Of a stretch of DNA of 46,051 nt, positions 1 through 46,051 are shown one piece after another (the first letter of the stretch is position 1; every line of letters starts with the position of its first letter). The stretch spans positions 1-46,051 of the forward strand of contig JAHFRV010000023.1 in NCBI GenBank assembly GCA_023266095.1, written 5' to 3'. Source of the DNA: Gammaproteobacteria bacterium. Its GTDB lineage: Bacteria > Pseudomonadota > Gammaproteobacteria > DRLM01. Position numbers and translations under genes: made by a program. A model generated the notes under the pieces. The model was given only the letters and a program-made list of their open reading frames with translations, ran no database searches and had not been told where the DNA came from.

Positions 1-14
1 CGCTCGCTTTTGGG

Positions 15-1157
15 GTGTACCGGTTTGTGCTGCTGCGGCTCCTGGCGGTGGCGCGGTTTGCCGCGTTGCTGCGGGCGGTGGCGGTGCACGGTGCCTTGCT
101 GGTGATCGCGGTCAGCGTGTTTTGGGATGCGCTGGGGGGGGATGCCTTCAGCCTGTCGCTGGGTGTCCTGCTGTTTTTCTGGCAGTGGGCGCGGCTGGTG
201 ATGTACGCGATCGATCGCGCCGACGGCCTGGTGCCCGAGGATATTTCATGGCTGGATTATCTGGCGGTGTTCATCAGCCCCGGGGCCTTGCCCAACTGGA
301 ACTGGGGCGTGACCATCCCCCAGGGTTATGCCTATCTCGCTAATAATTTTCTCTGCGAGGATAAGAATAAGATCGTGATGAGCGGCGTGCGTCTGTTGCT
401 GCTGGCGATGGCTTATCTCGTGTTATGGAACTGGCTGCATCATTTTTTCGTGGGTATCGCCACACGCTTCGGGGTGGAGGTCTTCGACGGTTACACCCGC
501 GCCATGGTGCGGGCCTTCGTGGCCGGTGAAGAGGTCGGCACGGCCTCGGTGCTGGTGACCACCTTGCTGGATCTGATCCGCTTCATGATGTATTTTGCCG
601 GCGTGGTGCATTTCAAGGTGGCGGTGTGGCGCTTGTGCGGCTACCGCGTCGATGCCTATTACAACCAGCCCTGGCTGGCGACCAATCTGGTGAATTTCTG
701 GGGACGCTTCGCCTATCACTACCGCGAGTTTTTGGCGCGCGCATTTTATTATCCGGTGTTCTTCCGCTGGTTCAAACACGCGCCCCGCCTGCGGCTGCTG
801 GTGGCGAGTCTGGCCGCCGCCGGTGTGGGGAATTTGATCTGGCATATCACCGAGCGGGTTTTTTTCCGCGAAATGGATGTGGAGAACTTGGCCTACGTGC
901 TCGGCACCTGGCCGTATTTTTTAATGCTGGGCCTCGGTATCGGTCTGACCCAAGTGGTGCTGATGCGCAAAAAACGCACCCGCAAGCCCTGGCGCGCCGA
1001 CCGCTGGTGGATCACCGATGTGCTGGCGGTCTATTTGACCTTGCAGTATTTTGCCCTGATCCATATCTTCGCCCGCCCGGTGGAGGGCAGTACGCAGTGG
1101 GATCTGTTCCGGCTGTTCGCGCGCGGCTTGGGCATCTTTCTGCCGGCCTGGCCGTGA
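15..1157 (+). CDS. MBOAT-like multi-pass membrane protein (possible O-acyltransferase), 5' end uncertain
   Basis: The 380-residue product is hydrophobic, with about eight to nine apparent membrane segments. The stretch around residues 220-245 (NLVNFWGRFAYHYREF) resembles the conserved region of membrane-bound O-acyltransferases, where an S-x-FWRRWH-like motif occurs. A His at residue 277, in GNLIWHI, sits where the family's catalytic His would be. MBOAT proteins transfer acyl groups to polysaccharides, lipids or proteins from within the membrane. The start given is a GTG at base 15. The frame stays open to base 3, so the gene may begin before the window. The next gene on the same strand is an oxygenase about 150 bases on, separated by palindromes. 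The family match is by motif only, and another polytopic membrane protein family is possible. Confidence 0.5.
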   Translation: MYRFVLLRLLAVARFAALLRAVAVHGALLVIAVSVFWDALGGDAFSLSLGVLLFFWQWARLVMYAIDRADGLVPEDISWLDYLAVFISPGALPNWNWGVTIPQGYAYLANNFLCEDKNKIVMSGVRLLLLAMAYLVLWNWLHHFFVGIATRFGVEVFDGYTRAMVRAFVAGEEVGTASVLVTTLLDLIRFMMYFAGVVHFKVAVWRLCGYRVDAYYNQPWLATNLVNFWGRFAYHYREFLARAFYYPVFFRWFKHAPRLRLLVASLAAAGVGNLIWHITERVFFREMDVENLAYVLGTWPYFLMLGLGIGLTQVVLMRKKRTRKPWRADRWWITDVLAVYLTLQYFALIHIFARPVEGSTQWDLFRLFARGLGIFLPAWP

Positions 1158-1215
1158 GCCGTCCCGGTTCTATTGATGCGGCATGAAGATGTTTGCAGCC
1201 GCATCCCCTCACCCC

Positions 1216-1240
1216 CACCCTCTCCCAGAGGGAGAGGGTG
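1216..1240. repeat. REP-like inverted repeat with 11-base arms
   Basis: Arms at 1216-1226 and 1230-1240 are perfect reverse complements (CACCCTCTCCC and GGGAGAGGGTG) around a 3-base loop. Palindromes of this C-rich type are scattered between genes in many proteobacterial genomes. It lies just downstream of the MBOAT-like gene. There is no T-run after it, so it is not a classical intrinsic terminator. Confidence 0.75.
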
Positions 1241-1248
1241 TAAACAGT

Positions 1249-1278
1249 GGCCAGATGAAGTTGAAACTTCATCTGGCC
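1249..1278. repeat. 30-base near-perfect palindrome (14-base arms, 2-base centre)
   Basis: Bases 1249-1262 (GGCCAGATGAAGTT) pair exactly with 1265-1278 around the dinucleotide GA. The palindrome lies 8 bases after the REP-like repeat and about 15 bases before the ribosome binding site of the oxygenase gene. There is no T-run. It could be an operator for a dimeric regulator, a hairpin affecting the oxygenase mRNA, or part of a mobile repeat. Confidence 0.7.
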
Positions 1279-1307
1279 GGCGCAATAAATCGTGAGAGGG
1301 TGATGTG

Positions 1308-2261
1308 ATGAAATGGGCGAATCTACTCAGCGACGGCCCCTTGCCCTTGGTGATCGAACCGGAGGGAAAACCGGAAGCGGATTGCGGTAGCTTGTGCGCG
1401 TGGATCGCGGGCCACTTGCCCTGGCTGGAGGAGCGGCTGCTGGCCCACGGTGGCCTCTTGTTTCGCGGCTACTCGGTGTCGTCCGCCGCGGAATTCAGCC
1501 GGGTGGCGGAGGGCTTCGCCGGACCCCTGCGCGCTTATGCGGGCGGGGAATCGCCGCGGCGCGCCGTCACGGGCCGGGTCTACAATTCCACGGATTATCC
1601 CAGTCACCTGGACATTCCTCTGCACAACGAAATGTCTTACGCGAAGAGCTGGCCGCGCAAGGTGTTGTTTTATTGCCGGTGCCCCCCGCAACAGGGCGGC
1701 GAGACGCCCTTGGCCAACAGCCACGAAGTATTGCAATCATTAGCCGAGGACTTGGTGACGCGTTTTCGAGAGAGGGGAGTGAGCTATCTGCAGAATTTGC
1801 ATGGCGGCTGGGGTTTGGGCAAATCCTGGCAGGCGGTGTTCGAGACCGATGACCGGGCGGCGGTGGAGGCATTTTGCCGGGAGGAAGCCATCGATTTTCG
1901 CTGGACCGAGCAGGGGATGGTGACCGAGGCGCGCCGCCCCGCGCTGATCACCCACCCGCTCAGCGGCGTGGAGGTGTGGTTCAACCAAGCCCACTTATGG
2001 CACGTGTCGAGCCGGGGTGAAAAGGAGAGCGCGGCCCTGCTGCGGGTTTGCGACGAGAGGCACCTGCCGCGCAATGCGCTCCACGGTGACGGCAGTCTCA
2101 TTGACTCCGGTGATTTAGCAGCGATCCGCCAGGCCTATGCGGCACGGCAGATCGCCTTTCCTTGGCGGCGGGGTGATGTTCTGGTGTTGGATAATGTGCT
2201 GGTGGCGCATGGCCGCAAGTCCTTCGAGGGGGAGAGGGAGATTTTGGTGGCGATGGCCTGA
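1308..2261 (+). CDS. TauD/TfdA-family Fe(II)/2-oxoglutarate-dependent oxygenase
   Basis: The 317-residue protein belongs to the taurine dioxygenase / SyrP-like fold. Numbered from the GTG at 1305, the metal-binding pair is visible as HNE at residues 107-109, and the distal His and co-substrate Arg are in VAHGR near residue 300. The stretch from FYCRCPP to ETPLANS is typical of clavaminate-synthase and SyrP-type members. Such enzymes hydroxylate or otherwise oxidise a small molecule or carrier-bound amino acid; the substrate cannot be read from sequence. I chose the ATG at 1308 over the GTG at 1305 because GAGAGGG at 1294-1300 gives a 7-base spacing. The neighbour upstream is an acyltransferase-like membrane protein, which hints at a modification pathway extending off the window. 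Confidence 0.8.
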   Translation: MKWANLLSDGPLPLVIEPEGKPEADCGSLCAWIAGHLPWLEERLLAHGGLLFRGYSVSSAAEFSRVAEGFAGPLRAYAGGESPRRAVTGRVYNSTDYPSHLDIPLHNEMSYAKSWPRKVLFYCRCPPQQGGETPLANSHEVLQSLAEDLVTRFRERGVSYLQNLHGGWGLGKSWQAVFETDDRAAVEAFCREEAIDFRWTEQGMVTEARRPALITHPLSGVEVWFNQAHLWHVSSRGEKESAALLRVCDERHLPRNALHGDGSLIDSGDLAAIRQAYAARQIAFPWRRGDVLVLDNVLVAHGRKSFEGEREILVAMA

Positions 2262-2864
2262 GGCGGTTGGCTATGCCGGCGTGGTATTCGTTCCGGGGGC
2301 GCTCTACAGACTGCGGGATTTTTTACATGACGGTGCAATTGCTCGGTTGGCATTTAAATATAGTTTTTGAATTGTTGATGGTAGCAATTGCTAAAAGTTT
2401 TTTTCAGGCGCCAGTCGAGCATGCCCTCAAAGGCCATCTGGCTTTGCGCCGCAGTGCTTGCGTCGGACCTATTATCAATAATGTTAATCCATAAATTATG
2501 AAATTGGTTCTTTGCTGGGGCAATTGGGTCGTGGTTTGAAGAGACTGCTGCTGGCTTTATGAGTTTTTTGTCTGGAAGGGGTGTCGGGAATGTTTACATT
2601 TCCTGAATCGGCTTCGTTCGCAGATTTTCAAGATAACAAAAACAGAAGGAAAACGATTTGTTTATCAGACGGTAATAACTCTGGGCCTGAAACTTGCGTT
2701 ACAGAGTAACCAAAGATTATTCGCTGGGGTTTTGCGGCCTCGGCGCCTGATTCTGTAAAAAGTACAGCACTCTGCCTGTGCTGGTTCTAAATGATCAAGT
2801 TGGCCTCCATGAGGGGGCTGGCTGTGCAGTTTAAGAAGTTAATAAAATCCAAGGAGATTCAACC
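2262..2864. other. Noncoding stretch, AT-richer, upstream of the SdrD-like gene
   Basis: About 600 bases without a convincing gene. The word GCAATTGC occurs at 2335-2342, again inside the palindrome TAGCAATTGCTA at 2382-2393 (followed by a T-run at 2398-2404), and as GCAATTG at 2520-2526. The palindrome plus T-run could end oxygenase transcripts. A short inverted repeat, CAGCAC/GTGCTG, lies at 2765-2783. I find no good -35/-10 pair and no recognisable riboswitch. A clear ribosome binding site, AAGGAG at 2851-2856, serves the next gene. The length suggests a regulated 5' region for the secreted protein. Confidence 0.4.
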
Positions 2865-5800
2865 ATGTTTAACACTCCGAAGCTAAAGGGGTGGGCGTTA
2901 AGCGCCTGCCTGCTGGGACTTGTTGCAACCCCCCCGGCCTGGTCGGCGGACGTTATCCAGTTCGATGCGGATGGTCCCGCCCCCGCCAACGGGTCGATGC
3001 CCGTGGTGGCGTTTGACTGGATCCAGTCCAGTAATGTGATGACGGCGGCGCCCGGCTCAACGACACCGGCGTTTCCGCTGTTGCCGGGCCAGTCCAGGTC
3101 GGTACAGATGCTCAGCCATGGTGTGTTGAACGGGTTTGCGGATATCAATGGCAATCCGGCCGGCTCGCCGGCGGGGCTGAATACCAATTTTGAACTCACC
3201 TTTGTAGTGGGTTTCGGTGCGCGGGTGACCAATAATAATGGCACGTTGAGCTTCGGCCCCATCGACACCGACCCCAAATTCAAACAGTTCGTCGAGGTCT
3301 GGTATGACCAAGGGCCCTCGGTGAAGAGCGACGCGCTCAGCGGTTTGGGTTATGCGGGGGGCAGCACATTGATCTTGCGAGGCGAGGTCGTAGACATCAG
3401 TCAGAGCCCGCTGCCTATCAATGGCCCCCTGGTCACCTTTGACCAGTTTGGTGCCAATGACTTTCCTGGTGTGCAAACCCCGTATGGTACCGGCGGCATG
3501 CAGCTCACCGCGCGGGTGATCGAAGCCAACCCGGCTTTCTTCGTGAACAACTCGCTGCCGGTGGGATCGACCACCCTGTTCTTCAACCAATCGTTGCAGA
3601 ACTTGTTTGCGCAAACCAATCCCTCCAAGAGTTTTGTGCGCGGTTCGGTGACGGACGGCCATCCGACTTTTAACCCCGTGCTGGGCGCAATTAATGGTCA
3701 ATCCGGGCCCGACTTCCAGCAACAAGTGGACGCCAACAACAGCTTCACCGCGCCGCTGTGCACGGGCCAGATCGGCAACTTCGTTTGGAACGACCTCAAT
3801 AGCAACGGCCTACAAAACGTGGGCGAGCCGGGTTTCGACGGCGTGCAACTGGTATTGCGTAATGCTGTGACCAACGCCTTGATCGGGACCACCAACACCG
3901 CGGGCGGCGGCCAGTACCTGTTCAGCGGCCTGTGCGCAGGCAGCTACCAGGTGACGGTAACCGAAGCCACCCTGCCCGCCGGTTTCGTCCCCACCACCAG
4001 CTTCGCGGGTGACACCGACCTGGACAACAACGGCAGCCCCGCCACGGTCATCCTGCCCGCCAACAACACCCAAGACCTGAGTATCGACTTCGGCTACCGC
4101 CAACCGCCCGCCTCCTTGGGCGACCTCGTGTGGAATGACCTGAACCGCAACGGCATCCAAGACGGCAACGAGCAGGGCATCAATGGACTGACCGTGCAAT
4201 TGTTCGTATGTGGTGCGGATCCCAACGGCGCGCCGCTGGCAACGAAAGTCACCGCCAACGGCGGCCTCTACCTGTTCGACAACCTGGCCCCGGGCAGTTA
4301 CTTCGTGAAATTCGCTCTGGCCGCGGGTTATGTCTTCAGCCCGATGGATGCGGGTAACGACAGTCTCGACAGCGACGCCAACCTGGCCACCGGCGTGACG
4401 GACTGCGTGGATCTCTCCCCCGGCGAAACCGACCTCAGCGTGGACGCGGGCATGAACCGTCCGGCGGAGTCCAGCCTGGGCAACTACGTGTGGGAAGACA
4501 CCAACGCCAACGGTCTGCAGGACGACGGCAATACCGGTGTGCCCAATGTGACCGTCAACCTGTTCAACTGCGACGGCACCTCGGCGGGCAAACCCGCGGT
4601 GCTGACCGACGCCAACGGTTTCTATCAGTTCACGGGCTTGAGCGCGGGCCAATACTACGTGGTGTTCAACTTGAGCACCGCCGCCCCGGGCTTTGTGTTC
4701 ACCACCCAGAATGTCGCCGGCAACAGCAATGAAGCCACCGACAGCGACGCCAATCCCTTCACCGGGAAGTCGGAACCCTGTGTGACCCTGGGCATCAACG
4801 AAGCCAATAATGACGTCGACGCCGGCGTCTACCAATACGCCGAATTAGGTGACCGGGTATGGTTCGACACCAACCAAAACGGCCTGCAAGACGGCGGCGA
4901 GAATGGCATTGCCAATGTGGCGGTCAATCTGCTTGACTGCGATAACCAGACCGTGATGGATACTATGCTCACCAACGCTAGCGGCAACTATCTGTTCACT
5001 GATCTGGTGCCGGGTCGTTACATGGTGGAGTTCGTCAACCCCAACCCCGGTGTGCTGGTGTTCACTTCAAAAGACGTGGGTGCCGATGACGCCGTGGATA
5101 GCGATGCCGATGTCACCACCGGCCGCACCACCAGTGCCTGCATCAAATTGGAGTCCGGTCAGAGCGATTTGGCCTGGGACGCGGGTCTTTATGAGCCGCT
5201 GAAGCCGAAGATCGACATCGAGAAGTCGACCAATGACGTGGATGCGGACAATCCCAACGGCACTGGCATCCCGCAGATCGCGCCTGGCTCGAAAGTGACC
5301 TGGACCTATACCGTGAAGAACACGGGTAATACGGCCCTCTCCAACGTGACCGTCACCGATGACCAGCCGGGCGTGGTGGTGAGCTGTCCCAAGACCAGCC
5401 TGGCGGTGGGCGAGACCATGATCTGTACGGCGATAGGAATGGCGGTCAACCTGGCCACGGACACCACCTTTACCAAGGTGTCGGGTACCTGCGGCGGCGT
5501 GCCCAATTCCACTCTGTACGAAAATATGGGCAAGGCCACGGGCAAGACCTTCCTGGGCGACGTGGTGCAAGACACCGACCCCAGCCACTACTGTAACCCG
5601 CGCACCACCACGGGTGCGGGCACCGGCACCCCCGGTTATTGGAAGAACCATCCCAATGCCTGGCCGGTGAGCAGCATCACCATCGGTGGCGTGGTCTACA
5701 GTAAGGCGAATGCCATCCTCTGGATGGGCGCCAAAGACGGCGACAAGACCGTGACCATGTTCCGCTCCTTGGTGTCCGCCAAGCTGAACGTGTTGATCGG

Positions 5801-5978
5801 CGCGGAGAGCAGCTGTATCGCCTCCACCATCACCGCGGCCGACAGCTGGATGAAGACCTACGGCCCGGTAGGCAGTAAGGTCGATGCCAGCAGCCAGGCC
5901 TGGAAGATCGGCGAGCCGTTGTATAAGAAGCTGGATGACTACAACAACGGTCTGTTGTGCGCCCCCCACCGTGATTAA
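2865..5978 (+). CDS. Secreted multidomain protein: four SdrD-B-like repeats, DUF11-like domain, TPGYWKNH C-terminal domain
   Basis: A Sec signal peptide is clear (cleavage likely after AWSA, near residue 28). Residues 29-300 form a beta-rich N-terminal region of unknown family. Four repeats of the SdrD B-like/Cna-B type start near residues 303, 418, 536 and 660, each opening with G-x-x-VW-x-D-x-N-x-NG-(L/I)Q and carrying Asp/Asn-rich calcium-type loops. A DUF11-like domain follows (about 780-860; TWTYTVKNTGN). The C-terminal domain starts at TPGYWKNH, near 919, and is mostly helical. There is no PEP-CTERM tail, LPXTG motif, T9SS domain or autotransporter barrel, so it is probably released or held non-covalently at the surface. 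AAGGAG 8 bases upstream supports the start. A strong terminator follows, so it is monocistronic. Confidence 0.85.
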   Translation: MFNTPKLKGWALSACLLGLVATPPAWSADVIQFDADGPAPANGSMPVVAFDWIQSSNVMTAAPGSTTPAFPLLPGQSRSVQMLSHGVLNGFADINGNPAGSPAGLNTNFELTFVVGFGARVTNNNGTLSFGPIDTDPKFKQFVEVWYDQGPSVKSDALSGLGYAGGSTLILRGEVVDISQSPLPINGPLVTFDQFGANDFPGVQTPYGTGGMQLTARVIEANPAFFVNNSLPVGSTTLFFNQSLQNLFAQTNPSKSFVRGSVTDGHPTFNPVLGAINGQSGPDFQQQVDANNSFTAPLCTGQIGNFVWNDLNSNGLQNVGEPGFDGVQLVLRNAVTNALIGTTNTAGGGQYLFSGLCAGSYQVTVTEATLPAGFVPTTSFAGDTDLDNNGSPATVILPANNTQDLSIDFGYRQPPASLGDLVWNDLNRNGIQDGNEQGINGLTVQLFVCGADPNGAPLATKVTANGGLYLFDNLAPGSYFVKFALAAGYVFSPMDAGNDSLDSDANLATGVTDCVDLSPGETDLSVDAGMNRPAESSLGNYVWEDTNANGLQDDGNTGVPNVTVNLFNCDGTSAGKPAVLTDANGFYQFTGLSAGQYYVVFNLSTAAPGFVFTTQNVAGNSNEATDSDANPFTGKSEPCVTLGINEANNDVDAGVYQYAELGDRVWFDTNQNGLQDGGENGIANVAVNLLDCDNQTVMDTMLTNASGNYLFTDLVPGRYMVEFVNPNPGVLVFTSKDVGADDAVDSDADVTTGRTTSACIKLESGQSDLAWDAGLYEPLKPKIDIEKSTNDVDADNPNGTGIPQIAPGSKVTWTYTVKNTGNTALSNVTVTDDQPGVVVSCPKTSLAVGETMICTAIGMAVNLATDTTFTKVSGTCGGVPNSTLYENMGKATGKTFLGDVVQDTDPSHYCNPRTTTGAGTGTPGYWKNHPNAWPVSSITIGGVVYSKANAILWMGAKDGDKTVTMFRSLVSAKLNVLIGAESSCIASTITAADSWMKTYGPVGSKVDASSQAWKIGEPLYKKLDDYNNGLLCAPHRD

Positions 5979-6032
5979 ACAGGGCAAGGGCTGACACACT
6001 AGACCTCTACCCCGCCCTCGCGGGGGACTGAT

Positions 6033-6066
6033 AAGGGCGCTGATGCAAATCAGCGCCCTTTTTTTT
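6033..6066 (+). terminator. Rho-independent terminator after the SdrD-like gene
   Basis: A 12-base perfect stem (6033-6044 with 6049-6060) closes a GCAA loop and runs into eight Ts at 6059-6066. A smaller GC hairpin, CCCCGC/GCGGGG (6010-6025), lies just before it. This is a textbook intrinsic terminator 55 bases after the stop codon. Confidence 0.92.
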
Positions 6067-6418
6067 GCGTGGTCTCCGCCCGTGGGGCACGATATGCTGG
6101 GCAGCGATGCATGCCAAGTGCCGTGAGTCTCCCGACGCAGCATTTTTTGTTCTCCCCGGCATGTTGACCGCCCCAATGGATGGTTGGATGGTGGCCATGA
6201 GGGTCAGTTCCGCTTGGCGCGAGCGCGCTTCGTGCGCTGTGCGGCAGCTTGATATCCTCGCGGTCTTTTCCGGCGCCGCCCGGGGACTGCCAGAGAGGGT
6301 GCCAGCTCGCGGGGCTTGAGTTATAGTTTTTCGATGGATACACGGAATGGCGTTGCCATGAATAGGCGAGGGTCAGGGATGCATAGGCTGCAGAAGGCGC
6401 AAACGGAGGGGCGCGAGG
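6067..6418. other. Intergenic region upstream of the export island
   Basis: About 350 bases with no supported gene. Short open frames on both strands have no ribosome binding site and no recognisable product. A weak promoter-like pair (TTGAGT at 6316-6321, TACACG 17 bases on) is the best I can see. GAGGGGCGCGAGG immediately before 6419 supplies the ribosome binding site for the first permease. Confidence 0.35.
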
Positions 6419-7642
6419 ATGTCTGACGCACTGTTAGCGCTGCGTTCCCTGCTGCGTCAGCCACGTCGCACGGCCATCGCCTTGTTCGCCATCGGCTTCG
6501 GGGTAGTGGCTTTGCTGTTGGCCGGCGGATTCATGGAATGGATTTTCTGGGCGATGCGTGAATCCACTATTCAATCCCAGCTAGGCCATGTACAAGTCGT
6601 CCGGCCCGGTTACCTCAAGCAAGGGGCGGCCGATCCCTATCGTTTCTTCATGCCGGACGACGGCGTGCAACAAGGTTATCTGGAGGGTCTCGAACACGCG
6701 CAGGAAGTGGTGCCGCGGATCGGTTTCAGCGGTTTGATCAGTCATGGCGATGCCACCGTGTCCTTCATCGGTGAGGGAGTGGATCCGGCCCGGGAAGTCG
6801 CCTTGAGCCGCTATCTGGTGATAGTTGAAGGGGTAGCCCTCGCCGCGGGTGATGAAGGAGGTTTGCTGTTAGGCGAAGGCTTGGCCGCCAATTTAGGCGC
6901 CAAGCCCGGCGATACGGTGGTGCTGTTGTCCACCACTGCTTCGGGCGGTATCAATGCCGTCGAGGCTAAAGTGCGCGGCCTGTTTTTCACTTCCAATAAG
7001 GAATTCGACGATGTGGCCTTACGGCTGCCTTTGAGCCTGGCGCAGCGGTTATTGAAAACCCAAGGTGTGCATCGCTGGTTGGTGCTGCTCGACGATACCG
7101 CTTACACCGATACCGCGGTGGCGAAAATCAAAGCGCATTTCGCGGCGGAGGGCGAAGCGCTCGAGGTGGTGCCTTGGTATCGGCTCGCGGATTTTTACAA
7201 TAAGACCGTGGCCTTGTTCGGGCGGCAGCTGGGAGTGGTGGCCGGCATCATCGGTCTCATCATCGTCCTGAGTATTTCCAATACCCTGATCATGAGTGTG
7301 CTGGAGCGGACCCGCGAGATCGGCACGCTGCTGGCCTTAGGTCATCGGCGGCGGCAGGTGTTGGGTTTGTATGTGAGCGAGGGTTTGTGGCTGGGCATCA
7401 TCGGGGGCCTCGCGGGTGTAATAATCGGTGTGATGCTGGCACAGCTGATTTCCGCGGTGGGGATACCCATGCCGCCGCCGCCCGGCATGAAGCGCGGTTA
7501 CAGCGGTGAGATCATGCTGACCTGGTCGTTGATCGCGGGGACCTGGCTGTTGGCGGTGGTAAGCACGGTGCTGGCCAGTCTCTATCCGGCGTGGAAGGCC
7601 TCGCGGCTGGTCATCGTGGATGCCTTGCGTCATGGGCGCTGA
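6419..7642 (+). CDS. ABC transporter permease, MacB/LolC-E (FtsX) family, first paralogue
   Basis: The 407-residue protein has the MacB-type layout: an N-terminal membrane helix (about 19-40), a periplasmic MacB-core-like domain (about 45-265) and three C-terminal helices forming the FtsX domain (about 275-300, 325-350, 370-392). The cytoplasmic coupling segment VLERTREIGTLLALG is typical of the family. A MPPPPGM segment before the last helix is shared with the next gene. Such permeases use ATP to extract lipoproteins or other hydrophobic cargo from the inner membrane or to drive periplasmic efflux. The partner ATPase is probably the one at 9885-10559. A strong purine-rich ribosome binding site directly precedes the ATG. 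Confidence 0.88.
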   Translation: MSDALLALRSLLRQPRRTAIALFAIGFGVVALLLAGGFMEWIFWAMRESTIQSQLGHVQVVRPGYLKQGAADPYRFFMPDDGVQQGYLEGLEHAQEVVPRIGFSGLISHGDATVSFIGEGVDPAREVALSRYLVIVEGVALAAGDEGGLLLGEGLAANLGAKPGDTVVLLSTTASGGINAVEAKVRGLFFTSNKEFDDVALRLPLSLAQRLLKTQGVHRWLVLLDDTAYTDTAVAKIKAHFAAEGEALEVVPWYRLADFYNKTVALFGRQLGVVAGIIGLIIVLSISNTLIMSVLERTREIGTLLALGHRRRQVLGLYVSEGLWLGIIGGLAGVIIGVMLAQLISAVGIPMPPPPGMKRGYSGEIMLTWSLIAGTWLLAVVSTVLASLYPAWKASRLVIVDALRHGR

Positions 7643-7666
7643 CGGGTTTTTCGAAGAGTGGATGCC

Positions 7667-8878
7667 ATGCTGAACTTCGCCTTGCGTAATCTGTTCCGCC
7701 ACAAAGGCCGCACCGCGCTGAGTCTGGCGGCGGTGGTGTTCGGCGTGGTGAGCGTGATTCTCAGCGGCGGCTTCATCGAAGATGTGTTCTTTCAGTTGCG
7801 GGAGAACACCATTCATTCACGCTTGGGACATTTGCAGATCTACAGCGCCGGCTATTACGAATTCGGCCGCCGCGAACCGTTCGGACACATGATAGAGCAA
7901 CCCGCGCAACAGGCCGCGGTGCTGGAAAAACAGCCGCACGTGGCGGCGGTGCTGCAACGGCTGCAATTCTCCGGTTTATTGAACAATGGCCGGCGCGGCG
8001 AGGCGCCGGTATGGGCCGAGGGCGTGGAGCCGGATAAAGCAGCGCGGTTGGGCAGCGCGTTGGCCCTGGTCGCCGGCCGGGGTTTGCGGAACGACGATGC
8101 GTTCGGGGTGTTGATCGGCGAAGGCGTGGCGCGCGCGTTGCGCTTGCAACCCGGCGATAACACCACGTTGTTGGTTACTACGCCGGATGGCGCTTTCAAC
8201 ACCCTGGATTTCGAAGTCGTGGGTGTGTTCCGCACCATGTCGCAGGAGTACGACGCCCGCGCGGTGCGGGTGTCGTTGCCGGCGGCGCAGGACCTGCTCG
8301 GCATCGACACCGTGCACAGTCTGGTGCTGTTGCTGGACGATACCGAACACACCGATGCGGTGTTGGCCGCGTTGAAAACTCAGCTGCCGTCCGAGTTCGA
8401 GGTCAAGCCCTGGTATGAACTCGCCGAGTTTTATCAAAACGCGGTGGCCTTGTATCGCCGCCAATTCGCGGTGCTGCAGATCATCGTGGTGGTGTTGGTC
8501 TTATTGAGCGTGGCCAATAGCGTCAATATGGTGGTGCACGAACGTACCGGTGAATACGGCACTTTGCGCGCTTTGGGCGACCGGCGCGGCGATGTGTTTC
8601 GCCTGATCGTAACCGAGAATGCCTTGCTGGGTTTGGCCGGCGGCGTGGTGGGCGTCGTATTGGGCAGCGGTTTGGCGCTGGTGATTTCCAGCGTCGGTAT
8701 TGCCATGCCGCCGCCGCCCGGTATGAACGGCAGTTATCTCGCGGAGATCCGCGTGGTGCCGGCGGTGGTGGCCGCGGCCTTTGCACTGGGGGTGACGGCG
8801 ACGGTGATCGCGGCGCTGCGGCCCGCTTGGCGCGCGACGCGCACGACTATCAGCGAGGCTTTGCAGCAGAATATTTAG
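7667..8878 (+). CDS. ABC transporter permease, MacB/LolC-E (FtsX) family, second paralogue
   Basis: This 403-residue permease is a clear paralogue of its upstream neighbour, with the same one-plus-three helix plan, periplasmic domain and MPPPPGM segment. The coupling motif reads VVHERTGEYGTLRALG. I place the start at ATG 7667 rather than GTG 7658 because MLNFALRNLFRHKGR aligns with the beginning of the first permease and GAAGAG lies 8 bases upstream. The gap after the first permease is only 24 bases. Two different permeases plus one ATPase suggest a LolCDE-like heterodimer rather than a MacB homodimer. The cargo is unknown. Confidence 0.88.
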   Translation: MLNFALRNLFRHKGRTALSLAAVVFGVVSVILSGGFIEDVFFQLRENTIHSRLGHLQIYSAGYYEFGRREPFGHMIEQPAQQAAVLEKQPHVAAVLQRLQFSGLLNNGRRGEAPVWAEGVEPDKAARLGSALALVAGRGLRNDDAFGVLIGEGVARALRLQPGDNTTLLVTTPDGAFNTLDFEVVGVFRTMSQEYDARAVRVSLPAAQDLLGIDTVHSLVLLLDDTEHTDAVLAALKTQLPSEFEVKPWYELAEFYQNAVALYRRQFAVLQIIVVVLVLLSVANSVNMVVHERTGEYGTLRALGDRRGDVFRLIVTENALLGLAGGVVGVVLGSGLALVISSVGIAMPPPPGMNGSYLAEIRVVPAVVAAAFALGVTATVIAALRPAWRATRTTISEALQQNI

Positions 8879-8912
8879 GGGCAGCCCTGCTATCCATCGC
8901 GGAATCTTTCAA

Positions 8913-8939
8913 GAAAAATGAAATGCGATTTCATTTTTC
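8913..8939. terminator. AT-rich inverted repeat between convergent genes, likely bidirectional terminator
   Basis: Arms at 8913-8924 and 8928-8939 are perfect 12-base reverse complements around the loop GCG. Each arm carries a run of five A or T residues, so transcripts from either side end in a U-rich segment. It sits between the second permease (+) and the LolA-like gene (-). The stem is weak in GC, so termination strength is uncertain. Confidence 0.55.
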
Positions 8940-9006
8940 ATCCGCCAGTTACCCAGGATGGCGCAAATCTCCGCTAAAATACGCGGCACCACCAACCGCC
9001 CAAAGC

Positions 9007-9807
9007 TCATTGCAACTTTTTGAGATAATCTTTGGTGAACATTTTGTCCGGCAGTTCCTTGAGCGCCATGTCGCTGTAGTCCAGCGTGGATTTATTGCCC
9101 TGGTTCAAATTGTCGATCATTACCAGCCGGGTCGGCCGTTGTTCACCTTGCATCAGGGCGAAGTTTTGATAGAAGCAGGTCTTCATCAGCCGGTTGGAAC
9201 GGGTATAAAACTCGGCTTTATAAGGCCGGTTATCGGCTTGGTTGACCCAATACAACACGCGATCATAGGTTACACCGCGATCGACCGCGCTGAGTTCCAG
9301 CACCCAATACCAGGCACCATCGATGGTTTCCTTGCGCAGAATTTTCGGTTGGTAATCACCGGCGAAGTTGGCCCGCGCCAGATCACCGTTGGCCACTTGG
9401 CCGGTGAGCCGTTGCGCCAGCGGCAGGCGGATGGGTTGTGAGACGCTGGGCATGAAGGCCCACAGGTCACGACCCTTGAGCAGCAGGATATGACCGCGTT
9501 CAGTGGGCGGTTCGGTGGTCATCACCAAGGTGTCTTCGTTGCCCTTGGACAGGATGCGGTACTTGCGCAATTCGGATGTACCGTCCGCGTCGGTGTTGTT
9601 GATGGTGACATCCACTTGAAAGCTGGCGGCCGGAAAGCGGATGCGGTCGGTCCGCTCGACGATTTGTCGGGGGTCTTCGTTGCCGTTATCAGCAAGTAAG
9701 GGTGGCGCGATCAACAGGGCGCTACTCGCCGCGACCCAGAGGAGTAATGAAGTGATTAATCGTTTGGTGGCGGTGGTGGTGGGCCTGGTCAATTTCCCTG
9801 AAGTCAT
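9007..9807 (-). CDS. LolA-like outer-membrane lipoprotein-sorting family protein
   Basis: The 266-residue product starts with a long signal sequence (hydrophobic core about 17-37, likely cut after LLA). The mature part matches the uncharacterised LolA-like family usually annotated as outer membrane lipoprotein-sorting protein: an opening helix (DPRQIVERTDRIRFP), then beta strands including KGRDLWAFMPSVSQPIRLP and a late DYSDMALKELPDKMF. Members have the open LolA/LolB barrel that shields acyl chains, and they often sit beside RND or ABC exporters and DUF1302 barrels. GGAGG precedes the ATG. It is transcribed opposite to the permeases and divergent from the ATPase, with only about 77 bases between starts, so a shared promoter region is likely. 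It is probably the periplasmic carrier of this island. Confidence 0.8.
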   Translation of the reverse strand: MTSGKLTRPTTTATKRLITSLLLWVAASSALLIAPPLLADNGNEDPRQIVERTDRIRFPAASFQVDVTINNTDADGTSELRKYRILSKGNEDTLVMTTEPPTERGHILLLKGRDLWAFMPSVSQPIRLPLAQRLTGQVANGDLARANFAGDYQPKILRKETIDGAWYWVLELSAVDRGVTYDRVLYWVNQADNRPYKAEFYTRSNRLMKTCFYQNFALMQGEQRPTRLVMIDNLNQGNKSTLDYSDMALKELPDKMFTKDYLKKLQ

Positions 9808-9884
9808 ACTGGGGTGCCTCCATTGTGCTGGTTTTCGCTGTCATGGCCATTCATAATGCGGGCGTGCTGCACGGAATGGTCGCT

Positions 9885-10559
9885 ATGAACGTTGTGCGTG
9901 TCGAAAACCTTCATAAAGAATATCAGTTGGGTCAGCAACAAGTGCAGGCCCTCAAAAATATCAGTTTAACCGTGCGTGCCGGCGAATTCCTCGCCATCGC
10001 CGGTCCGTCCGGCAGCGGCAAGTCCACGCTCCTGAATATTATCGGCTGCATCGATACACCCAGTAGCGGTCGCTTATGGATCGATGATGAGGACGTCAGC
10101 GGCCGCGGCCCCGACCAATTGGCCGACCTGCGTGCCCGCAGTATCGGGTTTATCTTCCAGACCTTCAATCTGCTGCCGGTCCTGTCGGCGACGGAGAACG
10201 TGGAATACCCTCTGCGTCACTTCAAAGAACTGGACAAGGCCGCGCGCCGCGGGCGGGTGGCCCATTATCTGGAGGTGGTCGGGCTGGCTGCTTACGCCCA
10301 CCACCGACCCAATCAACTGAGCGGCGGCCAGCGCCAGCGGGTGGCCATCGCCCGGGCCTTGGCGACCCAGCCGCGCATGGTCCTCGCCGACGAACCGACC
10401 GCCAATCTCGACCACAAAACCGGTGAAGGCATACTGGCTTTGATGAAAGAGATCAACCGTGGCGCCGGCACCACCTTCATTTTTTCCACTCACGATCCCA
10501 AAGTGATTGCCTTGGCTGACCGGGTCGTGGAGATCAGCGATGGTGAACTGCTTGCTTAG
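9885..10559 (+). CDS. ABC transporter ATP-binding protein, LolD/MacB type
   Basis: All nucleotide-binding motifs are intact in 224 residues: Walker A GPSGSGKST (40-48), Q-loop in FQTFN (about 91-95), signature LSGGQRQR, Walker B VLADEP and the switch His in STHDP. The sequence is of the LolD/MacB/FtsE class that energises FtsX-type permeases. The frame is open further upstream (to 9825), but I place the start at ATG 9885, where the family's usual N-terminus (VVRVENLHKEY) begins; ATG 9876 is the alternative. It is followed 10 bases later by the SPOR-barrel gene. It most likely powers the two permeases at 6419-8878. Confidence 0.9.
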   Translation: MNVVRVENLHKEYQLGQQQVQALKNISLTVRAGEFLAIAGPSGSGKSTLLNIIGCIDTPSSGRLWIDDEDVSGRGPDQLADLRARSIGFIFQTFNLLPVLSATENVEYPLRHFKELDKAARRGRVAHYLEVVGLAAYAHHRPNQLSGGQRQRVAIARALATQPRMVLADEPTANLDHKTGEGILALMKEINRGAGTTFIFSTHDPKVIALADRVVEISDGELLA

Positions 10560-10569
10560 CGATCGACTC

Positions 10570-12315
10570 ATGATGATGAGATGGGCGGTAGCGGTGCTGT
10601 TGTGGGCCGCGGTGTGTTCCGCGCGCGCCGATTATGTGGTGCAGGTCGGTGTGTTCGAAAAGCCGCGTTATGCCGGTGATATCGCCCGTACCCTGCATCT
10701 GGGCGGGTTGACGGTGAAAGCCCAGCCCATCATCGATGTGCCCGGCGGCTTGATAATCCGGCTCATGGTCGGACCTTATGCCACCCGCCGTGAGGCGGAG
10801 GACGCCCTGGTCCGCGTCAAGGCCCTGGGTCAGGAAGGTTTCATACGCAAGTATGTCGAGGGACCGGAGGTGAAACGGCCGAGTCCGCGGCCGGGCCCTG
10901 CCCCGGTGCCCAAGGAAACCACGACCGTGCCGCCGCCCCCCGCGCCGGCCAAGGAACCGCTCATCGTTCTGGACCGGTTGAATATCGAGCCGCCGCCCCC
11001 GTCGGAGTTGACCGAGGAACAGATACAGGAACTGCTGGCTTTGGCTCCGCCCGAGATTCCCGTGCCGGCGGAAGATTTATTCGGCTTAGGCGAATTGCCG
11101 ACGGCGCCGCCGTCGCGCATCACCGGTTTCTTCCAAAGCGAATTGGCTTATGCGTGGCGGGAGCCGGCGCATTTGTCGAAGTTTCGGCATACCTTGGAAC
11201 TGTCCACCCAAGGGGAGTGGGGCGGGTGGGCGAAGTGGAAGTTGAGCGGCCGCGCCGCCTATGACGCCGTGTTTGATGTCGATGATTATTATCCGGCCGC
11301 CGTGGATGACGACCAGAGTTTGCAGGCCAGCGTGCGCGAGACTTACTTGGACTTCAGTCTCGGCGCTTGGGATTTCCGTCTCGGTCGCCAGCATATCATT
11401 TGGGGTGAAATGGTCGGTTTGTTCTTCGCCGACGTGGTGTCGGCCAAGGATCTGCGGGAATTCGTCTTGCCGGAATTCGAGATGTTGCGCATTCCCCAAT
11501 GGGCGCTGCGCAGCGAATATTTCAGCGGCGACTTTCACGGCGAGGCGGTGTGGATTCCCTATCCCAGTTACGACGACATCGGCGTGCCGGGCGCGGAGTT
11601 TTATCCTTATCCTGCCCCGCCGGCCGGTTACGGCCTCGCTTTCCGTGACGAGGAAAAACCGGCGGGGGAGTTGCGCCACTCCGGCTACGGTCTGCGGCTG
11701 TCGTATATCCAATCCGGCTGGGATTTGTCCGGATTTTATTACAGCAGTATGGATGCTTCCGCGGCGTTTTTCCGCGACGTGATTGCTACGCCCGTACCAA
11801 CGGTGATCTACCGGCCCACCCACGAGCGTATTCAGCAATACGGCGCCACCTTGTCCAAAGATTTTTTAAGTATGGTGTTCAAGGCCGAGGTGATTTATAC
11901 CCAAGACCGCTGGTTTGAAGTGACTCGGCTGCGTGACGTCGACGGCGCGGTGCAACAGGATGCCTTGGATTACGTGGTGGGCTTGGAATATCCCCTGCCG
12001 GCCCGTTCGCGGCTCAATCTGCAATTTTTCCAGCGCTGGTATCCCGATCACGATCCGGATATGACGGCGAAAGCAGTGGAGTCCGGCGCGAGCGTGTATC
12101 TCAGCACCCATTGGCGTTCGCTGGAGCCGCAGTTGTTGCTGGTGGGGAGTTCGAACCGCGGTGATTGGCTGGCGCGGCCTAAGATCGTGTGGGAGCTGGG
12201 TCGGCAGTGGCGCTGGGTGAACGGTGTCGATGTGTTCGGCGGTAACCGCAGCGGTTTGTTCGGCCGTTACGGCAATCTCGACCGGGTGTATAGCGAGCTA
12301 CGCTATACCTTTTAA
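10570..12315 (+). CDS. SPOR domain fused to a DUF1302-like outer-membrane beta-barrel
   Basis: The 581-residue protein has a signal peptide (1-20, cut after SARA), then a SPOR-type domain (about 21-95: DYVVQVGVFEKP ... VGPYATRREAEDAL). A proline-rich linker follows (about 97-185) and then a barrel region to the C-terminus. The barrel has hallmarks of the DUF1302 family, such as FRLGRQHIIWGE and a C-terminal strand ending in aromatic residues (YTF). SPOR domains bind denuded peptidoglycan glycan strands. Joined to a barrel, the domain would tether an outer-membrane protein to the wall or to division sites. The frame is open back into the ATPase gene; I chose the ATG cluster at 10570 because it gives an immediate signal peptide and a 10-base gap. 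Barrel assignment is by pattern, and the fusion is directly visible. Confidence 0.78.
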   Translation: MMMRWAVAVLLWAAVCSARADYVVQVGVFEKPRYAGDIARTLHLGGLTVKAQPIIDVPGGLIIRLMVGPYATRREAEDALVRVKALGQEGFIRKYVEGPEVKRPSPRPGPAPVPKETTTVPPPPAPAKEPLIVLDRLNIEPPPPSELTEEQIQELLALAPPEIPVPAEDLFGLGELPTAPPSRITGFFQSELAYAWREPAHLSKFRHTLELSTQGEWGGWAKWKLSGRAAYDAVFDVDDYYPAAVDDDQSLQASVRETYLDFSLGAWDFRLGRQHIIWGEMVGLFFADVVSAKDLREFVLPEFEMLRIPQWALRSEYFSGDFHGEAVWIPYPSYDDIGVPGAEFYPYPAPPAGYGLAFRDEEKPAGELRHSGYGLRLSYIQSGWDLSGFYYSSMDASAAFFRDVIATPVPTVIYRPTHERIQQYGATLSKDFLSMVFKAEVIYTQDRWFEVTRLRDVDGAVQQDALDYVVGLEYPLPARSRLNLQFFQRWYPDHDPDMTAKAVESGASVYLSTHWRSLEPQLLLVGSSNRGDWLARPKIVWELGRQWRWVNGVDVFGGNRSGLFGRYGNLDRVYSELRYTF

Positions 12316-12343
12316 GTTTGTTGGACCTTAAGTTTGTTGGACC
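12312..12343. repeat. Perfect 16-base tandem duplication spanning a stop codon
   Basis: TTAAGTTTGTTGGACC occurs twice head-to-tail (12312-12327 and 12328-12343). The TAA stop of the SPOR-barrel gene lies in the first copy. A small CCGCC-TT-GGCGG hairpin follows at 12342-12353. The duplication probably arose by slippage or recombination and leaves the coding sequence unchanged. Confidence 0.9.
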
Positions 12344-12367
12344 GCCTTGGCGGCGACTGAATATATT

Positions 12368-14356
12368 TTATGACTTATCGATCATCAGCTCTTCCAGCGA
12401 TTTGCGGGTGGAGCGGGCGGTCGGCGCGGGGCCGGCGCCGATGCGCCCCATGAAGACCGCGCGCTGACTCAATTCCGCGCCCAATATCTTTTCCAATTGT
12501 CCGCTCACCCGCTGCGCGCGCGCCCAGCCTTGGTCGCTCGTGGTGAAGCGCAGGCCTTTTTTCACATAGTCGGCGAAAATCAGCGGCGTCATTTCCGGCT
12601 GCACATGCAGGCCCTGCTGGCTGGCGGTGAGCCAGAAGCGTTGCACGGCGCGGCCGGCCGCGACGTAATCGTCGATGCTGCCGGGCGGTTGCGGGGCGAT
12701 GATGACGAAATGGGCGGCGCAGCGCAACGCGGGGATGATGTCCAGCTGCAGGCGCGGCATCAGCGTACCGGCGAGATAGCGGTTGAGGAAGGTCACCCGC
12801 TCCCATTTTTGCAGCGTCCATTCCATGAGACGGGTGGTGAGCGGATCGAGGCCGACGGCTTGGTCGGGAATGCGGTCACGGCTGAATTGACTGTGCCATT
12901 CGATCACCCGGCGGTGGACCTCGAAGGCTTCGGGGATGGTGAGACGGATGGCGGCGTTGGCGGAGGTCAACCGCGCCATGGCCAGTTTCTTTTGGGTGTG
13001 GTCCAGCCACACGACGTGAAAATGGGGTTTTACCGCGGTTTGCAGCGCCGCCCGTTCATGGCGGGTCAGCGGGCGGGTGCTGAGCGCGCGCCGTTGAGTG
13101 CTGCGGACCCGGATATACGGCAACAGCGGATCGGTGCTCACCGGCAGGTCGGCGCCGAGTGTTACGTCGAAAGTGGGATGGGTGTCCGGCGTATCGGGTC
13201 GCCGGCTGATATTGACGCTCAGCTCCTCGCCGCTGGCGGCGATGGTGAGGGTCTCCAGCAAAGCGCCCAGCGCGATGTGACTGGCATGACCTTCCAAGTC
13301 GTATACCACGTGGTCGCGGGTGTCGAAGCCATGAATGACGACGTGGCGCGGATCACGGATTTCGAAACGCCACGGTTGGGTGTTGTCGCCGCTGGGTGCC
13401 CAGCGCGCCAGGTTCAAAATGCGTTCCGTGGCGCTGAGGCGGGGCGCGGACGGCGGCGCGGATGGGGCACGGTCGGCGGCTCCGAATTGTTTACGCGCGA
13501 TGTACAGGGCGATGCGTTGCAGGGGATGGCGATTGCCGCCGGGGCGCCAGGTTTTGACCAGGCGGTTGCGATAGGCGTCGAAGTGCAGACCATGTGGCGC
13601 GGCTAGAATCTTGCCGCGATGCAGCAACAACTTCAGCGCCTGGGTGGCGGCCACGCCGGCGCACAGCTCGCAAGCCATGGGGGTCGATGGGCCGCGATGG
13701 CGGGCGAGGTCCACGCTGCTGGGGTCCACTAAATAACCGCGTTGCAGCATGGCCGGTGAGAGGCCCAGCAAAAAGCGCAGCAGTTGTTCATCTTCCGGTT
13801 GGCCCGCCAGGCCGAAATACTCATCGAAACTCATCCCCCCCGGCTGAAAAATGAGCAGTGCGACGCCCATCCCCAGCGGAGCGGCGGTGACCGCCGGAAT
13901 GCCGGCCTCCGCGCAGGCCGCGAATACCGTGCGGCGGATGTCCATCGCGAAGAAATCCAGACCGTCCACGTAAAGGTCCACCCCATCGAGAAAGGCTGGC
14001 AGGTTGGCGGTGTTCACGCCGTCGGGAAAGATACGCAGATCGAGTTCAGGATTGATGTCACGCGCCAGTCGCGCGAGCACGTCGGCTTTGGGTTGTTGCA
14101 AGGTGGAGCAGGCCGCGCCCGCTTGGCGATTGAAATTGGCCAACTCGAAGTGGTCGAAATCGGCGATGTGAAACGCGCCCACACCCAGGCGGGTAAGGGT
14201 CAGTAAATGGCTCCCGCCCACCCCACCCATGCCGGCGATGGCGATGCGTTTGTGGCGTAGAATGATTTGTTCGTCCCGCGTGACCCAGCCGGTGTTGCGG
14301 GAAAACGCGAGGCCATAGTCAAAGTCGGCGCGCATGGGATGAGTTTCTCGAGGCAA
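12368..14356 (-). CDS. ThiF/E1-like adenylyltransferase fused to a nitroreductase-family domain
   Basis: The 662-residue protein has two parts. Residues about 25-290 are a ThiF/MoeB/HesA-like E1 domain with nucleotide-binding loop GMGGVGGSH (42-50), the family's NFNRQ (74-78), Asp-rich YVDGLDFF and one CxxC (C229, C232); the second CxxC usual for zinc in MoeB-type enzymes is not seen. Residues about 305-650 are a nitroreductase-like FMN domain opening with ARWAPSGDNTQPWRF; the later GRAVQRFWLTASQQGL resembles Acg-type nitroreductases. E1 domains adenylate a carboxyl terminus or small acid, and nitroreductase domains perform FMN-dependent redox chemistry. The gene is divergent from the exosortase-associated acyltransferase, suggesting a shared pathway. 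A start at the internal ATG (14335) is possible. Substrate unknown. Confidence 0.82.
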   Translation of the reverse strand: MPRETHPMRADFDYGLAFSRNTGWVTRDEQIILRHKRIAIAGMGGVGGSHLLTLTRLGVGAFHIADFDHFELANFNRQAGAACSTLQQPKADVLARLARDINPELDLRIFPDGVNTANLPAFLDGVDLYVDGLDFFAMDIRRTVFAACAEAGIPAVTAAPLGMGVALLIFQPGGMSFDEYFGLAGQPEDEQLLRFLLGLSPAMLQRGYLVDPSSVDLARHRGPSTPMACELCAGVAATQALKLLLHRGKILAAPHGLHFDAYRNRLVKTWRPGGNRHPLQRIALYIARKQFGAADRAPSAPPSAPRLSATERILNLARWAPSGDNTQPWRFEIRDPRHVVIHGFDTRDHVVYDLEGHASHIALGALLETLTIAASGEELSVNISRRPDTPDTHPTFDVTLGADLPVSTDPLLPYIRVRSTQRRALSTRPLTRHERAALQTAVKPHFHVVWLDHTQKKLAMARLTSANAAIRLTIPEAFEVHRRVIEWHSQFSRDRIPDQAVGLDPLTTRLMEWTLQKWERVTFLNRYLAGTLMPRLQLDIIPALRCAAHFVIIAPQPPGSIDDYVAAGRAVQRFWLTASQQGLHVQPEMTPLIFADYVKKGLRFTTSDQGWARAQRVSGQLEKILGAELSQRAVFMGRIGAGPAPTARSTRKSLEELMIDKS

Positions 14357-14576
14357 GGTCGGCGCCTCCCTGGCGTTGTACTATCCTAGTGTCACACTGT
14401 AACGGCTGTGGTCCGGCTCGCTCAAGGGAATGTGAAGCCGATCACGATCCTACAGCTGATTCGATGAATAAAGTGTGAACGAGGTCGCGGATACGGATTG
14501 TTTAACCATGCACTATACAGCCTTGAGTGTAAATAGATTCCAGCCATCGTGATGGCTCAGAAAAGAGGCAACGGTT
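14357..14576. promoter_or_regulatory. Divergent promoter region between ThiF-nitroreductase and acyltransferase genes
   Basis: These 220 bases separate two divergent genes, so they should hold both promoters. An 11-base palindrome, AGTGTCACACT, lies at 14388-14398, and a related half-site (AGTGTGA) recurs near 14470. I see no convincing -35/-10 pair. The operator suggestion is inference from the palindrome alone. Confidence 0.35.
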
Positions 14577-15380
14577 ATGGACGCATTGGCGGACAACTTC
14601 GCGCGGTTTTTCGATGTTAAACCCGTGGTCACCGACGAAGAGTTGCGGTTGGCCATGCAATTGCGTTACCAGGTGTATTGTCTTGAAACCGGTTTTGAAG
14701 ACATCAACCAGCATCCCGGTGGAATGGAGCGCGACGAATTCGACAGCCGCGCTGTACATAGTTTGCTGATCCATCGCGCCAGTGGGATGGTGGCTGGCAC
14801 GGTGCGCCTGGTGCTGCCCGAGGCGGCTAACCCGCAAGCGCTGTTTCCCATCGAAAAACATTGTGGCAATCAGGTGCGGAGGCCGGTGGCTTCCGCCTTG
14901 CGTGGTCAGCTCGCGGAGATTTCGCGTTTCTGCATCTCCAAGGAATTCAAACGACGCATGGCCGAGTCGCCTTCCTTATGGGGCAGTATTGAAGGCATGA
15001 CCGAAGATATGAGCCAGCGTCGCTTGATCCCCCACATTACCGTCGGGCTCTTCACCGCCATTGTGCGCATGAGTGCGCAGCACGGGATTCGCTATTGGTA
15101 TGCGGTGATGGAGCCGTCGCTGTTGCGTCTGCTGACACGTTTCGGCATCCACTTTTCTCTCATCGGTCCCGCCGTGGAGTATCACGGTGCGCGGCAACCT
15201 TGTTTTGCCGATGCCGATGCGGTATTGACGGAGATGTACCGAGTCGTTCCCACGGTATGGGACTTGATCACCGAAGGGGGGCACCTCTGGCCGGCGGGAA
15301 GTACCCAGTATCGGGAAATAAATCCCGAGCTTGATGGTTGGTCGTTGCGACGTGATGGGTATGTCTTCGCCAGAGGATGA
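14577..15380 (+). CDS. PEP-CTERM/exosortase-associated acyltransferase (autoinducer-synthase fold)
   Basis: The 267-residue product matches the exosortase-associated acyltransferase family (TIGR03694, from memory), a GNAT-fold relative of LuxI-type acyl-homoserine-lactone synthases and N-acyl amino acid synthases. Visible hallmarks are LRYQVYCLETGFE (about 22-35), ERDEFDSRAVHSLL, GTVRLVLP and LAEISRFCISKEF. Family members occur almost only in genomes with an exosortase, but their product is not established. An acyl group from acyl-ACP or acyl-CoA is presumably joined to an amine. The gene lies just before the XrtA locus but is separated from it by a strong terminator, so it is a separate transcription unit. 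Confidence 0.87.
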   Translation: MDALADNFARFFDVKPVVTDEELRLAMQLRYQVYCLETGFEDINQHPGGMERDEFDSRAVHSLLIHRASGMVAGTVRLVLPEAANPQALFPIEKHCGNQVRRPVASALRGQLAEISRFCISKEFKRRMAESPSLWGSIEGMTEDMSQRRLIPHITVGLFTAIVRMSAQHGIRYWYAVMEPSLLRLLTRFGIHFSLIGPAVEYHGARQPCFADADAVLTEMYRVVPTVWDLITEGGHLWPAGSTQYREINPELDGWSLRRDGYVFARG

Positions 15381-15423
15381 CGGTCGCCCGCGGTGGTGGG
15401 TCAAAAGCGGCTCTTCCTGAAAT

Positions 15424-15462
15424 AAAAATTAAATAATTAAATCAATGAATTATTTAATTTTT
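15424..15462. repeat. AT-only inverted repeat with 15-base arms
   Basis: Bases 15424-15438 pair perfectly with 15448-15462 around a 9-base loop, and every base in the arms is A or T. It lies 43 bases after the acyltransferase stop and just before a GC-rich terminator. It could be a weak bidirectional terminator or a curved, easily melted DNA element. Confidence 0.65.
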
Positions 15463-15502
15463 TAACGCTTCCCTGAGTGGCAAATGTATAAAGTTAAAGC
15501 CC

Positions 15503-15548
15503 ACGTCACGGCTGCCGGCTTGCGGGCAGCCGTGACGTAAAGTTTTTT
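15503..15548 (+). terminator. Strong rho-independent terminator isolating the EPS locus
   Basis: A 14-base perfect stem (15503-15516 with 15525-15538) around an 8-base loop is followed by a run of six Ts (15543-15548). It ends the acyltransferase transcript and insulates the XrtA operon promoter 35 bases further on. Confidence 0.88.
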
Positions 15549-15579
15549 GCAGGCGCCCCTCACTGTAAGAACAAGGACT

Positions 15580-15588
15580 TGCTATAAT
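15580..15588 (+). promoter_or_regulatory. Extended -10 promoter of the XrtA/EPS operon
   Basis: TGCTATAAT at 15580-15588 is a perfect extended -10 element. The -35 position (around 15560) has only a weak match, as is usual for TGn promoters. It lies between a strong terminator and the first gene of the EPS locus, predicting a leader of roughly 90 bases before the GTG at 15684. Confidence 0.65.
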
Positions 15589-15683
15589 CGCAGCCTCGCC
15601 TTGCCGACAAGTAACATCAGTAATAATCCAAGGCTAGCTTTAAGCAACCTTTAAAGTAGCCTTCCCATCTCGAGAGTGATGCC

Positions 15684-16334
15684 GTGAAAAGACTGCAATC
15701 CATGATTCAAAATTTATTGATGGTTCTCGCTTTGTTTGCGGGATTCGGGGCGCTGAGTGGCTGTGCGACGACACATGCGCCCTTGCCGCCGTCTTTGGGG
15801 GCGCAACCATCGACATCAGACCCGGAGCGGTATACCTATTTAATCGGTCCAGGTGATTCGTTGAGCATCTTCGTGTGGCGCAACCCCGAGGTATCAACTT
15901 CGGTTACGGTACGTCCTGACGGCCTGATCAATACCCCCCTCGTGGAAGATATGCCGGTCAGCGGCAAAACGCCATCACAAGTCGCGCGGGATCTCGAACG
16001 GCAGTTGTCCAAGTTCATTAAAGATCCGATCGTGACGGTCATGATGGGCGGATTCATCGGCCCCTACAGCGAACAGATTCGTGTGCTGGGCGAAGCGACC
16101 CGGCCGCAAGCCCTGCCTTACCGTCAGCGGATGACTTTGCTGGATGTGATGATCTCGGTTGGCGGTTTAACGCCGTTCGCTGCCGGCAATCGCGCCAGCA
16201 TCGTGCGTTTTGTCGGAGGGGAACAGCGCCAATTTAGCATCCGTATCGAAGATCTGATCCGTGATGGAGATATTAGCGCTAATGTCGACATGCTTCCGGG
16301 CGATACATTAATCATTCCGGAATCCTGGTTCTAA
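15684..16334 (+). CDS. XrtA-associated polysaccharide export outer-membrane lipoprotein (Wza/EpsE-like)
   Basis: The 216-residue protein has a lipoprotein signal peptide with lipobox LSGC (Cys27). A Poly_export domain follows (about 50-130: YLIGPGDSLSIFVWRNPEVS ... TVRPDG), then a SLBB-type segment (about 130-200: IRVLGEATRPQALPY). It matches the short Wza-like exporter of exosortase A loci (TIGR03027 from memory), which lacks the long C-terminal helix of E. coli Wza. It would form the outer-membrane or periplasmic part of the export channel, with the 517-residue barrel at 18906 as a candidate partner. The start is a GTG with CGAGAG 7 bases upstream. It is the first gene of the operon. Confidence 0.9.
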   Translation: MKRLQSMIQNLLMVLALFAGFGALSGCATTHAPLPPSLGAQPSTSDPERYTYLIGPGDSLSIFVWRNPEVSTSVTVRPDGLINTPLVEDMPVSGKTPSQVARDLERQLSKFIKDPIVTVMMGGFIGPYSEQIRVLGEATRPQALPYRQRMTLLDVMISVGGLTPFAAGNRASIVRFVGGEQRQFSIRIEDLIRDGDISANVDMLPGDTLIIPESWF

Positions 16335-16377
16335 CAGGGTTGCCGGGCCAGCAAACCGCCTGAAGGAATCTTTGTCG

Positions 16378-17958
16378 ATGCAAGACGTTATTGCGCAATT
16401 ACTCCAGCACGTTCGCGCGACGTGGCGTTATCGCTGGTTTATAGTGCTGGTCGCGTGGCCGGTCTGTGTGGCCGGCTGGATATTCGTGCAAACCCTGCCG
16501 GATCAATATCAAGCTTCCGCGCGGATGTTTCTGGACACGCAATCCATCCTCAAACCTCTATTAAGAGGTTTGACCGTGGATTCTAATGCCCAGTCCGAAG
16601 TCGAGTTGATGAACCGCACCATCTTGAGTCGCCCCAATATGGAAAAGGTGGCGCGCATGACCGATCTGGATATCGAGGCGAAAACCCCGGAGCAGATGGA
16701 TGCCTTGATCAGCAAGTTGATCTCCAAGCTTAGTATCGAAGATGCACGGCGGCAGGCAGGTTTGTTCCGTATCGCCTATGAAGACGATGACCCTCAAGTG
16801 GCCAAACGCGTCGTCCAGGCCCTCCTCACGATCTTTATGGAAAGCAGTCTCGGTGAAACCCGCAAGGATACCGACGTCGCTCAGCGTTTTCTTGACCAGC
16901 AGCTCAAGGAATATGAAGCGCGCTTGGTAGCATCGGAAACCCGGCTCACGGAATTCAAACGCGAGAACCTGGGACGTATGCCCAACCAAGGCCGCGATTA
17001 TTATGAAAGTCTCCAGGTAGCCATCAGTGAGTTGGAGCAGGCGCAGTTGCAATTGAAAGAGGCCGAAAACCGCCGCCAGGAATTGCAGCGTCAGCTCGCG
17101 GATAATGAAACGCCGTCTTTCGGCCTAGGAGCGGTTTCCAGTGCCAACGATACCCCGGCCTTGAATGCCCGCATTCAGAATTTACAGGCACGCATGGATG
17201 AGCTGCTGCTCAAGTTCACAGAGCAGCATCCCGATGTTCAGGCGATCAAAAACACTATCGCGGATTTGGAGAAGCAGCGCGTGGAGGTGATGGCGACCCA
17301 AGCCAAAACCGCCAAAGCCCCTGTGGCGGTGGACGATACGGTAGTCAACCCCTACCAGGCGCAAATGAGAATGGCCTTGAGCGAGGCCGAGGCCAATGTC
17401 GCCTCCTTGAAGGCGCGCGTCGGCACTTACCGCAATCGGGTTGACGAATTCAAGAAACTGGTAAATATCATTCCCGAAGTGGAAGCGCAGTTAAAACAGC
17501 TGAATCGTGATTATGACGTCACCAAAAGCAACTACGAAACACTGCTCGCGCGCCGTGAATCGGCCAGTATATCCGAGCAATTGGATCAAAGCGCCGAATC
17601 GGTGAAGTTCCGGGTAGTGGATCCCCCTTATGTGCCTGGTGTGCCGTCAGGTCCCAATCGGCCCTTGTTGATCTCCGGCAGCTTGCTGGGAGGTATCGCC
17701 GCCGGCATTGTGTTCGCGTTTTTCCTGGCCCAGCTGAATCCTACTTTCAATAGCCGCCGCACGCTGATGGAAGCGACGGGATTGCCGGTGCTGGGTGGCG
17801 TTTCCATGATCTGGACCGCGGCCCAGATTCGCAGGAAACGCTTCGAACTGCTCGGGTTTTCAGCGTTGCTAGGCGCTCTGCTAGCGGTGTATGGCGGCAT
17901 CATGGCTATACAGATGCTTGATATCGACCTCATGTCCCGCGTAAAAGCCCTAATCTAG
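16378..17958 (+). CDS. XrtA-system polysaccharide chain-length determinant (Wzz/GumC-like)
   Basis: The 526-residue protein has an N-terminal membrane helix (about 18-38), a Wzz domain beginning DQYQASARMFLD, a long periplasmic region rich in heptad-like helices (about 170-400), and two membrane helices near the C-terminus (about 435-455 and 490-512). It corresponds to the exosortase A chain-length family (TIGR03007 from memory). With the separate cytoplasmic autokinase encoded next, it forms a split Wzc-like co-polymerase that controls export and chain length. ATG 16378 is preferred over TTG 16372 because AAGGA at 16363-16367 is then 10 bases upstream. Confidence 0.9.
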   Translation: MQDVIAQLLQHVRATWRYRWFIVLVAWPVCVAGWIFVQTLPDQYQASARMFLDTQSILKPLLRGLTVDSNAQSEVELMNRTILSRPNMEKVARMTDLDIEAKTPEQMDALISKLISKLSIEDARRQAGLFRIAYEDDDPQVAKRVVQALLTIFMESSLGETRKDTDVAQRFLDQQLKEYEARLVASETRLTEFKRENLGRMPNQGRDYYESLQVAISELEQAQLQLKEAENRRQELQRQLADNETPSFGLGAVSSANDTPALNARIQNLQARMDELLLKFTEQHPDVQAIKNTIADLEKQRVEVMATQAKTAKAPVAVDDTVVNPYQAQMRMALSEAEANVASLKARVGTYRNRVDEFKKLVNIIPEVEAQLKQLNRDYDVTKSNYETLLARRESASISEQLDQSAESVKFRVVDPPYVPGVPSGPNRPLLISGSLLGGIAAGIVFAFFLAQLNPTFNSRRTLMEATGLPVLGGVSMIWTAAQIRRKRFELLGFSALLGALLAVYGGIMAIQMLDIDLMSRVKALI

Positions 17959-17972
17959 GTGAAATTGCCAGT

Positions 17973-18896
17973 ATGAGTACTATCGAACGGGCGATACAAA
18001 AGCTGGGTCGAACCGCCCCAGATTCCCAAGATGCCTCGACGCGGGATGACATCCCATCATCCGTCACTGCTCTCGAACCTAATCCGGCGCCGCTGATGGA
18101 TGAGCACGCGGCATTGCCCGAATTCGCCATGAATCCGCCGAACGATACCGATCGTGACAATGACGAGTCGGCGTCGCGCATCCAGATGGATTACGATTAC
18201 ATGGCTTCCTTGGGGATGGTGACACCCGATAGTGAGCGTAACCAAGTGGCGGAGGAATACCGTCAGATCAAGCGTCCCTTATTGTTGAATGCGTTTGGCG
18301 AAGGCGCGCTGTCGAATACCAATCGTAATCTGATCATGGTGTGCAGTGCCCGGCCGAATGAAGGCAAAACTTTTACGGCTATCAACCTGGCCATGAGCAT
18401 CGCCTTGGAGCGGGACCGCACGGTGTTGTTGGTCGATGCCGATGTGGCCAAACCCTCGCTGGCTCGGGTGCTGAATTTTCCCGTCACCGCCGGTCTGGTG
18501 GATTTTCTCGCCGATCCCCACCGCCGCTTGGCCGATTTGATCCTGCAAACCAATATGCCCAAGCTGCGCATTTTGCCGGCGGGTCGCCGCCACAGCCATT
18601 CCACCGAGTTATTGGCCAGCGACGGCATGCAGATATTGGCTCAGGAACTCGCCGATCGTTATCCCGACCGAGTGGTGATTTTCGATTCGCCGCCTTTGCT
18701 GGCCACCAGTGAGGCCGCGGTGCTCGGTGGGTTGATGGGCCAGGTGGTGATGGTGGTGGAGGCAGAGAAGACCAAGCGTGAAGAATTGAAAGAGGCTTTG
18801 GGCTTGCTTAAACAAGATCAATACGTCGGGCTGGTGATCAACAAAAGCAATCGTCCCTTCGGGGCGGATTATTATTACGGTTCTTACGGCGAATAG
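17973..18896 (+). CDS. XrtA-associated tyrosine autokinase (BY-kinase)
   Basis: The 307-residue cytoplasmic kinase carries the bacterial tyrosine kinase motifs: Walker A CSARPNEGKTF (about 124-134), Walker A' VLLVDADVAKPS (about 151-162) and Walker B VVIFDSPPL. The usual Gly before the Glu in Walker A is Asn here, a mild deviation. The C-terminus ends in a short tyrosine cluster (DYYYGSYGE), the expected autophosphorylation site. An acidic, low-complexity N-terminal region (about 15-95) precedes the kinase fold, with Tyr residues at 74 and 76. It should act on or with the chain-length protein encoded 14 bases upstream (TIGR03018 type from memory). Confidence 0.9.
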   Translation: MSTIERAIQKLGRTAPDSQDASTRDDIPSSVTALEPNPAPLMDEHAALPEFAMNPPNDTDRDNDESASRIQMDYDYMASLGMVTPDSERNQVAEEYRQIKRPLLLNAFGEGALSNTNRNLIMVCSARPNEGKTFTAINLAMSIALERDRTVLLVDADVAKPSLARVLNFPVTAGLVDFLADPHRRLADLILQTNMPKLRILPAGRRHSHSTELLASDGMQILAQELADRYPDRVVIFDSPPLLATSEAAVLGGLMGQVVMVVEAEKTKREELKEALGLLKQDQYVGLVINKSNRPFGADYYYGSYGE

Positions 18897-18905
18897 GCGG
18901 GGAAG

Positions 18906-20459
18906 ATGCAGGGGGGCACTTATACCGGCGCACAGCTGGCGCGGCGATGGTATGGCTGGCGGAGTTTTCCGCTCGCATTGGCCGTTGCGCTGAGCGGGCA
19001 GACCGTCACGGCGGGCCAATGGCAAGTCAACACGTATTTGGATTTCTCGGAGGTCTATACCGACAATGTATCGTTGTCGCCGGCCGGTGCAGAGCAGGAT
19101 GAATTTATCACCCAGATCAGCCCCGGCATTGGCATTAATGGACAGAGTGGTCGCGCCAAACTGAATTTAAACTACCGGTTTCAAAATTTGATTTACGGGC
19201 ATGATGTCGCCGACAGCAACGCCAATCATCAACTCCTCGCCAATGGCAATATCGAACTGGTCAAGAATTGGTTTTTCGTGGATGCTAAAAGCTCCATCAG
19301 CCAACAAATCGTGGACGCCGATCTCAGCGCACCCCTGGATAATTTCAACCTGGGCAATCGGGCCGATGTGATCACCTACGGCGTCAGCCCTTATTTGAAG
19401 TTGCACTTTGGTTCTTATGCGGCCGGTGAAGTGCGTTATGGAATAGACCGCGTCGAAAATCAAAGCACCGCGCTCGCCGATACCGAGACCACTCAATACA
19501 GCGCCGCGTTCAACAGCGGACCGGCTTTCAGCCGGTTGACCTGGGGGATGAATTACCGCCATGAGGAAATGCAGAGGGAGTCCGGGCCGGATTCCTTGCG
19601 TGAGAATGCCTCCGCGGTCATCCGCTATCGGGTTCATGAAACCTTCAACGTCTTGGCGCGCGGCGGCCATGAAAATAATGAAGTGGTGACCAATCGCAGC
19701 CCTAAAAACGGTAGCTATTGGAGCGCGGGCGGCGAGTGGTCGCCCAGTCGGTACCTCACCCTGTCAGCCACCACCGGCGAAAATAATTGGGATGCCGATG
19801 TCTACCTGCGGCCGACCACGCGTACCCAACTGCATGTGGGTTACCGGGACCTCGAAGTGGGACTCAATCCGGGCGGGGTCTGGACCGCCGATTTTTCACA
19901 CTACACCCGGCGCAGCAGCTGGCAGTTGAGTTACTTGGAGGAAAGTACCACTACCCAGACCCTGCAGCTCGCCGGTCGGCAGTTCTTTCTGGTGGTCGAT
20001 GCCAACGGAAACTTGCTGATCGATCCCCGCACCGGCTTCCCGGTAGTGGTCGTGAATAATCTCTTCTCTCTGACCGATCAAGAGTTCATCCGTCAGCGTT
20101 TGCAAGGCAGCGTCACCTGGAAAAGCGGCAAAAGCGATTTCGTGCTGGGGGCTTACAATGAACGGCGGGAATTCGAGATCAGCAATGAGTCGGAAGATGT
20201 GCTGGGGGCGAATGCCTCTTGGGTTTGGCGTTTGAAGCCGCGTACCCAATCGATACTGGGTGGCGGCTGGCAGTATCGCAATCCCGCCGGCACGAGTGAG
20301 GCCGATGAATTGTGGTATGCCTCGCTCGGACTCAATCGCAGCATTACGCAGAAAGTGAATTCCTCTTTGGAATTCCGCCATACTGAGCGCGCCAGCGGTG
20401 CCGCCGGCCGGGATTACGACGAAAACCGGCTAAGTTTACAGTTGAATATGCGTTTTTAA
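18906..20459 (+). CDS. XrtA/PEP-CTERM-associated outer-membrane beta-barrel protein
   Basis: The 517-residue protein has a signal peptide (hydrophobic core around 20-33, likely cut near TVTAG) followed by regularly alternating strands across its whole length, ending with the aromatic terminal strand RLSLQLNMRF. Repeated patterns such as LNLNYRFQN and WGMNYRHEE fit a large barrel. It matches the conserved exosortase A locus barrel (TIGR03016 from memory). Its position between the autokinase and the ATPase suggests a role in polymer passage through the outer membrane. GGGGAAG lies just upstream of the ATG. Confidence 0.85.
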   Translation: MQGGTYTGAQLARRWYGWRSFPLALAVALSGQTVTAGQWQVNTYLDFSEVYTDNVSLSPAGAEQDEFITQISPGIGINGQSGRAKLNLNYRFQNLIYGHDVADSNANHQLLANGNIELVKNWFFVDAKSSISQQIVDADLSAPLDNFNLGNRADVITYGVSPYLKLHFGSYAAGEVRYGIDRVENQSTALADTETTQYSAAFNSGPAFSRLTWGMNYRHEEMQRESGPDSLRENASAVIRYRVHETFNVLARGGHENNEVVTNRSPKNGSYWSAGGEWSPSRYLTLSATTGENNWDADVYLRPTTRTQLHVGYRDLEVGLNPGGVWTADFSHYTRRSSWQLSYLEESTTTQTLQLAGRQFFLVVDANGNLLIDPRTGFPVVVVNNLFSLTDQEFIRQRLQGSVTWKSGKSDFVLGAYNERREFEISNESEDVLGANASWVWRLKPRTQSILGGGWQYRNPAGTSEADELWYASLGLNRSITQKVNSSLEFRHTERASGAAGRDYDENRLSLQLNMRF

Positions 20460-20470
20460 GGAAGCCGCCC

Positions 20471-21649
20471 ATGTATGAAGCGTTTTATCAATTGAAAGCC
20501 CGTCCGTTCCAGCTCAGCCCCGATCCGCGGTTTTTTTACGGCAGCCCCGGTCACAAGCGCGCCATGTCGTATCTGCGCTATGGTTTGACGCAGGGCGAGG
20601 GGTTTATCGTCATCACCGGCGAGATCGGCACCGGCAAAACCATGCTGGTACGCACCTTGTTTGCCGACCTCGCCAAGGAAAACGTGGTGGCGGCGCAACT
20701 GGTCACTACCCAGCTGGAAGCGGACGACACCTTGCGCATGGTCGCGGCCAGTTTCGGTCTGGCCCACGAGGGGCTGGAGAAAGCTACCCTCCTCAAGAAC
20801 CTCGAGACTTTCATGATGGCGCGCGCCCGCGAGGGTAAACGCGTGTTGTTGCTGGTGGATGAGGCGCAGAATCTGCCGCCGCGTTCCCTGGAAGAATTGC
20901 GCATGTTGTCCAATTTTCAATTGGGTGGCCGGGTGTTGTTCCAAAGCTTTCTGCTCGGCCAAGCGGAGTTCCGCAACACGTTGCAGTCCAAGAGTCTGGA
21001 ACAGCTGCGGCAGCGGGTGATCGCGGCCTATCATCTCGAGCCACTGGACCTTGCCCAGACCCGCGCTTACATCGAACATCGCCTCACTACCGTGGGTTGG
21101 AAGGGCGATCCCAAATTCGCCGATGAAGCATTCGCGGTGATCCACCAGCATTCCGGCGGCATACCGCGGCGCATCAATACCCTGTGTGATCGTCTGATGC
21201 TGTTCGGCTGTCTGGAAGAAATTCATGATTTCCCCGCCGAGCGGGTCAACACGGTGATCGCCGAGTTGCAAAATGAGACTGCCGGTAAACCCGCCGCGCT
21301 TGCCGAAGAAGACCTGGCGGAAAAGGAACAGTCTGCGGTGGCTGCGGCGCCGCCAGCCGGCGGCGAGGTGTCTGCTCCGGCCGTTTCTGAAACGCCCGTC
21401 GCCAAAGCCATGCCGCCTACGGCCAGTGCCGCGCAGTTGAAGGCCGCACCGCGGCCGGCCGGTGCGCCCGCAGCCAAAGCCGCGGCTGAGCAACCCTCGG
21501 CCAATGAAGCGCCGGCCGCCGCACCCGACATGGAAACCCGCATCGCCATTTTGGAAAAGCGGGTCGCACTCCTGGAAGAAGGGCTCAAACGCGAGCGAGC
21601 TCGTCTGCGCCGCGCCATACTGCTCAGCGACGAGTTCGGGGGCGTCTGA
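20471..21649 (+). CDS. XrtA-associated AAA ATPase (ExeA/GspA-like)
   Basis: The 392-residue protein opens with the conserved MYEAFYQLKARPFQLSPDP and has Walker A GEIGTGKT (50-57), Walker B LLLVDEAQNLP (about 130-140) and the GGIPRRIN sensor region. Residues about 275-345 are an Ala/Pro-rich low-complexity linker, followed by a short coiled coil (about 352-385). It matches TIGR03015 (from memory), a family found with exosortase A and related to the secretion ATPase ExeA. It probably couples ATP hydrolysis to assembly or localisation of the EPS machinery. It overlaps wecB by one base (TGATG), indicating translational coupling. Confidence 0.9.
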   Translation: MYEAFYQLKARPFQLSPDPRFFYGSPGHKRAMSYLRYGLTQGEGFIVITGEIGTGKTMLVRTLFADLAKENVVAAQLVTTQLEADDTLRMVAASFGLAHEGLEKATLLKNLETFMMARAREGKRVLLLVDEAQNLPPRSLEELRMLSNFQLGGRVLFQSFLLGQAEFRNTLQSKSLEQLRQRVIAAYHLEPLDLAQTRAYIEHRLTTVGWKGDPKFADEAFAVIHQHSGGIPRRINTLCDRLMLFGCLEEIHDFPAERVNTVIAELQNETAGKPAALAEEDLAEKEQSAVAAAPPAGGEVSAPAVSETPVAKAMPPTASAAQLKAAPRPAGAPAAKAAAEQPSANEAPAAAPDMETRIAILEKRVALLEEGLKRERARLRRAILLSDEFGGV

Positions 21650-22821
21650 TGGGCGCCGCGTCGCCCACGGTGTTGTGCGTGGTTGGCGCGCGCCCCAATT
21701 TCATGAAGATCGCGCCGGTGATCGCGGCCCTGCGCGCCGCGCCGTTCCCTCTACGCGCCCGTCTGCTCCACACCGGCCAGCATTACGACGTGGCCATGAA
21801 CCAGCGGTTTTTCGAACAGCTCGGCATACCCCATCCCGATATCAATCTTGAAGTCGGCTCGCTCAGTCATGCCGCGCAGACCGCGGAGATCATGCGTCGT
21901 TTCGAGCCGGTGCTGGACCAGGAACAGCCGGCGGCCCTGCTGGTGGTGGGGGACGTGAATTCCACCATCGCCTGCGCCTTGGTGGCGGCGAAGAAGGGCG
22001 TGCCGGTCGCCCACGTCGAGGCCGGTTTGCGCAGTTTCGATCGCGGCATGCCCGAAGAAGTGAACCGGGTGCTCACCGATCAATTATCGGAGTGGTTGTT
22101 CACCACCGAACGCGAGGCCCGCGACAATTTGTTGCGTGAGGGCATCGCCGATCACAGGATCCACTTCGTCGGCAATGTGATGATCGACACCTTGCTCGGC
22201 CATCGTGCCCGTGCGGTACCGGCGGCCGATACCCTGGCGGCGGCCGGTGTCGATCCCGGCCTGTTTCTCGATGCGCCGCAGGGTTACGGTGTGTTGACCT
22301 TGCACCGGCCGTCCAATGTCGATGATCCCGCCGTGCTCCAGCGCCTGCTCACCAGCGCGCGCGCACTCAGCGAGCAATTGCCGCTGGTGTTCCCGGCCCA
22401 TCCGCGCACCCTCGGCCGGATCGAGGCGGCGGGTCTGCGGGACATGTTGAGCGGACCGCGCATTTGTTGTCTGCCGCCGGTGGGTTATCTGGAAATGCTG
22501 GGATTGATGTCCGCGGCGCGGCTGGTATTAACCGATTCCGGCGGTATGCAGGAAGAGACCACTGCGCTCGGCGTGCCCTGCCTCACCTTGCGCGAGAACA
22601 CCGAACGGCCCATCACCGTGACCCAGGGCACCAACACCATCGTCGGCACCGACAGCGCGCGCATCGAAAAGGCGGTGACGGAGGTGCTGAGCGGCGGCGG
22701 CAAAGCGGGCCGTGTACCGGAATTCTGGGATGGCCGGGCCGCGCAACGCATCGCCGCGATCTTGCACGCCGCGTTGACTCAAGGCGCGACGGTCCCACGC
22801 GTAGCAGCGCATGGCCATTAG
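21649..22821 (+). CDS. wecB: UDP-N-acetylglucosamine 2-epimerase (non-hydrolysing)
   Basis: The 390-residue enzyme interconverts UDP-GlcNAc and UDP-ManNAc in the cytoplasm. Visible signatures are GARPNFMKIAPV (about 13-24), HTGQHYD (41-47), VEAGLRSFDRGMPEE with the catalytic Glu/Asp region, the catalytic-His region TLHRPSNVD, and DSGGMQEE. Length and motifs are normal for the family. It is the usual nucleotide-sugar enzyme in exosortase A loci and implies ManNAc or a derivative in the polymer. No UDP-ManNAc dehydrogenase (wecC) is seen here. Confidence 0.93.
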   Translation: MGAASPTVLCVVGARPNFMKIAPVIAALRAAPFPLRARLLHTGQHYDVAMNQRFFEQLGIPHPDINLEVGSLSHAAQTAEIMRRFEPVLDQEQPAALLVVGDVNSTIACALVAAKKGVPVAHVEAGLRSFDRGMPEEVNRVLTDQLSEWLFTTEREARDNLLREGIADHRIHFVGNVMIDTLLGHRARAVPAADTLAAAGVDPGLFLDAPQGYGVLTLHRPSNVDDPAVLQRLLTSARALSEQLPLVFPAHPRTLGRIEAAGLRDMLSGPRICCLPPVGYLEMLGLMSAARLVLTDSGGMQEETTALGVPCLTLRENTERPITVTQGTNTIVGTDSARIEKAVTEVLSGGGKAGRVPEFWDGRAAQRIAAILHAALTQGATVPRVAAHGH

Positions 22822-23086
22822 CCCGGCGGTTAAAAAGAGCGTATCGGGTGTGCCCCCTCGCTTTGGCGGCGAGCACCGGAGAGATTAAAGCATCGTGGAG
22901 TTAGGCGTTTGCTCCTTTAACGTCCTCTCTTCGAGTAAAGAGGCGAGGCATTTGATGCCAGGTAAATAAAACTCGTGGTGTGGTCCGCGCGCCGCTGCGC
23001 ACCGACTGCGACGTGGCAGGTCCGGACCGAGATAGAAGCCGTCGGCGTTTTTCCCGGCCATGATTTGAACTGTGCGGTAACAAAGC
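22822..23086. other. 265-base gap inside the EPS locus
   Basis: This is the longest gap in the otherwise tightly packed block. Short hairpin-capable segments are visible (for example GGTG/CACC enclosing CTCGC/GCGAG around 22850-22877), but there is no T-run, no convincing promoter and no supported gene. It could carry an internal promoter for the deacetylase-onward genes or the remnant of a lost gene. Confidence 0.3.
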
Positions 23087-23956
23087 ATGATAAGCAACGC
23101 AATGACCGTGGACGTGGAGGATTATCTTCACGTCTCCGCCTTCGAAAAACATATACGGCGCGATGACTGGGATCACTTGCCGTGCCGGGTCGAGCGCAAT
23201 ACCGAGCGCATCCTGGATATCTTCGCCGAACAGCGGGTGCGGGCCACTTTCTTCATGTTGGGCTGGGTCGCCGAGCGTTATCCCGGCGTGGTGCGCCGCC
23301 TGGTCGCGGAGGGGCATGAACTGGCCAGCCACGGTTATTCCCATGTGCGGGTCACCGAGCAGACCCCGGATCAATTCCGCGAGGACGTGATCCGCAATAA
23401 ACACTTACTGGAAGATCTCGCCGGCAGGGCGGTGGCGGGTTATCGCGCCGCCAGTTACTCCATCGGTGAGAAAAATTTATGGGCGCTGGATGTCCTCCAG
23501 GAAACCGGACATCGCTACAGTTCCAGCATCTATCCCATCCGTCATGATTTGTACGGCATGCCCAATGCGCCGCGTTTCCCTTTCTTCCCCAACGGCACGG
23601 GCGGCTTGCTGGAGATACCGGTCACCACCGTCCAGCTGTTCAAGCAAAAGTTGCCGTGCGGCGGCGGCGGTTATTTTCGTTTATTGCCCTACGCGGTGTC
23701 GCGCTGGGCGATGCGGCGCGTGAACCAACAAGACGGCAAGCCCTGCATCTTTTATTTCCATCCCTGGGAAATCGATCCGGACCAGCCGCGCCAGCAAGGC
23801 ATCGGCCTTAAAACCCGGGTCCGACATTACCTCAATCTCTCGCGCACCGAAGGCCGGCTGCGCCGTTTGCTGGGCGATTTTAAGTGGGACCGGATGGATA
23901 GGATATTTTTAGACGGGCAAGTGTCCAGCTTACAGGTTCATTCCACTCGTGGTTGA
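23087..23956 (+). CDS. XrtA-associated polysaccharide deacetylase
   Basis: The 289-residue enzyme is a NodB-family carbohydrate esterase with the DUF3473-type C-terminal region typical of the exosortase A subfamily (TIGR03006 from memory). The catalytic and metal-binding motifs are TVDVEDY (Asp9, Asp12), SHGYSH (His82, His86) and the late FYFHPWEIDPDQPR. It would remove acetyl groups from N-acetyl-hexosamine residues of the polymer or its precursor. NAMTVDVEDY at the N-terminus is the normal start region, supporting ATG 23087. It overlaps the FemAB gene by 8 bases. Confidence 0.9.
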   Translation: MISNAMTVDVEDYLHVSAFEKHIRRDDWDHLPCRVERNTERILDIFAEQRVRATFFMLGWVAERYPGVVRRLVAEGHELASHGYSHVRVTEQTPDQFREDVIRNKHLLEDLAGRAVAGYRAASYSIGEKNLWALDVLQETGHRYSSSIYPIRHDLYGMPNAPRFPFFPNGTGGLLEIPVTTVQLFKQKLPCGGGGYFRLLPYAVSRWAMRRVNQQDGKPCIFYFHPWEIDPDQPRQQGIGLKTRVRHYLNLSRTEGRLRRLLGDFKWDRMDRIFLDGQVSSLQVHSTRG

Positions 23957-25007
23957 TTCAGTTCACGCCGGCGCTGCCGTGGCCGACATCAAATTGCTCG
24001 CCGCCGCGGACAGCGCCCGTTGGGACGCCTTCGTCGCCACGGCGCCGCAGGCCACTTTTTATCACCGGGCCGGTTGGGCCGAGGTGATCCGCCGTGCTTT
24101 CGGCCACCGCACCTATTTTTTATATGCGGAACGCGACGGGGTCATCGAAGGCATTCTGCCGCTGGCGCGGATCCGCAGTTTTTTGTTCGGCGATTCTTTG
24201 AGCTCCTTGCCGTTTTGCGTGTGTGGCGGCGTGGTCGCCGCCAATCCCGAGGCCGCCGCTGCTTTGGAAAACCGGGCGATCGCCCTGGCGCGCGAGCTGC
24301 AAGTCGATCATTTGGAATTCCGCAATCTCGTCCCGCGTCATCCCGATTGGCCGCGCAAAGATCAGCTCTACGTGAATTTCCGCAAGGTGCTCGATCCCGA
24401 TCCCGAGAAAAATATGCTGGCCATTCCCCGCAAACAGCGGGCGATGGTGCGTAAAGGTATCGAAGCCGGTTTGCTCGGCGAGATCGACCAAGACATCTCG
24501 CGTTTTTATCCCGCCTATTCCGAGAGCGTGCGCAATCTGGGCACGCCGGTGTTCTCTAAAAAATATTTCGAGATATTGCGCGAGGTGTTCGGTGCAGACT
24601 GCGAAGTGCTGACCATCACTCACAACGGCCGCTTGATCGCCAGCGTGCTGAGCTTTTATTTCCGCGATCAAGTCTTGCCTTATTACGGCGGCGGCACGGC
24701 GGCGGCGCGCGAGGTGAAGGGCAATGACTTCATGTATTGGGAATTGATGCGCCGCGCGACGGAACGCGGGGTGCGGATCTTCGATTACGGCCGCAGCAAG
24801 CGTGATACCGGTTCCTACAGTTTCAAGAAAAACTGGGGTTTCGAGCCCGAGCCGCTGCATTACGAATACGTGCTGGTGAAGGCCGCGGCGGTGCCGGACG
24901 TCAATCCGCTCAATCCCAAATACGAACGTTTCGTCAGACTGTGGAAACGCCTGCCGCTGGGTGTGGCGCAGTTGCTGGGACCTCACCTGGTGAAGTATCT
25001 GGGCTGA
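23949..25007 (+). CDS. FemAB-like protein, XrtA/PEP-CTERM associated
   Basis: The 352-residue protein is of the double-GNAT FemAB type. Landmarks are the segment ATAPQATFYHRAGWAEV (about 29-45), the central RKQRAMVRKGIEAG, and the late FDYGRSKRDTGSYSFKKNW. It matches TIGR03019 (from memory). FemAB proteins transfer amino acids from aminoacyl-tRNA to peptidoglycan precursors; the exosortase branch probably acylates or aminoacylates the EPS sugar, which is inference. The start is GTG 23949, overlapping the deacetylase by 8 bases. Confidence 0.88.
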   Translation: MVDSVHAGAAVADIKLLAAADSARWDAFVATAPQATFYHRAGWAEVIRRAFGHRTYFLYAERDGVIEGILPLARIRSFLFGDSLSSLPFCVCGGVVAANPEAAAALENRAIALARELQVDHLEFRNLVPRHPDWPRKDQLYVNFRKVLDPDPEKNMLAIPRKQRAMVRKGIEAGLLGEIDQDISRFYPAYSESVRNLGTPVFSKKYFEILREVFGADCEVLTITHNGRLIASVLSFYFRDQVLPYYGGGTAAAREVKGNDFMYWELMRRATERGVRIFDYGRSKRDTGSYSFKKNWGFEPEPLHYEYVLVKAAAVPDVNPLNPKYERFVRLWKRLPLGVAQLLGPHLVKYLG

Positions 25008-25010
25008 TGC

Positions 25011-26279
25011 ATGGATGATGTGTTATTTCTCGTGCACCGCATCCCCTATCCCCCCAACAAGGGGGACAAGCTGCGCTCGTTCAATCTGCTCAAGCAACTG
25101 AGTCGGCATTACCGTATCCATCTCGGCGCGTTTATCGACGACGAACAGGATTGGCGTTACGTGGATGAGGTGCGCGCCTTGTGCCGCGGCGAAACCCATT
25201 TCGCCAGGCTGTCGCCGCGCGCGGCGAAGTTGCGCAGCCTGCCTTCGCTGTTGTCCTCCCGGCCTTTGAGTCTGGCGTACTATCGCGACCGCGGCCTGCG
25301 GCGCTGGGTGCGGCGGTTGCTGCGCGAGCAGCCGATCCGGCGGGTTTTGGTGTTTTCCGGCGCGATGGCTCAGTATGTGGACGATAAAAACGCGGCGGCC
25401 CTGCGGCGGGTGATGGATTTCGTCGATGTGGATTCGGACAAGTGGCGGCAATACGCCGCGTCGCGGGCCTGGCCGATGAATTGGCTGTATCGCCGCGAGG
25501 CGCGGACCTTGTTGCGCTACGAACGGCGCATCGCCGCGACCTTTGATGCCAGCGTGTTCGTCTCGGCCCGCGAGGCCGATTTGTTCAAAGCGCTGGCGCC
25601 GGAGACGGCGGCGCGGGTGTGGGGGATCCGCAACGGGGTCGATAGCGGCTATTTCGACCCCGTTCTGCCGAGCCCGGCGCCTTATCCTTTGCACGACCGG
25701 CCTATCGTCTTCACCGGCGCCATGGATTATTGGGCCAATGTCGAGGCGGTGACCTGGTTCGCCAAGCAGGTGCTGCCGGCGGTGCGCGCGCAAAACGAGG
25801 AAGCGCGTTTTTATATCGTCGGCGCGCGGCCCACGCCGGAGGTCATTGAATTGAAGCGGCTGCCTGGCGTGGTGGTGGTGGGCGGGGTGGAGGATATCCG
25901 TCCTTATATCGCCCACGCCGTGCTGGCGGTCGCCCCGCTGCGGATCGCCCGCGGCGTGCAGAACAAAGTGCTGGAGGCCATGGCCATGGCCAAGCCGGTG
26001 GTCGCCACTCCGCAAGCCTTGGACGGCATCGTCTGCGAAGTGGGGCGGGAGGTCTTGCTGGCGGAGAGCGCGGCCGATTTCGCGGCGCAGGTCGCGGCGC
26101 TGATCGAACGCGGCGGCGATCCGGCCTTGGCGTGCGCCGCCCGCGCAAGGGTAGTGGCGGATTACAACTGGGAGAGCAATCTCCGCCGCTTCGAACGCCT
26201 ATTGGAGGGCGCGCCGCTGGATGACGATATGAATGATACGCGGCCGGTCATGCCGGGCTTGACGAGTATGGGTGAGTAG
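25011..26279 (+). CDS. GT4 glycosyltransferase, XrtA/EpsH1-associated (TIGR03087 type)
   Basis: The 422-residue GT-B enzyme opens with DDVLFLVHRIPYPPNKGDK, the signature start of the exosortase A sugar transferase family stp1 (TIGR03087 from memory). The C-terminal nucleotide-binding half shows FTGAMDYWANVEAV, FYIVGARP and LRIARGVQNKVLEAMAM; the last is the donor-binding region. It adds a sugar, of unknown identity, to the lipid-linked repeat unit. It starts 3 bases after the FemAB stop. Confidence 0.88.
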   Translation: MDDVLFLVHRIPYPPNKGDKLRSFNLLKQLSRHYRIHLGAFIDDEQDWRYVDEVRALCRGETHFARLSPRAAKLRSLPSLLSSRPLSLAYYRDRGLRRWVRRLLREQPIRRVLVFSGAMAQYVDDKNAAALRRVMDFVDVDSDKWRQYAASRAWPMNWLYRREARTLLRYERRIAATFDASVFVSAREADLFKALAPETAARVWGIRNGVDSGYFDPVLPSPAPYPLHDRPIVFTGAMDYWANVEAVTWFAKQVLPAVRAQNEEARFYIVGARPTPEVIELKRLPGVVVVGGVEDIRPYIAHAVLAVAPLRIARGVQNKVLEAMAMAKPVVATPQALDGIVCEVGREVLLAESAADFAAQVAALIERGGDPALACAARARVVADYNWESNLRRFERLLEGAPLDDDMNDTRPVMPGLTSMGE

Positions 26280-26382
26280 TCCCGCGTGTTGGAAACATTG
26301 AAGTGTGCCTGCTTGCCGCTGGTTAGGAGTGAGCGGGGTAGAATGAAATGAGCCGTTTCAACAAAATATTTAAAGAGGCGAT

Positions 26383-27954
26383 ATGAGCGGACCCTTACAG
26401 CCCAGCGTGGATAGCGCGGTGTTACCGCCCGGTGAGCAACTGCCCGTCTGGCGTTCGCCGCTGGTGCTGGCCGGCGTGCTGGTGGTGGCGGTGCTGGCGC
26501 TGTATTGGCAGACGGTGTTGTCGATGGCGGCGATCTGGTCGCGTTCCGAAACGTTTACCCACGGTTATTTGATCGCGCCGATCAGCCTGTTCCTGATTTG
26601 GCAGCGGCGCAAGGCACTGGCCGCGATGACGGCGGTGCCGGATCCGTGGGGTTTGCCGGTGTTGTTCCTGATCGGTGTGGTGTGGCTGCTGGCCCATTAC
26701 GCCAGTGTCATGGTCATCGAACAGCTGGCGATGGTGGCCATGGTGGCGACGGTGGTGTGGACGGTGCTCGGGCGGCGCATGGTCTGGGCGATGATATTTC
26801 CCTTGGCCTTTTTGTTCTTCGCCGTGCCGCTCGGCGAGGAATTGATCCTGCCCTTGATGGATTTCACCGCTGATTTCACCGTGGCCGCCTTGCAGTTGAC
26901 CGGCATTCCGGTTTATCGCGAAGGGACTTTTTTCGAGATCCCCAGCGGCCACTGGTCGGTGGTCGAAGGCTGTAGCGGGGTGCGCTATCTCATCGCCTCG
27001 GTGACCTTGGGTTGTTTGTATGCCTATCTCACCTACCGCAGCCCGCTGCGACGGACCGTGTTCGTGGTGTTGTCGGTCCTGGTGCCCATCATCGCCAATG
27101 GCCTGCGCGCCTATATGATCGTGATGATCGCCCATTTGAGCGATATGAAGCTGGCGCTGGGCGTCGATCACTTCATCTACGGCTGGGTGTTCTTCGGTCT
27201 GGTGATGCTGTTGCTGTTCTGGGCGGGTTCGTTTTGGCGCGAGGACCATTTTGAGCCGGCCAGTCCGCCGCTGGCCGCCGCGAATGGGGTTTCCGCGGCG
27301 GGCCGTCGCTCGCCGCTGCCGGTGGCGGGAGTGGTGCTTGCTTTGCTGGCGGCGTGGCCGGCGCTGAGTTATGTGAATGCGGCGCGCCAGGATACGGTGG
27401 CCAACCTCAGTTTGGTGGTGCCGCCGTCCACCGCTGGTTGGCAGGCCGGCGAGCCCATGAGTGAATGGCAGCCCCGCTATTTGGGCACCGATGCGTCCGT
27501 GCAACAGAGTTACGCGCGCGAGGGCCATCGCGCGCTGGTGTATCTGGCCTATTACCGCCATCAGCGTCAAGGCGCGGAGTTGATTAATTCGCAGAACGTG
27601 CTGGTCAAGCAGAAAGACCCGGTGTGGCGGCAGGTGGCGGAGGGGCCGCGGGAAATCACCGTCAATGGCAAGCGCATTCAGGTGCGCGAGGGCAAGCTGC
27701 GATCCGAGACGCAGGATTTGCTGGTGTGGCATTGGTATTGGATGGACGGTGTCTACACCACCAATCATTATCTGGCTAAATTCTGGGAGTCCAAGGCCAA
27801 ACTATTCGGTGAGACCGGCGACGCGGCGGCGATCATCGTCGCCGCCGAGATCGGTGAGCGAGGACCGGATGCCGCCGCCGCGGTGCTGAACGACTTCGTG
27901 ACGGGCATGGAGCCGGCGATCCGCGCCAGCCTGGAGAATGTCGCCCATGAGTGA
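26383..27954 (+). CDS. xrtA: Exosortase A with C-terminal EpsI domain
   Basis: The 523-residue protein has eight or so membrane helices in residues 25-285, then a periplasmic EpsI domain (about 300-520). The transpeptidase-like catalytic triad is visible: Cys197 in EGCSGVRY, Arg242 in NGLRAYM and His263 in VDHFIYGW. Exosortases cleave the C-terminal PEP-CTERM signal of exported proteins and are thought to transfer them to another molecule. No PEP-CTERM substrate is encoded in this window. AAAGAGG upstream supports the start. The preceding 103-base gap may contain a weak promoter (TAGAAT at 26339-26344). It overlaps the next gene by 8 bases. Confidence 0.95.
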   Translation: MSGPLQPSVDSAVLPPGEQLPVWRSPLVLAGVLVVAVLALYWQTVLSMAAIWSRSETFTHGYLIAPISLFLIWQRRKALAAMTAVPDPWGLPVLFLIGVVWLLAHYASVMVIEQLAMVAMVATVVWTVLGRRMVWAMIFPLAFLFFAVPLGEELILPLMDFTADFTVAALQLTGIPVYREGTFFEIPSGHWSVVEGCSGVRYLIASVTLGCLYAYLTYRSPLRRTVFVVLSVLVPIIANGLRAYMIVMIAHLSDMKLALGVDHFIYGWVFFGLVMLLLFWAGSFWREDHFEPASPPLAAANGVSAAGRRSPLPVAGVVLALLAAWPALSYVNAARQDTVANLSLVVPPSTAGWQAGEPMSEWQPRYLGTDASVQQSYAREGHRALVYLAYYRHQRQGAELINSQNVLVKQKDPVWRQVAEGPREITVNGKRIQVREGKLRSETQDLLVWHWYWMDGVYTTNHYLAKFWESKAKLFGETGDAAAIIVAAEIGERGPDAAAAVLNDFVTGMEPAIRASLENVAHE

Positions 27955-29182
27955 GCGTGCGGTGGTCGCCGCTTTGATGGAAGCCGAGCGCCGCGCACCG
28001 GTAGCCGCGCCGCCGGTGGCGACGGACCACGTGGCGACTCGGCAACGCGATCAACGGCCGCTGATCGCCCACGTGATTTTCCGTTTGGCGGTGGGCGGAC
28101 TGGAAAATGGGTTGGTGAATTTAATCAACCGCACGCCGCAATACCGCCATGCGATCATTTGCATGACTGAGTACACGGAGTTCCACCGGCGTATCGAACA
28201 CGACGCGGTGTCGCTGCACGCACTGCACAAGCGCGAAGGCCACGACCTCGGTGTATTTATCCGTCTGTGGCGTTTGTTGCGTGCATTGAAACCGGACGTG
28301 GTGCACACCCGCAATATGTCGGCGCTGGAGGCGCAGTTGCCGGCGTGGTTGGCCGGTGTGCGCGGCCGCCTGCACGGCGAACACGGTCGCGACGTACACG
28401 ACCTCGACGGCAGCAATCGCCGCTATCGCTGGTTGCGCCGCGCCTACCGGCCGCTGGTGCAAAACTACATCCCTTTGTCGCGCGATTTGGAAAACTATCT
28501 GCGCGATGCGATCGGCGTACCGGCGGCGAAGCTGAGCCAGATCTACAACGGGGTGGACACCGCGCGTTTCCATGTCGCCGCCTCCGGCCGTGCGCCGCTG
28601 CCGGTGGCGGGATTCGTCCCGCCAGAGGGAATAGTGATCGGCACGGTGGGGCGCTTGCAGCCGGTTAAAGATCAATTGAATTTGGTGCGGGCGTTCCTGC
28701 TGTTGCTGAAGCGCGAGCCGGGTCTGGCGTCGCGGCTGCGGCTGGTGATCATCGGCGACGGCCCTTTGTGGCGCGAGGCGCAAAGTTTGCTGGAACAAGC
28801 GGACGCCGCGCATCTCGCCTGGCTGCCCGGCGAACGCGACGACATTCCCGAGTTGCTGCGGGCCATGGATGTCTTCGTGTTGCCCTCGCTGGCGGAAGGC
28901 ATCTCCAACACCCTGCTCGAGGCGATGGCCAGCGGGCTGCCGGTGATCGCCACCCGCGTTGGCGGCAACGCCGAGCTGGTGGTCGAAGGCGTAACGGGTA
29001 CGCTGGTGCCGGCCGCGCAACCGCAGGCCTTGGCCGACGCGCTGGCGCGTTACGTCGCCGCGCCCGCCTTGCTCCGCCGCCACGGTCTGGCCGGCCGCGA
29101 GCGGGTGGAGCGCGAGTTCAGCATGGAGACCATGGTGGCGCGTTACGTCGATAATTACGAGCGGCTCTTGCGGCAGCACTAA
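27947..29182 (+). CDS. GT4 glycosyltransferase, XrtA/PEP-CTERM-associated (TIGR03088 type)
   Basis: The 411-residue GT-B enzyme has a short non-conserved N-terminal extension (about 1-38), then HVIFRLAVGGLENGLVNL, the family's characteristic opening. The C-terminal half has IGTVGRLQPVKDQ, PGERDDIPELL and the donor-binding SLAEGISNTLLEAMASG with the E-x7-E pattern. It matches stp2 (TIGR03088 from memory), which lies next to xrtA in most such loci. I chose ATG 27947, overlapping xrtA by 8 bases; an in-frame ATG at 27938 is also possible. Confidence 0.88.
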   Translation: MSERAVVAALMEAERRAPVAAPPVATDHVATRQRDQRPLIAHVIFRLAVGGLENGLVNLINRTPQYRHAIICMTEYTEFHRRIEHDAVSLHALHKREGHDLGVFIRLWRLLRALKPDVVHTRNMSALEAQLPAWLAGVRGRLHGEHGRDVHDLDGSNRRYRWLRRAYRPLVQNYIPLSRDLENYLRDAIGVPAAKLSQIYNGVDTARFHVAASGRAPLPVAGFVPPEGIVIGTVGRLQPVKDQLNLVRAFLLLLKREPGLASRLRLVIIGDGPLWREAQSLLEQADAAHLAWLPGERDDIPELLRAMDVFVLPSLAEGISNTLLEAMASGLPVIATRVGGNAELVVEGVTGTLVPAAQPQALADALARYVAAPALLRRHGLAGRERVEREFSMETMVARYVDNYERLLRQH

Positions 29183-29207
29183 CGCGGATAACGGAAGCGA
29201 AGAAATC

Positions 29208-31100
29208 ATGTGCGGTATAGTTGGCATCTTTGACACCCGCGGCGCCGCAACGGTGGAGCGGGCCTTGCTGAATAAAATGAATCAAAGCCAGTTCCATCGC
29301 GGCCCCGACGAAGGCGGCCTGCACGTCGAGCCCGGCGTGGGTCTGGGCCATCGCCGTTTGTCGATCATCGACCTCTCCAGCGGACAACAACCGCTGTTCA
29401 ACGAGGACGGTTCGGTGGTGGTGGTGTTCAACGGCGAGATCTACAACTTCCAGGAGCTGGTGCCCGAGCTGCAAGCCGCCGGTCACGTGTTCCGCACCCG
29501 CAGTGATACCGAAGTGATCGTGCACGCCTGGGAAGAGTGGGGGGAAGCCTGCGTCGAACGTTTTCGCGGCATGTTCGCCTTCGCCTTGTGGGACCGCAAT
29601 CGCAAGACGCTGTTCCTCGCCCGCGACCGGCTGGGCGTCAAGCCGCTTTATTACGCGCTGTTGTCCGACGGCCAATTGATTTTCAGTTCGGAGCTCAAGG
29701 CGCTGCTGGTCCATCCCAGCCTTAGCCGCGAGATCGACGCCCGCGCGGTCGAGGATTATTTCGCTTACGGTTATGTGCCGGAACCCAAGACCATTTACGA
29801 CAGCGCCTCGAAACTGCCGCCGGGGCACACGCTCACCTTGCGCACGGGCGCGCCGCTGCCCGCCCCGCGTCAATATTGGGATATTCCTTTCAAACCTTTG
29901 CCGGCGCTGAGCGAGGGCGACGTGGCGGAGGAATTGATAGCCCGCCTGCGCGAGGCGATCAAGATCCGCCTGATTTCCGAAGTACCGTTAGGCGCGTTTC
30001 TCTCGGGCGGCGTGGACTCCAGTGCGGTGGTGGCGATGATGGCGCAGGTCTCGGGCGGCGCGGTCAACACCTGCTCGATCTCGTTCAACGATCCGGCCTT
30101 CGACGAGGCGCGTTATGCCGCGTTGGTCGCCGAGCGTTATCACACCCGGCATTACGTCGATCGCGTCGAGTCCGACGATTACGGCTTGATCGACACCCTC
30201 GCCGGTATTTACGACGAACCTTACGCCGACAGCTCGGCGCTGCCGACCTACCGGGTCTGCCAGCTCGCCCGCAAACACGTGACCGTGGCCCTCTCCGGCG
30301 ACGGCGGCGACGAGAATCTCGCCGGTTACCGCCGTTACCGCTGGCATTTGTATGAAGAGCGCATGCGCGGTCTATTGCCGCTGGGGTTGCGGCGGCCGGT
30401 GTTTGGCTTATTGGGCAGCGTCTATCCCAAGGCCGACTGGGCGCCGAAAATCTTCCGCGCCAAGACCACTTTCGAGGCCCTGGCGCGCGACGGCGTGGAA
30501 GGTTATTTCCACGGCGTGTCGGTGATGAGCGATGCCATGCGCGGCCGTTTGTTCAGCGCCGATTTCAAAAAACGCCTGCAGGGCTATCGCGCCATCGAGG
30601 TGATGCGTGAACACGTCCGCAATGCACCCGAACATCCGTTGTCGCGCGTGCAATATCTCGATATGAAAACTTATTTGGTGGGCGACATCCTCACCAAGGT
30701 CGATCGAGCCAGCATGGCGCACGCCCTGGAAGTGCGCGAGCCGCTGCTCGATCATAAACTCATGGAGTGGTGGTCGGGTCTGTCGCCGGATTTGAAACTG
30801 CGCGGTACCGAGGGCAAATATATTTTCAAGAAGGCGCTGGAGCCGCATCTGCCGCGCGAGGTGTTATACCGGCCCAAGATGGGTTTCTCGATACCGCTGG
30901 CGGCCTGGTTCCGCGGGCCGCTGCGCGAGCGGGTGCGTGACGCGGTGCTGGGCGAGACGCTGGCCGCCACCGGGATTTTCGATCGCGGTTATCTGCAACA
31001 GATGGTGGAACAGCATCAGTCGGGCCGCCGCGACTACAGCGCGTCGCTGTGGACGGTGCTGATGTTCGAGGCGTTTGTGCGCCGAACGCGTATGGTCTGA
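29208..31100 (+). CDS. Asparagine-synthase-like amidotransferase, XrtA-associated (intact)
   Basis: The 630-residue protein has both AsnB domains. The glutaminase domain starts MCGIVG with the nucleophile Cys2 and keeps the glutamine-binding motifs HRGPDEGG, RLSIIDLS and NGEIYN. The synthetase domain has PP-loop LSGGVDSS (about 265-272) and SGDGGDENLAGY. It matches the exosortase A family TIGR03108 (from memory). In EPS loci such enzymes probably amidate a uronic acid or amino-sugar carboxylate rather than aspartate. It has normal length and intact motifs, in contrast to two homologues later in the window. Confidence 0.9.
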   Translation: MCGIVGIFDTRGAATVERALLNKMNQSQFHRGPDEGGLHVEPGVGLGHRRLSIIDLSSGQQPLFNEDGSVVVVFNGEIYNFQELVPELQAAGHVFRTRSDTEVIVHAWEEWGEACVERFRGMFAFALWDRNRKTLFLARDRLGVKPLYYALLSDGQLIFSSELKALLVHPSLSREIDARAVEDYFAYGYVPEPKTIYDSASKLPPGHTLTLRTGAPLPAPRQYWDIPFKPLPALSEGDVAEELIARLREAIKIRLISEVPLGAFLSGGVDSSAVVAMMAQVSGGAVNTCSISFNDPAFDEARYAALVAERYHTRHYVDRVESDDYGLIDTLAGIYDEPYADSSALPTYRVCQLARKHVTVALSGDGGDENLAGYRRYRWHLYEERMRGLLPLGLRRPVFGLLGSVYPKADWAPKIFRAKTTFEALARDGVEGYFHGVSVMSDAMRGRLFSADFKKRLQGYRAIEVMREHVRNAPEHPLSRVQYLDMKTYLVGDILTKVDRASMAHALEVREPLLDHKLMEWWSGLSPDLKLRGTEGKYIFKKALEPHLPREVLYRPKMGFSIPLAAWFRGPLRERVRDAVLGETLAATGIFDRGYLQQMVEQHQSGRRDYSASLWTVLMFEAFVRRTRMV

Positions 31101-31110
31101 GATTAAATGG

Positions 31111-31237
31111 AGGGTGGGTTGGCCGTGCGTGAGCAGCGCGTAACCCACCAAGCTGTGCCGTCAGGCGCACCGTATACAACACAAGGAGTTGCTACGCGAC
31201 GTTTGGTGGGTTACGGCCTGGTGGCCTAACCCACCCT
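31111..31237. repeat. Paired REP-like palindromes (GGTGGGTTA family) inside the EPS locus
   Basis: The gap between the amidotransferase and the next glycosyltransferase holds several matched arms: 31111-31120 with 31228-31237 (AGGGTGGGTT/AACCCACCCT), 31139-31151 with 31203-31215 (13 bases), and a compact stem of 31205-31213 with 31227-31235. The layout is two REP-like units facing each other, as in a BIME. Such elements are common between proteobacterial genes and can modulate mRNA decay or polarity. No T-run is present. Confidence 0.8.
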
Positions 31238-31256
31238 ACATTGACTGAAGATCACG

Positions 31257-32491
31257 ATGAAAATTCTGCACGTATTTGATCACTCCATTCCCTTGCACAG
31301 CGGTTACACTTTCCGCAGTCGCGCGATTTTGCGCGAGCAGCGCGCTCTGGGCTGGGAGACTGATCACCTCACCGGCGCCAAACATGTGCAAGAATTGGCG
31401 CGGCAGGACAAGAGTGTGCCCGCCGAAGAGACGGTGGACGGTCTGCATTTTTTTCGTGCGCCCGCGCCGCGCGGAATCTTGGCGGGTTTGCCGGTGCTGG
31501 ACCAGTTGGCGGTGGTGAACGGTCTTGCCGCACGCTTGACCGAGATCATACCCACTGTCCAGCCCGATTTGCTGCATGCCCATTCGCCGGTCTTGAATGG
31601 CCTGGCCGCCTTACGCGCCGCCCGTCATTTCAAGCTGCCACTGGTGTATGAAGTGCGGGCCTTTTGGGAAGACGCGGCGGTGGATCATGGGACTTGCCGC
31701 GAAGGTGATCTGCGTTATCGCGCCACCCGCGCCATGGAAACCTATGTGCTAAAACGTGCCGACGCCGTCACCTGTATCTGCGAGGGTTTGCGCGGCGACA
31801 TTGCGGCGCGCGGCATTCCCGCTGAAAAAATCACGGTGATTCCCAACGCGGTGGACATCGAGCAGTTTCAAATGGGCGGTGCGCCTGATGCAAGTCTGGC
31901 GCGGACCTTGGGCCTCGCTGACAAACTGGTACTGGGTTTCATCGGTTCGTTTTACGCCTACGAAGGCTTGTCGCTGTTGCTCGACGCCTTGCCGCGTATG
32001 CTGGCGCGACAACCAGACATTCGTCTGCTGTTGGTGGGTGGTGGTAAAGAAGAGCCGGCTTTGAAACAACAGGCGCAACAATTGAACGTGGCGGACAAGG
32101 TAATCTTCACCGGCCGCGTGCCGCACGGCGAGGTGCAACGTTATTACGATCTGGTGGACATGCTGGTCTATCCGCGTCTGGCCATGCGTCTCACCGATCT
32201 GGTCACCCCGCTCAAACCGCTGGAGGCCATGGCGCAGGGGCGGCTGGTAGTGGCCTCCGATGTGGGCGGTCACCGCGAATTGATCCGCGCTGGCGAGACC
32301 GGTTGCTTGTTCCGCGCCGGCGATGCGCAGCACCTCGCCGATACGGTGATGCAGCTGCTGGCGTCACGCCCATTGTGGCCGGCGCTGCGCGCCGCGGCGC
32401 GGCACTTCGTCGAACAGGAACGTAACTGGCAGGCCAGCGTGGCGCGTTATCAACCGGTGTATCAGGCGCTGGCCACGGCCAGGCGGGCCAC

Positions 32492-32495
<4 letters not shown>
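31257..32495 (+). CDS. GT4 glycosyltransferase, exosortase A-associated (TIGR04063 type)
   Basis: The 412-residue GT-B enzyme starts MKILHVFDHSIPLHSGYTFR, characteristic of the third exosortase A sugar transferase family (TIGR04063 from memory). Other landmarks are YEVRAFWEDAAVDHGT, the donor-side VIPNAVDIEQF, LGFIGSFYAYEGL and VTPLKPLEAMAQG. It should extend the repeat unit on the cytoplasmic face of the membrane. It overlaps the following glycosyltransferase by 4 bases (ATGA). Confidence 0.88.
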
Positions 32496-33710
<1,215 letters not shown>

Positions 33711-33718
<8 letters not shown>

Positions 33719-35072
33719 TCTCTACACCCGCCTGATCGCCGGTGTCGTGTTCCCCTTACAGGAGCGCCTCAAGGGACACGATACCGTCGCGGTGCGGCGT
33801 CAATTGGAAGCGAGCCAATGGTGGCCGCTGGCAAAATTGGAAGAGCTGCGCCTCGCGCGATTGCGGGCGCTATTGCAGCACGCCTATCGCTACGCGCCTT
33901 ATTACCGTCAAATGCTCGCCACGGCCGGCTGCGCCGACGGCGCGATCGACGCGCTGAGTGATTTGCAAAAATTGCCTATGCTCAGCAAAGCGCTGATCCG
34001 CGCCCATAGCGAAGCCTTGAAGTCGGTGCAGGCGCGCGGTTTATCCCGTTTCAACACCGGCGGCTCCAGCGGCGAACCGCTGATCTTCTGGATCGGCAAA
34101 GAACGGGTCAGCCACGACGTCGCGGCCAAATGGCGCGCCACCCGCTGGTGGGATGTGGATATCGGCGATCCCGAGGCCGTGGTCTGGGGTTCGCCCATCG
34201 AACTCGGCGCCCAGGACCAGTTGCGCGTGCTGCGCGATAAATTGATGCGCACTCGGTTATTGCCGGCCTTCGAGATGTCCGAGGCCAAACTCGATGAATT
34301 CATCGCTACTCTGCGCCGCATGCGACCGCGCATGGTGTTCGGTTATCCCTCGTCGATCAGCGTGATCGCCCACCATGCCGCCGCGCGCGGCCAACGCCTG
34401 GATGATCTCGGTTGCAAAGTAGTGTTCGTGACTTCTGAACGGCTTTATGATCATCAGCGTGCCGCTATCGAACAGGCCTTCGCTTGTCCGGTCGCCAACG
34501 GTTATGGTGGCCGCGATGCTGGCTTCATCGCCCATCAATGTCCGGCGGGTGGCATGCACATCACCGCCGAGGACATCATCGTCGAGATCGTCGATGAAGA
34601 GGGCCGGGTGCTGCCGGCCGGTCAAGCGGGCGAGGTGGTGGTCACCCATCTCGCGACCCGTGATTTTCCCTTTATACGGTATCGGACCGGCGACGTGGCG
34701 ATGCTGGATGACCGGAGCTGTCCCTGTGGGCGTGGGCTGCCGCTATTAAAGGAGATACAAGGCAGGACCACCGATTTCGTGGTGGCGGCGGACGGCACGC
34801 TCATGCACGGCCTGTCATTGATCTATGTGATCCGCGACCTCGCCGGGGTGGAGAATTTCCGGATTGTGCAGGAATCGCTGCAAGAAACCTCGGTCCAGTT
34901 GGTGACGAATCGGGATTTTGCCGATGAAAACATCGGCAAAATCGAGCACGGTCTGCAGCAGCGTTTAGGGCCAGAGGTCAGGGTACGGGTTGAGCGGGTA
35001 CCCCAGATACCACGGGAGTCTTCCGGTAAATACCGCTATGTCGTGAGCCGGGTAACGGCGGGGAATTCTTGA
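33711..35072 (+). CDS. CapK/PaaK-like AMP-binding ligase (phenylacetate-CoA ligase family)
   Basis: The 453-residue protein belongs to the CapK branch of adenylate-forming enzymes. The P-loop-like motif is FNTGGSSGEPL (about 113-123), and later ANLF segments include VTSERLYDHQ, NGYGGRDAGFIAHQC, FPFIRYRTGDVA and GRTTDFVVAADG. True PaaK makes phenylacetyl-CoA; CapK-like members in capsule and EPS loci probably activate an acid for transfer to the sugar or act in polymer modification. The open frame extends upstream to 33624, but ATG 33711 (8-base overlap with the glycosyltransferase) fits the family N-terminus. Substrate unknown. Confidence 0.85.
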
Positions 35073-35085
35073 GAGTGATGGCCTA

Positions 35086-36411
35086 ATGCGTGATCTCTTC
35101 GTAACCATGGTGGTGTTGGGTAGTCTGCCCCTGATCCTCTATCGCCCCTACATCGGGGTCATCATGTGGTCGTGGATCGGCTATATGAATCCTCACCGCC
35201 TTAGTTGGGGATTCGCTACAGATTTTCCGTTCGCCATGCTCATTGCCTTGGCCACCTTGACCGGTGTGTTGTTCATGCGGGAGGAAAAGCGGATTCCGTG
35301 GACTCGGGAATCCGTGCTGTTGGCGTTGTTCATTCTCTGGATGTGCATCACGACGATATTTGCCTTGCATCATGCCGCGGCGACCGAACAGCTAAGTAAA
35401 GTACTTAAGATCCAGCTCATGACCTTCATCACCCTGATGTTGATAAAGGACAAATTCCGTATCGAGATGCTGGTGTGGATCATCGCTTTGTCGCTGGGAT
35501 TTTATGGCGTCAAAGGCGGGATTTTTACTATCACGACCGGCGGCGGCTATCACGTACGGGGACCGAACGGTACCTTCATCGGCGGTAACAATGAAATAGG
35601 ACTGGCCTTGATCATGACCGTCCCCCTTATGCGTTACCTTTATCTACAAGCTAAAAAGAATTGGGTAAAGTGGGGCTTGGCGGCAGCGATGATCTTTACC
35701 GTTGTGGCGATACTGGGGACGCAGTCGCGCGGGGCCTTGGTAGGGCTCGCAGTCATGGGTACCATGCTGATATGGAAGACGCGCAAGCGTTTTCTTTTCC
35801 TCTTTTTGATGGTTCCAGTTCTGTTCACCGCTGTTCAGTTCATGCCTGAATCGTGGCATGCCCGTATGAATACGATACAGACTTATGAACAGGATCAGTC
35901 GGCCATAGGACGTATCAATTCTTGGCACTTTGCCTTCAATCTCGCCAAGGATAGGCCGTTAACCGGCGCCGGTTACCACGCCTTTACACCCGATCTATTC
36001 GCTCGATACGCGCCTAATCCCGAAGATGTGCATGATGCCCATAGTATCTATTTTGAAATATTGGGAGAGCACGGCTTCGTCGGACTGGCCTTGTTCTTAC
36101 TTTTGGGTTGGTTCGCGTGGCGTGCTTGTTCCGTGGTGACCAAACAAGCGAGGCCTTATGCCGAGGGGCAATGGATAGCCGATCTCGCCGCGATGTTACA
36201 GGTGAGTTTGGCGGGTTATGCGGCCTGCGGCGCCTTTTTGGGATTGGCCTATTTTGATTTTTATTATCACTTGATCGCGTTGGTGGTATTGGTGAAAATC
36301 CAGGGTCTAAGGTTGACCGAGCAGGCCCGGGTATCGGAGGCGCTGCCGGCAAAATCCAACGGTCGAGAGCGGCGTCAGCCGGCCGCCGTCGGCCGCCCCG
36401 CCGGAAAATAA
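35086..36411 (+). CDS. Putative O-glycosylation/O-antigen-type ligase, exosortase A-associated
   Basis: The 441-residue protein is polytopic, with about ten membrane helices and a larger periplasmic loop (about 255-320) of the Wzy_C/WaaL type. The opening MRDLFVTMVVLGSLPLILYRPY and the segment GTQSRGALVGLAVMG are typical of the exosortase A O-ligase family (TIGR03097 from memory). Such enzymes either polymerise the repeat unit or attach glycan to an acceptor, possibly PEP-CTERM proteins. It is the last gene of the main + strand block; the next gene is convergent, with only 23 bases between stops and no visible terminator. Confidence 0.87.
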   Translation: MRDLFVTMVVLGSLPLILYRPYIGVIMWSWIGYMNPHRLSWGFATDFPFAMLIALATLTGVLFMREEKRIPWTRESVLLALFILWMCITTIFALHHAAATEQLSKVLKIQLMTFITLMLIKDKFRIEMLVWIIALSLGFYGVKGGIFTITTGGGYHVRGPNGTFIGGNNEIGLALIMTVPLMRYLYLQAKKNWVKWGLAAAMIFTVVAILGTQSRGALVGLAVMGTMLIWKTRKRFLFLFLMVPVLFTAVQFMPESWHARMNTIQTYEQDQSAIGRINSWHFAFNLAKDRPLTGAGYHAFTPDLFARYAPNPEDVHDAHSIYFEILGEHGFVGLALFLLLGWFAWRACSVVTKQARPYAEGQWIADLAAMLQVSLAGYAACGAFLGLAYFDFYYHLIALVVLVKIQGLRLTEQARVSEALPAKSNGRERRQPAAVGRPAGK

Positions 36412-36434
36412 ATCCATTCTTGCGATGCCGCGCA

Positions 36435-38303
36435 TCAGTCCAGGCGTGACGGAATGCCGTCTACATGGTGTTGCAGCCATTGCTCCAGCATGACCATCAC
36501 CCAAATCATCACGCCGTAATAATTGGCGTGGTCGCGGCGCCCTTGGTCGAGCAGAATGTCTAGATAACGGGGATTGATATAGTGCCGCTTGCGCAGGCTT
36601 TGTAGGCTGTCGCCGACCAACTCGCGCAGTGGTGCATGCTGGTTCAGCCACAGACCGAAAGGCAGGCCAAAACCATGTTTGGATTTTTTGATGATCTCTG
36701 GCGGCAGAAAATCTTTGAGGCTGTCCTTGAAAAAATAACGCAGGTGATAACCTTTTATCATCAGGTCGTCGGGTATCCTGCCGGAAAATTCCACCATCGC
36801 GTCGTCGAGCAACGGGTAAGCCACAGCCACGCCGGCCATCTCGCAGGCGCGGTTCACTTTGCGCAGGTCATTGTCGGCCAGCGTGGTTTTCAGGTCGAGG
36901 TGCAGCATGCGATGCAATGCGGCATTACCTTGGGTCCGCTGATAGACCTCGCGCAGGTTTTCCATGGGTTCGGCGAGATCGAGCTGCTTTAAAAATGCCT
37001 CCTGCAAGATTTCCTGCAAGGGAGTGCGATGCAGAAAGTTGTAGCTTTCCAAGCGATCGGGCAACGGCACCTTGGCCTGGCTGATATAACTTTGCAGCTT
37101 GCGCAGCGGCGGCAGATGTTGCGCGCCGGGAAAACCAAACGCCAGCGGTTCGATCACGGCTTGGCGCAGCGCCGCCGGCAAAGTGTGATAGAGATCAAAG
37201 GTCTTTTGTTTCACGTAGCGGACGTTGCCGCCGAATAGCTCGTCGCCGCCGTCGCCGGCGATCATCAGATCGACGCCGTCTGCCTTGGCCATTTTCGCGC
37301 AGTAATAGCTGGGCACCGCCGAGGCATTGCCGAACGGCTCATCATAGGCACGGGCGATGAGCGGAATGGCGTCCACCACGTCCTGCGGCGTCACATAATA
37401 AGTGTGATGACGGGTGCCGAAATGTTTGACGGCGATGTCGGCGTAATGCGATTCGTCATAACCTTCGGCCGCGAAGCCAATCGAATAGGTGTCGGCGTGC
37501 GTGCCGGTCACTTCGGTGACGATGCCCGCCAACGTGGAGCTGTCGGTGCCGCCGCTTAAAAAATTGCCCAGTTTGGCGTGGGGCTGGGCCAAGGCCCGCC
37601 GTGCGGTTTGCCGTAGCAGGCCGCGAAATTCCTCGGCGAGTTCACGTTGCGACTCGCCGCTGTCGTCTTGATAACGCATCCGCCAATAAAAATGTTTTGA
37701 CCAGCAGCCGTTGGCGAACAGCAGGTATTGGCCGGGCAAAAGTTTTTCCACGTTTTGGTAAATGGTGCGCGGACTGGGGATCATATGAAAATACAAATAG
37801 TCGTAGACCGATTGGGGATCAATCTGGCGGGCGACCGCCGGGTGGGCAGTGACGCTGTCGGTGGTGGCGCCAAACACGACGCCGCTGTCGCTGGGTGCGA
37901 AACACAGCGGGCGGATACCCAGCCGGTCGACGGCCAGCAGCGCCCGCTGGGCGGCGAGATCGAAAATCGCCACGCTGAACGCACCGCGCAGCTCAGTGAG
38001 GCAAGCGGGACCTAACCGACGATAACTTTCCGCCAGGGCCGCCGCCGTGCCCTGTCGGCCGGCGATGTCCTGTAATGCGGCCGTATTAAAGTAGGCCGCC
38101 CCCTGGCACGCTATCCATAGGGTTTCGTTTTGATAAAGTGTACCGCCCTCGCCGCGGGGAGCGGCTATCGCCAAGGCACAGTCCGCGGCGGTCCGACAGA
38201 TACTCTCCCCGGTTAACGACGTATGAAGTGTTCGGGCCATGGCCGCGATCCGCTCGGCCGGAGATGCCGTGGGACTGGCGAACCAGCCGCATATGCCGCT
38301 CAT
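36435..38303 (-). CDS. Asparagine-synthase family protein lacking the N-terminal Cys nucleophile
   Basis: The 622-residue protein is AsnB-like throughout, but it begins MSGICGWF: residue 2 is Ser where class II glutaminases need Cys, and the only nearby Cys is residue 5. The glutamine-site motifs of normal members (RGPD, RLSIID, NGEIYN) are also missing; the last reads QGAAYFN. The synthetase domain is well kept, with FLSGGTDSSTL and IAGDGGDELFGG. It may therefore use free ammonia or another amine, or serve as an ATP-dependent ligase. ATG 38303 is preferred to 38309 because an AGG lies at the right distance; with either start Cys is not residue 2. It is the only minus-strand gene after 15.4 kb. 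Confidence 0.85.
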   Translation of the reverse strand: MSGICGWFASPTASPAERIAAMARTLHTSLTGESICRTAADCALAIAAPRGEGGTLYQNETLWIACQGAAYFNTAALQDIAGRQGTAAALAESYRRLGPACLTELRGAFSVAIFDLAAQRALLAVDRLGIRPLCFAPSDSGVVFGATTDSVTAHPAVARQIDPQSVYDYLYFHMIPSPRTIYQNVEKLLPGQYLLFANGCWSKHFYWRMRYQDDSGESQRELAEEFRGLLRQTARRALAQPHAKLGNFLSGGTDSSTLAGIVTEVTGTHADTYSIGFAAEGYDESHYADIAVKHFGTRHHTYYVTPQDVVDAIPLIARAYDEPFGNASAVPSYYCAKMAKADGVDLMIAGDGGDELFGGNVRYVKQKTFDLYHTLPAALRQAVIEPLAFGFPGAQHLPPLRKLQSYISQAKVPLPDRLESYNFLHRTPLQEILQEAFLKQLDLAEPMENLREVYQRTQGNAALHRMLHLDLKTTLADNDLRKVNRACEMAGVAVAYPLLDDAMVEFSGRIPDDLMIKGYHLRYFFKDSLKDFLPPEIIKKSKHGFGLPFGLWLNQHAPLRELVGDSLQSLRKRHYINPRYLDILLDQGRRDHANYYGVMIWVMVMLEQWLQHHVDGIPSRLD

Positions 38304-38443
38304 AATCATTTACCTGTTGCGTAAGATTGCACACCTGTGTGCCGGCTGGCTCGGACAGGGATGGCTAGTATAACGGATTAAGCAGGGCGGAGCCTTAATA
38401 AATGCCCTATAATGAGCTGGTTATAACATGATGAGATTAAGTT
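38304..38443. promoter_or_regulatory. Divergent promoter region with a consensus -10 for the sulfotransferase
   Basis: This 140-base region separates divergent genes. TATAAT at 38408-38413 is a consensus -10 oriented toward the sulfotransferase, but the corresponding -35 position (about 38385) is GC-rich and unlike TTGACA. It would give a leader of about 25 bases. The promoter for the minus-strand gene is not obvious. Confidence 0.4.
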
Positions 38444-39376
38444 GTGAGTGAGTTGGGCGAGAAGGCGGCGAAGACTTTGCGCCACTATAGTGGCGAGTTG
38501 CGGCAGGCGTTGCGCGGATTGCGTTGGAGCATCACTCCGGTGCCGATATCGCGGCCAGTGTTCATAGTGGGATGCAGCCGGGCCGGAACCACGCTGGTCT
38601 ATAAAACTTTCTCGGAGGCGGAAGATCTCGGTTCATTACAGAAAGAGACCCACGATTTCTGGAGTGAGCTGCACCCGCTGGCGGAACAGCAGTGGCGTAG
38701 CCATGAACTGACCGCGCAGCAGGCGAGCCAGCATGACCGCGATACAGTGGCGCGTTATTTTTATCTGCACACCGGCCGGCGTCGTTTCGTCGATAAGAAC
38801 AATCAGAATGGTTTGTGCGTTCCCTATTTGTATGCCTTGTTTCCCGACGCCCATTTCGTTTACGTCAAGCGTGCGCCGGGTGACAACATCAATTCCTTGA
38901 TCGAGGGTTGGCGCAGACCCGATGAATTCGCCACCTGGTCGGACACCTTGCCGGCCAGCGTGGCGGTGGAAGGCGGTGCGGCCGACCGCTGGTGTTTTTT
39001 TCTGCCGCCGGGCTGGCGCGATTATCTCAATGCCTCGCTAGAGGAAGTCGGCGCGCTGCAGTATCGCAGCATGAACGAGGCTTTAGTGGCTTGCCGCACG
39101 TTGATACCGCCGCAACAATGGACCGAGATTTTCTACGAGGACCTGCTGCGCGATCCGGTGGCCGGGTTCCGGCGCGCCTTCACTGAAGCGGGCGTGGCTT
39201 TTTCCGCGCCGCTCCAACGTCATTGCGCCGAGGTGCTCGCCAAACCCTACAACGCCTTTTCGGAAATACGTCTCGACAAATGGCGTGACGGCCGCAATCG
39301 CGAACGCATCGAGCGGGTGCTGCCGTCGGTGGCGGATGTGGTGCGCGCCATGGGTTATTCGTCCAGCGGGACGTGA
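38444..39376 (+). CDS. Sulfotransferase family protein
   Basis: The 310-residue protein has the PAPS-binding 5' loop FIVGCSRAGTTLVYKTF (about 40-56) and a 3'-phosphate-binding-like segment FPDAHFVYVKRAPGDNINSLI (written in part: KRAPGDNINS). Both are typical of Sulfotransfer_3-type enzymes. It would transfer sulfate from PAPS to a hydroxyl of the polysaccharide in the cytoplasm. The start is GTG 38444, and the stop overlaps the next ATG by one base (TGATG). Placement among glycosyltransferases supports EPS sulfation. No PAPS-synthesis genes are seen nearby. Confidence 0.83.
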   Translation: MSELGEKAAKTLRHYSGELRQALRGLRWSITPVPISRPVFIVGCSRAGTTLVYKTFSEAEDLGSLQKETHDFWSELHPLAEQQWRSHELTAQQASQHDRDTVARYFYLHTGRRRFVDKNNQNGLCVPYLYALFPDAHFVYVKRAPGDNINSLIEGWRRPDEFATWSDTLPASVAVEGGAADRWCFFLPPGWRDYLNASLEEVGALQYRSMNEALVACRTLIPPQQWTEIFYEDLLRDPVAGFRRAFTEAGVAFSAPLQRHCAEVLAKPYNAFSEIRLDKWRDGRNRERIERVLPSVADVVRAMGYSSSGT

Positions 39377-40620
39377 TGAGTGCTGCCACGCTCATGACTG
39401 GGTTTGCACTCCTGTTGATGTGGTTGCTGGCGAGCGGTACGCTGCTCGCGGCCTATCATCGGCGGCTATTGCTGGCCTGGTGGCACGAGCCGGTATTGCG
39501 GCGACCGGTGTTGATATTCGAGAGCGACGATTGGGGTCCCGGCGATGATGTTCACGCGCGGGCCTTGCACAATTTGGCCGATGTATTGGCCGCCTATCGC
39601 GATAGCGACGGCCGGCATCCGGTTGCGACCTTGGGAATCGTGTTGGCGCTGGCCGACACCGCACGCATCCGCGAAACCGAGATTAACGCCTATTTCCGCA
39701 GGAGTCTGGCCGAGTATACGTCGGTGTTGGCGGCCATGCTAACAGGCGTCGAGCGCGGCGTGTTCGCGCTGCAGTTACATGGGCTCGAACATTATTGGGC
39801 GCCGTCTTTGTTAGCCTTGGCAAAATGCGATTCGCAACTTAAAGATTGGCTCACTACACCGGGTTTGCCGCGTACCGAAATGCTGCCGCCGGCGTTGCAA
39901 AGCCGATGGATAGACGCGGTGAGCTTGCCTTCGCGGCCATTATCCGATGATGAAATCGAGGCGGCGGTAAGCGAGGAAGTGGCCGCGTTCCGCGCGATTT
40001 TCCACGTCACACCGACGGTGGTGGTGCCCCCCACCTTTGTCTGGACGCCGGCAGTGGAACGCGCGTGGGCGCGGCATGGAATCCGTTATCTGGTGACGCC
40101 GGGACGGCGTTACGGTGCGCGCGATGGGCACGGACGGCCGGTGGCGGAGGGTGCCCTTGTCAACGGTGGCCACGGCGAGGCAGGCATGATGTATCTGGTG
40201 CGTGATGATTACTTTGAGCCCGCGCGCGGCCATACCGCCGCGCGCGGTTTACAGGCCTTGCAAATGAAGACCCGCCTCGGTCGACCGGCTTTATTGGAAA
40301 TGCACCGCTTTAACTTCATCGACGAGCCGGCCGTCGCCGAGCATGCCAGTGACGAGATACGGGCCTTGCTCGACGCTGCGCTGGCCGCGTATCCCGCCGT
40401 GGCTTTTCTCAGCAGTGAAGCATTGGGCCGGTGTTTGGAGAAGCGCGATCCATTGTGGGTGGAACAGGACCACCACCGCCGGCTGGGTATGTGGGCAGCG
40501 CGCGTGCGTGCCCATCATGGGTTGTGGCGCTGGTCGCGTTTGACCGGTTTGGGTTTGGCGGTGTGGGTGTTGTGGATATTTTGCGCGCGTGGTCAGGACG
40601 GAGCGGGGGGGAAGTCATGA
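39376..40620 (+). CDS. Membrane-anchored polysaccharide deacetylase-like protein
   Basis: The 414-residue protein has one N-terminal membrane helix (about 5-27) and possibly another at the C-terminus (GLAVWVLWIFCA). The body resembles a divergent NodB-type barrel: FESDDWGP places Asp51-Asp52 where the catalytic and metal Asp pair would be, and LHGLEHYW (His135, His139) could be the metal His pair. Later VVVPPTFVWTP and LEMHRFNFI resemble the remaining motifs of distant carbohydrate esterases. It could deacetylate the polymer in the periplasm, complementing the canonical deacetylase at 23087. The assignment rests on motif spacing and the family is not certain. It overlaps the GT2 gene by 4 bases. 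Confidence 0.6.
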   Translation: MSAATLMTGFALLLMWLLASGTLLAAYHRRLLLAWWHEPVLRRPVLIFESDDWGPGDDVHARALHNLADVLAAYRDSDGRHPVATLGIVLALADTARIRETEINAYFRRSLAEYTSVLAAMLTGVERGVFALQLHGLEHYWAPSLLALAKCDSQLKDWLTTPGLPRTEMLPPALQSRWIDAVSLPSRPLSDDEIEAAVSEEVAAFRAIFHVTPTVVVPPTFVWTPAVERAWARHGIRYLVTPGRRYGARDGHGRPVAEGALVNGGHGEAGMMYLVRDDYFEPARGHTAARGLQALQMKTRLGRPALLEMHRFNFIDEPAVAEHASDEIRALLDAALAAYPAVAFLSSEALGRCLEKRDPLWVEQDHHRRLGMWAARVRAHHGLWRWSRLTGLGLAVWVLWIFCARGQDGAGGKS

Positions 40621-41543
40621 GTCGAGCGGCGCCGCGTTTTTCAGTCATCATCGCCGTGTACAACGGCGCGGCGACGTTGGCGCGCGCCATCGATTCGGTG
40701 TTGAATCAAACTTATCCGCCGCATGAATTGATCGTGGTGGATGACGGTTCGAGCGACGGCACAGCTCAGGTGGTGCGTGCTTATGGAGCACCTGTGCGTT
40801 ATATACATCAAGCCAACGCCGGAGTGGCCGCGGCGCGTAATGCCGGCGCGCAAGCGGCCAGCGGAGATTGGCTGGCGTTTCTCGACGCGGACGATTGGTA
40901 TTATCCGGAGCGTCTGCGTTGCCATGCGGAATGGTTGCAGGAAGACGGCGAATTCGATTTTTTGACCGGCGATTATGACTATGTGACCCCCGCCGGCGGC
41001 CGCATTTCCGGTTCGATGGAGGCCCATGAATCCGGCCGGCGTTTGTTGGCTGGCGGTGCCGTCAGAACGGTAATGACGGCGGATGATCTTGAGCCATTCG
41101 TGGCCGACCATTTTGGCGACACCCACACGTTGAGCGTGCCGCGGCGGACATTTCTGGAGCTGGGCGGTTATCCCGCCGGCTACAAAGTATGTGAAGATGT
41201 GTTCTTGCTGACTAAGTTGTGCGCGGCCAGCCGCCGCATTGGTGTGGTGTGTCTGCCGCTGGCGGCCTATGTCATTCATGAAGGCAGCGCCACCCGCAAA
41301 GATCCCTTGGCGGCGCAGGTCGAGAACGTCCGTACCCTGGTGGCGCTCAACACGGCGTCATCACATTTTTCGTCTCCGGTCAGACGTGGCGTACGTCGGC
41401 GTCTGCGCACGGCGCGGCAGAATCTGGGCTATGCGTTGGTACGTAAGGGCCGGCGCGCGGCGGCGTTGCGCGCGGTGGCGCCCACTCTGGTTGAAAGCCC
41501 CGGATTCAAGGGTTGGCGCGATATGTTGTCGATGTTGGTATAG
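40617..41543 (+). CDS. GT2-family glycosyltransferase
   Basis: The 308-residue protein is a GT-A family 2 enzyme: FSVIIAVYNGAATL at the N-terminus, VVDDGSSDGT, NAGVAAARNAGAQ and the metal-binding DADDWYYPERL (about 98-108). A later EDVFLLTKL is in the position of the catalytic ED motif. It transfers a sugar from a nucleotide donor. The open frame extends far upstream, but ATG 40617 has a very strong GAGCGGGGGGGA ribosome binding site and overlaps the upstream stop by 4 bases, so I use it. Confidence 0.88.
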   Translation: MSRAAPRFSVIIAVYNGAATLARAIDSVLNQTYPPHELIVVDDGSSDGTAQVVRAYGAPVRYIHQANAGVAAARNAGAQAASGDWLAFLDADDWYYPERLRCHAEWLQEDGEFDFLTGDYDYVTPAGGRISGSMEAHESGRRLLAGGAVRTVMTADDLEPFVADHFGDTHTLSVPRRTFLELGGYPAGYKVCEDVFLLTKLCAASRRIGVVCLPLAAYVIHEGSATRKDPLAAQVENVRTLVALNTASSHFSSPVRRGVRRRLRTARQNLGYALVRKGRRAAALRAVAPTLVESPGFKGWRDMLSMLV

Positions 41544-41556
41544 GCATTACTACAAA

Positions 41557-42708
41557 ATGAAGTTGCTGGTTATCACTGAACTTTTTCTTCCCACTATGGG
41601 CGGCACCGCAGTATGGGCCGCCGAGGTCTACCGGCGTCTGGGCGGTAAGGAAATTCACATCGTCACCGCCGATGTGCCGGGCGCCGCCGCCGTCGATGCG
41701 GTGCATCCCAACACTGTGCATCGGGTCGGTTTACGCCGCGTGCCGTGGCTCAGGCCGGAATCGCTGGCGATGTACGTGCGTTTGTTTTCCAAGTCGTTGG
41801 GGTTGGCGCTGACGCACCGTTTCGACGCCATCCACGCTTTCCGCGCCTTGCCCGAGGGGCTGGTGGCCTGGTTGGTGGCGCGGCTCATGTTCCGCCCCGT
41901 GGTGATTTACGCCCACGGCGAGGAACTCACCACCTGGGGCAAGGGTGGGAAATACCAGGCCATGCGGTTTGCCCTGCGCCATGCCGACAACGTGATTGCC
42001 AACAGTGACTTCACCCGCCAGGAATTACTGAACATGGGCGTGCAGGATGAACGAATCCTGCTGATCAATCCGGGGGTGGATGTGACGCGCTTCCGGCCCG
42101 GCCTGCCTTGCGACGATCTCAAACGGCACATCGGTCTGGACCCCGCCGAAAAGCTCATTCTCTCGGTGGGCCGTCTTTCCCGCCGCAAGGGTTTCGATAT
42201 GGTGATCCGCAGCCTGCCGGATTTCATCAACCAAGGTATCGCGGTACGCTATGTGCTGATTGGTCTCGGTGAGGATCAAAATTATTTAAGCGATTTGTCT
42301 CGGCAACTGGGCGTCGCCGATCGCGTCCATCTACTCGGCCATGTGAACCTGGATGATCTGCCCCGCTGGTACAATGCCTGCGACGTATTCGCCATGCCGA
42401 ATCGTGCTATTAATGGCGATACCGAGGGTTTTGGTATGGTTTTTCTGGAGGCCGCCGCCTGCGGCAAGCCGGTCTTGGCCGGTAATGCGGGGGGTACCGC
42501 CGCCGCCGTGCTGGAAGGGGTGACGGGGATGCGGGTAGATGGCGAGCAAGCGGGAGAAATTTTTTCGGCGCTAGTGTGTTTGCTTGGCGAAGCCGGGTTT
42601 GTTATGGGGCACAGGGGTTATCGCCGAGCGCAAGAATTGTTTACGTGGGATCAGGTGGCGGCCAAGACACGCAGTCTGCCACGGCTCACTGTTGCAGAGG
42701 AACCATGA
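41557..42708 (+). CDS. GT4-family glycosyltransferase
   Basis: The 383-residue GT-B protein begins MKLLVITELFLPTMGGTAVWA and contains YAHGEELTTWG, VIANSDFTRQEL, NPGVDVTRFRP, LSVGRLSRRKGFDMV and EGFGMVFLEAAACGKPV, the complete set of GT4 donor-side motifs. It follows the GT2 gene by 13 bases. The open frame runs back into the GT2 gene, but ATG 41557 matches the family N-terminus exactly. Donor and acceptor are unknown. Confidence 0.88.
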   Translation: MKLLVITELFLPTMGGTAVWAAEVYRRLGGKEIHIVTADVPGAAAVDAVHPNTVHRVGLRRVPWLRPESLAMYVRLFSKSLGLALTHRFDAIHAFRALPEGLVAWLVARLMFRPVVIYAHGEELTTWGKGGKYQAMRFALRHADNVIANSDFTRQELLNMGVQDERILLINPGVDVTRFRPGLPCDDLKRHIGLDPAEKLILSVGRLSRRKGFDMVIRSLPDFINQGIAVRYVLIGLGEDQNYLSDLSRQLGVADRVHLLGHVNLDDLPRWYNACDVFAMPNRAINGDTEGFGMVFLEAAACGKPVLAGNAGGTAAAVLEGVTGMRVDGEQAGEIFSALVCLLGEAGFVMGHRGYRRAQELFTWDQVAAKTRSLPRLTVAEEP

Positions 42709-42709
42709 A

Positions 42710-43498
42710 ATGTCTCGACATTGGTTAAGTATTTTATTGCTACTGTTTTCGATGCACGCGCAGGGCGAGTTATTGCCTTTCATGCCTAGTCCCTCGGAAC
42801 TGGCCCTTTTGCCGGATTATTGTAAAGCCAGATTTACCGAACAGCATAGCCCCGAATATCAGGCGTGGGCGGAACGTGTGGGCCCTAAATTTTTAAGTAT
42901 TCATCACTACTGCGCTGGCTTAAACTACATAAATCGTTATCAGCGGTTGGTCAACGATGAGAAAAGAGCCTATTACTTAAGCCGGGCCGTTCCTGAGATC
43001 GACTATGTAGCCCAGGCTATGCCCGCGGGTTTTCTGTTGGCGGGAGAGATTTATCTCAATCGCGGCATCGCCTATCGGCTTATGCGCAACGATGCCGCCG
43101 CCGCCCGTGATTTCGCTAAGGCTATCGAGCATGATCCGAACCAGGTGCGCGCCTACGTTTACCTAAGCGAGTTCCACGCGCGCACGGGCAAGAAAGCCCA
43201 GGCCTTAGAACTGGTGAGCCTCGCTCTTCAACGTGTGCCGGGCAATAAGGCTTTGCAGCGAAAGTATCTGGAGCTCGGCGGTAAGGAACCGTTTCCGGTC
43301 GGTGAGTCTACTCAGGTTGCGCCGGTCAGCGCGGTACAGGGCGAGGCGTCGCCGGCGCAGGTAGAGGGGTCCGAGGCCAGCGCGCCCGCCGCGCCGGCCA
43401 AGACGACCAGCGAAACGGAAAATCCGCCGGTTGATGCGGAAGCCAATCGGCCGGCCATCGGGGTTCCGGGCAATCCATATTGCCGATTCTGTCCGTGA
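42710..43498 (+). CDS. Secreted TPR-type protein with a C-terminal CxxC tail
   Basis: The 262-residue protein has a signal peptide (1-19, cut after HAQG) and a helical region with at least two TPR-like repeats (about 120-190: LNRGIAYRLMRNDAAAARDF, then AYVYLSEFHARTGKKAQALEL). A low-complexity Ala/Pro/Glu tail (about 205-245) follows, and the last residues are NPYCRFCP. The upstream gene stops one base before this ATG, and GCAGAGG provides the ribosome binding site; longer starts in the frame lie inside the glycosyltransferase gene. TPR proteins in EPS loci often scaffold export or polymerisation in the periplasm. I do not recognise the specific family. Its base composition looks less GC-rich than the genes before it. 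Confidence 0.7.
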   Translation: MSRHWLSILLLLFSMHAQGELLPFMPSPSELALLPDYCKARFTEQHSPEYQAWAERVGPKFLSIHHYCAGLNYINRYQRLVNDEKRAYYLSRAVPEIDYVAQAMPAGFLLAGEIYLNRGIAYRLMRNDAAAARDFAKAIEHDPNQVRAYVYLSEFHARTGKKAQALELVSLALQRVPGNKALQRKYLELGGKEPFPVGESTQVAPVSAVQGEASPAQVEGSEASAPAAPAKTTSETENPPVDAEANRPAIGVPGNPYCRFCP

Positions 43499-43786
43499 AA
43501 TAAGGATGGTGTCCTGGAATTGGCCCTGTTAGAACCCGATGCGGTTGTCGCTTGCTCGCGGGCATCTAGACGCTTTATTAACCCTAAGGGAACGCCCCCT
43601 TTCTCCCGGCGACGGCAGGCGAAGCTGAGAGGACTGGTATTTTCATTTTCGCCCGTTTTTAAGCCGATAATAAGCGATTTAACAATGGCGACGTGGTGAT
43701 TTTCCAAGCTAACCAAGTCAAGCACGGTAAATAATGATTAGGGCCAACCATTAATTGCTCGTAATCACAATTTTCATGGGGCGGTT
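43499..43786. other. Intergenic region before the FkbM methyltransferase
   Basis: These 288 bases have no supported gene. A short AAGGG/CCCTT inverted repeat followed by a few Ts lies at 43586-43602 and could end the preceding transcript weakly. The last 100 bases are AT-rich, as expected of a promoter region, but no clear -35/-10 pair is seen. GGGGCGG just before 43787 is the ribosome binding site. Confidence 0.3.
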
Positions 43787-44683
43787 ATGTCTGACTTTCT
43801 CAAACGGCAGGCCATCAGCGTCGGGGCCCTGTATCTGCGCTATAGTCCTTGGCTGCGAGGACGCTACCGGATCAGCGCGATCCTCTTGCCCTGGTTGCGT
43901 CGTCTTGGGCCGAGTATGGGCAAGCGGATGATACGGACACGTTATCGTTTCCGCTTTCATGCCGATCTTGCCGATTGGCTGGGGCAGTATGTCTACCTCA
44001 ACGGTGTCTATGAACCGCCGACCGCTGCTGTGTTCGCTGCGCTGATCAAACCCGGCGACTGTGTATTGGATGTCGGGGCGAATGTCGGCTTTTTCAGCCT
44101 GCTCTGCGCACGCTTGACCGGCAGCGACGGGCGGGTGATCGCCTTCGAACCCATTCCGTCGGTACGGGCCAACCTCATGACGAACATCGCGCTCAATGAC
44201 TTTCGCCACGTGTGGGTGATCCCTAAGGCCGTCTCGGATAGGGCGGCCACGCTCACCATCTATGAAGGCCCCGACGGGCACAAGGGCATCTCATCGCTGC
44301 GTCCGCTGGAATCGTCCAGTAATAAGCTGACAATCGAAGCCATTGCCCTGGATGATATCGCCGCGGATTTTAGCAAGGTGGCTTGCATCAAGATCGACGT
44401 TGAGGGTGCGGAGATGCTTGCGCTGCTGGGTATGGAGAAACTGGTCGCCAGAGATCGGCCTTACTTCATTATCGAGTTTACCGATGCCTATCTCAAAAGC
44501 TTCGGCCACACAGTCAGCCAGATGGCGGAATGGTTGCAGGCACGTGGCTACCAGCTGTACCGCATCGAGGAGGAAGGACTGTTACCTTTGATTCTGACTG
44601 TCTCCGGCCTTCCCGATCAATACAATGTGCTGGCCTGCCAGAGTGTGCCCGAGGCGTTGACGGCTCGTATCGTGCAGAAATGA
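43787..44683 (+). CDS. FkbM-family SAM-dependent methyltransferase
   Basis: The 298-residue protein has the SAM-binding motif I VLDVGANVGFFSL (93-105), motif II VIAFEPIPSVRANL, and a late CIKIDVEGAEMLALLG with IIEF, all typical of FkbM methyltransferases. Members O-methylate sugars or polyketides. In this position the likely target is a hydroxyl of an EPS sugar. It is preceded by its own noncoding region and followed 53 bases later by an asparagine-synthase-like gene. Confidence 0.87.
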   Translation: MSDFLKRQAISVGALYLRYSPWLRGRYRISAILLPWLRRLGPSMGKRMIRTRYRFRFHADLADWLGQYVYLNGVYEPPTAAVFAALIKPGDCVLDVGANVGFFSLLCARLTGSDGRVIAFEPIPSVRANLMTNIALNDFRHVWVIPKAVSDRAATLTIYEGPDGHKGISSLRPLESSSNKLTIEAIALDDIAADFSKVACIKIDVEGAEMLALLGMEKLVARDRPYFIIEFTDAYLKSFGHTVSQMAEWLQARGYQLYRIEEEGLLPLILTVSGLPDQYNVLACQSVPEALTARIVQK

Positions 44684-44736
44684 TCGAGGCTGTCGGTAAT
44701 GGCTGAGCGCGAAACCTACCCACGTTTGGAGACGGT

Positions 44737-46029
44737 ATGATTTTTGTTGATAAATTAACCAGCTTTGAGCTTTATACCCGCTATCCGCTGGGGCAAGTGA
44801 TAGAAACCCATGCGCTGGATGATGTTTGTAGCGGCATGAATCCTTGTTATTACATGCGGGCCGGTGACCGATTGAAAGTCTCAAGTTCCGTAGCTGCGTT
44901 GATCATCGCATCGGGAAAATTTGAAGTCGACACGGGATTCAATCCGCCCACTTTTTTCATGCATCCCTGGCAACGCAATAGCGTGGAGTTCATCCGCAAG
45001 ACTATAAATAATATCGAGAAGAAATTGCGCGGCTCCGCACTCCTGCAAAACCAGGCGGTCAAAAAAATAAAGTCGATGGCGCCGGCAGAGATGAAAACCT
45101 TTCTCTGGAACCCGCATTACTCAGCGCATATCTCCTGCGACAGCATCGATGCCAGGATTAAAAAGATTAAACCTTTCGAATCGGTGAGACCCGGCGAGAG
45201 TGCCATGCTGCTCAATCTCGATTATTCGATCAACAGCTTGAACGATTATCTCGAACGATCCGCCCAGCTGTTACGTAAGACAGTAAATGATATCGAAGCA
45301 GCCTTTCCCCGCAAAAGCCATATTATCCTCATGGGCGGCAAAGACAGTCAGTTGCTGAGTCTGATTCCCAAGTTGAACGAGGAAAACTGGTATATCTTCA
45401 GCGCTGAACCCAATTATCCTTTGATCAAGGATTGGGTTCATCAAAACAAGCTGTACGCGACGAAGATATTTTCGCATGACGGCCGCAATGAAGAGACTAT
45501 GGCGGATTTCAAAAGAAAGATCATTTGCAGCGATCTTTATACCAACCCGATACATGTGCGTTATCTGCCCACGCTCGAGAAGATAGTGCGTGAATTCGAT
45601 AATGAATGCATCTTCTGGTTAGGGTCCATGCCACGCAGGGCGAGTCTCTATGATACAAGCTACCGCAAGCCAGGTACGTTCCTCAATAGCGATCAATTTT
45701 TTAATGAACACCTTAATATCTTTCCCGGTTGGCAAGGTAATATTCAACAAACTTATTCAAATTATCTTGGTTGCCCATTCCTGAGCCCTTATTACTTAAA
45801 AGAGATGTGGTTCGAGCTATACGCGCATCTCGATCCAAAGATAATCGAAGGTGGACAGGACTACAGGCCGCGGCTTGGTGAGATGCTGGCGGGCAGGAAG
45901 ATTGTCTGGCCGAGCCACAATCCGGGGCCGGCACCTTACGAATATTGGTATTTCTGGTTCAATTCCTATCGTTATTACCGTCGATATTTAAATGGGTCTA
46001 CGCGGATTAGTGTGGGTCATTTTTCGTGA
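44737..46029 (+). CDS. Degenerate asparagine-synthase-like protein with a PP-loop
   Basis: The 430-residue protein has LMGGKDSQLLSL (MGGKDS at 199-204), a PP-loop related to the SGGxDS of N-type ATP pyrophosphatases such as asparagine synthetase. The N-terminal part (about 1-160) resembles a shortened, non-catalytic glutaminase-like region: no N-terminal Cys, and PFESVRPGE where AsnB proteins have their V-x-PG turn. The second synthetase motif (GDGGDE) is not seen; the equivalent stretch reads WLGSMPRR. It may be an ATP-dependent ligase for EPS, or non-catalytic. TTTGGAG before the ATG supports the start. The gene is noticeably less GC-rich than the core locus, a possible sign of transfer. 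It ends 22 bases before the window edge. Confidence 0.6.
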   Translation: MIFVDKLTSFELYTRYPLGQVIETHALDDVCSGMNPCYYMRAGDRLKVSSSVAALIIASGKFEVDTGFNPPTFFMHPWQRNSVEFIRKTINNIEKKLRGSALLQNQAVKKIKSMAPAEMKTFLWNPHYSAHISCDSIDARIKKIKPFESVRPGESAMLLNLDYSINSLNDYLERSAQLLRKTVNDIEAAFPRKSHIILMGGKDSQLLSLIPKLNEENWYIFSAEPNYPLIKDWVHQNKLYATKIFSHDGRNEETMADFKRKIICSDLYTNPIHVRYLPTLEKIVREFDNECIFWLGSMPRRASLYDTSYRKPGTFLNSDQFFNEHLNIFPGWQGNIQQTYSNYLGCPFLSPYYLKEMWFELYAHLDPKIIEGGQDYRPRLGEMLAGRKIVWPSHNPGPAPYEYWYFWFNSYRYYRRYLNGSTRISVGHFS

Positions 46030-46051
46030 ATTTCGGTAGTGGCGGCAAGAA

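Follow-up and report, generated by a model that had tools for sequence, protein, structure and literature searches.

Acyl-oxazolones, in which a fatty acid is coupled to an amino acid and the conjugate is cyclised and oxidised, are products of a kind of pathway known since 2021 (de Rond et al., as credited in later papers), and the synthetases that have been characterised combine a ThiF domain with a nitroreductase domain and are accompanied by an acyltransferase, either as fusions (OxzB, TrzS) or in a split form, TyzB/TyzC (PMC12856293, PMC10404671). In Pseudoalteromonas rubra, as summarised in these two papers, OxzA N-acylates an amino acid and the OxzB fusion cyclises and desaturates it, while equivalent chemistry is performed in Mycobacterium tuberculosis by TyzACB on tyrosine and by TrzAS on tryptophan (PMC10404671, PMC12856293); in TrzS, ATP-dependent cyclisation comes first and O2-dependent desaturation follows (PMC12856293). 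What purpose oxazolones serve is regarded as a major open question (PMC12856293). A separate line of work, dating from 2011 (Craig, Cherry and Brady, cited in PMC8776678 and PMC4897644), tied TIGR03694-type enzymes to long-chain N-acyl amino acids and to exosortases, to judge from the papers that cite it.

The window, by which we mean the whole stretch of gammaproteobacterial DNA analysed here (46,051 nucleotides), carries a divergent pair of genes for a TIGR03694-type acyltransferase and a ThiF-nitroreductase fusion, bordering a complete XrtA exosortase/exopolysaccharide (EPS) cluster (Table 1). From sequence, predicted structure and gene neighbourhood, with the chemistry carried over from homologs, we consider it probable, at about four in five, that this pair encodes an acyl-oxazolone pathway of the OxzAB/TrzAS type.

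Table 1. Predicted features of the locus, in window coordinates
Feature	Position	Strand	Basis or remark
MacB/LolC-E-like ABC permease, candidate exporter	6419..7642	+	conserved neighbour
Second MacB/LolC-E-like ABC permease, candidate exporter	7658..8878	+	
LolA-like periplasmic lipid/lipoprotein carrier	9007..9807	-	PF17131
ABC transporter ATPase, candidate exporter	9825..10559	+	
SPOR-domain and DUF1302-like outer-membrane beta-barrel	10507..12315	+	adjoins fusion gene
ThiF-FDO (nitroreductase-fold flavin oxidase) fusion, predicted OxzB/TrzS-type oxazolone synthetase, 662 aa	12368..14356	-	domain, motif, fold and homolog evidence
FMN nitroreductase-fold (FDO-A-like) desaturase domain (predicted), residues 307-662	12371..13438	-	Pfam, fold, conserved APSGDNTQPW, R471, Q586
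ThiF/E1-like ATP-dependent cyclase domain (predicted), residues about 10-290	13487..14329	-	MoeB alignment, conservation, fold
Divergent intergenic/promoter region, 220 bases between annotated starts	14357..14576	.	
TIGR03694 N-acyl amino acid synthase (predicted), OxzA/FeeM/LuxI fold, 267 codons	14577..15380	+	catalytic Glu = E114
Terminator-like inverted repeat between acyltransferase and EPS operon	15503..15538	.	17-nt arms, then T run
XrtA/PEP-CTERM exopolysaccharide cluster	15684..36411	+	

The initial annotation had proposed, from a handful of motifs, that a single polypeptide joins an E1-like adenylating domain to a nitroreductase-type domain, and the open reading frame, the motifs (GMGGVGGSH at residues 42-50, NFNRQ at 74-78, CxxC at 229-232, APSGDNTQPW at 320-329), the Pfam matches (ThiF, 1e-36, residues 21-274; Nitroreductase, 2e-8, from residue 310) and the predicted folds all agree with that description. 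The fusion recurs at full length in relatives, at 47-90% identity, so that an assembly artefact or a chance product is excluded. Its start codon is uncertain, being either the TTG at 14356, with GGAGG eight bases upstream, or the ATG at 14335, near which several homologs begin. In a structure predicted from an alignment with 36 homologs (mean pLDDT 89), residues 11-277 match E. coli ThiF/MoeB (Z about 26, 229-236 residues aligned) and residues 307-662 match the Acg flavoprotein 2YMV (Z 29.8, 295 residues, 2.7 A), which is the template chosen for TrzS by its authors (PMC12856293). Of the flavin-domain residues, R471 and Q586 do not vary across 15 sequences, one of them a homolog of 22% identity, and their spacing resembles that of TrzS R540/Q651, a correspondence drawn from position rather than from direct alignment with TrzS. 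The G42-G48 loop of the ThiF domain is conserved, and D66, R77, K90 and D134 align with MoeB D62, R73, K86 and D130, which we take to be adenylation-site residues. R77, K90 and D134 are invariant across the 36 homologs and D66 is present in 90% or more, and the predicted adenylation site would thereby appear conserved in the family, in keeping with the ATP binding that had been supposed for it.

Placement of the fusion within described families is less close. Against NCBIfam NF005901, the equivalog model for Rv1355c (TrzS), it scores 191.8 bits (1.7e-56), below the cut-off of 476, and counts by this measure as a relative of the Rv1355c family and not as a member of the subfamily. It passes the cut-off of PRK08223 (452.6 against 266) and falls far under those of PRK14851 and PRK14852, all three being NCBIfam models titled "hypothetical protein" with no functional name. 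In a tree that did not include OxzB and TrzS, the fusion groups with a Pseudoalteromonas luteoviolacea homolog in a 16-taxon clade (support 0.95), outside which the MoeB and TcdA proteins of the same genome fall; the P. luteoviolacea fusion, 48% identical to that of the window, adjoins an acyltransferase that also passes TIGR03694. Domain order and the adjacent N-acyltransferase gene together point to membership in the OxzB/TrzS type, as far as sequence can indicate.

The 220-base gap was originally described as separating the fusion from an exosortase-associated acyltransferase, and both open reading frames are indeed present. The acyltransferase scores 258.8 bits against a TIGR03694 cut-off of 111.95, which, together with an exosortase in the genome, places it among the PEP-CTERM/exosortase-associated acyltransferases. 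Its model (pLDDT 85) finds its best matches in TofI, LasI, RpaI, BjaI and FeeM, with Z scores from 16.7 (FeeM) to 18.7 (TofI), and its likeness to AHL synthases (LuxI) is limited to the fold and a PF00765 match. E114 is invariant in 35 homologs, and the corresponding glutamate is essential in Nas354 (PMC4897644). A shared sigma-54 promoter was considered as a regulatory link between the two genes and dropped, since no sigma-54-like site lies in 14357-14576 and consensus matches across the window (25) do not exceed the 27 expected by chance; nor was a sigma-70-type consensus match found in 14357-14576. A scan of the window for inverted repeats gave results that were overall not above chance, and the arms of the repeat at 15503-15538 are unusually long.

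In the pathway that we propose, the TIGR03694 enzyme would take a fatty acyl group supplied by ACP or CoA and attach it to the amino nitrogen of an amino acid, the ThiF domain would use ATP to adenylate the carboxylate of the resulting N-acyl amino acid, attack by the amide oxygen would close the 5(4H)-oxazolone ring, and the FMN domain would desaturate the alpha-beta bond with O2. We infer these activities (N-acylation, ATP-driven ring closure and O2-dependent desaturation) for the enzymes of the window by analogy with their homologs, and by the same match to the oxazolone pathway the initial expectation of an "acylated, oxidised" product would be right in outline. That the amino acid is probably aromatic is a guess. 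Two further steps stand outside the probability given above: the product would probably be passed to the outer membrane by the adjoining MacB/LolA/beta-barrel module and may serve alongside the XrtA exosortase/EPS system. Such export, and a role with EPS or in PEP-CTERM display, are likewise guesses.

That the two genes act in one small-molecule pathway had been suggested at the outset, along with the idea that the pathway was undescribed. The latter does not hold, given the characterised OxzB, TrzS and TyzB/TyzC (PMC12856293, PMC10404671), and the former is borne out by linkage beyond chance. In a class sample drawn evenly from 274 gammaproteobacterial species, homologs of the fusion or of its split ThiF partner (E <= 1e-40) occur in 26 and TIGR03694 above cut-off in 33. 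Twenty of the 26 carriers possess TIGR03694 (Fisher p 8e-17; p 8e-13 by families), in every instance with both genes on one contig; the distance between them stays within 1 kb in 12 genomes, 3 kb in 15 and 11 kb in 19. The 80 named loci comprise 56 fused and 24 split forms. A TIGR03694- or FeeM-type acyltransferase lies no more than 4 kb away in 59 of the 80, and in 45 of the 59 loci whose flanks are long enough. The order of the enzyme genes differs among loci, which may be divergent, arranged as a same-strand operon or overlapping, and this argues for a functional rather than a merely inherited linkage. Some of the named loci have no recognisable acyltransferase nearby, and these, with the shortfall of the fusion against the Rv1355c cut-off, count against the oxazolone reading. 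The strongest single piece of evidence comes from a protein encoded on a plasmid of Nitratidesulfovibrio vulgaris, in which FeeM, ThiF and nitroreductase domains occupy one chain of 974 residues, assigned to PRK14852; its neighbours are an XrtA-system glycosyltransferase, a TPR protein and three PEP-CTERM proteins. Such a triple fusion in an exosortase setting suggests a single pathway for the three activities, one that belongs with exosortases. Apart from Nitratidesulfovibrio, Bdellovibrio and Rhodococcus, the plasmid search returned mostly unrelated short ThiF matches.

The association with exosortases is similarly strong. In the window, XrtA itself (26383-27954, 358 bits) lies 11 kb from the acyltransferase in a cluster that also encodes a Wza-like export protein, a chain-length protein, a kinase, an ATPase, a deacetylase, FemAB, glycosyltransferases, an amidotransferase and an O-ligase, and the genome contains 15 matches over cut-off to the PEP-CTERM sorting signal. 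Across the class sample XrtA is above cut-off in 51 genomes, distributed as 24 of the 26 carriers against 27 of the 248 non-carriers (p=3e-18; p=2e-11 when collapsed to families), and of the 19 gammaproteobacterial families with the enzyme, 17 have XrtA alongside it. A ThiF-nitroreductase gene is found in 18 of 21 TIGR03694-positive genomes with XrtA and in 2 of 12 without it. Another set comprises 50 named carriers, 41 of them with XrtA above its cut-off; this figure is biased towards XrtA because the set was drawn by an exosortase-linked query, the class sample being less so. Among sampled Alphaproteobacteria, homologs appear in 2 of 142 genomes, too few for a test of co-occurrence.

It is nevertheless a real, if minority, possibility that the enzymes are an oxazolone pair to which XrtA and the MacB/LolA module are incidental, all gathered in a shared surface-biogenesis island with no functional coupling. 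A terminator-like repeat of its own separates the acyltransferase from the EPS operon, and nine of the 50 named carriers lack XrtA above cut-off, four of them, including P. luteoviolacea, with no hit at all. Against this stand the skewed distribution of XrtA, which survives collapse to families, and the confinement of the exporter module to genomes that combine XrtA with the fusion or the acyltransferase. At the level of close homologs (E below about 1e-70), the barrel and the LolA-like protein turn up in the identical nine of 274 genomes, all nine with XrtA and all nine with fusion or acyltransferase, and in none of the 24 XrtA genomes that have neither enzyme (p 0.002 within XrtA genomes). 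In named gamma- and betaproteobacterial loci the module adjoins or surrounds the fusion, for example in L085 and L113, with the enzyme genes between those for the barrel and the ATPase, and on a Bdellovibrio plasmid a ThiF gene lies near LolA-like, ABC and FtsX/MacB genes. We infer from this that the module is a candidate exporter of the product, lipoprotein sorting being an alternative role for it.

The main rival concerning the product itself is that the pathway ends in an open-chain N-acyl dehydro-amino acid resembling thalassotalic or kyonggic acid, the oxazolone being transient and hydrolysed. Producers of such acids have the three activities too, and in those making open-chain N-acyl dehydrotyrosine no oxazolone was seen (PMC12479983), which counts against an oxazolone product here; in favour of the rival, too, oxazolones hydrolyse easily, acid hydrolysing them and alcohols opening them during extraction (PMC12856293). 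We judge this outcome unlikely, in that reconstituted OxzAB (as reported in the later papers), TyzACB and TrzAS yield the oxazolone as product (PMC12856293, PMC10404671) and the window shows no recognisable gene for a dedicated hydrolase. Activation of a peptide or protein by the ThiF domain, in ubiquitin-like or RiPP/azole chemistry, was suggested by the E1 fold and by MccB, PaaA and AclA among the structural neighbours of the fusion, yet is highly improbable: the azole-peptide analogy drawn at the outset fails for want of a YcaO anywhere in the 96%-complete genome, on which ground RiPP/azole chemistry was dropped, the characterised enzymes act on free N-acyl amino acids, the conserved partner of the fusion is the acyltransferase, joined to it in Nitratidesulfovibrio, and the MoeB- and TcdA-like E1 proteins of the genome sit on separate contigs, for which reason a housekeeping E1 role was also set aside.

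With the acyl-oxazolone pathway retained as the preferred reading, what seems to be new is its genomic context, the pairing of oxazolone-type enzymes with XrtA and a candidate exporter. No paper joining oxazolones with exosortases was found in the open literature searched, in which the work of de Rond (2021) and that of Craig (2011) are represented through later citations. A wider proposal, which we offer tentatively and rate a little short of an even chance, is that acyl-oxazolones are a general and unrecognised product of XrtA/EPS loci, in which TIGR03694 enzymes would feed the synthetase, the MacB/LolA/SPOR-barrel module would export the lipid, and the lipid, once at the outer membrane, would act in EPS and PEP-CTERM display, either as a signal or as an anchor. 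The link joins the purpose of oxazolones and that of the exosortase-associated acyltransferases, neither of which is answered in the papers cited, into one testable question: is an acyl-oxazolone synthesised and exported at XrtA loci, and do EPS assembly and the display of PEP-CTERM proteins there depend on it? Its scope extends over 17 of 19 carrier families of Gammaproteobacteria and a sulfate reducer; carriers include the culturable Janthinobacterium, Massilia, Nitrosospira, Ectothiorhodospira and Rheinheimera as well as the sludge lineages Zoogloea and Accumulibacter, and the "hypothetical" families PRK14851, PRK14852 and PRK08223 could receive a likely function.

Each of the described systems shares part of this arrangement. 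OxzAB of P. rubra, as portrayed in later accounts, likewise sets an N-acyltransferase beside a ThiF-nitroreductase didomain, although its genes form one operon, whereas those of the window are divergent and lie inside an XrtA EPS locus. TrzAS of mycobacteria (Rv1356c/Rv1355c; PMC12856293) has ThiF and FDO in the same order with an adjacent acyltransferase, but is distant from the window pair, as the unmatched Rv1355c cut-off indicates, and its specificity for short chains and Trp is not transferable. TyzACB of M. tuberculosis (PMC10404671) shares the three activities and, with tyzA divergent from tyzCB, the orientation of the window genes; its ThiF and FDO are separate proteins and its neighbour is mmpL9, in place of a fusion and a MacB/LolA module. 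The PEP-CTERM/exosortase N-acyl amino acid synthases of Craig (2011) resemble the window in being TIGR03694 members in an XrtA locus, but that work, judging by its title and citations, stops at N-acyl amino acids, to which the window adds a predicted ThiF-nitroreductase step. Finally, PRK14852 unites FeeM, ThiF and nitroreductase in a triple fusion, and the window protein falls far short of the cut-off of that model.

Close homologs of the transporter module beside the fusion occur, among the 274 species of the class sample, only in XrtA genomes that also have the fusion or the acyltransferase. Two of these genomes (G003 and G095) contain XrtA, TIGR03694 and the LolA/barrel module, and the class sample search found no ThiF-nitroreductase gene in either; because the module is present there without that gene, it may also carry N-acyl amino acids as further cargo. 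The repeat protein encoded upstream of the module is likely a surface protein. The second amidotransferase scored 322 bits, far under the cut-off of 817 for the XrtA-system amidotransferase family, to which it is related.

Further genes of the window
Feature	Position	Strand	Remark
SdrD_B-like repeat protein, 1037 aa	2865-5978	+	four matched stretches
Two MacB/LolC-E-like permeases, LolA-like protein, ABC ATPase, SPOR+DUF1302-like barrel	6419-12315		module
Second asparagine-synthase-like amidotransferase	36435-38309	-	sub-threshold match to XrtA-system amidotransferase family

Two adjacent, strongly differing TIGR03694-like acyltransferases are encoded at one relative's locus (L040, 8245-9051 and 9231-9992) and likewise at four others (L050, L079, L081 and L084); the second enzyme of such pairs may use a different substrate. 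The window's own genome has a second copy of the acyltransferase on a separate contig (G000:C26:24047-24706).

On a plasmid of Nitratidesulfovibrio vulgaris, PEP-CTERM genes adjoin a gene (L119:5065-7989) whose product, of the NCBIfam family PRK14852, still labelled 'hypothetical', unites a FeeM-type acyltransferase, ThiF and nitroreductase in a single chain.
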